DNA from: a virus
Virus record (IMG/VR): IMGVR_UViG_3300010885_014692
Span: 1 to 47,734 of that record
Direction: 5' to 3' (one strand)
DNA length: 47,734 nucleotides
Shown: positions 1 to 47,734 of the stretch, in pieces
Layout: each line of letters begins with the position of its first letter
Position numbering within the stretch: position 1 is the first letter of the stretch
Position numbers and translations under genes: made by a program
Notes under the pieces: generated by a model
Databases searched by the model: none
What the model saw: only the letters and a program-made list of their open reading frames with translations
What the model was told of the DNA's origin: nothing

Positions 1-131
1 AACTTACAATTGAACAAGCAACAGCAATAGCTAACAAGTTAGGTACATTACCTGCTAACCAATGCTATAATGAATTAACCATATTGCTACAAGCAATAGA
101 AAAACTACAGAAGAATGAAAAAGTTTCTTAA
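1..131 (+). CDS. 3' end of a small hypothetical protein (partial)
   Basis: An open frame enters from the left edge (first full codon at base 3) and ends at TAA 129-131, giving 42 C-terminal residues that end in QKNEKVS. The start lies outside the window. It is Gln/Leu-rich and looks helical; I do not recognise it. Its end overlaps the ATG of the next gene (115) by 17 bases, the same tight packing seen throughout the rightward block, which supports it being coding. Confidence 0.55.
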   Translation, partial: LTIEQATAIANKLGTLPANQCYNELTILLQAIEKLQKNEKVS

Positions 132-732
132 ACTACAGTGGTCAGCACTTAAAAAATGGAGTATAAAGAATAAGGTAATAGCCATTATGGCTTTGATTAT
201 CTTTATCTTACTTTTAAAACTAGAATATTGTTCTCCCAAGGTACAATATATAGACAGACATTTTACAGATAGTATAGTAGTTAAATCTAAAAGAGATACA
301 GTCTATAAAACTATAAAGGTAAATAAGTATGTTACCATAGATAAAGAACCTGTAATTATAAGGACTATAAAAGATACTTGTTTTGACCTACAAGAAAAAG
401 ATTATACTCAAGATGTATCAGATAGCCTTATATCAGGTAAAATAACTGCAAGAGTATTAGGTAACCTACAATCACTTAAGTTAGATTATGATGTATGTAT
501 ACCTACTGTATATCAAACAGATAGTGTATTCTCTTATAGGACTGTAACTAAGTATAAACAACCATTATCTCTTATGGTAGGGGGAGCTATAGGTGGTAAT
601 CAGAATACATTTGTAGCAGGAATAAACTTAGGGCTTATTACTCCAAAAGGTATGGTTTATGAAACACAATATGATTTTTCAGGAAAAACTATTACCTTTG
701 GTGTAAAGAAAGCATTTAAACTTCAAAAATAA
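115..732 (+). CDS. Membrane-anchored protein, DUF6808-like; possible inner-membrane spanin
   Basis: 205 residues. A basic N-terminus (about 1-22) is followed by one strong hydrophobic segment (about 22-36, IAIMALIIFILLL) and then a long hydrophilic, Asp/Thr/Val-rich part with repeated charged short strands (DSIVV, KRDTVYKTIKV), ending in a Gly-rich stretch near 151-170. This N-in, single-anchor layout matches the small DUF6808-type proteins common in Bacteroidota phages, which are sometimes suspected of acting as Rz-like i-spanins. Neither the function nor the family assignment is proven here. The ATG at 115 overlaps the previous gene, and the metallophosphoesterase gene follows after four bases. 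Alternative: a host-membrane effector. Confidence 0.6.
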   Translation: MKKFLKLQWSALKKWSIKNKVIAIMALIIFILLLKLEYCSPKVQYIDRHFTDSIVVKSKRDTVYKTIKVNKYVTIDKEPVIIRTIKDTCFDLQEKDYTQDVSDSLISGKITARVLGNLQSLKLDYDVCIPTVYQTDSVFSYRTVTKYKQPLSLMVGGAIGGNQNTFVAGINLGLITPKGMVYETQYDFSGKTITFGVKKAFKLQK

Positions 733-736
733 CCAA

Positions 737-1897
737 ATGACTGTAGAACAAATTAAACAGGCTTTACTTGAAGATTCTTCTTTAAGAAAGTATAATACAG
801 AAAGACTTGCCAAAAGATTAGGAGCTACAATAGAGAATGTAATCCTAGCTAGGTCTAAGAAAACTCCACTACAAGAAAAGCTTGAGTACTTAGATTTACC
901 TCTTACTGCTGTAGATAAAGTAAAGTTCTGGGATAATATGGCAGGTGACCAAAGATTCTCTATATCAACTAAAAAGAGTTGGCATGAACAATTAGGTCTA
1001 CAGTCAATAGATGATGCATTAGAAAGCATAAGAACAGCTTTTAAAGATGAAATTAAACCAATACAAATAAAGGTAGAAGAAAGAGATAATAGAAAAGCAT
1101 TATTCATTTATTTAGCTGATTTACATATAGGAGCAAAGACTTCTAATAACAGTTTATTTGCAAATGAATATAATGCAGCTGTATTTAAAGAAAGGTTACA
1201 ACATGCACTAGTTACTATAAAACAGAATAAAGAGTTCTTTGGTGTATTTGATGCACTATACATAGTAAACTTAGGGGATGCCTTAGATGGATATAACAAA
1301 CAAACTACAAGAGGTGGGCATGAATTACCACAAAACTTAGATAACAATGAACAGCTAGACACATTCTTTGAAGCACATAAAGATTTATTTGATTCAATAG
1401 TACACATAGAAGCAGCTAAAAGAATAGAATATGTTGCTTGTACAAACTGTAATCATAGTGGATCATTCGGATATGCAGCTAACAGATTGTTAGACATATA
1501 CTTATCTCTTAAATACCCTGATATAAAGAGGACTATTATAACTAAATTTATAGACCACATACAGTATGGTCAGCATACCTTTATGTTTACTCACGGTAAA
1601 GATGATAAAGATATGAAGTTTGGATTACCAGCAATACTAAACGAAAAAACAGAGAATTATATTAATGCTTACATACATTACTATAAAATACAAACACCTG
1701 CAATACATTTAGTAAAAGGAGATTTACACCTTTCATCAAAACAAAGTGGGAAGATATTCCGTTACAAGAATGTTTTATCTTTATATGGCAGTAGTAAATG
1801 GGTACAAACCAACTTTATGGTTAATAAATGTGGCTATAACTATGAGATAGTAGATAAATACAGCAGTAGTATTTATGAGAATGAACATATATTTTAA
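737..1897 (+). CDS. Calcineurin-like metallophosphoesterase
   Basis: 386 residues. The N-terminal 45 residues look like a helix-turn-helix segment (TERLAKRLGATIENV). The metallophosphoesterase core runs from about 120 to 345, with metal-ligand motifs in the family order: DLH (D128, H130), LGDALDG (D181), a degenerate GNH[DE] written TNCNHS (N239, H240), THGKDD (H286) and GDLHLS (H331). Such enzymes use two metal ions to hydrolyse phosphodiesters or phosphomonoesters in nucleotides, nucleic acids or proteins; the substrate here is unknown. It sits just before the connector genes and is probably co-transcribed with them. The family call is safe; the biological role is not. Confidence 0.85.
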   Translation: MTVEQIKQALLEDSSLRKYNTERLAKRLGATIENVILARSKKTPLQEKLEYLDLPLTAVDKVKFWDNMAGDQRFSISTKKSWHEQLGLQSIDDALESIRTAFKDEIKPIQIKVEERDNRKALFIYLADLHIGAKTSNNSLFANEYNAAVFKERLQHALVTIKQNKEFFGVFDALYIVNLGDALDGYNKQTTRGGHELPQNLDNNEQLDTFFEAHKDLFDSIVHIEAAKRIEYVACTNCNHSGSFGYAANRLLDIYLSLKYPDIKRTIITKFIDHIQYGQHTFMFTHGKDDKDMKFGLPAILNEKTENYINAYIHYYKIQTPAIHLVKGDLHLSSKQSGKIFRYKNVLSLYGSSKWVQTNFMVNKCGYNYEIVDKYSSSIYENEHIF

Positions 1898-1900
1898 ACC

Positions 1901-2617
1901 ATGTCTTTAACACTAGAGAAGTGCAGATTTAGTCTGCTCGAAGCAATTAACCAATACTCAGATGACTCTACTATATCATATAGGTTACTAGACCAGTATA
2001 TAGAAGAATATAGAGTAAAATGGTTTGAATTAGAATTTAACAAGTTTAATAAGGTAGTACCTAATGTGTATTACCAAACATTATCTTGTTTAGATATAGA
2101 AACAGTAGACATTGCAGAATGTTGTAGTACCATAGTTGGTTGTGATATACTTCGTACAAAAGAAGAAGTTCCTGGAATAATCTCTTTAGCTGATGGAGAA
2201 CTGATAGCTAAAGTAAGTGCTGTAGGTATATATAACATTCCTTTTCAACTTATAAAATACGAGAACCTAGAATACTTTGGTGAAGGTAGGTATGAGAAGA
2301 ATAGGATAGGAGCTTTCTATTATAATAATAGAATATACCTGTGGTGTAAAGAAAAGTTTAACTACAGTTTAATAGAAAAGATTTCTATGAGGGCTGTATT
2401 TAGGTATCCTTCTGAAGCAGGTAGATTTAGTGATTGTTCTAATAAACCTTGTTGGGGCCCAGATACAGCTTATCCTTTGGATGAAAGAATTTGGAACTAT
2501 GTAAAGAATGATATTTTAGCTAATGAATTTAAAATTAAACTATCTACTCCTGAAATAGTATCTACAAGCAATGCTAAAACAGGTGTACCAATAAACCCAA
2601 ATGAGAATACTCAATAA
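1901..2617 (+). CDS. Putative crAss-like connector/ring structural protein
   Basis: 238 residues, no signal peptide or membrane segment. An acidic helical N-terminus (LLDQYIEEYRVKWFELEF) is followed by a probably beta-rich middle (about 75-165) and a disordered Thr/Asn/Pro-rich tail. Proteins of this size and type lie next to the ring and tail genes in crAss-like phages, so a role at the portal-tail junction is likely from position; I cannot name the exact ring protein. The start at 1901 follows the previous stop by three bases, and the end overlaps the next start by 17 bases. Confidence 0.5.
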   Translation: MSLTLEKCRFSLLEAINQYSDDSTISYRLLDQYIEEYRVKWFELEFNKFNKVVPNVYYQTLSCLDIETVDIAECCSTIVGCDILRTKEEVPGIISLADGELIAKVSAVGIYNIPFQLIKYENLEYFGEGRYEKNRIGAFYYNNRIYLWCKEKFNYSLIEKISMRAVFRYPSEAGRFSDCSNKPCWGPDTAYPLDERIWNYVKNDILANEFKIKLSTPEIVSTSNAKTGVPINPNENTQ

Positions 2618-3101
2618 AGACCATTATAGTTATTACAAGCTGAAATCTAAATCTCCATTATCGTATGAAAAGTATAATAGCTTCTTGTATGGTAATGGAG
2701 ATTCTATGTATGATTGGAGAACTAAAGAAGTATGTAAAGAGATGGGCTTAATGCAAGACATAATACATACCATAGTTCACTCTGCAAGTATGTTTCCTAT
2801 ACCTTATGGATTAGGTAATATATATGTAACAAAGAAGAAAAACAGAGTAATGGAATTTCCTAGTGGTAAAATCTTTAAGAAAAGAAGTGTAAACTGGAAA
2901 GAAACAAAACAGAAAGGTTCTTTAGTATTCCATGAAAATGTACATACAGATGAGTATATCTACAAGATAAAATGGGATACTTCCTACCATCATTATAGAA
3001 ATAAAACTTTATATAAATTCAAACCTTCCAGAGGGTTTCAACGTTATATAGCGTTTATGAAAGAAAAGAATCCACAATTAGACTATTTAGAAGATGTATA
3101 A
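2601..3101 (+). CDS. Conserved crAss-like structural-cluster protein
   Basis: 166 residues, very basic and aromatic-rich, with motifs such as YDWRTKEVC near 36-44 and FHENVHTDEY near 110-119. It lacks membrane segments and known catalytic signatures. I recognise the general type from Bacteroidota phage structural clusters but cannot assign a function; a small connector or DNA-contacting virion protein is the most natural guess. It overlaps both neighbours (17 bases upstream, 8 downstream), so the three connector-type genes are probably translationally coupled. Confidence 0.45.
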   Translation: MRILNKDHYSYYKLKSKSPLSYEKYNSFLYGNGDSMYDWRTKEVCKEMGLMQDIIHTIVHSASMFPIPYGLGNIYVTKKKNRVMEFPSGKIFKKRSVNWKETKQKGSLVFHENVHTDEYIYKIKWDTSYHHYRNKTLYKFKPSRGFQRYIAFMKEKNPQLDYLEDV

Positions 3102-4065
3102 TGGTAAATATGTAAGCTCGTCATATATAATGAATGAGCTTTTTCGTGATTTTAAATCCTATGACTATCAACTACAAGTAGCTGATGTGGTACAATGGAT
3201 TGGTGATGGCTTACGTAGGTTAAAACAACCAAGGTATTATGTAGATAAACTAACTGATGGTAACTTAGCTTTAAACCATTTACCTCTGATAGATATAGTT
3301 GATGGTAGAGGAGAGTTACCTTATGACTTAATATCTATTACTCAAACAGCTCGTGCTGAAGAAAGAAGAAGTCCATTTAATCCTCCTTACGTATTAGCAG
3401 GTATAGCTTACTATGATATAGAAACAAATACTGAATGTACTCTAGGAGATGGTTCAGCCCTGTGTAATCAATTTACAAACTGTAATTGTCAGATAGGTTC
3501 AGACCAAAGGTGTCAAGGTTGTTGTAAAGATTCACCTTGTACTACATTAACTTTACACCCAATGCGTTGGAATACTCATACATTCTTTAAAGGTTACCAT
3601 AATTGTGACTTAGATGTAAGAGCTACTTCTGACCTTACTTATACAGTAAATAACAACTATATATTTACTTCTTTCAAAGAAGGTAAAGTATGTATGGCAT
3701 ACAGAGCTGTACCTCTAGATGAAAATGGGTTACCTCTAATACCTGATACACAGAGTGTTATAGAATACTTAAAATGGTTCTGTGCTGAAAAGATTGCTTT
3801 TAACTTATTTCTTACTGATAAATATACAGAAACTAAATTAAGCTACTTTCAAGCTAATCATCAGTTATGGTTTAGAAAAGCAAGAGCTGAAGCTAAAATG
3901 CCTCAATCAATGGATGAATGGGAATCAGTTAAAAACTCTCGTGTTAAACTACTTCCAAGATTCTTTGAGCACGATTCATTCTTTGGTCACCTACAAACTC
4001 CTCAACAAATTTGGAACCAACCAAGAAGTGTTGCATTAAATAACCCTGTAAGTAGATTATTATAA
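3094..4065 (+). CDS. Putative tail stabilisation/ring protein (head-tail connector)
   Basis: 323 residues. The opening (YVSSSYIMNELFRDF, then VADVVQWIGDGLRR) is the helical start I associate with crAss-like ring/tail-stabilisation proteins, sometimes compared with P22 gp4. The middle (about 115-155) is Cys-rich (CNCQIGSDQRCQGCC, then C), which might bind metal. A helical C-terminal part (about 230-290) follows. It directly precedes the large tail-tube gene, to which it is joined by TAATG (stop and start share base 4065). The ATG at 3094 was kept because it gives the conserved N-terminus. The structural role is likely; the exact ring number is not known. Confidence 0.6.
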   Translation: MYNGKYVSSSYIMNELFRDFKSYDYQLQVADVVQWIGDGLRRLKQPRYYVDKLTDGNLALNHLPLIDIVDGRGELPYDLISITQTARAEERRSPFNPPYVLAGIAYYDIETNTECTLGDGSALCNQFTNCNCQIGSDQRCQGCCKDSPCTTLTLHPMRWNTHTFFKGYHNCDLDVRATSDLTYTVNNNYIFTSFKEGKVCMAYRAVPLDENGLPLIPDTQSVIEYLKWFCAEKIAFNLFLTDKYTETKLSYFQANHQLWFRKARAEAKMPQSMDEWESVKNSRVKLLPRFFEHDSFFGHLQTPQQIWNQPRSVALNNPVSRLL

Positions 4066-7000
4066 TGGGAGAATATATAAGGAATACATTTGATAAAGGT
4101 TTAAATAAAGACTTAAGCAAGGGTAAAACTTCTAACAACACAATGTTAGAGAACCTCGGCTTTAATGTAGTAACTGAACTTGGTTTATCTACTTTAGCTT
4201 TAGAAACTCCAAAGGGTAATAAATACTCTTTTGAGATACCTGATACATTTAACATTTACAAGATTACTATAAATGTATTACCTTCTACAAGTGTAACAAC
4301 AACACTAAGCATAAATGGGCAGGGTGTAAATATTACTATGTCTACAGCAACAGACATAACTGAACTATTTGCACAAATGCAAGCTTTTACTCAAGTAGGG
4401 TATAGAATACAACGTGGATTAAACTTTATTTATGTAATAGGAACTACAAGTAATCCTGTTATATCTTCTACTATGTTTAATACCAATGGTTCTCTAACCT
4501 TACTTTTAGATATACCTGCACAAACTGATTTAGCTATTATAGGTTGGAAACAGATAAGAGATTCCATAGCTATACTTACTACAAAGAAAACTAATACAAC
4601 TCCATATTTAGACCCTCTAGGTAATGTATCACAAATATGGAAACTAGATTATAATGATGCAACAGATACAGTAATATCACCTAATGGTACAGCATTAAAC
4701 TGTATAGACCATTTATATTATAACCAACGATTAAACTTATCTTTAGAACATGCCATATATAGAGAAATTGAAGGCAGGTATGAAAATCAAGACACACAAA
4801 GAATTTATTGGACTGACAATTTTAACTATCCAAAATCATTCAATTTTAATCTGGAGAATACTTTCTGCATTCCTGTAGGACAGTTAGATTGGAAATCTTC
4901 AGTTGATTTATCTATACCTATTATACAAAACATTATACCTAATTCAGGTTCTTTACCTGTAGGTAGAATAGGGTATTTATATCAACTACAGAATGAAGAT
5001 GGTTCTTTAACACCATTCTCTGATGTAAGTAATCTAATAGACCTTACTGATTCTAATTTATCTGAAACCTCACAACAATACAAAGGAGCTATATCAGGTA
5101 CTCTTTCTAATAAATCAGTAAGATTTACTATAAATACTATAGACCAACATTACGCTATAATTATATTAGCTTATGTAATATACCAACAACCTAATGTACC
5201 TGAGTTTTATAAATTCAATGAATTTCCCATAAGTGGGCCTTCAATGACTTTTGTGCATACAGGTAATGAAGCAGAATCTGCATTATCTTTAGAACAAGTA
5301 ATAAATCCAAACATACAGTTTGATACTTGTAAAACATTGACTTACAAGTACAATAGGTTATATCCTGCTAATACTACTACAAAGAACTTTAAAGTAGATT
5401 ATGATTCAAGAGCTTATAGGTATTGTGGTGTACCACCATATAACTATGCTTATGATAATACAGGCTCACCTATAGCTAGAGTATACTCACAAGATGGTAG
5501 ATATAAACTTATCAATACCAACTTTAAGATATACAATGTTAATGGTACAACTATAACTCCACAAGATGTAGCTGATACAGAAGACTTAGTAAATGCTTAC
5601 AATGATGAATCAGGTTCTATCTTTGGACTAAGTACTACTAATGATGTAAGTGATTGGGAATACAAACAACAATATAAGTTTCAGAAAGATGGGCTTACAA
5701 TGGGAGGTTCAGGTAAGAATATTTCTTATAAGTTTATCTTTACAGATTTACCTTGCGACTTTGTACAACCACCAGCAAATAACTCACATGGAGGAGTAAA
5801 TAGTGGCCCTGTATATTCTCCAAGAGCTACAGACTTTGTAAATATACCTCAAGGACTTAATACTAACCCCATTAATCTAGGAGTAGCAGGACAAGATTAC
5901 CCTCAACAAGGTTATGCAAACTTAAAATCTCCTACAAGAGCTTCTATACTAAAAACATTTGCTCGTGGAGAAACATACAGAGCAGGTATAGTATTTAGAA
6001 ATACCAAAGGAGAGCAATCATTTGTAAATTGGATTGGAGATATACGTATTCCTGAAGCTACTGATAATAATACAGTAAGTTTTACTAAAAACTTTGACTT
6101 TTCTATGGGTAACCATAAACCATTTGGAGGATTAGAATTTCTACAAGTAAAAAGTCTTGGTATAGAATTTACTGTAAATACAGCAATACTACCAGATGAT
6201 GTAACTGCATATCAATTAGTATTTGTACAAAGGACTTTAGAAAACAAAACTAGATTTGGTACAGGAATACATTTACCTGTACTAAGAATGGATGCCTCTA
6301 ATGGTCAAAATAGAAATCAACTAAAAGTAAACGGAGACCTTACAAAAGTATATACACTAGGTGTTTATAAAGCAAGTACTAATGCGGACTATTGGAATCA
6401 TTACGCTATTAGAGAAGATGGTACAACAAGTGGTGGTGGAGGGGTTTCTTTTATAAGAAGTGGACTATTTAGCGTACAAAGTACTACAGATTCTGAAAAT
6501 AATAGATTAGGAGTTATTCGTTCACCAATGAATGATGCTCAAATACCTCTTACTAATGCTTCATATATTAAACTACATGAAGTGTGTACAATGTATGAGT
6601 CTCAATATTTTGCAGCAAATCCTGGTAATGGCTTAGCAGAATGTTATGGGTATTTTTTAAAATACAAAGCTAGTAGATGGCCTTCAAAACAAATACGTAA
6701 TTCAATATTAGCAAGACAAAATGTTACTATTGATGGTATTGTAAGTAGATCTATTGCTCCTACTGTAATGAATTATGACTTTCATAATGTAGTAGTAGCT
6801 AATGATGGAGGTACTCAAGGTAAAATCTCAGGATTAGGACAAACTTCTGAATTTATAGTAACTGCTGAAATAGCTCCTAATACCACACTAAATAATTATA
6901 GTACATATAATGGATATGCATCTACAGATTATAATGCTTTTCCATTTACTCCTTTTGATGATGCTTCTTTTGCTCCAGGAACTGATGATGCTGATGATAA

Positions 7001-8645
7001 CAGAGGTGTACCAAAATGTAACTATAGGTTAGTACAATATTGTACATTTAATATAGGACAGTATGGTGGGCCTTGGAGAGCCTCTAGATATAACAATGAG
7101 TATATATCATATGGAGAGTTTGTACCAAGAGCTTTATCTAGTAATACATTACAAACAATACAACAGTATGGAGATACTTGGATAGGTTTATATTCTGCAA
7201 GTTATTTTGCTTTTCCTTGGATGAATGATTACAAGGTACCTAGTAGAGGTGGAGTAGGTTCTGGTTTAGGCAATATATATGAGGCATCAGACCATATGAA
7301 ACAAGCTGCAATAGTATTCCCCTGTGAATCTCCCATAAATGTAGATTTAAGATATGGTAAATTCTGGGCAGCAGATCAAGTTACACAAAGTAATGATATA
7401 GATTCATTTGCACCATTTCAGTTTGATGAGAATTTGTATAACTATGCTTATGACCAACAGAATAATGCTAAGATATTTATACCTGAACCATTTAACAATA
7501 GATTTGAAGAAGAACAACCTCATAGAGTATGGACTTCACAAAACAAACTAGATGGAGAAGTAGTAGATTCTTGGAGAATATTCAGAGTAAATGATTATAA
7601 AGATTTAGAAGGTACATACGGACAGATAAACAAAATAGTAAACTTTAAAGATAGGCTTATAGCTTATCAAGATAGAGCTGTAGGTTGGGTACAATCAGAA
7701 GAAAATTCTGCATTAAGAACTACTGACACACTTGCAGCTCAAATAGGTACAGGTGACATATTGACTAGGTATCAATACATATCCATTGAATCAGGTTCTA
7801 TACATCAACATTCTGTAGTTGTAGCTCCTGATAGTGTACATTCATTTGATGCAAGGTTAAGGAAGTATATGATATTACAAAATACAAAAGAAGGTACAGG
7901 GTTAAAGCCCTCTTCAGATGTAGAAGGATTATCAGCTTTCTTCCGTGAGAATGTATATGGGCCTATACTACAAACAGACCAAGTACTATTAGGTATAGGT
8001 ATACATGGAGTATATGATACTAAGTACAACAGATGTTTTATGACTTTCCTTAATATAATAAATGATGATAAAGGAAAGACAACTAAAAAGTTTACAACTG
8101 TATACAATGATTTACTACAAGCTTTTGAGAAGCATGAACCCTTTGTACCTAACATATATTTAAATACAGGTAAAAGACTGTTATCTGCTAGACCAAATAC
8201 TTTAGATAAAGTATATGTACATTCAGTAGGTAACTTCCTAGAGTACTATGGTAGTTACTATCCAGCTACTGTTACATTCATTTGTAAGTTCCCTGATGAA
8301 ACTAACTTATTGACTGCCAGAGTAGATACATTAGAATTTTGGTCAGAGGTATTTAATAATGCAGGAGTAAACTTACCACTAGAATCAGTTACTTCAATAA
8401 AAATGGAGAATGATTATCAATCTACCTTTAATTCTTTGAACCCTTTAACAAATTCTACGTTAAAGCGAAGAGAAAGAACTTGGAGAGTATCTCATATAAA
8501 GGATTACACTCCACCTTATAACAATGTAAAGATAAAACCATATCTTCGTGATAAGTATGTTAAAGTAACACTTACATTTAACAATCCTCAACATAGATTA
8601 GTTTTACATGATATTAATACACAAATTACTAAATCTTACCATTAA
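4065..8645 (+). CDS. Large tail tubular/'muzzle' protein (P22 gp10-like)
   Basis: 1526 residues, rich in Asn, Thr, Tyr and Gly, with almost continuous beta-strand-like sequence. The N-terminus (FDKGLNKDLSKGKTSNN, then MLENLGFNV) is typical of phage tail tube/stabiliser proteins that assemble as beta-propellers. In crAss-like phages the very large protein in this position forms the distal tail opening and is compared with P22 gp10. There is no signal peptide or membrane segment. It is joined to its neighbours by TAATG at both ends (4065 and 8645), so expression is probably coupled to the ring gene and the cargo gene. Residues near 380-600 and 900-1100 look domain-like, but I cannot define boundaries. 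Confidence 0.7.
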   Translation: MGEYIRNTFDKGLNKDLSKGKTSNNTMLENLGFNVVTELGLSTLALETPKGNKYSFEIPDTFNIYKITINVLPSTSVTTTLSINGQGVNITMSTATDITELFAQMQAFTQVGYRIQRGLNFIYVIGTTSNPVISSTMFNTNGSLTLLLDIPAQTDLAIIGWKQIRDSIAILTTKKTNTTPYLDPLGNVSQIWKLDYNDATDTVISPNGTALNCIDHLYYNQRLNLSLEHAIYREIEGRYENQDTQRIYWTDNFNYPKSFNFNLENTFCIPVGQLDWKSSVDLSIPIIQNIIPNSGSLPVGRIGYLYQLQNEDGSLTPFSDVSNLIDLTDSNLSETSQQYKGAISGTLSNKSVRFTINTIDQHYAIIILAYVIYQQPNVPEFYKFNEFPISGPSMTFVHTGNEAESALSLEQVINPNIQFDTCKTLTYKYNRLYPANTTTKNFKVDYDSRAYRYCGVPPYNYAYDNTGSPIARVYSQDGRYKLINTNFKIYNVNGTTITPQDVADTEDLVNAYNDESGSIFGLSTTNDVSDWEYKQQYKFQKDGLTMGGSGKNISYKFIFTDLPCDFVQPPANNSHGGVNSGPVYSPRATDFVNIPQGLNTNPINLGVAGQDYPQQGYANLKSPTRASILKTFARGETYRAGIVFRNTKGEQSFVNWIGDIRIPEATDNNTVSFTKNFDFSMGNHKPFGGLEFLQVKSLGIEFTVNTAILPDDVTAYQLVFVQRTLENKTRFGTGIHLPVLRMDASNGQNRNQLKVNGDLTKVYTLGVYKASTNADYWNHYAIREDGTTSGGGGVSFIRSGLFSVQSTTDSENNRLGVIRSPMNDAQIPLTNASYIKLHEVCTMYESQYFAANPGNGLAECYGYFLKYKASRWPSKQIRNSILARQNVTIDGIVSRSIAPTVMNYDFHNVVVANDGGTQGKISGLGQTSEFIVTAEIAPNTTLNNYSTYNGYASTDYNAFPFTPFDDASFAPGTDDADDNRGVPKCNYRLVQYCTFNIGQYGGPWRASRYNNEYISYGEFVPRALSSNTLQTIQQYGDTWIGLYSASYFAFPWMNDYKVPSRGGVGSGLGNIYEASDHMKQAAIVFPCESPINVDLRYGKFWAADQVTQSNDIDSFAPFQFDENLYNYAYDQQNNAKIFIPEPFNNRFEEEQPHRVWTSQNKLDGEVVDSWRIFRVNDYKDLEGTYGQINKIVNFKDRLIAYQDRAVGWVQSEENSALRTTDTLAAQIGTGDILTRYQYISIESGSIHQHSVVVAPDSVHSFDARLRKYMILQNTKEGTGLKPSSDVEGLSAFFRENVYGPILQTDQVLLGIGIHGVYDTKYNRCFMTFLNIINDDKGKTTKKFTTVYNDLLQAFEKHEPFVPNIYLNTGKRLLSARPNTLDKVYVHSVGNFLEYYGSYYPATVTFICKFPDETNLLTARVDTLEFWSEVFNNAGVNLPLESVTSIKMENDYQSTFNSLNPLTNSTLKRRERTWRVSHIKDYTPPYNNVKIKPYLRDKYVKVTLTFNNPQHRLVLHDINTQITKSYH

Positions 8646-11500
8646 TGGGAAAGTATACTAAGATAAGTAAAAAGAAATATGCAGACGGAGGCCCTATAAA
8701 AGGTAAACCGAAACCTGCTATTATAGTCAATGATCTTAATGACCCAAGGTTACTAGCTTATAATGATAGTTTAAGTTTGTATAATAGATTTCCTGAACCG
8801 CCAAAAGGATATAAAGTAGACCCTTATGTAAGAAGTGAAACAGCGCAATTTGTGGTAGGTAAAGATAAATATGGAAATGATATAGTAGAAGAAAGACCAA
8901 GCATAAAAGATGCTATAGAACCTATAGGATTAACTTTACATGGTTCAAATAAGAGTGGTAAAGCATTTAATAAGTCTACAGGTAGATATGAAGATTTTTT
9001 TGGTACTATGCGGCCTGTTTATAAAGAGCCTACTTTACCTATAGAATATATACCTAAACCTGTAGATACAGTACAAGGAAGAAATATACCTACTCCTCAA
9101 TCTCCAAGCAATCCTATACCTGTAGATGATATTCAGTTATATTCTGCCCATCAAAACTTAGCTAATGCAGGTAAACCTGTAGGTTATGTAATGGAAGATG
9201 GTAAGAGGAGAGATATAATGGCAGATGAATATAATGCAATTATGGGTAGCTCCGTACAAGGAGGTACTAAACTAGAAAATACTAATTATGCAATGGGTGG
9301 AATGATTAAACGTAAAGATGGCTCATATTCTAAACGAGGCTTATGGGATAATCTGAGGGCTAACAAAGGTTCAGGTAAAGCTCCTACAAAAGAAATGTTA
9401 GAACAAGAAGCTAAGATTAAAGCTGAATATATGTATGGTGGAGAAATGCCAGATATGTATGGTAAAGGTGGATATATAGTTAAAAGGTCACACGATAGAA
9501 AAGGTAAAACTCACGTAGTTATAGGCCCTGATGGAACAAAGAAATACTTTGGTGATAGTAACTTAGGTCAACATCCTAATGACCCTGCAAGAAAGAAAGC
9601 TTTCTATGCCAGACACAAAAAGAACTTAGCAGGTAATCCTTACTTTAGAGCATTTGCTAGAAAGACTTGGGCTGATGGGGGTTATATGGATGATCCTAAA
9701 AACAATCCAACTAATACTTTAGAGGGAGATTTAATTTCTAAGGTGCTTATGAATAGAAATAGAGATAAAGATTTTGTTCAAAGAGCTTATGCTGTAGGAG
9801 ATTATCCTAACTCTAATATGTTTACTTCACCTGACCCTGATAACTTTGGTTCTAGAATGACACATAAAATGGAGTGGGGAGAAGATAATAAAGGACAAGC
9901 TTATATGTATCCTTCTGTAATGAATCCTAAAAATGAAGATATAAAAGTACCTATTCAATATGCAAAATATATATCTTCTGTAGGTTATAAAAAAGCTACA
10001 GGAATGCCTTATGCTATGGGCGGTACAATGAACCAAGCTCAGATGCTTAATCAAGCTAAAATGAGAGTTGGTAGTGATGCTCCTGATGGTTCAGTATGGA
10101 AAGATATAGGTGCAGGTGCTTTTGGTGTACTAGAAGGTACATTAGATACTGTTACTATGGGTGCTACTGATAAACTTACAGATGCAGCATACAAAGGATT
10201 ACAGAAGATAGGTGGTTCTGATGCTTCTCAAGTAAGGCAGCAAGACATGATTCATGGGTTTAGTAGTATAGGAGGAGCTGCAATAGGTGCAGCAGTAAAT
10301 CCTGCAAGTGGTATGACTGCTATAAGCCAAGGAGTTAAAGGGTTAGGTCAAGGAATAGGAAATATAAATGAAAATACACAAGGAATAGGTAATGCTATTT
10401 CTGGATTAAGTAGTTTAACAGGTTTAATACCTTCAGGTGGAGGTAACATAGGTAGTAATGGAGAACAAGAAATTGCAAATATGGCAGCAAGTATGAAAAT
10501 GGCACAAGGTGGCTTAATGCACATCAATGAAGGTGGTACACACGAACAAAATGCTTTAGGTGGTGTACCTATAGGCCCTAATGCTTTAGTAGAGCAGGGT
10601 GAAACTATAAATAATGACTTTGTATTTTCTGATAGGTTAAAACCAAAAGGAAGTAAAAAGACTTATGCACAGTTATCTAAATCTGTAGATACTAAATACA
10701 GGTTACGTCCTGATGATAAACTTTCTAAAGAAGCTAAACAGATGGATTTAGATAGATTAGCTGCTGCACAAGAAGCTCAGAAAGATGAAATGTCTACTAA
10801 GTATATGCAGAAAGCAATGGCTTGCGGTGGAAAGATAAAAGGTTTTGGTGGTCAAATAATGGGCCCTATATCTCAATCTATGAATGTTACTAATGGTCAG
10901 AATACACTATTAGCTATGGGTGGAAATCTTCCTAACTATGATTATGGAGATGATGGAAACATAAGAAGAAGCCCTTATAATAACATAGTTAATGGTGTAG
11001 ATAATGGCATTAACAATGTTAATTACCGACCTAGCAATGATGTAATATTTAATGAACGTATGAAAAGAGATGGTTTTAATCCAACTTTAGAAGACTATAA
11101 TAAAGTTGTATTAAGGCAACAACAAGCAGCTTATGGTGGTAGCTTGATGAGTAACTTTATGGAGAAACCTCCTGTATATCAAAATCCTGCAAATCAATAT
11201 GCAGGTGGCGGATATATGAATAACTATTCAGACCAAGAGTATGATGCTAGTCCTTTAATTATGGCTGAAGGTGGTAAATGGATTCAAAAAGCAGTTAATC
11301 CTGCACATAAAGGTTATTGTACTCCAATGACCAAATCAACATGTACTCCACATAGAAAAGCTTTAGCTATGACTTTCAAAAAACATCATGGATTTCACGA
11401 AAAAGCTATGGGAGGGTACTTAGAAGGTAATGAATATGATTTGGATGAAAATGAAATTAATACTTTAATAAAACAAGGATTTGAAATAGAATATGTCTAA
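8645..11500 (+). CDS. Gly-Gly-motif virion/cargo-type protein with a DUF5754-like segment
   Basis: 951 residues, modular and largely low-complexity. About a dozen short motifs of the form xxGG followed by a bulky or polar residue (YAMGG, YMYGG, WADGG, MAQGG, MACGG, LAMGG, YAGGG, MAEGG) are spread along the chain as if joining segments. Residues about 275-340 (IVKRSHDRKGKTHVVIG, YFGDSNLGQHP, FYARHKKNL) resemble the DUF5754-type domain of some phages and large viruses. Residues about 500-600 are Gly/Ala-rich and weakly hydrophobic. Near the C-terminus come WIQKAVNPAHKGYCTPMT and LDENEINTLIKQGFEIEYV, short modules often found at the ends of Bacteroidota phage virion proteins. Its position suggests an internal or ejected virion protein. 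The HNH gene overlaps its end by eight bases. Confidence 0.6.
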   Translation: MGKYTKISKKKYADGGPIKGKPKPAIIVNDLNDPRLLAYNDSLSLYNRFPEPPKGYKVDPYVRSETAQFVVGKDKYGNDIVEERPSIKDAIEPIGLTLHGSNKSGKAFNKSTGRYEDFFGTMRPVYKEPTLPIEYIPKPVDTVQGRNIPTPQSPSNPIPVDDIQLYSAHQNLANAGKPVGYVMEDGKRRDIMADEYNAIMGSSVQGGTKLENTNYAMGGMIKRKDGSYSKRGLWDNLRANKGSGKAPTKEMLEQEAKIKAEYMYGGEMPDMYGKGGYIVKRSHDRKGKTHVVIGPDGTKKYFGDSNLGQHPNDPARKKAFYARHKKNLAGNPYFRAFARKTWADGGYMDDPKNNPTNTLEGDLISKVLMNRNRDKDFVQRAYAVGDYPNSNMFTSPDPDNFGSRMTHKMEWGEDNKGQAYMYPSVMNPKNEDIKVPIQYAKYISSVGYKKATGMPYAMGGTMNQAQMLNQAKMRVGSDAPDGSVWKDIGAGAFGVLEGTLDTVTMGATDKLTDAAYKGLQKIGGSDASQVRQQDMIHGFSSIGGAAIGAAVNPASGMTAISQGVKGLGQGIGNINENTQGIGNAISGLSSLTGLIPSGGGNIGSNGEQEIANMAASMKMAQGGLMHINEGGTHEQNALGGVPIGPNALVEQGETINNDFVFSDRLKPKGSKKTYAQLSKSVDTKYRLRPDDKLSKEAKQMDLDRLAAAQEAQKDEMSTKYMQKAMACGGKIKGFGGQIMGPISQSMNVTNGQNTLLAMGGNLPNYDYGDDGNIRRSPYNNIVNGVDNGINNVNYRPSNDVIFNERMKRDGFNPTLEDYNKVVLRQQQAAYGGSLMSNFMEKPPVYQNPANQYAGGGYMNNYSDQEYDASPLIMAEGGKWIQKAVNPAHKGYCTPMTKSTCTPHRKALAMTFKKHHGFHEKAMGGYLEGNEYDLDENEINTLIKQGFEIEYV

Positions 11501-12137
11501 GACTTGTAAAAAATGTAACACTATGTATGAAATACCTGAAAAAGGATTTCATTTTAGATCAGCTAATTCTGACGGGTTACAGACAGTTTGTAAAAAATGT
11601 AACTTATCTAAAAAGCATAGAGTAGTACATATAAATTCAGAAGACAAAATATTATGTACAAAATGTTTTATTTATAAAGAAGATGATGATTTTGATATAG
11701 CTAAAGATAATTGGTTTAGGAGAAAAAAAGATAGAAGATGTATTGAGTGTAAAAAACTACAATATTTAAAAAGAAGGGTTAATGGCAGAGGAAAACGAGA
11801 TGTAAATAGGTTGTTATTAGAACGTTGGCACGGAATAAAAGAAAGAGCAGCTAAAAAGAACTATACAGTTGATTTTAATTGGGGATTTTTAAAAGAACTT
11901 TGGGAAAAACAAAAAGGACTTTGTGCAATTTCAAAAATAGAAATGACTTTTGAAATGAATAATGGAAGAATACCCACAAATGTAAGTGTAGATAAAATTA
12001 ATAGTAAAGATAATTATACTAAAGATAACATACAACTTGTTTGTATGGCAGTAAATCAAATGAAAAATGATTTAACTATTGAACAATTATTATATTTTTG
12101 TAAAGAAATACTAAAAGAAAATGAAAGTAAAAATTAA
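11493..12137 (+). CDS. HNH endonuclease with paired CxxC zinc ribbons (probable free-standing homing endonuclease)
   Basis: 214 residues. Four CxxC pairs (C5/C8, C33/C36, C55/C58, C83/C86) could form two zinc-binding ribbons. The C-terminal HNH-type core (about 130-195) has CAISKIEMTF, VSVDKINSKDNYTKDNIQL and VNQMKND, matching the HNH pattern with Asp-Lys-Ile in place of a His-containing first motif. Such genes are typical phage homing endonucleases that spread by cutting alleles lacking them. It lies exactly between two structural genes, its start overlapping the upstream stop by 8 bases and its end overlapping the downstream start by 17, so neither neighbour is broken. Cleavage activity is inferred from the family only. 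Confidence 0.8.
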   Translation: MSKTCKKCNTMYEIPEKGFHFRSANSDGLQTVCKKCNLSKKHRVVHINSEDKILCTKCFIYKEDDDFDIAKDNWFRRKKDRRCIECKKLQYLKRRVNGRGKRDVNRLLLERWHGIKERAAKKNYTVDFNWGFLKELWEKQKGLCAISKIEMTFEMNNGRIPTNVSVDKINSKDNYTKDNIQLVCMAVNQMKNDLTIEQLLYFCKEILKENESKN

Positions 12138-13236
12138 AAAAATACCTGCGCAATTTAAATACGGTGGAAATTTAAATAATAATCAGCAATGGAAACATAG
12201 TATGGGTGGTAATATGTATGCTTTAGGTGGAGATCCTTCAAATGGTACTTCTTATTTACAATATGATGAAATGGGTAATCCCATGTCTGCACAACAAATG
12301 TATAACCCAACTAATTCTATAGGAAACCTTGCTATACCACAACCTATACCGCAATATACTAATGAAGTAGATTCTTTACAAGACCCTTACTTTACTCCAC
12401 CAACAGATTATAGCCAATATCAAACTTCAGATTATTTACCTGTAAGCAAAACTACGTTAAATCTAGAGCCTGTAAATATAAATTCACAGCCTTATTATAA
12501 TAATCAAATGCCTCAAAGAAGGGAGGCTACTCCTGCTACTGAATTTAATAATGCCTACTTAGAGCCTAATTTAATGGGTAAAATGCAAGGTACAGGTTTA
12601 GATAAATCTAATGCTGCTACACAAAATCCATACCCAGAAGTTGGTAATACAGGATATTTAACTAACTTAGCAGGAAATTTAGTTAAAGCAGGTATGGTAG
12701 CTACAAGTAAACCTCCTATATATAACCCATCTTTACATCTTAATAGAATGAATGCTAACCCTGCTGAAAGATTGGCTATGCAAGAAGGACGTAGAGAGAT
12801 ACAAGGTACTAAAGACATTATAAGAAACAATGCTACATCTTCAGGTCAATACTTAACTAATGCTTCACTTATGGGTAGTAATGCAGCTAACAAGCTAGCA
12901 GGTACTATTGGTGGTATTAGACAGAACTATGACCAACAGAATGTAGGTATAGGTAATCAAGAAGCTCAATTAAACCAACAGATTACTAGTGGTAATAACT
13001 TAGCTAAAGAAACCTTTAGAGATAACAGATTAAACCAATACAATAAGATATTAGATAGTGTAATAGGTGCTAACCAACAAAGGTTTGCAACTGATGAGCA
13101 TGCTAATAATTTCCAAAACCAAGTTATTAGTCTACTAAAAACAGGTGTATACCACTACGGTAAAGTAGATGAAAAAGGAATGTATGAAATACTTGGCCCT
13201 AATGGAGAAGTAATTACTAAAATGCCAAAAGTATAA
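12121..13236 (+). CDS. Gly-Gly-motif, Gln/Asn-rich virion/cargo-type protein
   Basis: 371 residues. It begins with the basic KVKIKKIPAQFKYGG module that often opens Bacteroidota phage virion proteins, then carries the same xxGG motifs (YGG, MGG, LGG) as the protein upstream of the HNH gene. Residues about 55-190 are Pro/Tyr/Gln/Asn-rich and probably disordered; about 215-320 are helical and Gln/Asn-rich (IRQNYDQQNVGIGNQEAQL). No catalytic motif is seen. The shared motifs suggest it works with the 951-residue protein, probably inside the virion or during ejection. It is joined to the next gene by TAATG at 13236. Confidence 0.5.
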   Translation: MKVKIKKIPAQFKYGGNLNNNQQWKHSMGGNMYALGGDPSNGTSYLQYDEMGNPMSAQQMYNPTNSIGNLAIPQPIPQYTNEVDSLQDPYFTPPTDYSQYQTSDYLPVSKTTLNLEPVNINSQPYYNNQMPQRREATPATEFNNAYLEPNLMGKMQGTGLDKSNAATQNPYPEVGNTGYLTNLAGNLVKAGMVATSKPPIYNPSLHLNRMNANPAERLAMQEGRREIQGTKDIIRNNATSSGQYLTNASLMGSNAANKLAGTIGGIRQNYDQQNVGIGNQEAQLNQQITSGNNLAKETFRDNRLNQYNKILDSVIGANQQRFATDEHANNFQNQVISLLKTGVYHYGKVDEKGMYEILGPNGEVITKMPKV

Positions 13237-15371
13237 TGGGAAGATTTATAGATATAACAGGTGCACCAATAGTTTCTGACTTTCAGGAAATGCCTTTAGA
13301 CTTTATGGCTAAAGCACTTTCTGCTAAACAAGCTTCTTATGATAAACAAGATTTAGAGGCAGCAGCTTTACCAGGACTTTTTGGAGAAGGCTTTATAGCT
13401 ACAAAGGGGTATAAAGATATACTAACAAAAGAACTTAATCCTAAGTTAGCAGAATGGTCTAAAAGAGCTATAGCAGATCCTGAAGGAGTTGGTAGAGACA
13501 TAGCTAAATATAAATCTCAATTGGCTACTGATGCTAGATACAGACTTCTTACCGCAGATACTGCAAAAAAAGCAGAATATCTAAAAGATTTAAAAGAAAC
13601 TAACAAACTTGGAAAAGCTTATGAAAAAGCTTTTGATTATACAACAGGGCAGTATAAAGGCCCTATAGATCCTGATAAATTACTAAAAGGAGAAGTTGTA
13701 GGAGATTTAGAAGATTTTTATGGTAATCCTATTTATGGGGATGTACATAAAGATTATACAGAAAATTTAAAGAACATAAAAGAAATAAGTATTGAAGATG
13801 TCTCTACATTATTTCCAGGATTAAATCAATATGGGGATCAATTAAAAACTACTAAGACCTTTAAAGTAGATTCTAATAGTATATATGACCCTACTGTAAT
13901 TGGTAAAGATGAAAACGGTAATCCTATAACTATAGGAGAGGCTACAAAAAGAAAAGTACATCAGGTATCTGATGCTATTTTAGCTAATAATAGTGTAGCA
14001 GCTCAATACGCAAATACACCTTTAAGCCCCTTTAGAATACTAGAAGGCGCTCTTCCAAAAGATGCTAGTATAATTGATAAAGGCAGAGCTTATGGAGAAT
14101 ATGTATTTAGCCCGATGTCTAAACAATCAAGAACTAATAAAAATGAAATAGTTTCTTTTGGAACAAATGCTTTTGATGCAGCAGCTAAACAGCCAAAAAC
14201 ACCAGAAGTTTTACCGCTTAAAACTAACTTTGAAAATTCACCTTATACTTTTGATGACTTCCAAAAATCAGCACAAGCTAGTGCTAAAACAAGAAATGAG
14301 AGTTGGGTGACTGCTAAACAAGCAGTACTTTCTTTATCCCCAACTCTTTTAACAAATGCAAAAATTAGTAAACCAGCTAGTGGAGCAGTAACAGAGGATG
14401 ACTTAGATAGGCTTATAAAATACTCTCAAAAAGTAAATCCAAATACACTGACTACAGAAGACAGAACTAATCTAGACATTGCTAAAAATAATGCTATTCA
14501 ATATTTTGCAAACAAAAGAACTTTAGATTTTTACACTAATCAATCACTTTCAGTTTTACCAAAAGTATTAGATGCTGCTTTAAAAGATGTAGATACTAAT
14601 TGGCAAACTAAAAATAGTTCTACCGATGTTAAAAATATTCTAAAAGAAGGTATTAAAAGGGATTATAAAAATATAGAACAAAAAATAAAATCTGGAGATT
14701 TAGACTTACGTTCTATAACTCAAATAGCCCCTGCATTTGCAAAAGCAATAGAAAAATCAGGTTCTTTAAACATATCTAATGCTTACATATCACTAAATCC
14801 AAAAGGAGCTGGTTATTCAGAAACAGCTACAGACTTAGCAGATAACATTTGGAGTTTAGCTGCTGGTAAAAAAGGTGCTTTTGAAGGGCAATCTCCAACT
14901 GCTGATGCGTCAGAAGGATTGGCAGATTTATTTAAAAAACAAACAGGTACTGAACCAAAAGGTAAATTAACTCCGAAAGGAGCAGGAGTTGATGAAAATG
15001 GTAGAGTAGGAGTAGTTGTAGAAGATTCAGAGACAGGAAACACGGCTATTTTTGTAAAAAATGTAGGGCTTGAATATACACCGTACATTAAAAAATATTA
15101 TAAAGAAATAGCTAATTCAGATGATTACATAGCCAAACCTGTAGCATTTACAGGGTATCTTGATACGTATTTAACAGAAGTAGGACAAAAATCTTCTTTT
15201 GATAATTTCTTAAGTGCTAATTACAATGCAAACTATAATTTAGGAGGAATAAATATAAATAAATCTGGTAATACCTTTACATATAAAGATGCTACAGGTA
15301 CTCACCAATTTGCAACCCCAAGTGCATTAAAAGCAGACTTGGGTGAAACTATAATTTTATCAGGAAACTAA
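13236..15371 (+). CDS. Large virion cargo-type protein of unknown function
   Basis: 711 residues. The N-terminus (MGRFIDITGAPIVSDFQEMP) is followed by a long, mostly helical, Lys/Asp/Ala-rich chain with no membrane segment, signal peptide or catalytic motif I can name. Position decides the interpretation: in crAss-like phages the genes between the tail muzzle and the virion RNA polymerase encode proteins packed in the head or tail and ejected into the host. It is coupled by TAATG to both neighbours (13236, 15371). A scaffold or chaperone for the giant proteins is another possibility. Confidence 0.5.
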   Translation: MGRFIDITGAPIVSDFQEMPLDFMAKALSAKQASYDKQDLEAAALPGLFGEGFIATKGYKDILTKELNPKLAEWSKRAIADPEGVGRDIAKYKSQLATDARYRLLTADTAKKAEYLKDLKETNKLGKAYEKAFDYTTGQYKGPIDPDKLLKGEVVGDLEDFYGNPIYGDVHKDYTENLKNIKEISIEDVSTLFPGLNQYGDQLKTTKTFKVDSNSIYDPTVIGKDENGNPITIGEATKRKVHQVSDAILANNSVAAQYANTPLSPFRILEGALPKDASIIDKGRAYGEYVFSPMSKQSRTNKNEIVSFGTNAFDAAAKQPKTPEVLPLKTNFENSPYTFDDFQKSAQASAKTRNESWVTAKQAVLSLSPTLLTNAKISKPASGAVTEDDLDRLIKYSQKVNPNTLTTEDRTNLDIAKNNAIQYFANKRTLDFYTNQSLSVLPKVLDAALKDVDTNWQTKNSSTDVKNILKEGIKRDYKNIEQKIKSGDLDLRSITQIAPAFAKAIEKSGSLNISNAYISLNPKGAGYSETATDLADNIWSLAAGKKGAFEGQSPTADASEGLADLFKKQTGTEPKGKLTPKGAGVDENGRVGVVVEDSETGNTAIFVKNVGLEYTPYIKKYYKEIANSDDYIAKPVAFTGYLDTYLTEVGQKSSFDNFLSANYNANYNLGGININKSGNTFTYKDATGTHQFATPSALKADLGETIILSGN

Positions 15372-18300
15372 TGGCAGACGGAAAACCAATATCATTTTTA
15401 GACGCTTCTAATTTAAAAAATAGTTCAAGAAAAGCAGAGTTAGTAACAGATAATTCATATATTCCAGCTGTTACTGTAGAAGGCCCTGAATATGATTTAT
15501 ATAAAACAGCATCAGGTAAATATGGTGAATTTAACCCATTAGAAATATCTCCAGCAGCTTTACTTGACAAAAACCAAAGTAGATTAGATACTTGGGCTAA
15601 TGGTATAGCCCAATTTACTTCAAAAGCAGGTACTTCATTTATAAATGCTGTAGGAGGACTAGAAGTTTCTAGTATGAATTGGCTTGCACAAGGAGTAACA
15701 AGAGGTGGAGATTGGAATGCCTCAGACTTTACAATGGATCCTCTTACTCAAGGATTACATGCTTTTGACCAAAAGATTACAGATATGTTCCCTGTATATC
15801 AAGACCCTGCTGAAGCAGAACAACCTTGGTATAATCAACTTAATACAGCTGATTTTTGGGCAGGTAATGTATTACCTAACTTTGGTTTTACAGTAGGTAC
15901 AGCAGCAGGAGCTTACGCCACAGGAGGAATAGGGCTAACTGGCATGGCTTTAAAAGGTACTAAAACAGCCTCTGCAATAGCAAATGCAGGTAAAGCTACT
16001 TCTCGTGCAATAGGTAGAGCTTTAAAAACAGGAGAACAAGGAATTAATGAACTTAGAGCTCTTGGCGCAAGTGAAGACTTAGCAAGAGGTATAAATACTA
16101 TTAGTCAACAAGCTTATACAGGTAAAGGATTAATAGCTAAACAAGTACTAGGTTCTGGTATAGCAGCAGTAGGAGAAGCTAAATTTGAAGCAGTAGGTAC
16201 TTATGAAGAAACTTACAGGGATTTAATTGGCAAAGGTGTAGATGAAGCTACAGCAGATGAGTATGCTAAAAAAGCAGCTAACGTAGACTTTATGTTGAAT
16301 TTACCTGTACTAACAATGTCTAACTTTGTTCAGTTTGGTAAACTATTTTCTACAGGTAAAACACTAAAAAATCCAGTGGCTAACTTCATTAAAGGAAACT
16401 ATAGTCAAGGATTCGCAACAAAAAATCTACAATCTTTTATCAGTCGAAAATTAGTTTCTGCTCCAAAATGGTTACAAAAAACTGCTAAAGTTGCAGGTAC
16501 ATTAGGTACAACTTTTAAAAATTCAGCTTGGGAGGGATTTGAGGAATGGGCACAATACCAAGGTAACAAGGTAGCAAAGAACTATTCAGAAAGAATTAGA
16601 ACAGGTTGGGATAGTGGTATGGGTGCTCAAATGAATGGGGTAATAGGTATTATGAGTGCTACAGGAGAAGAACTAGGAGGAGTAGTAGAAGATGTAGCAA
16701 GTTTAGATCCTGCAAGAATATTTGGTGGAGAAGGTGGTGAAAACTTTATGTTAGGGGTTTTAATAGGTGCTTTAGGATTACCTGTAAATACAAAAGGAGA
16801 TTTTGCAGGAGGTATAATAGGTGCTTTTCAAGACAGTAAAAAAGAAGACCAAAGAGTATCTCAAAGAAATGCATTTGCAACAGATGTTGTAAATAATCTT
16901 AATGCAATGCGTGAAAAGTATGGTAAAAACAAAACTTTACGTGATGCATTAGTAAGCCAAAGTTTTTCAGCAGATGCTATAGAAGCCTTAGAAAAAGGAG
17001 ATTTTTCTACATTTAAAGCTATGGAAGCTTTAGGTATAGCCCATGATGTACTTACAGCTGCTGAAGCAGGTCAAGGAGATTTATTTACAGATATATTAAA
17101 CTCTTCAGACCCTATTATAGCAAGTGAGGTAAGAGACCATGTAAGACAAAACCTAAAAGAAGGGCAAGTAGACCCTTTAGCTAATCTTACAGATGAAGAA
17201 ATAGAAAGTAAGGTAACTGAAAATAAAGAAAACTTAAAGAAAAACATAGCACTGATAAAGAAAATAAATAGCTATGTATCTCCTTTAAATGGCATAACCC
17301 CTGAGTTAAGTAAACAAATAACTGGTAAACTATTCTTAGTTAAAGATATAGAGAATAGAATGGCAGATGTAATAAGAGGGTTAGACAGTACATTAGATTT
17401 AATAAGACCTAAAGATCCTGAAGAAGCTGCTATATTTAATGAGCAGGTAAATGAGTTTTTTAACCCTAATAATATAAAAGAAACGTTAGCTAATGTAGCA
17501 TCTAATAAAGATGTAGCAGATTTTGAAGCTAATGTACTTAATAAAGTAACTGAGTTAATGAAAAAAGGAGTGTTAGATCAGAATGAAGCTTCTGATATGG
17601 CATCTGCTCTTTTTGACTTATCAAGGAACTCAAAACTTCGTAAAGATACATTAGAACAATATTCTAAGATTGCAGCAGAACCTGAAAAATACAATGAATG
17701 GGTTGAGCAAAAAATAGCTGAATCTTCTGTTGACCAGGAGCTAACAAAAATAGTTGGCAAGACTATTACTGATGAGTATAGAAATGCAGGTATAGATGTA
17801 CCTGAGAATATATTTGATGTAGAAGAAGGAAAGTTTTATGGTAAAATGGGTAACCAAACAGTTACTATAACTAAAGAAAAAGGAAAAGAACCTGTAATAA
17901 AAGTTAAAGGAGAGCCAGTAAGTGCTGCTAATTTCTTAGCAATGACTAAGTTAAATGAATTTACTCCTCTATCACAAGCAAAATATGATGAATTTGCAGC
18001 AATTAAATTAGAACAAAAAGCAAAAGAAGAAGCAAGAATCTTAACAGTAGCTAAATTTGAAGGAGTTATAAATAAGTTTAGGGCTGAAGTAGAAAAGTAT
18101 GCTAAACAGATTGATAAGGTAAAAGAGCTTAGAAAAGGTTTTCAAGAAAGGTTAGCTGATAGACAACAAATGATTAAAGAAGCTAAAGATGAATTAGCAG
18201 CTTTATATAAAAATAAAAATAAATTTAAGAAGGGTAATATACCTGTATTAGAAGCTTTACTAGAAGATATAAATAAAGACATAGCTTTTGTAGAAGAGCA

Positions 18301-21300
18301 ACTTCAAACACTAGATACACAAGAAGCAACTCTTATGGAATTGGGAGATGCTGTTGTAGCCAAAGTAAATGCTCTGCAACAAGAGATGATTTTATTTAAA
18401 TCTAATGATTATGAGTTAGAAGAAAGAGTTAATGACTTGTTAGAAATGGCTAAAGAACCATTTGTACAGGAAGCTATAGATAATCTTAGGGCTGAAAAAC
18501 AACTTCTTCAAGAAACAAAAGCTAGTTTAATAGAAACTCAAAAGTACTTAACCAGTCTTTTTGATATGGCTTCTACAGAAACAGATCTTCAGAAGTATTT
18601 AGATGAAATAGAAGAAATAGACAATACTCTAAATGCATTAGATGAAGAACTAGCTGCTTTAAATTCTGAAATAGCTGATTTAAATAAACAACTACTTAAA
18701 CCTGAATTTGTAGAAAGAGCTGCAATATTACAGACTTTTATAAATCAAATTATAGAAGACGCTAAATACACTCAAACAGAAGATAAAAAACCTGTTGGAG
18801 CAGAACCTATTGAAGAAACAGAGATAAAAGTTAAATTTACAGATTCAGCTGCAAAACCTATTACAACAGGATTTTTTACTACAGCTTCTTCTCAAACAGA
18901 TACAAAAGATGTTGATAGAGAAGACCCTCGTACTGTACGTTGGTTTAAATACATAAATGAAACCCCTTTAAAAGAGCTAAAAGATAATCATAAATTACTT
19001 GTATTTAATAAGAACTCAGGAATTGATGAAGCTAAATTAGGTGAAACCCCTGTAGATACTCAAGGAGAATACTTAGATAACTATGTAATGATTACTGACA
19101 AAGATGGTAATCCTATAGAAGTTAATGGATTGTATGTATGGTCACCTTTACATAAACCTGATAGAGATAAAAGTAAGTTTTCTTACCCAAAGAAAGAAGA
19201 TGGTACTTCTTTTACAGAAGAAGAAAAACAAGAAATGTACAACCAAGCTCAGAAGAAATACATTGAGTTTGTAAATAAAGTAAGTACTGAAAAAGTATTA
19301 TTACCTATTACTAACAGAAGTATAGGTATAAATAAATACAAGACAGGTAATACAATACTAGCAGCTACAGGTGAAGATGTTAAAAGTTTACCTCTAGTAG
19401 TAGCTACAAGCACTAAAGACAGAGTAGTTTCAGTAGAATTAGTTCAACAAACTGTACCTAATGTACCAGTAGGAACTGTAGTAACTGAAACTCAACGAGG
19501 TGACTACTTAGTTGTAAATCAAAATAATCTAAGCCAACAAGATGCTGAAGCTACGTATGAGTTAATTAAACGTATTGTAGATGGAGAAACTAAAATAGAT
19601 GGTAAAGATTTACGTGCTATCCTAGAAAACATTATATTTGTAGGTAAGACTAAAAGCCCTTATTCTTTCTTCTTCTACCCAAACAAAGATGGTGAAGGTA
19701 AAGGAGGTATTACAATGGGTGGAAAATCTATAGCTAAAGATTTAATGGAAAGTCAAAAAGAAGAGATAATAAACTTCTTAAAAACCAAGAGGTACAATGT
19801 AAATAAAGCTTCTTTAGAGAAAGCTCAGAAGAGCCTTAATTCTAATAAGCCTGAACCATTCTTTATGCCTAAGTTGACTGAAGCAGGGTTAGACTTTGAA
19901 AAGTATGAGTCATACAAACATTTCTTAGTGGATTCTTCTGTGAGAAGTTTAGATTCAATGCCTTTAACTGTATATGCACCTAACTTAGGTGAGATAGGTA
20001 ATAAGAATAAGTACTTAACTTTTACTGAACCAAAGAAAGAAACTAAAAAGAAAGGTAAAACAGCACCAATTGGAGAAACAGTATCTATTGGTGAAATACT
20101 AGGTAATGAAGAAGAAGCTCCTACAGAAGTTGCACCTCAAGATAAAATAGCTGAATACAGAGCACAAGAAGAAGAAGAAGTTAAAAAGATTATACCTAAC
20201 ATTGAAGATTATAAAGTTGATGGTGTAATTAATAAAGACAAGGTATTAGAGGGGATAGAAGAAAGAAAGAAAGAAGAATTAAAACAATTTGGGACAAGTG
20301 AAAAAAATACTGCTAAAAACAATATAAAAGTTTTGGGGGTAGATGAGTTTGTTTCAAGAGATTTAATGGAACTGGCTTATTCTAACGATAGTGGTAATAA
20401 TCCTATACTTGGAGGAGGGGGACAAACTTTAGATAAAATCATTGAAAGAGGCGGTTATTCTAAAGAAGAATTAGGTAAACTTTTAAAAACTGAAATAAAT
20501 AAAATTGAAGCTAAATATAAAGCTCAAACAGATGCTTACAATGAAATATATGATAGGTATAATAAGTTAATAACAGGAGCTGCTAAAGGTACTTCTACTG
20601 AAGTTGGTACGGAAGAAATAATTTCTACAACTCCTGAACAACTTAAAAAAGATGTTGCAGCTCTTTTAAACAAAGCTTTACAAGAATTAAAAGAAGCTAA
20701 TGCTACTGGAAAGCATTTTATTTTAGGATTTCATGGAGGTAGAACCTTTGATAAAGCGGATAGAACTAAACAATATACAGGAGAGTTTAGAAACTTTGAA
20801 ACTAGAAGGATAGCTGAATCAGCAGGTGCTAGATATGAAGGAGAAATGTTATTCTACACTGAAACTATAGATGAAGAAGATACATTTACTTATGAACAAG
20901 CTGTTAATGGAGCTACTGGATATGCAATTAAATACGGAGATGATACTCCCTCAATTCAAGCTTACTTAATACCTTTAAATGTAGCAAATTTTACAAATAG
21001 AGGTTTAGGAGAAGTTGGTGTTACTTATGATGATATTGAAGCTGATAGAATTAGAAAAATAGGTAGTGTAGATTTTACAAGAAAAATAGTTACAAAAAAT
21101 ACTACAGAAGCTCCTGTTACTGCCTTAGAAAAAATACAAGAACAGTATTACAAAGACAGGAAAGTTAGTGGGTATAGTAAATTAAACCATGCAACACCAG
21201 AAGAGTTTTTAAAACATCTTAAAACAACAGCAAAAGGTACTGATGGTAAAGCTAAACTAGCACAAGTAGCTTTAGAAGAGTTACAAAAGCTAGAAACTAA

Positions 21301-21493
21301 AGAAGAGCTTCCTTCGTTAGAAGGTGTTCAAGCTTTAGAAGATATACTACCTTCAGTAACAGTAAGTGAAGCAGATAGAGCAGAAGCAGTAGCAGGATTT
21401 GATAATTTCTATGGAGGATCTGCTGGAGTTTCCACTCCAACTTTAGCAGAAGCAAAAGAAGCAGAAGAAAAATGTAATGGTAAAGTAGGATAA
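15371..21493 (+). CDS. Giant ejected virion/cargo protein with hydrophobic patches, a long coiled coil and a possible ART-like C-terminus
   Basis: 2040 residues. Near the N-terminus, 165-200 is Gly/Ala-rich and hydrophobic (NFGFTVGTAAGAYATGG), and a second patch lies at 455-487 (LGVLIGALGLPVN); both could insert into membranes during ejection. Residues about 897-1120 form a long charged heptad-rich coiled coil. Residues about 1180-1520 look globular and contain a dense beta/alpha segment. The C-terminal 1774-1913 contains FHGG (H1788), GEMLFYTET and AYLIPLNV, in an order loosely like ADP-ribosyltransferase folds; this is weak. It directly precedes the virion RNA polymerase gene, with a 25-base A-rich leader between them. 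It is likely packaged and ejected together with the polymerase. Confidence 0.6.
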   Translation: MADGKPISFLDASNLKNSSRKAELVTDNSYIPAVTVEGPEYDLYKTASGKYGEFNPLEISPAALLDKNQSRLDTWANGIAQFTSKAGTSFINAVGGLEVSSMNWLAQGVTRGGDWNASDFTMDPLTQGLHAFDQKITDMFPVYQDPAEAEQPWYNQLNTADFWAGNVLPNFGFTVGTAAGAYATGGIGLTGMALKGTKTASAIANAGKATSRAIGRALKTGEQGINELRALGASEDLARGINTISQQAYTGKGLIAKQVLGSGIAAVGEAKFEAVGTYEETYRDLIGKGVDEATADEYAKKAANVDFMLNLPVLTMSNFVQFGKLFSTGKTLKNPVANFIKGNYSQGFATKNLQSFISRKLVSAPKWLQKTAKVAGTLGTTFKNSAWEGFEEWAQYQGNKVAKNYSERIRTGWDSGMGAQMNGVIGIMSATGEELGGVVEDVASLDPARIFGGEGGENFMLGVLIGALGLPVNTKGDFAGGIIGAFQDSKKEDQRVSQRNAFATDVVNNLNAMREKYGKNKTLRDALVSQSFSADAIEALEKGDFSTFKAMEALGIAHDVLTAAEAGQGDLFTDILNSSDPIIASEVRDHVRQNLKEGQVDPLANLTDEEIESKVTENKENLKKNIALIKKINSYVSPLNGITPELSKQITGKLFLVKDIENRMADVIRGLDSTLDLIRPKDPEEAAIFNEQVNEFFNPNNIKETLANVASNKDVADFEANVLNKVTELMKKGVLDQNEASDMASALFDLSRNSKLRKDTLEQYSKIAAEPEKYNEWVEQKIAESSVDQELTKIVGKTITDEYRNAGIDVPENIFDVEEGKFYGKMGNQTVTITKEKGKEPVIKVKGEPVSAANFLAMTKLNEFTPLSQAKYDEFAAIKLEQKAKEEARILTVAKFEGVINKFRAEVEKYAKQIDKVKELRKGFQERLADRQQMIKEAKDELAALYKNKNKFKKGNIPVLEALLEDINKDIAFVEEQLQTLDTQEATLMELGDAVVAKVNALQQEMILFKSNDYELEERVNDLLEMAKEPFVQEAIDNLRAEKQLLQETKASLIETQKYLTSLFDMASTETDLQKYLDEIEEIDNTLNALDEELAALNSEIADLNKQLLKPEFVERAAILQTFINQIIEDAKYTQTEDKKPVGAEPIEETEIKVKFTDSAAKPITTGFFTTASSQTDTKDVDREDPRTVRWFKYINETPLKELKDNHKLLVFNKNSGIDEAKLGETPVDTQGEYLDNYVMITDKDGNPIEVNGLYVWSPLHKPDRDKSKFSYPKKEDGTSFTEEEKQEMYNQAQKKYIEFVNKVSTEKVLLPITNRSIGINKYKTGNTILAATGEDVKSLPLVVATSTKDRVVSVELVQQTVPNVPVGTVVTETQRGDYLVVNQNNLSQQDAEATYELIKRIVDGETKIDGKDLRAILENIIFVGKTKSPYSFFFYPNKDGEGKGGITMGGKSIAKDLMESQKEEIINFLKTKRYNVNKASLEKAQKSLNSNKPEPFFMPKLTEAGLDFEKYESYKHFLVDSSVRSLDSMPLTVYAPNLGEIGNKNKYLTFTEPKKETKKKGKTAPIGETVSIGEILGNEEEAPTEVAPQDKIAEYRAQEEEEVKKIIPNIEDYKVDGVINKDKVLEGIEERKKEELKQFGTSEKNTAKNNIKVLGVDEFVSRDLMELAYSNDSGNNPILGGGGQTLDKIIERGGYSKEELGKLLKTEINKIEAKYKAQTDAYNEIYDRYNKLITGAAKGTSTEVGTEEIISTTPEQLKKDVAALLNKALQELKEANATGKHFILGFHGGRTFDKADRTKQYTGEFRNFETRRIAESAGARYEGEMLFYTETIDEEDTFTYEQAVNGATGYAIKYGDDTPSIQAYLIPLNVANFTNRGLGEVGVTYDDIEADRIRKIGSVDFTRKIVTKNTTEAPVTALEKIQEQYYKDRKVSGYSKLNHATPEEFLKHLKTTAKGTDGKAKLAQVALEELQKLETKEELPSLEGVQALEDILPSVTVSEADRAEAVAGFDNFYGGSAGVSTPTLAEAKEAEEKCNGKVG

Positions 21494-21518
21494 TAATTAA
21501 AATAAGAAAATAACATAT
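21494..21518 (+). promoter_or_regulatory. A-rich translation leader of the virion RNA polymerase gene
   Basis: The 25 bases between the 2040-residue ORF and the ATG at 21519 contain AAAATAACATAT directly before the start and no Shine-Dalgarno sequence. Similar AAATAACA/AATAACAAT strings precede the SSB-like start (45315) and the start at 46301 on the other strand. A-rich, SD-free leaders are usual in Bacteroidota. This is one of the few junctions in the rightward block without stop-start overlap, so the polymerase appears to have independent initiation. Confidence 0.45.
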
Positions 21519-24500
21519 ATGAGCTTGTGCCCAAACTTATCAGACCCAATAGTAAGTAAACAATTTAATGAACTTGTAGCAGCTACAAATACAGATATAG
21601 CTTATCTTATTTGGGATTTGAATGGAGGAAACTTCTTAGATAAAAATCCTGATGGTTCTAATAATCCAGCATTTAGTATATTAGCTACTAAAGTAGGTAA
21701 GTATAACGCACTTAAAGAAGTAGGACTAGCTCTTGTTGATAGTAATAAAGCTAAAGGAATTAAAACAGGTGTACAAGAACTATTTGATTCTAATCCTGAA
21801 TTAGCTAAGATAGGTACACAACAGCAATACTCTCAATACCTTGATAGTATATTTCCTAATAGCAAGGTAAAAGATATTGTTTATAGAAATACTAATAAAG
21901 ATTTATCTACTTTTTTACCTTCTGAAGAAACAAAAGGAATATATTTTTCAGGGGATTTAAAAGAAGTTGCTCAATATAACGGTAGAAGACAAAAAGGTGA
22001 ATCACAAATTTATGCAGTAGTTCTTAATTTAAAAAACCCAAAAGAATATAGAAAAAGATATGGAAGTTCTGATACAAGATATACAACTTTAGAAGAAACT
22101 ATTTCTCAGGGTAATGACGGTTTGATGGTAACAGGAAGGGAAGGAAACATAAATGAAGAACTTGCAGTTGTAAATTCTAATCAAGTTCATATATTAGGAA
22201 CTCAACAGGACATAGAAGGATTTAAAAAGTTTGTAGTAACCAAATCTAAACCAGCAGAAATAAAGCCTACAATGTCTCCTGCTATACTAGATGCTTCTGT
22301 AAAAACAGCGCATTTAAGATTAATGAGTGTTGTTATTGGAGAAAAAGGATTGCTAGGTGCAAGAGATTTAATTACAACCTTTCCTTCATTAGATGCATAT
22401 AAAGCAATATTAGGCCCTATAGCTAAGTTTTATACACAAGATGAGTTACGCCAAATATACAATGGAAATAAGAAATACATAAATTCTTTTATAGCTGAGT
22501 TTGAAAAGCCTATAGAAGAAAATACAACAGGTAAAAACAGTAGTGACTATGTTGATAGTAATAAGATAAGTCCTGATGAACTGGCAAGCTATACTGTAAA
22601 ACTAGCTTTATCTGCATTGCCTGTAACAGATTCTAATGGGCAATGGATAAAACATGATGAAAAGAAACTTGAGGGGTTGCCAATAGGAACTAACTATAAA
22701 GAGTCTTTGGATTACTTACAAAAGAAATTAGCTAATACTTTTTCTTACGAAGCTCAGAATAAACTATTTAATGAAGCACTTTTAAAAAGACCTAATCTTA
22801 GATTCCTTAATCAATGGTTTAAGTTTAATGAAGAAGTAACAACTAAAGATGATTTACTGCTAAGAACAGCATTCTTTAATACATTTGCTAAAGCAGATGT
22901 ACCTTTTATTATTGCTGTACTAGGTAAAGAGTTTAGATCTTTTACTCCTAAAACTTCACGAGAAGAGGACTTTCTTAAAAAATGGGAGTCTAATATGATT
23001 AACTCTCCTGTAGTTACTTTTGATGAAAAGCAGAATACCTATGTACTTGATGTAAAGAAACTAAGACAGCTAACAGAAACTGAATCACAAGGAGCTACAA
23101 CTAAAAAGATAACTACTAATTACTATGAGTTTTTAAAACTACTTGGTTATCCTGAAAATATTAAAACATTAACCAGTTCTTCTGCAATGGAAGATGTTAG
23201 GTTTATCAAAAGTCAATTAACTGAAAATATTCCAATACATGAGTTCTTTGATAAAGAAGGATTAAAGATTAATAAAGAACTATTAGCAATTACTAATGCT
23301 GCTATAGAAGCTTCTGATGTACAAGAACCTATATCAATAAAAGATAATAATAACAACAACAGAAACTCTATAGGTATACCTACTGCTTTACATTTATTAG
23401 TAGACCAATACAAAAGAGGGGGGCTAGAATACTCTTTAATAAACAACATCCCTAATAATAAGATGTTAAAAGAGATACAAGCAGGTAATGTAGAGATAGT
23501 AAACCTAGCTCAATATAAAAATGATAATAATATAAAACAAGACTTTGATAGTCTTGATGAAAGTGGTATGGCTGAAGCCTATGCTAATTTTCTTTTGGAT
23601 GATATGTATCCATATTTACCTTCAGGTGATAGGAGTAGTGAGTATGCATTCAGAGTAAAATGGTCTCACGATAATTTACCCACCATAAAGAATTTGATGG
23701 GTGTAATTAAAGATATTAATGGGTCTGTAGTTGAACGAGATAAATTAATAAAAAAAGAAGAAGAAAAGACTGGTAAAAAAGCAGTACTAACCCAATATGG
23801 GCTCCCTTTATTTTTTGGTATAACTAATGAATCTCAACTAGAAACTAAGATTGCTGAAGAAGCAGCTAGTATTAAACAAAACTTTGAAAGGTTAGGACTT
23901 AAAACAAAAGGTGTAGACTTTAATGAAATAGCTTTAAGATATTGGTATTCATTTACTCAACAAGGACAATTGTTTACAGGTGATGTAACTAATTTTAAAG
24001 ACCCTTTTAAGAGGTTTACTTTGTTTACCTCTACTCGTACTGCAATGATTAATGATCAGGCATTTAACGATACTTTAAATAAGTTATACCCTAGATTAGA
24101 TGGTAAGAAAGCTGATGGCTACGAAAAAACCATAGTACTTACAGACCCTACAAGTGACTTTCCTGAAATGGAAAAACAGTTTAATATATCTGCACAAGAC
24201 TATAAAGACCAAAAAGAAATATTTGATGCAGCAGGAGCTGTAACTATAGATGCTTACAGAGAAATAATGATTAAGTCTGATAAGTGGAATGAAGATTGGG
24301 ATACTTGGTATGATTATATGACTATGAAGTCAGATAAAAGACCTAGAGTAGCAGGGCCTATATTAAAGACTATATATAGTGGGCCTTTGTTTGACGAGAA
24401 TAATGAAGCTCCTAACAATGTGTATATACCTGCTGCATACAAATCAGCTTACAAAGTATTAGCCCCTCGTACTAATAATGCAGTAGAGCAAAAGATGTAT

Positions 24501-27500
24501 GATAAGATGGTAGCTAAACAGATAGGTATAGCTCTATTTAAATCAGGTAGTAAGCTACAGAACCTTGCTTTGCAAGATATGAATGCTGAAGAATACACTG
24601 AAACCCAAAATATAAGTTATGATTATATGGGCTTCAACTTAGATACATCAGGGGAAGAACATTTAAATGTAACCTTTGGTACTCAGTCAGGTAAATTACT
24701 TACTGTAGATTTATATGGTAAGAATGCTCCAACTACTTTAAATACAAGGAATGGTGTTAAATCTAAAGATGAGGTAATAAATAGTTATAACACCCACATA
24801 CAAGAATTAGATGCTTTACGCAGAAAAACATTTTTAGAGAATATAGGTGTAGTAGTAAATGCAGAAGGTAATTTAGAAGTAAGGGATGGTAATTATGATA
24901 GGCTTATATCTCGTATAGAACAAGGTTTATTAGCTCGTAATACAACAAGTGTTACTGAATATCAGGTAAAAGAAATACTACGTAGCAAAGAAAAGCTTGT
25001 AGATGCCTTAGCTGAAAAAACTAAGTTTGAAAATATGATTATGTCTATATTTAATTCAGATGTAGTCAAAAGAAATATGCCTGGAGAAATGTTAGTACAG
25101 GTTCCTGACCTTACTGGAGAACTTAAATTCTATACAAAGAATGCTAAAGGCTATACTAACTTATCTGAAATAAGAATTACTTTACCAAAGAAACTTGTAC
25201 CTTACGTAAAAACATTGGAAGGTAAAAATTTCTCTGAAAAATTAGTTACATTCAACACAATGATAGCTGAAGGTAAAGTAGATAAAAGAATACTTACTTT
25301 AGTACCTTTCAGGATACCTTCACAGTTACAAAATGCAATAGAAGCTGTAGAAATAAAAGCTTTCTTAGACCCTGCATTAGGTAATACAATGGAAGTACCT
25401 GCTGGTATAACTGTAAAAGTAGGATCTGACTTTGACGTAGATAAACTGACTACATACATGCCTAACTTTGCTATAACTAAAGATGGCTTAGAGTATGTAA
25501 CAGAACCTAAAGATTCTTCAAAGCTAAAAGAAAAACTATCCGAATTAAAAGAAAGTTTAAAACTAGCAACTATAGGTAAAGCAGATGTTTTAAACAGAGA
25601 AGAAAGAGAAAGACTTGAAATATCAGATACAGAATATATAGAACTAGTAGAGTTTTATACTAATCAAATAGATGAAATAGAGCCTGAACTACAAAAACTA
25701 ATAGATGAGGTAAGGTATTTAAGTGCTTTTTCCACAAAGAAAGTATTGGAAAATAAAGTAATTGAAGATTTTATAGATATACTAACAAGTGAGGAACTGC
25801 AAGAAAACTTCCTTACTCCTGATAGTACTGATGTTTTAATGTCACTAGGTTCTGAGATTAATAATATCTACCAAAAAGAAAAAATAGACAAAGCTGATAA
25901 TACAGCTAAACTATCTTTTAACAATGTAATTAAAACAAGGACTAACCTTCTTAGGTTTAAATCTCTTGTTGGGCAAGCTGCACTGGCTGCTACAAGTCAT
26001 TCTTTAGCACAAAAAGCAGGACTTACTTATTCTAACCCTGCGCTAAGAGGTATTTATTTTACAAGTGTTCCTGAAGGAGATGTAATAAGCTTAGATTTAA
26101 TTAAAAATCCAGTAGACAGTATAAAACCTTCAGACATTTTTAAACAGTTTATATCATCTTCAGTTGACGTATCTAAAGAAGGTAATGATTTTCTTGTTAA
26201 TGCTAATGTTAATGAACGTACATTCCCTGTAATACAAGCTTTAATAAAAGCAGGTGTACCTCTTAGAGATGTTATGTATTTTATTAATCAACCAATACTA
26301 AGAGAATTACAAGAAAAGCTAGACAGAAATGACTCTATAGCTAACTTAGATAAGCAAAAGCCAAGTCAAGTTGCAAGAGAACTGATGAATAGCTACGGGT
26401 TAAATAGATATTATTATAGTCTAGATAAAGTAGATGATTTAACAAGATTTAGCACTTCTGAATTAAAAGGAATGCTTACTACTACTCCTATAGAAAATCT
26501 TACTGAACTACAAAAGAAAAAACAAACTGAAATATTATATCAGTACGAAATGTACAGAAAGACTATTGCAGCAGATATGAGTGAGCTGCAGCAAGTAACA
26601 GCAGTAGATACTAAACAAGGAGGTAAATCACTTGCTGAGAACCTTATACGCATGAAGAATGCAAAAGCTTTAAATGATAAAGGAGTATTTGGTAACTTAG
26701 ATAAGATGTTTTCTGAAACCATTTTGAAAGAACAAAAAGAGGGTGCAGAAATGGCTTATAAATTATGGCCCAATGTATTTAAGTTTGCCTTGCATAGTAC
26801 AACTAATGGCATTGATTTACTAGACGAGTTTTTTAAAGATTTTGATAATGCTTTAACTACAAATAAAATAAATGCTTTAGAAACACTAGATAGATTTTTA
26901 ACTGCTTACATACTACTAACTAATGGAGTAAAAGGAAAAGCTTCAATAGGTAGTTTCTATACAAGACTTATAGAAAAAGGAGAAGCTGTAAAAGAGCTTA
27001 TCAAGATGAAAGAAAAATATCCTGAAAATCCTGTAATAAAGCAGCTAGTACCTATGATGCCTGATAATGAAAGAACTACTTACAATATAAAGTTATTTAG
27101 CAGAGATTATAGTGCGTATGAAAAAGAAACTTTAATACAAGGGTTTGAAGAACTTATGGTTGCTGAACCTGAGTTTGGTAAAAAGCTTATTATGCAACAA
27201 CTTTTACAGTCAGGTGTATCTTCTTCTATGAGTAGCTATCAAGATATATTACCAAAGGAATACATAAATGTTACTAAAGATAGGTTAGCTAATTTTGCAT
27301 TTGACCCAAAACAAGTAATAAAAGAGTTTTATGAAACTATGTGGAAAAACCCAAACGTATTAGAGGCTAAGTTTATAGGAGGGTACAAAGGGGGAAAGCT
27401 ATATCGTAAAAACAATGCAAAATATTTAAGTATTGTAGCAGGAGAAAAAGTAAATGGTAAAAATAAAAAGTACTTACTTAAAAATACAGGAGATACAGAT

Positions 27501-27860
27501 GCAGAAGGAAATAATATATTTGTTCCTGTAGCTTTAAAAAGTAACTATCCTTATGGTATTAATATAGGTAGTATAAATATGAATCGTGGCTCTGATTTAT
27601 ATATACCACAAGCTTCTACTACAACTACAGAAGAAAGTGATTCTCCATTCATTGAAGGAGATTCAGAAATTATGAGTACCTTTACTAAAGTAGATAAAGC
27701 AATAGAAGATGCTTGGAATAGTTTAAGTATAGACCAAATGAAAGACCTTGAAAAAAGAAAAGGTATAAAATCACTTCAAGATTTTGAATCTGCTATTACT
27801 GATATGATAACAGGAGGTATGACACAAGAAGAAGCATTAGAAGATATAAAAGAATGTTAA
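21519..27860 (+). CDS. crAss-like virion DNA-dependent RNA polymerase with N-terminal ADP-ribosyltransferase-like domain
   Basis: 2113 residues. The catalytic signature is SDFDVDKL, with D1304, D1306 and D1308 as the magnesium-binding DxDxD motif. It is preceded by FRIPSQLQNAIEAVE and VKVGSDFDVD, the arrangement known for the virion RNA polymerase of crAss-like phages (studied in phi14:2, about 2180 residues), a two-barrel enzyme related to eukaryotic RNAi polymerases. It would be packaged, ejected and used to transcribe early genes. Residues 1-60 form an N-terminal module common in Bacteroidota phage virion proteins (NELVAATNTDIAYLIWDLN). Residues about 118-240 look like an ART fold: VYRN (R123), GIYFSGD (S144), VVLNLKNPKEY and EELAVVNSNQVHILG (E213/E214). 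The polymerase call is firm; ART activity is inferred. Confidence 0.9.
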   Translation: MSLCPNLSDPIVSKQFNELVAATNTDIAYLIWDLNGGNFLDKNPDGSNNPAFSILATKVGKYNALKEVGLALVDSNKAKGIKTGVQELFDSNPELAKIGTQQQYSQYLDSIFPNSKVKDIVYRNTNKDLSTFLPSEETKGIYFSGDLKEVAQYNGRRQKGESQIYAVVLNLKNPKEYRKRYGSSDTRYTTLEETISQGNDGLMVTGREGNINEELAVVNSNQVHILGTQQDIEGFKKFVVTKSKPAEIKPTMSPAILDASVKTAHLRLMSVVIGEKGLLGARDLITTFPSLDAYKAILGPIAKFYTQDELRQIYNGNKKYINSFIAEFEKPIEENTTGKNSSDYVDSNKISPDELASYTVKLALSALPVTDSNGQWIKHDEKKLEGLPIGTNYKESLDYLQKKLANTFSYEAQNKLFNEALLKRPNLRFLNQWFKFNEEVTTKDDLLLRTAFFNTFAKADVPFIIAVLGKEFRSFTPKTSREEDFLKKWESNMINSPVVTFDEKQNTYVLDVKKLRQLTETESQGATTKKITTNYYEFLKLLGYPENIKTLTSSSAMEDVRFIKSQLTENIPIHEFFDKEGLKINKELLAITNAAIEASDVQEPISIKDNNNNNRNSIGIPTALHLLVDQYKRGGLEYSLINNIPNNKMLKEIQAGNVEIVNLAQYKNDNNIKQDFDSLDESGMAEAYANFLLDDMYPYLPSGDRSSEYAFRVKWSHDNLPTIKNLMGVIKDINGSVVERDKLIKKEEEKTGKKAVLTQYGLPLFFGITNESQLETKIAEEAASIKQNFERLGLKTKGVDFNEIALRYWYSFTQQGQLFTGDVTNFKDPFKRFTLFTSTRTAMINDQAFNDTLNKLYPRLDGKKADGYEKTIVLTDPTSDFPEMEKQFNISAQDYKDQKEIFDAAGAVTIDAYREIMIKSDKWNEDWDTWYDYMTMKSDKRPRVAGPILKTIYSGPLFDENNEAPNNVYIPAAYKSAYKVLAPRTNNAVEQKMYDKMVAKQIGIALFKSGSKLQNLALQDMNAEEYTETQNISYDYMGFNLDTSGEEHLNVTFGTQSGKLLTVDLYGKNAPTTLNTRNGVKSKDEVINSYNTHIQELDALRRKTFLENIGVVVNAEGNLEVRDGNYDRLISRIEQGLLARNTTSVTEYQVKEILRSKEKLVDALAEKTKFENMIMSIFNSDVVKRNMPGEMLVQVPDLTGELKFYTKNAKGYTNLSEIRITLPKKLVPYVKTLEGKNFSEKLVTFNTMIAEGKVDKRILTLVPFRIPSQLQNAIEAVEIKAFLDPALGNTMEVPAGITVKVGSDFDVDKLTTYMPNFAITKDGLEYVTEPKDSSKLKEKLSELKESLKLATIGKADVLNREERERLEISDTEYIELVEFYTNQIDEIEPELQKLIDEVRYLSAFSTKKVLENKVIEDFIDILTSEELQENFLTPDSTDVLMSLGSEINNIYQKEKIDKADNTAKLSFNNVIKTRTNLLRFKSLVGQAALAATSHSLAQKAGLTYSNPALRGIYFTSVPEGDVISLDLIKNPVDSIKPSDIFKQFISSSVDVSKEGNDFLVNANVNERTFPVIQALIKAGVPLRDVMYFINQPILRELQEKLDRNDSIANLDKQKPSQVARELMNSYGLNRYYYSLDKVDDLTRFSTSELKGMLTTTPIENLTELQKKKQTEILYQYEMYRKTIAADMSELQQVTAVDTKQGGKSLAENLIRMKNAKALNDKGVFGNLDKMFSETILKEQKEGAEMAYKLWPNVFKFALHSTTNGIDLLDEFFKDFDNALTTNKINALETLDRFLTAYILLTNGVKGKASIGSFYTRLIEKGEAVKELIKMKEKYPENPVIKQLVPMMPDNERTTYNIKLFSRDYSAYEKETLIQGFEELMVAEPEFGKKLIMQQLLQSGVSSSMSSYQDILPKEYINVTKDRLANFAFDPKQVIKEFYETMWKNPNVLEAKFIGGYKGGKLYRKNNAKYLSIVAGEKVNGKNKKYLLKNTGDTDAEGNNIFVPVALKSNYPYGINIGSINMNRGSDLYIPQASTTTTEESDSPFIEGDSEIMSTFTKVDKAIEDAWNSLSIDQMKDLEKRKGIKSLQDFESAITDMITGGMTQEEALEDIKEC

Positions 27861-27861
27861 T

Positions 27862-28476
27862 ATGGCTTGTATAAACGAAAATAGCAAAGAATTTAAATTG
27901 TTAAAAACATATTGGGGTTACCATATGGCTAAAGGTATGATTAAAAGCTATACTAAAATGTATAGAACTCCTCAGACATTAGCAGAAGATGTGTTTATAT
28001 ACCCTACTGTAACTCAATCTATACAACATTTAAAGAACAATGTAACAGACAGAATAGGTACAGCAAGATACTATTTTGACCATGATATAGCAACAGAAGA
28101 AGGTGCTAAAAGGGTTTTACAAGGTATAATACATAACTATAAAGGAGAACCTTACGTAAATAAAGGCTATACTGAAGGATTACTAGGAAAGAAAATAGCA
28201 CAGAAAGAAGTAGAAACTCCTAACAAAGCTTTCTTAGAAGCTCTTGGAAGATCTTACCCAGGATTAATAACTTTAAAACCAACACAAAATGGTACTAAAG
28301 TACTATTTGATTTTGATGTATTAACTCCTATGACTGAGCCTGTATCTACTCCAACAGTACAACTCACAATAGATTTTACTGAAAGTTACCCTGACTATGG
28401 TTGGATGTCTGAAGAAAGTCAAGCAGCAATAGTAAATGCAATAGATAATAACGAAATAGATTCAACTTGTAAATAA
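27862..28476 (+). CDS. Hypothetical protein between virion RNA polymerase and nuclease-cargo genes
   Basis: 204 residues, soluble-looking. The N-terminal half is helical and basic (about 1-110); the C-terminal half is acidic, with VQLTIDFTESYPDYGWM near 166-182. I recognise no domain. It starts one base after the polymerase stop and shares base 28476 with the next ATG (TAATG), so it is made together with both giant proteins and may be a small cargo partner or assembly factor for them. Confidence 0.5.
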   Translation: MACINENSKEFKLLKTYWGYHMAKGMIKSYTKMYRTPQTLAEDVFIYPTVTQSIQHLKNNVTDRIGTARYYFDHDIATEEGAKRVLQGIIHNYKGEPYVNKGYTEGLLGKKIAQKEVETPNKAFLEALGRSYPGLITLKPTQNGTKVLFDFDVLTPMTEPVSTPTVQLTIDFTESYPDYGWMSEESQAAIVNAIDNNEIDSTCK

Positions 28477-31400
28477 TGAAGTGCGAAATAAAACCAGAAG
28501 ATTTAGATAAAGCTCGTAATTTAGGTGTAAATAAAAGACCTATAATACAAGTACCTCTAAGAGCTAATCAAGAGAGTACTCTTAAATACTTTACCCTAAA
28601 TAAAGAACTTATTGAGGTAAATCCAAATAAGCAGAGTGAGCAATATCAGTTAAACTATGTATTTAAAAATTCAGAAGTAGTAGCTGCCTCTAAAAGGGTA
28701 TCTCAAATAGCTGATAAAATGTACAGAGATAGAATGGGCTTGGGCCCTAAACCTAAAGTTAAAGAAACTGTAGGGCTTAAAATAGGTACATTAGTACATG
28801 AAGTACATGCAGCATACTTAAGTGCTTATACTGAAGCTTATTATGAAGGTAAAAAAGCAGATGTTTCTAAAGTAGCTCCTAAATACAAAGCACAATTAGG
28901 ACTTACTGATAAGCACATAGCTAGTATAGAACAACAATCAAGGAAATTATTTGAACTAATTGTAGAAACTCAAAAAAGCATTGACCCAAAAAAGAAAGCT
29001 CTGATAATGGTAGAGAATATTGTTTGGTCACCAATAGATGATTTAGCAGGTACAGTAGATTTACTAGCACAATACTCTGATGGTAGTGCTAGTTGGTTTG
29101 ATTTTAAAACATATAAGCCAAAGAAAGTATCAGCAAAAGGAGAGCCTCTTGCAGTAAACATACAAGGACAAAAAGAAGAAGATTACAGAGTATCTGCTAC
29201 TACATATACAGATATATTAACTAAGAACTTAAACATAAAAGTTTGGAGACATGTACGTCTAATACCTATTATGGTAAATAATGATGGTTCAAAAGTTACT
29301 TCTTTAAAAACAATAGATGATGTTTCTGATGAAGCTAAAGCTTATTTAGAACAAATACCTTTGCTTGCAGAGTATTCTGAAAATAATTTAACTAACAAAG
29401 CTTTAAAAGAACTTATAAACTTAAGAAATGCTGTAGCCATAAAAAAACTTTCTTATAAAATGGGAACCATTGAAAGAGAAATGGCAGCTAAAAAATATAA
29501 TGAGCTTAATCAGGCAGTAAAAGATATAATGCTTAAAAAAGACTTAAAAAATCTATTTGATGGTATTAGGGTTACTTTTGAAGAATTGCGTGATATGGCT
29601 AATATTCCTGTAGACCAATTAGTACCTTACTATACTGAATTACAGGCTTTGTTAAGCATTATAGAACAAGAGGGTCATGCAATGATTAATGCTGCACCAG
29701 CAGAAACAAGAAATGATTTACGTACCTCTATGCACCTTGTACAAGGACGTATAAAAGAGAAAATGTTAAATCTTGAAGAAAATATAACACAAGAAGTAAA
29801 AAGATTATTTACTTCAATGCGTGTAGAAGATAAAGAAACATTAGACCAACTTACTTTTACTAACTTATTTGATAGGGCTACAAATAGCAACATACCTCAC
29901 ATAAAAGCTATGGGGTTACTATTAGCCAAAGCACAAGATAAAAGATATTTAGAAATGATGTCTTTCAATGAAAAGATTAATACAATAGATAATAAAGTAA
30001 GGAACTGGGCTAAAGATAAGGGAATGAAAGTACAAGAAGCTTATGATATGCTTCTAACAGATAAATCTAATCTTATTTCAGAAATAGATTCAGCTTTTTG
30101 GGAAACTGCAAAAACAGCTTCTGATACTTGGTTAAAAGAGCATTTTGAATTGAGACCTGATGCAAAAGAGAAACATGCTGAGCTAAAAAAAAGGCAATCA
30201 AAATTTCTCAATGATTTGTATGAGAATAATAAAGAGGTGTATGGAGAAGCAAAAGCAAAACAATTCTTAGAAGAGTCTTGGGAAAAATGGGAATCTGAAC
30301 ATAGTTTAGATGCTTACCTTACTAATAAAACAAAAAGAGGTTACTATTGGAAACCAACAGAAAAGTCTTATACTCAATACAAATCAGCTGCATACGCTAA
30401 AATCAAAGGTACTCCCCTAGAAGAATTGTATAACTTCTTATTAGACTTTAACAAAGAAGCAGATTCTATCTTAGGTAAAGATATTAAAAACACCTTTGTA
30501 CCTTGGATAAGAAAAAGCATGGTAGAAACATTTAATGAACTAGGAATTGCTTCCGTAGCTGAGATAAAAAAAAGGATAAAAGAGTTTGGCTCTATTAGAC
30601 AAGGTGAAACAGCATATGGAGAAATAGATGAGGCAACAGGTGAAGTAATTCGTAAGATACCTGAGTTTTTTACTAATCCATTCAGAAATGCTGATGGCAA
30701 ATTACAATTTGACCAAAAATCAAGAGACCTTGTAACTTCTTTTAAATTATTTGCTCAAAATACTGTATATAACTACAAGTATTTACAAGAAGTAGAACCT
30801 CTTATCTCTATGCTTCGTACTTCTTTATACAATAATAGTACAGTAGAAATAAAAGAAGGTGCTAAAGAGGCTTTAGGTAAACTAAAGGAGAAGATGTATA
30901 AAAAAGCAGCTATAGATACAGAGTTAATAACTCAGTTTGATGCTATAATGACTCAAGGTTTGTATGGTGTTACTACTCAAAATGGAGATATTAATCTAGG
31001 CCCTGTAAAAATACCAGCAGCAGCTTTAAATGACCTTAAACAGATAAATGCTGTAAGGTTACTTGGTTTTAATTGGGTAGCAGGTGTTGCTTCTTATGCA
31101 GCCCCTAAAATATTTATAAGAAACTTTGCTAATAAAGGAAGACTTTGGACTACAGAACAAAATAACCAAGCTAACAAATGGATTATAGCACGAGATAAAG
31201 ATGCTGCTAGATTTGTACACTACTTTAATACATTCTCTGAAGATATGCAACGACGTGAAGCTTTAAAAAGCTCTACTTCACAAAAATACTTAAATGAAAA
31301 TGTATGGTTTGAAGCATTCTCTAAGCCTGATAGACTTATAGACAGGGAAATAGCCTTGTCTATGTCACAAAACTATGGATTTAAAGATGGAGTAATAAAA

Positions 31401-32339
31401 AGATTAGAAAATATACCAGGTTCTAAATCTATTATGGAACTATTCAAAGAAGGGTATAAGTTTTCCATTGATGAGTATAGCCAATTTAGACAAGCATTTA
31501 AAAGTGCAGGTGAAAAGATTAAAGGTACTATGCCAACAGATGAATATTCTGCATACAAGTCTAATTTGTTTCTTTCTACAATGATGCAGTTTAAAACTTG
31601 GATGCCAGGTGTACTTAACGAAAGGTTTGGTAAACTAAAATACAATAACTATTTAGATACAGCAGATTTAGGTACTCATACAGCACTATTGATGGAGTTC
31701 CATAAAGAACAAGGATTAGCAATATCTGATTATATGTCTACTGTAGTAGCTCCTAAAATAGGTAGTGTATTAATAGATTTAGCTACTTTTGGCATTCTTA
31801 AAAATAGTAACCACCGTGTAAACTTAGCTAGAGCAGAGGCATATTATGAAAAATGGAGATTAGAGAACCCTACACAAGCAGAACAAGTATCTTTTGAAGA
31901 CTTTGTAGAATTAAAAAGGGAACAAATAGGAAGTGCATTAAAAGAAATAAGACTACTGTTAGGCTCTTTACTACTGTTATTTGCATTAGGTTTAAAAGAT
32001 GATGATGATGAAGAATACTATAAACAAAACTTACTGACTAGAAACGTATATAGAGTATTAAATAAAACATATTCTGAGTTAGCATTTGTTTATAATCCTT
32101 CAGAGTTTTTAAGAGTAGTAGATAGACCATTACCTTTACTATCTTTACTAAGGGATTCAAAGAATCTAATTGTAAACTCAGCAGATGTAATGAGAGATGC
32201 GTTAATAGGACAAAACTCACCAAATGATAGAACTCCTATGTTCTACTATACATCTAAGTTTGTTCCAGGTGCAACAGGAGCAGGTAGATTCTTAGAGTTC
32301 TTTAAAGAACAAGAAAACTATACAGGAGAGACTAAATAA
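28476..32339 (+). CDS. Giant virion cargo protein with N-terminal PD-(D/E)XK (RecB/Cas4-like) nuclease domain
   Basis: 1287 residues. Residues about 95-215 carry a RecB-type PD-(D/E)XK layout: GLKIGTLVHEVH (H108), MVENIVWSP (E180), LAGTVDLL (D195) and WFDFKTY (D209, K211), so the expected metal-binding and catalytic residues are present. The rest is long and helical (about 300-1150). Near the C-terminus a short hydrophobic segment (LLLGSLLLLFALGL, about 1157-1170) is followed by acidic DDDDEE and a module (YSELAFVYNPSEFLRVV; FYYTSKFVPG) typical of large internal proteins of Bacteroidota phages. This suggests an ejected protein that can reach the membrane and carries a nuclease. It is the last rightward gene, ending two bases before the terminator hairpin. 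DNA cleavage is inferred. Confidence 0.7.
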   Translation: MKCEIKPEDLDKARNLGVNKRPIIQVPLRANQESTLKYFTLNKELIEVNPNKQSEQYQLNYVFKNSEVVAASKRVSQIADKMYRDRMGLGPKPKVKETVGLKIGTLVHEVHAAYLSAYTEAYYEGKKADVSKVAPKYKAQLGLTDKHIASIEQQSRKLFELIVETQKSIDPKKKALIMVENIVWSPIDDLAGTVDLLAQYSDGSASWFDFKTYKPKKVSAKGEPLAVNIQGQKEEDYRVSATTYTDILTKNLNIKVWRHVRLIPIMVNNDGSKVTSLKTIDDVSDEAKAYLEQIPLLAEYSENNLTNKALKELINLRNAVAIKKLSYKMGTIEREMAAKKYNELNQAVKDIMLKKDLKNLFDGIRVTFEELRDMANIPVDQLVPYYTELQALLSIIEQEGHAMINAAPAETRNDLRTSMHLVQGRIKEKMLNLEENITQEVKRLFTSMRVEDKETLDQLTFTNLFDRATNSNIPHIKAMGLLLAKAQDKRYLEMMSFNEKINTIDNKVRNWAKDKGMKVQEAYDMLLTDKSNLISEIDSAFWETAKTASDTWLKEHFELRPDAKEKHAELKKRQSKFLNDLYENNKEVYGEAKAKQFLEESWEKWESEHSLDAYLTNKTKRGYYWKPTEKSYTQYKSAAYAKIKGTPLEELYNFLLDFNKEADSILGKDIKNTFVPWIRKSMVETFNELGIASVAEIKKRIKEFGSIRQGETAYGEIDEATGEVIRKIPEFFTNPFRNADGKLQFDQKSRDLVTSFKLFAQNTVYNYKYLQEVEPLISMLRTSLYNNSTVEIKEGAKEALGKLKEKMYKKAAIDTELITQFDAIMTQGLYGVTTQNGDINLGPVKIPAAALNDLKQINAVRLLGFNWVAGVASYAAPKIFIRNFANKGRLWTTEQNNQANKWIIARDKDAARFVHYFNTFSEDMQRREALKSSTSQKYLNENVWFEAFSKPDRLIDREIALSMSQNYGFKDGVIKRLENIPGSKSIMELFKEGYKFSIDEYSQFRQAFKSAGEKIKGTMPTDEYSAYKSNLFLSTMMQFKTWMPGVLNERFGKLKYNNYLDTADLGTHTALLMEFHKEQGLAISDYMSTVVAPKIGSVLIDLATFGILKNSNHRVNLARAEAYYEKWRLENPTQAEQVSFEDFVELKREQIGSALKEIRLLLGSLLLLFALGLKDDDDEEYYKQNLLTRNVYRVLNKTYSELAFVYNPSEFLRVVDRPLPLLSLLRDSKNLIVNSADVMRDALIGQNSPNDRTPMFYYTSKFVPGATGAGRFLEFFKEQENYTGETK

Positions 32340-32341
32340 TA

Positions 32342-32374
32342 AGAAGGGCTACTTTAATTAGTAGCCCTCTTCTT
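32342..32374. terminator. Bidirectional intrinsic terminator between the convergent gene blocks
   Basis: An eight-base perfect stem, GGGCTACT (32346-32353) with AGTAGCCC (32360-32367), encloses a TTAATT loop; the arms extend outward (AAGAA with TTCTT) around a small bulge. T-rich sequence follows on both strands. The leftward 81-residue gene ends inside the loop, so the hairpin is partly coding. It can stop the rightward late transcripts and the leftward early transcripts. Confidence 0.75.
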
Positions 32375-32599
32375 TAATATCTCTAATTGTTCTTCTGTTA
32401 ATACACCTTTAGGTAAATTATCTAATGCTGGTGCTATATCTCCAAAAATTAAATAATCTTCAAATAATATATCAAAGACACTTTTCCATTGAATGGGAAC
32501 TATCCAAGAAGATGAAATTCTTTGTATAAGTAACTTTTTCTTCCTAGCTTTCTTAACTAAATTTCTTTTTCTTTTCTTGTTTTGATAACTATTCCTCAT
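32354..32599 (-). CDS. Small protein with highly basic N-terminus
   Basis: 81 residues. The first 27 are dominated by Lys and Arg (KKRKRNLVKKARKKK), followed by a mostly neutral, hydrophobic part with WIVPIQWKSVF and an acidic-to-mixed C-terminus. The basic arm could contact nucleic acid; no family is recognised. It is the last gene of the leftward block, starts two bases after the previous stop, and its final codons form one arm of the terminator stem. Confidence 0.5.
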   Translation of the reverse strand: MRNSYQNKKRKRNLVKKARKKKLLIQRISSSWIVPIQWKSVFDILFEDYLIFGDIAPALDNLPKGVLTEEQLEILKKRATN

Positions 32600-32601
32600 C
32601 C

Positions 32602-32772
32602 TTAATCTATGTTTACAATAAGTAACTGTAGGGCTTGTATTACTTCATGTAGTCTGTACTCTGCTTCTTGTTTTGTAGAAGCTACTCCCATATAACGCTC
32701 TGTAGGATTATGTACATATATATGCCATTCATAACTATTGCCTTTATCCAATATTCTAACTTGTGCTTCCAT
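32602..32772 (-). CDS. Small hypothetical protein (56 aa)
   Basis: Read directly: ATG at 32772, TAA at 32602-32604. The product begins MEAQVRILDKGNSYEWHIYV and contains ERYMGVASTKQEAEYRLHE, a compact beta-beta-helix-like small protein. It fills what would otherwise be a gap and shares base 32772 with the preceding stop (TAATG), strongly suggesting a real coupled gene. Function unknown. Confidence 0.6.
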   Translation of the reverse strand: MEAQVRILDKGNSYEWHIYVHNPTERYMGVASTKQEAEYRLHEVIQALQLLIVNID

Positions 32773-33191
32773 TATACATTATCTTTAAACCATTGTACTA
32801 TTTCCCAATATAACATAGGATTATTATTTAATAACCTTTTAAAATACTCCGCCTTGAATTTTTCTTCTAAAGTAACCCAGTCTTGTTGCTTTTTAGTTTT
32901 AAGTACAGCATTTTCAAGTTTTAATTTATCAAGTTCTAAATCCAATGGTTTTAATAAATCTACAAGAGATTGAGAAGATTCATCCAACCAATAAACTTCT
33001 TTACAATCTTTTATATACTCTGTTTCATCTCCATATGAATAAAAATAAACTCCATCTTTATCTTCATTAAAAGAACTGCCAGTAAATGAAATACAATCTT
33101 TACCTCCTATCCAACTATTAGTTACCCATTTTATTGCTACATATCCTTTAATCAATTCAGGCAACCTTTCACTAGCTTTTATCCATTTCAT
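32772..33191 (-). CDS. DUF551-like small protein with C-terminal helical extension
   Basis: 139 residues. The first 73 residues resemble DUF551-type phage proteins (start MKWIKASERLPE, end of domain VYWLDES). The rest is a charged helical region with heptad-like Leu spacing (LLKPLDLELDKLKLENAVLK), possibly a coiled coil for dimerisation, and a Trp-rich tail. A shorter relative lies two genes upstream (33360-33566). Its start overlaps the preceding gene by 20 bases. Function unknown. Confidence 0.6.
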   Translation of the reverse strand: MKWIKASERLPELIKGYVAIKWVTNSWIGGKDCISFTGSSFNEDKDGVYFYSYGDETEYIKDCKEVYWLDESSQSLVDLLKPLDLELDKLKLENAVLKTKKQQDWVTLEEKFKAEYFKRLLNNNPMLYWEIVQWFKDNV

Positions 33192-33378
33192 CTAAGTTCC
33201 AATTAGTATTATCTATTTCTCCTCCTGTACCACAGATTATAATTTTACCCTTTACAATATCTTCAGATAAAGAGGGCTTAAGGGCTTTATACATCTGAAG
33301 TTGTATTTCTTTAGGTAAATCTATTATATCAGGGTCTTTATATCTATACATAAATTCTTCTATATCTCTTTTAGCCAT
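33172..33378 (-). CDS. Small hypothetical protein (68 aa)
   Basis: A longer frame is open from 33438, but the ATG at 33378 (MAKRDIEEFMYRYKDPDIID) is preferred because it overlaps the upstream gene by only 19 bases, in line with its neighbours. The product is acidic and helical, with KGKIIICGTGGEIDN near the C-terminus, a weak Gly-rich loop. No family is recognised. Confidence 0.5.
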   Translation of the reverse strand: MAKRDIEEFMYRYKDPDIIDLPKEIQLQMYKALKPSLSEDIVKGKIIICGTGGEIDNTNWNLDEMDKS

Positions 33379-33566
33379 ACACAACTTGTAAATTCTGATA
33401 AATCTATTTCTTCTCCACCAAAAGGTAATGCTAACCATTCTTTAGTTCTATGGTTACAATAATAAGCTACAATCTTTTCTTCCCTATCAGTATTAGGATA
33501 TGTAACTTTAAAGAATTGTATTACCCCTTCTTGAGGTTTTTCTTTATTTATGTCTATCCAATTCAT
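33360..33566 (-). CDS. DUF551-like small protein
   Basis: 68 residues: MNWIDINKEKPQEG at the start, VAYYCNHRTKEWLALPF in the middle and FTSCVWLKEI at the end, the usual Trp-marked layout of DUF551-type proteins encoded in phage accessory operons. It is probably a relative of the N-terminal half of the 139-residue protein nearby. It overlaps both neighbours. The role of DUF551 is unknown. Confidence 0.6.
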   Translation of the reverse strand: MNWIDINKEKPQEGVIQFFKVTYPNTDREEKIVAYYCNHRTKEWLALPFGGEEIDLSEFTSCVWLKEI

Positions 33567-33723
33567 ATTGTTGGTATTGATATATTGTTAATATTTCTGA
33601 TATAGACTTTAATCTATATATATCCTTGATAGGTCTTTTTGGTATATAACATTTAATTTCAGATATATCAGGAAATCCTACTCTAACTAATTTATCCCCC
33701 ATTGGAACTAGTTTCCATTTCAT
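33544..33723 (-). CDS. Small hypothetical protein (59 aa)
   Basis: Read directly: ATG at 33723, TAA at 33544-33546. It begins MKWKLVPMGDKLVRVGFPD and ends in a Tyr/Gln-rich helix. The start overlaps the previous stop as ATGA (four bases) and its end overlaps the next start by 23 bases, so it fits the coupled chain. No known domain. Confidence 0.55.
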   Translation of the reverse strand: MKWKLVPMGDKLVRVGFPDISEIKCYIPKRPIKDIYRLKSISEILTIYQYQQYELDRHK

Positions 33724-33896
33724 TTCTTAACTTTTATATCATTACCTTTCTTATACAATACAACAACTTCATCATCAAGAGATAGTATTAGAAAGTAGCT
33801 ATCAGCAAAATCATACTCATTGATAGTTTGTAATATTGTACTTGTATACTTAGGATTATTTACAAACTTCTTAAATAAAGCTTCTTTATCTTTCAT
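33720..33896 (-). CDS. Small hypothetical protein (58 aa)
   Basis: Read directly: ATG at 33896, TGA at 33720-33722. The product starts MKDKEALFKKFVNNPKYTS and contains YFLILSLDDEVVVLYKK, a strand-rich C-terminal half with a Lys-rich end. It resembles its upstream neighbour in size and likely fold (a few strands around an acidic turn). Coupled to both neighbours by stop-start overlap. Confidence 0.55.
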   Translation of the reverse strand: MKDKEALFKKFVNNPKYTSTILQTINEYDFADSYFLILSLDDEVVVLYKKGNDIKVKK

Positions 33897-34072
33897 TAGT
33901 GTACAATTATATCATTATCACTATCTACTATTATCCAATAGCAATCTGCTAACCTATGTCCAAATTTAGTTATTAAATCTTCATATTGTTCATATTGAAG
34001 ACCTTTTTCTACTGTATATGTATGAACTTTACCTTCATCATATGCTAATATTACTAGCTTTATCATATCCAT
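33896..34072 (-). CDS. Small hypothetical protein (58 aa)
   Basis: Read directly: ATG at 34072 (an ATG at 34066 is possible), TAA at 33896-33898. It contains MIKLVILAYDEGKVHTYTVE, then a helix and the C-terminal strand YWIIVDSDNDIIVH. The compact alpha/beta pattern is similar to the 58-residue protein that follows. TAATG junctions at both ends. Confidence 0.55.
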   Translation of the reverse strand: MDMIKLVILAYDEGKVHTYTVEKGLQYEQYEDLITKFGHRLADCYWIIVDSDNDIIVH

Positions 34073-34323
34073 TAGTTTACAACCATTATTCGTGTGTTAT
34101 CTGAGAATACTACAATGTATACTCCATCAGATAATTGATTTACTTTAGTACCTGTAACATCAGTAATAGCTATAATATCAGGTACTTTAATATTAGGAGC
34201 TAAATCCATAGAGTCTATACAAGTACTCATATACCTTGTAGTTAGTTTAGGATTACCATTACAACATATTCTACAGCTCTGTAGTAGAAGTGTTGTTAGA
34301 ATCAATATTATTAGTTTTTTCAT
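34072..34323 (-). CDS. Small lipoprotein (signal peptide with lipobox)
   Basis: 83 residues. A classic type II signal peptide: MKK, a hydrophobic core (LIILILTTLLL) and the lipobox LLQSC, so Cys17 would be lipidated. The mature protein is about 67 residues, has three further Cys (C20, C21 and one near 35) and a small beta-rich C-terminus (SDGVYIVVFSDNTRIMVV). Small phage lipoproteins act either in superinfection exclusion or as outer-membrane spanins. Its place in the early-type leftward block, far from the virion genes, fits superinfection exclusion better, but this is inference. Joined to the next gene by TAATG at 34072. Confidence 0.75.
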   Translation of the reverse strand: MKKLIILILTTLLLQSCRICCNGNPKLTTRYMSTCIDSMDLAPNIKVPDIIAITDVTGTKVNQLSDGVYIVVFSDNTRIMVVN

Positions 34324-34586
34324 TCTACTTCTATTTTATAAGTTTCTCTTGGTTCATTACATACATTAGCACATATAATGTTAGCTACCTTATTATGGAA
34401 ATGTAAGTCGTTTTTAACATATAATTTACCATCTTCTTTTGTGAGAGTCCATATACATTTTGTTGGATGTGCTAATAATACTTTAGCTTCAGGCCAAGTA
34501 GAAGGTACATATAACTGTTTAAGTCCTACCTCTGACTCATTAAGAATCAGAGGATTAAACTTTTCTTTAAATTCTTTAAAATCCAT
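34320..34586 (-). CDS. Small hypothetical protein (88 aa)
   Basis: 88 residues, starting MDFKEFKEKFNPL, with TWPEAKVLLAHPTKCIWTL in the middle and NLHF-like KNDLHFHNKVANII later. There is no signal peptide; several Cys and His lie in the C-terminal half. Not recognised. Its stop overlaps the lipoprotein start as ATGA, so the two are probably translated together. Confidence 0.55.
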   Translation of the reverse strand: MDFKEFKEKFNPLILNESEVGLKQLYVPSTWPEAKVLLAHPTKCIWTLTKEDGKLYVKNDLHFHNKVANIICANVCNEPRETYKIEVE

Positions 34587-34962
34587 TAAATAATAATTTA
34601 TAAGTTAAAATTAACTGTACAAAATGAAAAAATTGGTCTATTCCAATAGAAACAAAAAACCAATGTACTTTTTTTTCTGCCCATAATTTACTATTTATAC
34701 GACTTGTTATGTAGTCTTGAATTGTGTGGGCTACAAATGTTATGCTGATAAATGGAAAAATGTTCAATGGCTCCCCTTTTGTTATCCCACTTATTATTAG
34801 TATACAAATTCCAATACCAAACACAAGGCTATAAACAGATGTATGTGAAATAAGGTCAGTAAAGTTTTTACTTTTACCTTGTGCCATTTTGTCTGTTTGT
34901 AATACAAAGTCAGATACCCAATGTATAAATAATAATACTATAATTATATATTCTGTTCTCAT
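34576..34962 (-). CDS. DUF3307 integral membrane protein
   Basis: 128 residues with about four membrane segments (near 4-20, 43-62, 68-85 and 100-125). Family-type motifs are visible: HWVSDFVLQTD near 19-29, HTIQDYITSR near 79-88 and FFVSIGIDQFFH near 101-112, the conserved His/Asp pattern of DUF3307. The family is widespread in bacteria and phages and has no settled biochemical role. Here it lies one gene from a lipoprotein, so the early operon appears to alter the host envelope. Confidence 0.8.
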   Translation of the reverse strand: MRTEYIIIVLLFIHWVSDFVLQTDKMAQGKSKNFTDLISHTSVYSLVFGIGICILIISGITKGEPLNIFPFISITFVAHTIQDYITSRINSKLWAEKKVHWFFVSIGIDQFFHFVQLILTYKLLFNGF

Positions 34963-35165
34963 ATCTCTAGTTTATTTCGTATATCAAATGTACAATTTTT
35001 TAACAACTTTACCTGATTTGAAGAGAAATGTTTTACTTCTCCTGTATGTTTAACTACTCCAACAAACACACTATTCTCTAATGGGCCATAGTCTATAAAT
35101 AGTATTAACCATACATCACCTAAGTGTGTTTCTGCTTCTAAAGGTTGTCTTAGCTCTAATATCAT
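34959..35165 (-). CDS. Small hypothetical protein (68 aa)
   Basis: 68 residues; MILELRQPLEAETHLGDVWL then strand-like repeats (SVFVGVVKHTGEVKHFSSNQ), suggesting a small beta-barrel such as an SH3- or OB-like fold. No motif is diagnostic. ATGA overlaps with both neighbours (34959-34962 and 35162-35165) indicate coupled translation. Confidence 0.5.
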   Translation of the reverse strand: MILELRQPLEAETHLGDVWLILFIDYGPLENSVFVGVVKHTGEVKHFSSNQVKLLKNCTFDIRNKLEI

Positions 35166-35410
35166 AATTTTGTTATTGTATATTCATTATCTGCTAATTC
35201 TGAATTTAAACAGATTGTTTTGTTATTATAAGGAAATTCACCTGACTCTACTGTTTTTACAACTTTTGGATATTCTGATTTTGTATATAAAAACACTGAC
35301 CTTAGAATTTCTCCTGATTTAATTTCATATTGTAACTCACTTACTTCTATTTTAACAGGAGTTTCATAATAGGCATTAATTATATCTAAAACATTACCCT
35401 CTAACTTCAT
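35162..35410 (-). CDS. Small hypothetical protein (82 aa)
   Basis: 82 residues, acidic and strand-rich (VKIEVSELQYEIKSG, then ILRSVFLYTKS), with no membrane segment or catalytic motif. Not recognised. It overlaps the upstream gene by 17 bases and the downstream gene by four. Confidence 0.5.
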   Translation of the reverse strand: MKLEGNVLDIINAYYETPVKIEVSELQYEIKSGEILRSVFLYTKSEYPKVVKTVESGEFPYNNKTICLNSELADNEYTITKL

Positions 35411-35624
35411 TCTTATATTTATTTATAATTGCTTCTCTTAATTCTTTTATTTCATACTCAAATAACTCTGTTTCTATAGCTTCTTCATCAATAAATTCTA
35501 CTGTATAAGTCCCATTATGATTATGAGTAAGCACAAAGTTATATTCACTGTCTGCTATTTCTACTAAACCTGAGAAATAAAGTTCTTTATTAAAAGGTTC
35601 TACTTCTAGTTCTATTTTAAACAT
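35394..35624 (-). CDS. Small acidic hypothetical protein (76 aa)
   Basis: 76 residues, strongly acidic, beginning MFKIELEVEPFNKELYFSG and ending in a charged helix. Its beta-rich first half (FVLTHNHNGTYTVEFID) and acidity would suit a DNA-mimic or protein-binding role, but nothing specific supports that. Overlaps both neighbours. Confidence 0.5.
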   Translation of the reverse strand: MFKIELEVEPFNKELYFSGLVEIADSEYNFVLTHNHNGTYTVEFIDEEAIETELFEYEIKELREAIINKYKNEVRG

Positions 35625-35892
35625 CTTTCTTTTTTAATATATTAACAGGTTCTTTACCTTTTTCTAATAACTTCTTATCTACAGCTATTGCTGCTTCCCT
35701 TTCACTAAGAAAGTAGTTAGCCCATTTTAACCTTGTAATATAAGCTCTGTAAACTACTTCTCCTCTAAACTTTATACCATACACATATTTATAAGGAGAT
35801 ATACCTGGAAGATACTCTACTTTCTTTTCCCTACAAGCTTGTTCGTATGTAGTCTTATGTTGCTTAAAGAAATCTATTACATCTTGTCTCAT
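35617..35892 (-). CDS. Small basic protein, possibly AP2-like DNA-binding
   Basis: 91 residues from ATG 35892, which shares a base with the uracil-DNA glycosylase stop (TAATG); a TTG six bases earlier is less likely. The middle, YVYGIKFRGEVVYRAYITR followed by FLSEREAAIAVDKKLLEKG, resembles the strand-strand-strand-helix layout of AP2-type DNA-binding domains in phages (a Trp/Tyr-containing sheet followed by an EAA-type helix). This is a weak, pattern-based call. Confidence 0.55.
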   Translation of the reverse strand: MRQDVIDFFKQHKTTYEQACREKKVEYLPGISPYKYVYGIKFRGEVVYRAYITRLKWANYFLSEREAAIAVDKKLLEKGKEPVNILKKKDV

Positions 35893-36584
35893 TACCAAAT
35901 AATTTCTTCGTTATTATTCTGTTTAAGTATCTTGTTTATCTCAACAAAATGGTTACATTCCCATATACCACCATTATAGCTAGCAGATGACGGATGTTTG
36001 GCTTTAAGTATGTAATTAAACTTAGGGTTAATATACTTTTCATACTGTTGAGCCTTAGCTCCCCATAAACAATATACTACTCCTGTATTATACTCACTTA
36101 ATGCTTTAAGTACTTCTACTGTAAAAGGTTTCCATAAAGCTAGATGACTTTCAGGCTTACCATCTTCTACTGTAAGAGCTGTATTTAGAAGTAATACACC
36201 CTGCTTTGCCCAACATTCTAAGTTAGGTTCTTTATGTAACATAAGACCTTTATACATAGTTCTTTCTACAGCCCCATATATTTGTACAAGGCTTGGCTGC
36301 ATTCTTTTACCTAATTCTTGAGCATAGCTACAACTAAATGCTAGACCATCAGCTACATCTTTAGTATAATAAGGATCTTGTCCTAAGATAACTACCTTTA
36401 CTTTACCAAACTCAACACATTGAAATGCTTTAAACACATTATCTGAAGAAGGGTAAATAGGGGCAGTTTTTCTAGCCACCCCTATTTTATTACCTAATTG
36501 TTGAAACTCGTCTGATTCTATATAATGCTTTAATCTATTGTACCAACTCTGCGTAAACGTCTGAATCAACCATTGTTTTTCCAT
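35892..36584 (-). CDS. ung: Uracil-DNA glycosylase, family 1
   Basis: 230 residues, the normal length for family 1. Visible motifs: VVILGQDPYY (catalytic D70, with Tyr where many enzymes have His), LLLNTALTV (N134) and the leucine-loop region AKHPSSAS (H197). The enzyme removes uracil from DNA as the first step of base-excision repair. The ATG at 36584 is kept although it overlaps the upstream gene by 50 bases, because TFTQSWYNRL must be near the start and no other Met lies nearby. A phage Ung may protect AT-rich replicating DNA from misincorporated dUMP. Confidence 0.92.
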   Translation of the reverse strand: MEKQWLIQTFTQSWYNRLKHYIESDEFQQLGNKIGVARKTAPIYPSSDNVFKAFQCVEFGKVKVVILGQDPYYTKDVADGLAFSCSYAQELGKRMQPSLVQIYGAVERTMYKGLMLHKEPNLECWAKQGVLLLNTALTVEDGKPESHLALWKPFTVEVLKALSEYNTGVVYCLWGAKAQQYEKYINPKFNYILKAKHPSSASYNGGIWECNHFVEINKILKQNNNEEIIW

Positions 36585-37290
36585 CTTCTATCTCTATATA
36601 ATCTTTTATAAATTTATGTAACTCTGTATGCTTCTTAATGTAATTAACTGGTGAAGATTCTTTCAATGCAAATGTACCATAGTTGTAGAACTCCCATAAA
36701 GAGTCTTTTGCACCATAATCAAATGTTGGTGTAATAATCTCATTACGTACTGTTGCTACTTGATTAGGTAAAAGAATTTCTTTCTCTATATATAACCTAC
36801 CTAATAATTCAGCTTTTGTACGTAAATCTAAGGTTACTTGTTTAAACAAATCTCTATCTTGTTTTAGTTGCTCAAACTCTTCTTGCACAGAATTTATAGC
36901 TTCACTAATCTTCAAAGTTAATTCTGTTTGTACAGTACCCATATGTTTCCTTTTGTAAGAACTTAAAGTACCTGAAATAGCACCATTGCTACATACAAAT
37001 ACTCTAGCACCTGCTGCATAACCTACAGTCATAGATTTATCATAGCTATTAGTAAAAGCTAGCATAATCTCCATTTCTGAATCTAGACTCTGTATACCAT
37101 ATTTAGCTATAATCCTTTGACCATTACTAGATGTATTATACTGACGTGTAGTCACATATAAGTTATTCTTATCTAATTCTTCCAAGGTAGTTTCTATAAG
37201 TTGTTGATGGCTTACAGGTACATACTTACCTTCTTTTGCTGGTAGTGGAATGCTAATCAGCTCTAATTCTTGTTTATTGAAATTATTCAT
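36535..37290 (-). CDS. DUF932-like protein
   Basis: 251 residues from ATG 37290 (a TTG two codons earlier is less likely). The centre has YAAGARVFVCSNGAISG, the hallmark-like block of DUF932 phage/plasmid proteins, after EIMLAFTNSYDK; a helical, Glu/Gln-rich region follows (about 125-165). Family members occur beside replication and recombination genes in mobile elements and are sometimes linked to anti-restriction, without firm biochemistry. Here it lies between the glycosylase and a run of hypothetical genes. It overlaps the upstream gene by eight bases. Confidence 0.65.
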   Translation of the reverse strand: MNNFNKQELELISIPLPAKEGKYVPVSHQQLIETTLEELDKNNLYVTTRQYNTSSNGQRIIAKYGIQSLDSEMEIMLAFTNSYDKSMTVGYAAGARVFVCSNGAISGTLSSYKRKHMGTVQTELTLKISEAINSVQEEFEQLKQDRDLFKQVTLDLRTKAELLGRLYIEKEILLPNQVATVRNEIITPTFDYGAKDSLWEFYNYGTFALKESSPVNYIKKHTELHKFIKDYIEIEDGKTMVDSDVYAELVQ

Positions 37291-37954
37291 TTTCAAAGTT
37301 TTTGTTTAATTCTATTTTACTTTTCTTATACCTTACCTTTTCTAACTTATACACTTCATTTTCAGTAGGAACAGAAAATAATTCTTGGTCACCCAATTCA
37401 ACTCTACTTAATGTTTTAGTAGATGTACTTCTGAAATACAATTCTTCAGTCCAATTGCTTAGATTATATTCTATAACTTCTTTAAGAGGTTCTAGTTTAT
37501 TAAGAACAGGAAATAGTAGATTACAAAAATCTATTCTATGATTCTCTTCTTTAACTATGTATAACCCTCTCAAAGGGTCTTCATAACCTAATTCATAGCA
37601 CCGTAGTACTTGCATTTTATAAGTATTACTAAATTGACTATACTTACCTTGCTTAAACAACTTATATTCTTCTTTGTAGTTTTCAGGAACAGAGAAACAA
37701 TATAATATATCATCTCCTGCATGAATATCTTTAACAAAGTTTCTTCTTTCCATAAGTCCTGCTTCAAGTTGTAAGAACTCTTTCTTAGGGCTATATTTAT
37801 AATGCAAAAAGAAATGATTGTCTAATTCAGGGTGTACATCTACTCCAATATAAGTATTCTTAAATAGTTGACCACCAACACCTAAACCAGATGCTTTTAA
37901 ATGAAGTATAGGAAGTAAAAACAGTACGGAATGATTATACGGGAATACCTTCAT
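37283..37954 (-). CDS. Hypothetical protein (223 aa)
   Basis: 223 residues with no recognised domain. The first 20 residues are somewhat hydrophobic (SVLFLLPILHL) but lack a signal-peptide charge pattern. The remainder mixes strands and helices, with aromatic-rich LDNHFFLHYKYSPKKEF near 44-60. Its end overlaps the DUF932-like start by eight bases, and its own start overlaps the upstream small gene by 20 bases, so it belongs to the same transcript. Confidence 0.5.
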   Translation of the reverse strand: MKVFPYNHSVLFLLPILHLKASGLGVGGQLFKNTYIGVDVHPELDNHFFLHYKYSPKKEFLQLEAGLMERRNFVKDIHAGDDILYCFSVPENYKEEYKLFKQGKYSQFSNTYKMQVLRCYELGYEDPLRGLYIVKEENHRIDFCNLLFPVLNKLEPLKEVIEYNLSNWTEELYFRSTSTKTLSRVELGDQELFSVPTENEVYKLEKVRYKKSKIELNKNFENE

Positions 37955-38234
37955 ATATACTTTTCCACTTTTTATAGTTAGCCAATTGATTTTCTGTAAG
38001 ACAATCTTCTGTAGTTTTCCAAACTTTTCTTTCTATTTCACCTTGTACCCTACATAAATACTTAGTCTCATTCCACCCTCTAGTAGAACCAAAGTAGGTA
38101 AGTCCATAACCTCTTACAGCTATTATATCTCCTGTTTTATTATGACTTAAACTATGAAATATTACAGGGTAACTATATGTACCACAAACAAACACACATA
38201 AATCTCCTGGCTTTAAATCTCTAGGGTCTTTCAT
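37935..38234 (-). CDS. Small protein, tandem paralogue A
   Basis: 99 residues. It shares its layout with the gene directly upstream: an N-terminal KPGDLCVFVCGTYSYPVIFH (compare KRGDLIAVAHYNCTYPAIFH) and a C-terminal TEDCLTENQLANYKKW (compare TEDSLTDEDLAIYKEM). The front half looks like a small beta-barrel (GD-turn, then strands) and the end is a helix. The pair most likely arose by tandem duplication. Function unknown. Confidence 0.6.
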   Translation of the reverse strand: MKDPRDLKPGDLCVFVCGTYSYPVIFHSLSHNKTGDIIAVRGYGLTYFGSTRGWNETKYLCRVQGEIERKVWKTTEDCLTENQLANYKKWKSIYEGIPV

Positions 38235-38511
38235 ATATAGCTTTCATTTCTTTGTATATTGCTAAATCTTCATCAGTAAGACTATCTTCTGTTATCTTTA
38301 CTACTCTATAATGATTGTTTATAGAATTAATATAGTTCTTATATGTTTTTTCAATACCATCTTCTTTTATCCACTTTAATTTTCCAGCAGAAATTATATG
38401 ATATTGTAAACTTACATCAGATTTTTTATGAAATATAGCGGGATATGTACAATTATAATGGGCTACTGCTATTAAATCTCCTCTTTTTAGTTTATCTATT
38501 ATTTGACTCAT
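38221..38511 (-). CDS. Small protein, tandem paralogue B
   Basis: 96 residues, paralogous to the following gene over its whole length (see the KRGDL and TEDSLTDEDLAIYKEM segments). The middle (about 40-70) diverges, which would fit recognition of different partners. Its start overlaps the nuclease gene end by 20 bases, and its end overlaps paralogue A by 14 bases. Confidence 0.6.
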   Translation of the reverse strand: MSQIIDKLKRGDLIAVAHYNCTYPAIFHKKSDVSLQYHIISAGKLKWIKEDGIEKTYKNYINSINNHYRVVKITEDSLTDEDLAIYKEMKAIYERP

Positions 38512-39448
38512 ACATTTTAGTTTCTACAATACTACCTTCCAAAGGATAGTACCAATTATTAGTTTCTTCTCTTATTTGTGCTTCATTAGCTAAAGCTTCT
38601 ACTCTTTGTTTTGCAGCTACAAAATCTTCTTTACTTACTTTCCATAACATAGGATATTCAGGGTAAGAAGCATTTACTACAAGGAATTGAAAATAGTCCA
38701 TCGTATTAGTATTATAATGGTCTTCTTCTATACCTATACCTGTACCAAATAAAGCAGCTTGTATATCATAGTTAAACATCTTTATGTTATTCTGAAAGTC
38801 CATAAGACTGTTTGTAACCATCTTTAAATCAGTTACAATAGTTTTATCACCTGTACTTACAAAGTCAGGACAAAACTTACAACCACCAAGATATTCAGAA
38901 TAATACATCTTTTGTTTATCATGTAATAATATGGAAGAAGTCATAGGATTATCTTTTAAGCACTGTAGCACATACTGAGCTTTTTGGTACTCTTGTGGTG
39001 TTATTATATCCTTTTCTAGACTTTCTATCATTATTTCATAATACTCCCTACCTTCTGTTTCAAACCTTTCTCTGATCTTAGCTAATGTAGCACCTTTTAT
39101 ACCTTCTTTCCTGTAAGCATATTCTTCTGCTGTTTCTTCTCCAAGCACTGAAGGATTAGTATATGCTTCTACTAAGTATTCCACATAATTCTTCATTTGT
39201 GGTTTAGGTATAGTAAAAGGACGCATTATAAATAAATCTTCAAAAGATTCTGGAGCACTAACAAGAGTATCCATAAGGTTACCCATAATCATTGCTCTTG
39301 TCTTAGGTAAAGCAATATGTTCTTTATCTACATACTTCTTCTTATACAGCATTCTGTCTTTAGCAAAGAGAGAAAGCCTGGAATAACTCCAGGCATCCAT
39401 CTCTCTAAACTCTTTCTGTTCTAACTCTCTAATCATTCCAAAAATCAT
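38492..39448 (-). CDS. PD-(D/E)XK nuclease (Cas4/RecE-like exonuclease)
   Basis: 318 residues. Motifs in order: SYSRLSLFAKDR near 21-32, MIMGNLMDTLV near 53-63 (the G-x-L-x-D helix), E185, GCKFCPDFVS with D195, and IVTDLKMV with D207 and K209. This matches the phage exonuclease branch of PD-(D/E)XK enzymes (Cas4/RecE/DUF3799-like). Together with the Sak4-like ATPase and SSB-like protein it would provide end resection and strand annealing. An ATG at 39436 is an alternative start with a smaller overlap (8 bases) to the rIIB-like gene. Confidence 0.75.
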   Translation of the reverse strand: MIFGMIRELEQKEFREMDAWSYSRLSLFAKDRMLYKKKYVDKEHIALPKTRAMIMGNLMDTLVSAPESFEDLFIMRPFTIPKPQMKNYVEYLVEAYTNPSVLGEETAEEYAYRKEGIKGATLAKIRERFETEGREYYEIMIESLEKDIITPQEYQKAQYVLQCLKDNPMTSSILLHDKQKMYYSEYLGGCKFCPDFVSTGDKTIVTDLKMVTNSLMDFQNNIKMFNYDIQAALFGTGIGIEEDHYNTNTMDYFQFLVVNASYPEYPMLWKVSKEDFVAAKQRVEALANEAQIREETNNWYYPLEGSIVETKMYESNNR

Positions 39449-40352
39449 TTGAATCGTAAGCTAAATGCTTCATTTGAATTTCTTCGTTAATTATACCAAT
39501 AACTTCATACTCACAAGCCCTGCCTTTCATATTGTTATAATCTGAAGGAATTGCTACCACATCTCTTGGATTTACTTTAACCATAATTAAAGTATTGCCA
39601 CTATAAGTAGAAGCATAACCCCATGAAGCAAAATGTAGACCATTACTACAAGTTTGGTTTCTATTATTATCTACAGCTTGTCTAGCCATAGAAACAATTT
39701 GCCCAACACTATTATCCATAGTTTTAGTATAGTTATCTACAAGCTTAAATTCTTTGTTAGAGTTTTCCAACCAAGCTTTAAATCTTGCTTTTATTTCTCC
39801 GCCAACAAATAAACCTTTTGCACCTCTACAGTTACCTGCTTTGTCAAAGTATAATCCTGCAAATTCTTCAGGAGCTTCTGCTGTATAATCTACTTTATCT
39901 ACTTTTTTGTAAGATACAAAACAACCATCACTAGTAATAGGAAGTCCATTATGTTCTAAAAACAAATAAAGCTCTTCAATAGCTCTAAATTCAGGATTTA
40001 GTTGGCAATTCTCCCAAAACTTAATAAGAGCATCAATGGGTAATTCATCATCTAAGAAAGACATAATACGCTTTTGCAATACTTCAGGTAAAGGTCTTTC
40101 TATTCCTTTAACAAATAACTTACCTAAATCTTCTACATACTCTATACGTCCATCAACTTTATGTGCTACACGCTTATATGGAGTTAAGGCAATCCATAAT
40201 TCCTCTAAATTCTCTGCACTTTCTTCTTTTTGACATTCAGTCAATAATCTTATAATATAATTCCTATGGTCTTTAGATTTAATCTTTATTAACCTAGGAT
40301 TGCCATTAATGTTAATGGTAATTGTTTGTTCACTTGCAATGTAACTAATCAT
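39429..40352 (-). CDS. rIIB-like protein
   Basis: 307 residues. Features match phage rIIB-type proteins: a short N-terminal strand region (TITININGNP), a helical middle and the conserved-looking C-terminal part with FVSYKKVD near 145, CSNGLHFASWGYASTY near 236-251 and VVAIPSDYNNMKGRACEYEV near 265-284. It follows the rIIA-like gene, overlapping it by eight bases, the pairing seen in T4 and in crAss-like phages. In T4, rII genes matter for growth in lambda lysogens; the role in crAss-like phages is unknown. Confidence 0.75.
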   Translation of the reverse strand: MISYIASEQTITININGNPRLIKIKSKDHRNYIIRLLTECQKEESAENLEELWIALTPYKRVAHKVDGRIEYVEDLGKLFVKGIERPLPEVLQKRIMSFLDDELPIDALIKFWENCQLNPEFRAIEELYLFLEHNGLPITSDGCFVSYKKVDKVDYTAEAPEEFAGLYFDKAGNCRGAKGLFVGGEIKARFKAWLENSNKEFKLVDNYTKTMDNSVGQIVSMARQAVDNNRNQTCSNGLHFASWGYASTYSGNTLIMVKVNPRDVVAIPSDYNNMKGRACEYEVIGIINEEIQMKHLAYDSNDFWND

Positions 40353-42453
40353 TGATTTCTTCTAGTTTTAGTTGATTTATAGCTACTTCTTCTTTTAACT
40401 TACCTTTTTCTCGTAAATAATCTTTTACTAAAGGTAATGATTCTGCTGTTAGTTCTATGTACTTAAATAACTCTACACCCTTCATAAAGTTGTTATAATG
40501 GTGAACAAGATTAATATCTCTGTTATACCAACCATTCTTAAGTCCTATGTCTTTAAGTTCATCTAATAATTCAGAATCATTTAATCTTGCGTATGGAACA
40601 TTATCTAACTTAGTCATTATGTTAGAGTAATAAGGGCTTATCTTGTTAATATAACCATTATGTTTAATCCATTGGCTCCTTATACCATTCTTATTGATAA
40701 ACTCTCTTAAAACAGCTCTGGTGACTAATTCTCTTAATACTGGATGATCTTTCATAACATCTTTAATGTGTATTGCTCTTCTTTGTGTAAAATGTTTTGT
40801 GTTAGGAACTGAAATAATATAACCAACATATTGTTTGTTAAGTAAAGCTCTGCATAACTTAAGAAAAGCATCTAACCTTGGTTTATCTTCTTGGTTACCC
40901 ACAAATACATAATCTTTAAAGTCTTTCTCAGTAAGAGTAACATCAGCTCTACCCCAATATAAATCATCATGCAGATAATTAACTTCTACAGCAGGATATA
41001 CACCATTTTGACGAACATTAGCTACTTTACCTAACTTCCTTTGTTCTTTACGATAAGCAAGAAACTCATCTCTCTTTGCACTTAACTTAGGAAGAGCATC
41101 TACTTCTTTCATCACATCTTCACAGAAATACACAAGGTCAGCAACTAGCTCTTGTTTAGGAGTTAGTGCAGGTAAATCTACCTTTATAGCTCTTGCATTT
41201 AGACCTAACCATTCTTGCATTTCTTTATCCCATACACCATCTTCCTGATATAATGTATAAAGATTAGGTTCATAATGATGATTATAAAAATTTACAGAAG
41301 AAGTATAACCTCTACGAGAAGTAGTATTCCAGTAGTTACTGTTTACTTTATTTACTATTTGAGAATAATAACCTTCTTCTATCAACATAAAAGGTCTGTA
41401 GTTATTAAATACTACATCTTCAAAGTCAGACCATACAAAGATTCTACCACTATCATACTTATTAACCTGTACTTTAGGCTTAATCTGTTTTTCTAAAAGA
41501 TTATTAAATTCTCTGAAAGTTTTACAGTTCTTAATAGATTCTACATAACCTTCTTTTAACTTATCTTTTACTTTGGCAAACTTAGATTTTAGCAAATCTA
41601 TAGTCTTACCTGTATAGTCTAAATCTTCCCTAGACAAAGTAACTTTTACTTCCCCTATGTTACATTTAACTACAACACCCTCTAAATTACGTAGATTATA
41701 AAACTCTTCTAACTGAGGATTACGTAAATCTATCTTGTAAAGTATTTTACCATTCAATAAACGTAAATCTTCACTTCTATTAGTAAGAATAAAATCATCA
41801 TCTTCGTATGTAATTTCTTTCTTTAAATCTACTGATAGATTCTTAGTTTCTATGTTACAGAATAGTAATTGATTAGTAATGGCTTGTTCAAATAAATACT
41901 TATCTCTCTGTTTTACAGGTATGATAATTTCAGTACCATTTCCCCTTTCTGTAGGTTGACTAAACATCAGAGTAATACTACCTAAATCATCTTCATCTAT
42001 ATAACAATTATACTGATACTCTGTACCATCATAATATGTTTTTACATAGTAACTATCTGTGTAAGAAAATGCAGATTTTGACCCAATCCCAAAGCCCCCA
42101 ATAGACTGATTATCAGCTCTTTTAGTAGAACTAAGGTACTTACCAAATATATTGGTTACTCTATCCTCACTTAAACCTATTCCGAAGTCTCTGATAATTA
42201 ACTGAGTATCAATACCCATTAATTCTGAAGCATCAACCCATTCTATTTCCACAGGTTTATCTACTCCATACTCTGTATGTGCATCTATGGCATTACTTAC
42301 ATATTCTCTTATGATGGTATACTCTTTATTCTGATACAGATTATCTCGTAACATCTTAAACAGAAGTCCAAAGTTATCTGAATCTATACTATATTTAATA
42401 CTCTTTAATTCTTCTGATTTTATTACGTCCTTACTTTCTTTATCTATAATCAT
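40345..42453 (-). CDS. rIIA-like protein with GHKL ATPase domain
   Basis: 702 residues. The N-terminal GHKL (HSP90/MutL-type) ATPase is clear: REYVSNAIDAH (E50, N54, D57), RDFGIGLS (D89, G91, G93) and GGFGIGSKSAFS (119-130). The region to about 200 completes the ATP-binding fold; the long C-terminal part (about 280-700) is helical and family-specific. T4 rIIA is membrane-associated and works with rIIB; here the two genes overlap. ATP-driven clamp-like motion is expected from the fold. Other GHKL proteins occur in defence systems, but the adjacent rIIB-like gene favours rIIA. Confidence 0.85.
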   Translation of the reverse strand: MIIDKESKDVIKSEELKSIKYSIDSDNFGLLFKMLRDNLYQNKEYTIIREYVSNAIDAHTEYGVDKPVEIEWVDASELMGIDTQLIIRDFGIGLSEDRVTNIFGKYLSSTKRADNQSIGGFGIGSKSAFSYTDSYYVKTYYDGTEYQYNCYIDEDDLGSITLMFSQPTERGNGTEIIIPVKQRDKYLFEQAITNQLLFCNIETKNLSVDLKKEITYEDDDFILTNRSEDLRLLNGKILYKIDLRNPQLEEFYNLRNLEGVVVKCNIGEVKVTLSREDLDYTGKTIDLLKSKFAKVKDKLKEGYVESIKNCKTFREFNNLLEKQIKPKVQVNKYDSGRIFVWSDFEDVVFNNYRPFMLIEEGYYSQIVNKVNSNYWNTTSRRGYTSSVNFYNHHYEPNLYTLYQEDGVWDKEMQEWLGLNARAIKVDLPALTPKQELVADLVYFCEDVMKEVDALPKLSAKRDEFLAYRKEQRKLGKVANVRQNGVYPAVEVNYLHDDLYWGRADVTLTEKDFKDYVFVGNQEDKPRLDAFLKLCRALLNKQYVGYIISVPNTKHFTQRRAIHIKDVMKDHPVLRELVTRAVLREFINKNGIRSQWIKHNGYINKISPYYSNIMTKLDNVPYARLNDSELLDELKDIGLKNGWYNRDINLVHHYNNFMKGVELFKYIELTAESLPLVKDYLREKGKLKEEVAINQLKLEEIND

Positions 42454-42457
42454 AATT

Positions 42458-42727
42458 TTACTTTAAAGAATCTCCAAATTCATATTTTAAAACAGTAGAA
42501 ACATACGTATGATATATGTATGCTCTCCTTTTATAACCATCTAAATCACTTGCCCAAACAGTTATATCTTTTACTTCTTCAAAATCACAATCTGGCTTTA
42601 ACTCATTCATTCTTCCTTTTAAATAATCTGCTACATCCCTATAAGGAGCTGTAGCTAACATATCTAGCACTTCATATCCATATGTAACCACAATAAGGTC
42701 TTTAAGCTCTTGCTTTATCTCTAACAT
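42458..42727 (-). CDS. Small hypothetical protein (89 aa)
   Basis: 89 residues, acidic and helical, starting MLEIKQELKDLIVVTYGYEV; DITVWASDLDGYKRRAYIY lies in the second half. No known domain. Four bases separate it from the rIIA-like start. Confidence 0.5.
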   Translation of the reverse strand: MLEIKQELKDLIVVTYGYEVLDMLATAPYRDVADYLKGRMNELKPDCDFEEVKDITVWASDLDGYKRRAYIYHTYVSTVLKYEFGDSLK

Positions 42728-42742
42728 CCATCTCTGTTTATA

Positions 42743-43096
42743 TTATTCACTCCAGTTTTCCTTCATTATTTCCTTACCTTCCTTGTAAATTAAATCAACT
42801 ATACGTTGAGCAAAATTATTATGGTAACACCAGTGGTAAGAAAAATCATGTATTTCCATACATCCATCCCACTTAATAAATCCGTTCAATAGTTTATTTA
42901 GCTCATAGGCTTTTTCAAAAGAAACATTAATATCAGAATCTCCACTACCTGTTTCATAACAAAAAAATACAGGTTTACCTGTTCCATAATCAGGTAATAC
43001 TTCTACTCCTTCAAAACTCAAATTATATGGATTTTCCTCTTCCCACTTAAACTTTAAAGCAAATTCCATTTGATAATCAAATACTATCTTTTCCAT
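42743..43096 (-). CDS. Small hypothetical protein (117 aa)
   Basis: 117 residues, acidic, aromatic-rich, with GSGDSDINVSFEKAYELNK near 50-68 and a cluster of His/Trp/Tyr (DFSYHWCYHNNF) near 84-95. No catalytic motif recognised. It overlaps the GIY-YIG gene by 20 bases. Confidence 0.5.
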   Translation of the reverse strand: MEKIVFDYQMEFALKFKWEEENPYNLSFEGVEVLPDYGTGKPVFFCYETGSGDSDINVSFEKAYELNKLLNGFIKWDGCMEIHDFSYHWCYHNNFAQRIVDLIYKEGKEIMKENWSE

Positions 43097-43523
43097 TTAT
43101 TAAATCTTTTTTATACCATTTTCCTAGCACCGTACCATTGTAACTATCCACTCTAAGGCAATCATTTTTTACTTGTAATTCTAATTCACAATAGCTTAAA
43201 TGCTTTTTATTGTGGCAAAATACAAGTATTTCTCTTTTAAACTTACTTTCTCCCTCTTCTTTTATTTGAGTTAGTAGAGGTAGGCACGAACCCCAATAAT
43301 CCTCCCACCCTGAAGTTTTGGTAACAACTTTAAAAGTTTTTCTAGTTCCAGTAAGTTTCTTTTCTTTTGCATTAATCTTACTTCTCCTTTTAAAGAATAG
43401 CACCTTTTTACCCCAATATTTTCGTTTGGAAGGCTTATGTGTTATGCAGTAACAAAAGCCAATTGCCCATTCTGGAATATCTTCAGGAGTTATAGGCTTT
43501 CCTTTGTAATACCATTTACTCAT
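43077..43523 (-). CDS. SegE-like GIY-YIG nuclease-domain protein
   Basis: 148 residues from the preferred ATG at 43523; the frame is open to 43637, but that part overlaps the upstream small gene and lacks the conserved MSKWYYKGKPI start. Residues 22-25 and 36-40 (IGFCYCIT, then KYWGKK) match the GIY-YIG core as written in SegE-type proteins, and SGWEDYWGSC near 71-80 followed by FKREILVFC is the expected continuation. SegE relatives are phage free-standing homing endonucleases, so this may be a second mobile endonuclease in the window. Activity is inferred. Confidence 0.65.
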   Translation of the reverse strand: MSKWYYKGKPITPEDIPEWAIGFCYCITHKPSKRKYWGKKVLFFKRRSKINAKEKKLTGTRKTFKVVTKTSGWEDYWGSCLPLLTQIKEEGESKFKREILVFCHNKKHLSYCELELQVKNDCLRVDSYNGTVLGKWYKKDLINGKDSI

Positions 43524-43533
43524 TTTCCATAAT

Positions 43534-43704
43534 TTATCTTGGCCCTGTATAAAATCTTTCTGATTTAACTTCTTTTTTAAATACCCATATTGTACGAATA
43601 GTATCAGTGTGGGCAACACACAATTCCCAACCTTCATTTCCTAATTTTTGAAATTCTGGAAGATCGATTATTGTAGTAACAACTTTATATTGCCATTTAC
43701 TCAT
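43534..43704 (-). CDS. Small DUF4177-like protein (56 aa)
   Basis: Read directly: ATG at 43704, TAA at 43534-43536. The product is KWQYKVVTT, LPEFQKLGNEGWELCVAHT and WVFKK, the strand-helix-strand-strand pattern with a central GNEGWEL that marks DUF4177-type proteins. Ten bases separate it from the GIY-YIG gene, which also begins MSKW. Function unknown. Confidence 0.65.
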   Translation of the reverse strand: MSKWQYKVVTTIIDLPEFQKLGNEGWELCVAHTDTIRTIWVFKKEVKSERFYTGPR

Positions 43705-43742
43705 ATTACTTTATATTAGATTCTGGGTAAGCTGTTGGTATT

Positions 43743-44717
43743 TTATTTTCCATTTATCAAGTTATTTATCATTTCAAATCCTTCTTCTTTGTATTTCTTT
43801 ACTAAATCTGAGGGGTCTTTAGGTTCGCCTGTTTCATTGTATATATAATCTATTTCATATTCCTCTGACTGTCTTTTGGCAAACTTAATACCCTCTTCAT
43901 CATTATTCAAGTAAAGCAATACCTTTGTAAACCTTTCTTTCAGTTCTGTAATTACTTCATCTTTTATGTATGTATTCTCTGAAGGTGGAGCAATACTTAC
44001 ATATCCTAACTTACTTAATATTATTCTATCTTTTCTAGAGCTTGTTATTATCAGTAAATCACCTTTTGTAGGTAGTTTATTATACCCATCAATACAACTG
44101 CTATTCCAATTCATACGCCACTTATTATACTTAGTAGCTTTTGGTATATATATCTTCTTTTTATCATCAAAATAATAACAGTAAGCCACGTTATTATATT
44201 TAGGAAGATAATTGTAATATATGTACCCATCAATCAAACATTGTTGTATTGGCAGAGTATCTTCTAACTCACCTATTGTAATTAAGTATTGACTCCAAAA
44301 ATCTATATCCTGCTGATTAAACTCACGAGTAGTTACTTCAATAGATACGGGTAATTTAGGAGCAGGAGAAATCCTTGTTCCAGTAATGATAGGTTCCTTT
44401 ATCATTCTTAAAGGTGGTTCTCCTGCTAATCCTAAATTAAAATCAACATTAATTTGGGCTAAGGCTTGATAATAATTCAACCCTAATAATTTCATTACAA
44501 AGTTTACACAATCCATTTGTGGGCCATCTCCAAAATCCTTACATCTCAATCCACTTTGTGTATTTGTAATAACAAAACTAGGGTCTGTATCTCTTCTCCA
44601 AGGACTTCTATACTTTCTATCTAATACAAATCTACCAAAGTAATTCAGGAATATATCATATTCTGTTACTCTGCTAAATACATTCTCTCTTGTTAGTTCT
44701 TCCTTGAATATGAACAT
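43743..44717 (-). CDS. DnaG-like primase (Toprim domain)
   Basis: 324 residues. The N-terminal 90 residues resemble a primase zinc/CHC-type region with reduced Cys content (SPWRRDTDPSF, RCKDFGDGP, DCVNFVMKLLGLNYYQA). The Toprim domain starts near 218: LLIITSSRKDRIILSKLG (the usual Glu motif is replaced by Ser-Ser-Arg-Lys-Asp) and VLLYLNNDEEGIKFAK, the DxD-type element, ending in KDPSDLVKKY. It would lay RNA primers for the DnaB-like helicase encoded upstream. It is transcribed beyond the SSB terminator, so it is probably made in lower amount or from its own promoter. Confidence 0.75.
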   Translation of the reverse strand: MFIFKEELTRENVFSRVTEYDIFLNYFGRFVLDRKYRSPWRRDTDPSFVITNTQSGLRCKDFGDGPQMDCVNFVMKLLGLNYYQALAQINVDFNLGLAGEPPLRMIKEPIITGTRISPAPKLPVSIEVTTREFNQQDIDFWSQYLITIGELEDTLPIQQCLIDGYIYYNYLPKYNNVAYCYYFDDKKKIYIPKATKYNKWRMNWNSSCIDGYNKLPTKGDLLIITSSRKDRIILSKLGYVSIAPPSENTYIKDEVITELKERFTKVLLYLNNDEEGIKFAKRQSEEYEIDYIYNETGEPKDPSDLVKKYKEEGFEMINNLINGK

Positions 44718-44727
44718 TCTTTAAAAT

Positions 44728-44762
44728 AAAAAAGGGGTACAGATTTCTCCATACCCCTTTTG
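44728..44762 (-). terminator. Strong intrinsic terminator after the SSB-like gene
   Basis: A ten-base perfect stem: AAAAGGGGTA (44730-44739) with TACCCCTTTT (44752-44761) and a 12-base loop. In the leftward direction it is followed by TTTTTTATTTT, a good U-tract. It lies between the SSB-like and primase genes, which read in the same direction, so it would let the SSB-like protein be made in excess while limiting read-through. Confidence 0.85.
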
Positions 44763-44772
44763 AAGTGATTAA

Positions 44773-45315
44773 TTAAAATGGTGATACAGTAGAATCTACA
44801 GGAGTAGCTGTTTCTTCTCCTTCTTTCTTAGGTTTGTAGTTATCAAACACTTGTTGTAATTCTACAAGTTGTGCTTGCTCTTTTGGAGTCCAAGAAAGTT
44901 CTTCTCCTGTTTGTGCTGCAAAACCACCATAAGGTAGGTTAGGATATACAGTACCTTTATCTGTGTTTAGTTTACCTGTAACACGAAGGTAAGCAGATGC
45001 ACCTACAAGACCATTAAGAGTAGCTACAAGTTGGTCATAAGACATTTGTGTTTCAAAAGGCTTACGAAGGAATTGGCTTAGTAAGTGTTTAATACGAGGT
45101 AAAGCAGCTTGAGTAATAAAGAATGACTCACGAAGATTACCACTTGCTGAAGTAAATGTAACATTTGCTACATCTTTAGCATTATCACCTTCACCTACTG
45201 ATTTAATCTCTAATTTTTCTACTGTAAACTTATCAATAGTACCTGGACGTACTAAAGTTGAACCTTGTGAAGCTACTGCTTCTGTTGCTGTGCTGAAATC
45301 TAAAACTTTGTTCAT
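44773..45315 (-). CDS. Putative single-stranded DNA-binding protein
   Basis: 180 residues. The body (about 20-130) is strand-rich and could form an OB fold (IDKFTVEKLEIKSVG, VANVTFTSASG, ASAYLRVTGKLN). It is followed by a Glu/Pro-rich linker and a short tail ending VDSTVSPF, like the acidic, Phe-ending tails of phage SSBs but less acidic. Its neighbours are Sak4-like ATPase and primase, and a strong terminator follows, as expected for an abundant replication protein. The assignment rests on context and tail rather than on a firm domain match. Confidence 0.5.
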   Translation of the reverse strand: MNKVLDFSTATEAVASQGSTLVRPGTIDKFTVEKLEIKSVGEGDNAKDVANVTFTSASGNLRESFFITQAALPRIKHLLSQFLRKPFETQMSYDQLVATLNGLVGASAYLRVTGKLNTDKGTVYPNLPYGGFAAQTGEELSWTPKEQAQLVELQQVFDNYKPKKEGEETATPVDSTVSPF

Positions 45316-45340
45316 TGTTATTTGTTTTTAATTGTTATAA
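45316..45340 (-). promoter_or_regulatory. A-rich, SD-free leader of the SSB-like gene
   Basis: On the minus strand the start codon is preceded by AATTAAAAACAAATAACA, with no Shine-Dalgarno match. The same AAATAACA string (or a near copy) precedes the starts at 46301 and 21519. It is likely a translation-initiation leader of Bacteroidota type; a promoter element cannot be excluded. Confidence 0.4.
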
Positions 45341-46032
45341 TAATTATAAATTGTTTCTTTGACTACTCCTAAATCGTTTGAAATGTACTTCTCTGGAAAA
45401 CAGCCTATGGGTGATTTACAAGTACTTTCTCCATCAGATTGAGTCATAAATTGATACTTTACTTTTTGTGTCTTAAAATCCTCTACAATAGGCTTAGTGT
45501 AAAGAATAAAAGTAAATAAGCCATCAAGATAAATAGAGTTATCTAAAAGTTTGCCTGACGTGCGGATCTTCATTTTCATGTCTTCTCCACGCTCTGTATG
45601 AAAAATACAAAACACATATAAATCATCTGAAAGATTACGAAGCTTGTCTATAAGTTTCCACATCTTAGAAGCCATAATACTCCATTTGTCAAAACCTTTC
45701 TCCAAAGCTTTATTCATCATCTCGAAACTCATTATAAATCCCATGTCATCACACACGATGTTTTTTATGTCTTTCCTATTGGCTGCCACATAATCTATAA
45801 GCTTACTTATTTCTTCTGCATTAGAGCCTTGAAAATAATTACCTCCTTCAGATATTTTCTTATCTTTTGGGTACATTTTGTTAGCTCCTCTTGCAGGAAT
45901 TGGTTTGTTAGACACATTAATGTAAAGTGTTTCAGCAGGATTTAAACCTTTAATACCTGCTTCTTCTGAAGGAAATATTGAGGTACTTTTACCTTCACCT
46001 GAAGTACCAACTATTGCGATGAGATTACTCAT
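45328..46032 (-). CDS. Sak4-like RecA-fold ATPase (AAA_24-type)
   Basis: 234 residues. Walker A is GTSGEGKST (9-17) and Walker B is KNIVCDDMGF (D95, D96), followed by FCIFHTERG near 142-150 and a C-terminal PEKYI segment, the usual layout of Sak4-type phage recombination ATPases. Sak4 proteins support single-strand annealing together with an SSB; here an SSB-like gene is directly downstream and a PD-(D/E)XK exonuclease is in the same block. The start shares base 46032 with the preceding stop (TAATG). Confidence 0.75.
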   Translation of the reverse strand: MSNLIAIVGTSGEGKSTSIFPSEEAGIKGLNPAETLYINVSNKPIPARGANKMYPKDKKISEGGNYFQGSNAEEISKLIDYVAANRKDIKNIVCDDMGFIMSFEMMNKALEKGFDKWSIMASKMWKLIDKLRNLSDDLYVFCIFHTERGEDMKMKIRTSGKLLDNSIYLDGLFTFILYTKPIVEDFKTQKVKYQFMTQSDGESTCKSPIGCFPEKYISNDLGVVKETIYNYYNN

Positions 46033-46301
46033 TATTGAATAAAGTTTACAAAGTTAATTAATTTACCTTTAAGAAATTGAATCTCTTCATCTGTCCAAAT
46101 AGATGTTTCTACTAACTGATTTTGACCTTTCTCACCTTTCATCCAATACTTAAGTTTTAGACCTACAGTAGTGTTTAATACATCTACTGCATTAAGTAAT
46201 TGTTCAGGTGTTTTTACGTTAGTAAACTTATCCAAACTTGGATCAAATTTTACTTTTTCCTGTACAGGAGTTTCTTGTGTTTCTACTTGTTGTTCTTCCA
46301 T
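46032..46301 (-). CDS. Small hypothetical protein (89 aa)
   Basis: 89 residues. A Glu/Gln-rich disordered start (MEEQQVETQETPVQEKV) precedes a small helical domain with TPEQLLNAVDVLNTTVG and WTDEEIQFLKGKLINF. No known family. Lying between helicase and Sak4 genes, it could be an accessory replication factor. Its leader is AATAACAATTAAAA, without a Shine-Dalgarno sequence. Confidence 0.5.
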   Translation of the reverse strand: MEEQQVETQETPVQEKVKFDPSLDKFTNVKTPEQLLNAVDVLNTTVGLKLKYWMKGEKGQNQLVETSIWTDEEIQFLKGKLINFVNFIQ

Positions 46302-46321
46302 TTTTAATTGTTATTTATTTG

Positions 46322-46489
46322 TTAAACATTTTCTTCAATTGCTTGCCTTTTCATTTCTAAAGTCTTAATTAACTTTTCTATAATTTCTAAAGAGTTCTCT
46401 TTAGTTTCTTTAGGAAAACTAAGTGTGCCATTAAAAATCTTATCATCTTTTACTTCTTTTACTTCGTAAGTTACTTTTAATCCTTCCAT
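46322..46489 (-). CDS. Small hypothetical protein (55 aa)
   Basis: Read directly: ATG at 46489, TAA at 46322-46324. The product MEGLKVTYEVKEVKDDKIF then LEIIEKLIKTLEMKRQA is two strands followed by a charged amphipathic helix. It starts three bases after the helicase stop and fills the gap to the next gene, so it is probably real and co-translated with the helicase. Not recognised. Confidence 0.6.
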   Translation of the reverse strand: MEGLKVTYEVKEVKDDKIFNGTLSFPKETKENSLEIIEKLIKTLEMKRQAIEENV

Positions 46490-46492
46490 TAT

Positions 46493-47584
46493 TTATTTGT
46501 TATTTAATGATTTTTTCCATTCTTTAAACTTATCATAATTTACTTCTTTTGGAGAAGGCAATTCAAAGAAATTACAACAATCCCCTACAAATCCTAAATC
46601 TAGGTTAGTAGAACCTCTACCATTCCTATTTAAGATTATAGAAAGCTCTCTGTAATTATCTCTCATTACATCTATATTATACCCAGCATACTCAGCTAAA
46701 TTGTACCTTACAGGCGAGAATAGGCCTATAAGCAAATTGCAGTCACGAACGGTGGTCTTACAGTCTGCTAGCCCATCTTGTGAAGGTCTTAGCTTCTCTA
46801 CAATACTATCACCTTTAAAAGTAAACTGTTGCTGTTCTTGTGAACCTACTTGTTGCTGTATATTAACTACTGTATAACCAAAATTATCTCTCATCTTTAA
46901 CCCATAATTACTACTATAATCTTGCATAGCATCTCTTAATGTACCTCCATTTTCTGTACCTAACAAACTTAAGTGGTCAGTAATTACTATTACATATTCA
47001 TCGGGATCATTGGGCTTATAAGTATCATAAATAGTAGTTGTAGGATCAACCTTTGAACCTTTGAAATAAAATGTACCATTTGCTTTTGCATATTCTCTTA
47101 CATGTTTATAAATCCCTGTAGGATTTTTGATGTGTCCAATAACTTCAACTGTACTTTCAAATAATTCAAAATATTCTTTCTCTGCTTCTATCTTTTTAAT
47201 TACATCTTCATTTATAGTGTAATCTTTAAAATAAGAATAGAGATTCTCTGGACTTACTGTAATATTATATACTTCATTTAATCTTTTAGAAATAACTTGT
47301 AAACATAATTCCTCTTTACTAATCTCCAAAGAAAAGTAGAATATCTTAAGTTTAATATGTGGATTCTGTAATTTATACTTAAGTGGTTGATACATAAATA
47401 AAAAGTTGGCTATCATTGATTTACCTACCTTTGATGAAGCAGTAACTATAACCATTCTTTTCTTCTGTATTCCTGGAATTACGCTATTCAGTTTAGGCAA
47501 ATCTAACCAAGGTATACCTAGTAGTCTACCTGATTCTTTAATCTCCTTATTCTTCTTTATTGTATCTACTACTTCTTTAAACAT
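46493..47584 (-). CDS. DnaB-like replicative helicase (RecA-fold domain only)
   Basis: 363 residues, shorter than cellular DnaB because the N-terminal primase-interaction domain is missing or minimal. Visible: LGIPWLDLPKLNSVIPGI (linker), Walker A ASSKVGKS (49-56), FSLEIS with catalytic-type E87, Walker B VIVITDHLSLL (D203), NIQQQVG near 241-247 and LNRNGRGST near 324, all in the order of SF4 helicases. It would unwind the replication fork with the primase. The start shares a base with the upstream stop (TAATG), so it is coupled to the partial gene at the window edge. Confidence 0.85.
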   Translation of the reverse strand: MFKEVVDTIKKNKEIKESGRLLGIPWLDLPKLNSVIPGIQKKRMVIVTASSKVGKSMIANFLFMYQPLKYKLQNPHIKLKIFYFSLEISKEELCLQVISKRLNEVYNITVSPENLYSYFKDYTINEDVIKKIEAEKEYFELFESTVEVIGHIKNPTGIYKHVREYAKANGTFYFKGSKVDPTTTIYDTYKPNDPDEYVIVITDHLSLLGTENGGTLRDAMQDYSSNYGLKMRDNFGYTVVNIQQQVGSQEQQQFTFKGDSIVEKLRPSQDGLADCKTTVRDCNLLIGLFSPVRYNLAEYAGYNIDVMRDNYRELSIILNRNGRGSTNLDLGFVGDCCNFFELPSPKEVNYDKFKEWKKSLNNK

Positions 47585-47734
47585 TATAGTCTGTCTTCTT
47601 CTACTTTATTAACAATAATATCATCTAAATACTTCTCATAAGTCCTCTGATTAAGCCAAGTCTTTACATCTTGCATATAGGTTAAACTGTTACCAGCTCT
47701 TCTATAATCCAACTCTCTGTCTAAAGCAGCTATT
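47584..47734 (-). CDS. C-terminal end of a possible replication-initiation protein (partial)
   Basis: A frame enters from the right edge and ends at TAA 47584-47586, giving about 49 residues. It contains YMQDVKTWLNQRTYEKYLDD, similar to the 'WLNQ' C-terminal module of phage replisome organisers and helicase loaders, which would suit its position directly before the helicase gene. The start and main domain are outside the window. Confidence 0.45.
   Translation of the reverse strand, partial: IAALDRELDYRRAGNSLTYMQDVKTWLNQRTYEKYLDDIIVNKVEEDRL

What the first reader, a model, noticed from the sequence alone, without database searches (positions are those of the whole stretch)
21840..22245. ADP-ribosyltransferase-like domain at the N-terminus of the virion RNA polymerase
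Residues about 118-240 show VYRN, GIYFSGD, VVLNLKNPKEY and EELAVVNSNQVHILG in the order of the 'polyvalent' ART domains found in phage and plasmid multidomain proteins. Candidate catalytic positions are R123, S144 and E213/E214. In the same ORF, DFDVD (1304-1308) marks the crAss-like virion polymerase. A packaged polymerase carrying an ART could modify host proteins, such as host RNA polymerase or defence factors, at the moment of entry. I do not know of this fusion having been studied biochemically.
Basis: partly seen in the sequence, partly recalled or inferred. Interest (0 to 1): 0.75.

Follow-up and report, generated by a model that had tools for sequence, protein, structure and literature searches.

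The report
ADP-ribosyltransferase module on crAss-like virion polymerase
A crAss-like phage carries, at the front of the RNA polymerase that its relatives pack into the virus particle, a small domain folded like an ADP-ribosyltransferase, an enzyme type that chemically tags other molecules; the domain is a real and widely shuffled member of a known phage family, but its exact activity is untested.

Summary
ORF 21519-27860 (2113 aa) is a crAss-like virion RNA polymerase (vRNAP): DFDVD at residue 1304, related to phi14:2 gp66, downstream of crassvirus muzzle and cargo-1 genes. Residues about 82-240 match Pfam ART-PolyVal (E 5e-7 to 3e-6, just under the curated cut-off). AlphaFold2 gives a confident model (pLDDT 89.6, pTM 0.85) whose solved-structure matches are mostly PARPs, the ParT toxin and other ARTs. 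A leave-one-out profile scores 171 bits. Across 81 relatives the strand-1 position is H (70) or R (11), the second residue is Y142 rather than S144, and the third is E214. This is an H-Y-[EDQ]-type ART with H changed to R, so activity is uncertain. At least 23 vRNAP ORFs carry the module, before or after the polymerase core. The nearest vRNAP relative (36% identity) aligns only from residue 252, just past the ART, and lacks it: a swappable front module. ART fused to the unrelated N4-type vRNAP was published in 2017. I found no paper describing it on the crAss-type vRNAP. New variant of a known kind; delivery is inferred, substrate unknown.

The parts
21519..27860 (+). crAss-like virion RNA polymerase ORF, 2113 aa, with N-terminal ART module
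   Evidence: ORF; phi14:2 gp66 homology 817-1606; DFDVD 1304-1308
21519..21704 (+). N-terminal 'CPNL' leader domain, residues 1-62, shared with the ORF after the giant vRNAP gene in Suoliviridae
   Evidence: tblastn; profile hits mostly at ORF N-termini
21762..21866 (+). ART preamble, residues 82-116 (IKTGVQELFDSNPELAKIGTQQQYSQYLDSIFPNS), three helices in the model
   Evidence: alignment; model
21867..22238 (+). ART-PolyVal core and C-terminal helix, residues 117-240
   Evidence: PF18760; AF2 pLDDT 89.6; Foldseek
21885..21887 (+). R123, strand 1, position of the family histidine (H in 70, R in 11 of 81)
21942..21944 (+). Y142, strand 2, candidate second active-site residue
22158..22160 (+). 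E214, first residue of the fifth core strand, candidate third active-site residue (E/Q most common in the family)
22272..27365 (+). region shared with the nearest vRNAP relative that lacks the ART (residues 252-1949)
   Evidence: 36% identity, E 1.3e-241, starting at residue 252
25428..25442 (+). DFDVD catalytic motif of the polymerase (1304-1308)
   Evidence: aligned with GSDFDIDK of phi14:2 gp66
4065..8645 (+). crassvirus muzzle protein gene (places the vRNAP in the virion/cargo block)
   Evidence: PF25731 E 4e-112
8645..11500 (+). crassvirus cargo protein 1 gene
   Evidence: PF25725 E 6e-21

Best explanation
Residues about 82-240 are an ADP-ribosyltransferase-fold module of the ART-PolyVal family (H-Y-[EDQ]/HYD2-type, not R-S-E) fused to the front of the crAss-like virion RNA polymerase. 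It most likely rides inside the virion with the polymerase, is ejected with it ahead of the phage DNA, and in the host cell uses NAD+ to modify host molecules (host RNA polymerase or defence proteins are plausible) while the polymerase starts early transcription. Shown here by computation: family relationship, predicted fold, fusion, purifying selection on a relative's fused copy, and repeated shuffling of the module. Inferred from relatives: packaging and ejection. Not shown: enzymatic activity (strand-1 H is R here) and any substrate.
For: PF18760 match; leave-one-out profile 171 bits. AF2 pLDDT 89.6 and pTM 0.85, with R123 in strand 1, Y142 in strand 2 and E214 opening the fifth core strand. 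Foldseek PDB matches of probability 0.87-0.98: PARP4 with NADH, PARP1 with an NAD+ analogue, ParT and other PARPs, plus the cyanophage A4 pre-ejectosome at rank 1. BFVD matches include ART-PolyVal proteins, an N4-type vRNAP of a Roseobacter phage, and cr130_1. Muzzle and cargo-1 genes upstream. crAss001 virions contain gp47/gp49/gp50 by mass spectrometry (PMC10172136); phi14:2 gp66, the homologous polymerase, was annotated from virion MS/MS. cr85_1 carries ART-PolyVal at the C-terminus of a protein annotated as like crAss001 gp47 (75.8 bits). dN/dS about 0.15 between the vRNAP-fused copies L032/L035. 23 vRNAP ORFs carry the module.
Against: The strand-1 histidine, 70/81 in the family, is arginine here, and the third position is loosely conserved, so activity may be reduced, altered or lost. 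The Pfam score is marginal. Foldseek TM-scores to solved ARTs are only 0.3-0.4, and no PDB hit has E below 0.001. The window's own virions have never been studied, and no substrate is indicated. Purifying selection was measured on relatives, not on the window's copy.
Confidence: 0.66

Rival explanations
1. The module is an ART-fold relic: because the catalytic histidine is arginine it no longer transfers ADP-ribose, and at most binds NAD+ or another nucleotide, or serves as a spacer or partner-binding domain.
For: H to R at strand 1 in 11/81 members including the window; two R-type members (L045, L066) have also lost the GxYF strand-2 motif.
Against: The position is only ever H or R in 81 sequences, which suggests constraint rather than decay; Y142 and E214 are kept in the window; the domain is predicted to fold well. 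R is an active-site residue of the R-S-E clade of ARTs (PMC5512222).
Confidence: 0.24
2. The ART acts on the phage's own cargo (the polymerase or its partners) or has a structural role in ejection rather than acting on host targets.
For: It is covalently tied to the polymerase or to neighbouring transcription-block proteins; the top solved-structure match is a chain of the cyanophage A4 pre-ejectosome (E 1.9e-3).
Against: Stand-alone ART ORFs of 185-204 aa exist (L025, L029, L030, L039), and position relative to the polymerase is not conserved, which argues against a fixed structural partner. The cyanophage chain may simply contain an ART domain.
Confidence: 0.08
3. Chance resemblance; no ART domain.
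For: Sub-cut-off Pfam score on the whole protein.
Against: Leave-one-out profile E 3.6e-52 against a best shuffle of 9.5 bits; 17 of 26 members of the relative set match PF18760; confident model with ART matches.
Confidence: 0.01

Closest known systems
ART domain fused to N4-type virion RNA polymerase (Roseovarius Plymouth podovirus 1, CBX87992.1), prototype of polyvalent-protein ARTs (Iyer et al. 2017, PMC5512222)
   Same: Same ART-PolyVal type: a tblastn of the cr130_1 domain reaches this phage's vRNAP. Both are fused to a virion-packaged RNA polymerase.
   Different: N4 vRNAP is a T7-type single-subunit polymerase (general knowledge), unrelated to the two-barrel (DPBB) crAss-type enzyme. 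The window has R instead of the described strand-1 H.
ART-PolyVal in Suoliviridae (cr130_1, cr10_1, cr4_1, cr56_1) and in Steigviridae cr85_1
   Same: PF18760 match of 42-89 bits in cargo/transcription-block proteins; in Suoliviridae preceded by the same CPNL leader as in the window.
   Different: There it sits on the ORF after the giant vRNAP gene, or on a crAss001 gp47-like subunit, not on the polymerase ORF. In Suoliviridae the preamble is FKxWFGDW instead of ELFESNPELASIGT.
phi14:2 gp66 and crAss001 gp50 (crAss-type vRNAP)
   Same: Homologous polymerase with the DFD[VI]D motif.
   Different: No ART-PolyVal match anywhere in those genomes.
T4 Alt (packaged R-S-E ART that modifies host RNA polymerase)
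   Same: Functional analogy: an ART carried in the head and injected (PMC5512222).
   Different: Different ART clade (R-S-E), and a separate protein rather than a polymerase fusion.

Membership tests
ART-PolyVal (PF18760) | profile match at the curated cut-off | tested here: inconclusive
   28.6-31.0 bits against 31.2; 31.3 summed in the own-genome search; 17 of the 26 aligned members match the family
ART-PolyVal (PF18760) | ART fold | tested here: met
   AF2 pLDDT 89.6; PARP, ParT and ART-PolyVal structural matches
ART-PolyVal / Tox-ART-HYD2 clade | histidine in strand 1 | tested here: not met
   R123 in the window; H in 70/81 relatives
ART-PolyVal / Tox-ART-HYD2 clade | tyrosine in strand 2 | tested here: met
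   Y142
ART-PolyVal / Tox-ART-HYD2 clade | acidic residue in strand 5 | tested here: met
   E214 opens the fifth core strand of the model; the published clade residue is D, here E
   R123 is H in most relatives; the S144 position is T/S/A and more
crAss-like virion RNA polymerase | DxDxD motif and homology to phi14:2 gp66 | tested here: met
   DFDVD 1304; 24% identity over 817-1606, E 2e-25
crAss-like virion RNA polymerase | present in the virion | not testable with these tools
   Only by homology: phi14:2 gp66 annotated from virion MS/MS; crAss001 gp50 detected in virions
Polyvalent protein (Iyer 2017) | several unrelated activities in one delivered polypeptide | tested here: inconclusive
   ART fold plus polymerase in one ORF; delivery and ART activity not tested
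Active ADP-ribosyltransferase | NAD+-dependent transfer | not testable with these tools
   needs biochemistry

The most novel reading that the evidence does not exclude
The crAss-type two-barrel virion polymerase has repeatedly and independently gained ART modules, paralleling the unrelated N4-type vRNAP, so that polymerase and host-modifying enzyme enter the cell as one chain. The arginine variant at the histidine position would be a functional alternative active site with changed chemistry (transfer or NADase).
Probability: 0.3. Interest if true: 0.72.

Novelty: new variant of a known kind. Interest (0 to 1): 0.5.

Why it matters
crAss-like phages are the most abundant viruses of the human gut, and how they take over the cell at entry is little known. 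An ART carried on the injected polymerase would give a concrete, testable first strike, and its recurrence on two unrelated virion polymerase types (N4 and crAss) points to selection for coupling host modification with first transcription. The natural H/R split at the catalytic position offers a ready comparison for ART chemistry.

Tried and rejected
R-S-E assignment: rejected after aligning 81 relatives. Sequence search against the PDB: nothing for the whole protein and only chance matches for the profile. PHROGs: no informative match for the vRNAP; scattered unnamed families for ART relatives. A broad five-sequence alignment was too diverse to scan with. A suspected second ART at the C-terminus of the upstream ORF (window 20663-21118) was modelled from two sequences only and came out at pLDDT 45.7, so it stays a lead. 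Whether the R variant goes with polymerase fusion: no (4 of 23 fused against 7 of 58 others).

Full report
What is in the window. The record is a 47.7-kb virus contig. Pfam finds a crassvirus muzzle protein (4065-8645, E 4e-112) and a crassvirus cargo-1 domain (8645-11500, E 6e-21), so this is a crAss-like phage. ORF 21519-27860 (2113 aa) lies downstream in the same direction. It carries DFDVD at 1304-1308 and aligns with phi14:2 gp66, the catalytic subunit of a virion RNA polymerase, over residues 817-1606 (24% identity, E 2e-25), and more weakly with many other crAss-like polymerases.

The ART. PF18760 (ART-PolyVal) matches residues 120-199 with E 2.8e-6 on the N-terminal 320 aa and E 5e-7 on the domain alone, a hair below the curated cut-off; the own-genome search places it just above. 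Relatives were collected from IMG/VR and GTDB genomes (189 relatives reported in one scan). Seventeen of a first 26 aligned members (window included) match PF18760 on their own and one matches PARP. A profile built without the window scores it at 171 bits, and at 62 bits without the conserved preamble, against a best of 9.5 bits for 200 shuffles. AlphaFold2 with 69 sequences gives pLDDT 89.6 and pTM 0.85. Foldseek against the PDB returns a cyanophage A4 pre-ejectosome chain, then PARP4 with NADH, PARP1 with an NAD+ analogue, ParT, tankyrases and, lower down, diphtheria toxin (probabilities up to 0.98, but E not below 0.0019 and TM 0.3-0.4). Against viral models it returns ART-PolyVal proteins with E down to about 1e-6, including an N4-type vRNAP of a Roseobacter phage and crAss-like cr130_1 and cr4_1. 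The fold claim is therefore well supported.

The active site. Across 81 relatives the strand-1 position is H in 70 and R in 11, never anything else. The strand-2 position is Y142 (Y 40, F 22, others), and S144 is two residues on at a T/S/A-rich position. The third position is E214 (E 28, Q 12, T 10, others), and Q222 is nearly invariant. In the model R123 lies in strand 1, Y142 in strand 2, and E214 opens the fifth core strand. This matches the H-Y-D configuration published for polyvalent-protein ARTs (PMC5512222), with H replaced by R and D by E. The R-S-E reading is not supported. Whether the R form is active is open.

Mobility. The nearest polymerase relative found (G011, L127; 36% identity) aligns from residue 252 onward, directly after the ART; no ART was found in its 53-kb record with the family profile (the record may be a fragment), and its polymerase is preceded instead by a different N-terminus with a HEAFH zincin motif. 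In a polymerase tree the window and L127 are sisters at 100/100, and N-terminal, C-terminal or absent ART needs several changes, at least three forced by well-supported branches. At least 23 vRNAP ORFs carry the module. It also occurs alone in ORFs of 185-204 aa. In Suoliviridae it sits on the ORF that follows the giant vRNAP gene, behind the same CPNL leader as in the window, and in cr85_1 at the C-terminus of a crAss001 gp47-like subunit. phi14:2, crAss001 and cr108_1 lack it. Two closely related fused copies show dN 0.048 and dS 0.317, i.e. purifying selection.

Delivery and function. [quoted passage not shown] phi14:2 gp66 is annotated from virion MS/MS. Packaging of the window's protein is inferred from this. 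Transfer of ADP-ribose to host targets is inferred from the family and from T4 Alt (PMC5512222) and is not shown.

Novelty. ART fused to the N4-type vRNAP was described in 2017, and the same ART family is found in those proteins by tblastn. Searches of open papers for crAss with ADP-ribosyltransferase terms found nothing on the subject, but subscription papers, including the phi14:2 polymerase structure paper, were not readable here. UniProt-derived names already call the domain ART-PolyVal-like in cr130_1 and cr116_1. I therefore rate this a new variant (crAss-type polymerase, R at the H position) of a known kind.

Noticed in passing
window 20663-21118 (C-terminus of ORF 15371-21493): FHGGRTFDK ... 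GEMLFYTE ... YAIKYG ... IQAYLIPLN pattern reminiscent of a second ART; in L124 (82-84% identical) it is fused directly ahead of a zincin motif and further transcription-block sequence in one ORF. The model from two sequences was unreliable (pLDDT 45.7).
   Followed up: partly
window 21519-21704: N-terminal CPNL leader (about 60 aa) found mostly at the very start of large crAss-like ORFs next to or on the vRNAP; a possible packaging or ejection signal.
   Followed up: partly
L013:8783-22924: 4713-aa ORF combining a zincin motif (HEILH), ART, a SLOG/DprA-like segment (by eye), vRNAP (DFDVD) and a second zincin motif (HENLH).
   Followed up: no
G002 (record of L018): Four PF18760 matches in one phage record.
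   Followed up: no
window 40345-42453 (-): 702-aa protein with a GHKL/HSP90-like ATPase domain (PF13589, E 8.6e-8).
   Followed up: no
L066:9001-9519 and L045:9001-9516: R-type ARTs in which the GxYF strand-2 motif is missing, possibly inactive versions.
   Followed up: no
L127 (minus strand): Downstream of the vRNAP core in the same ORF lies a helicase-like segment with a P-loop (GRGGTGKTT), by eye only.
   Followed up: no
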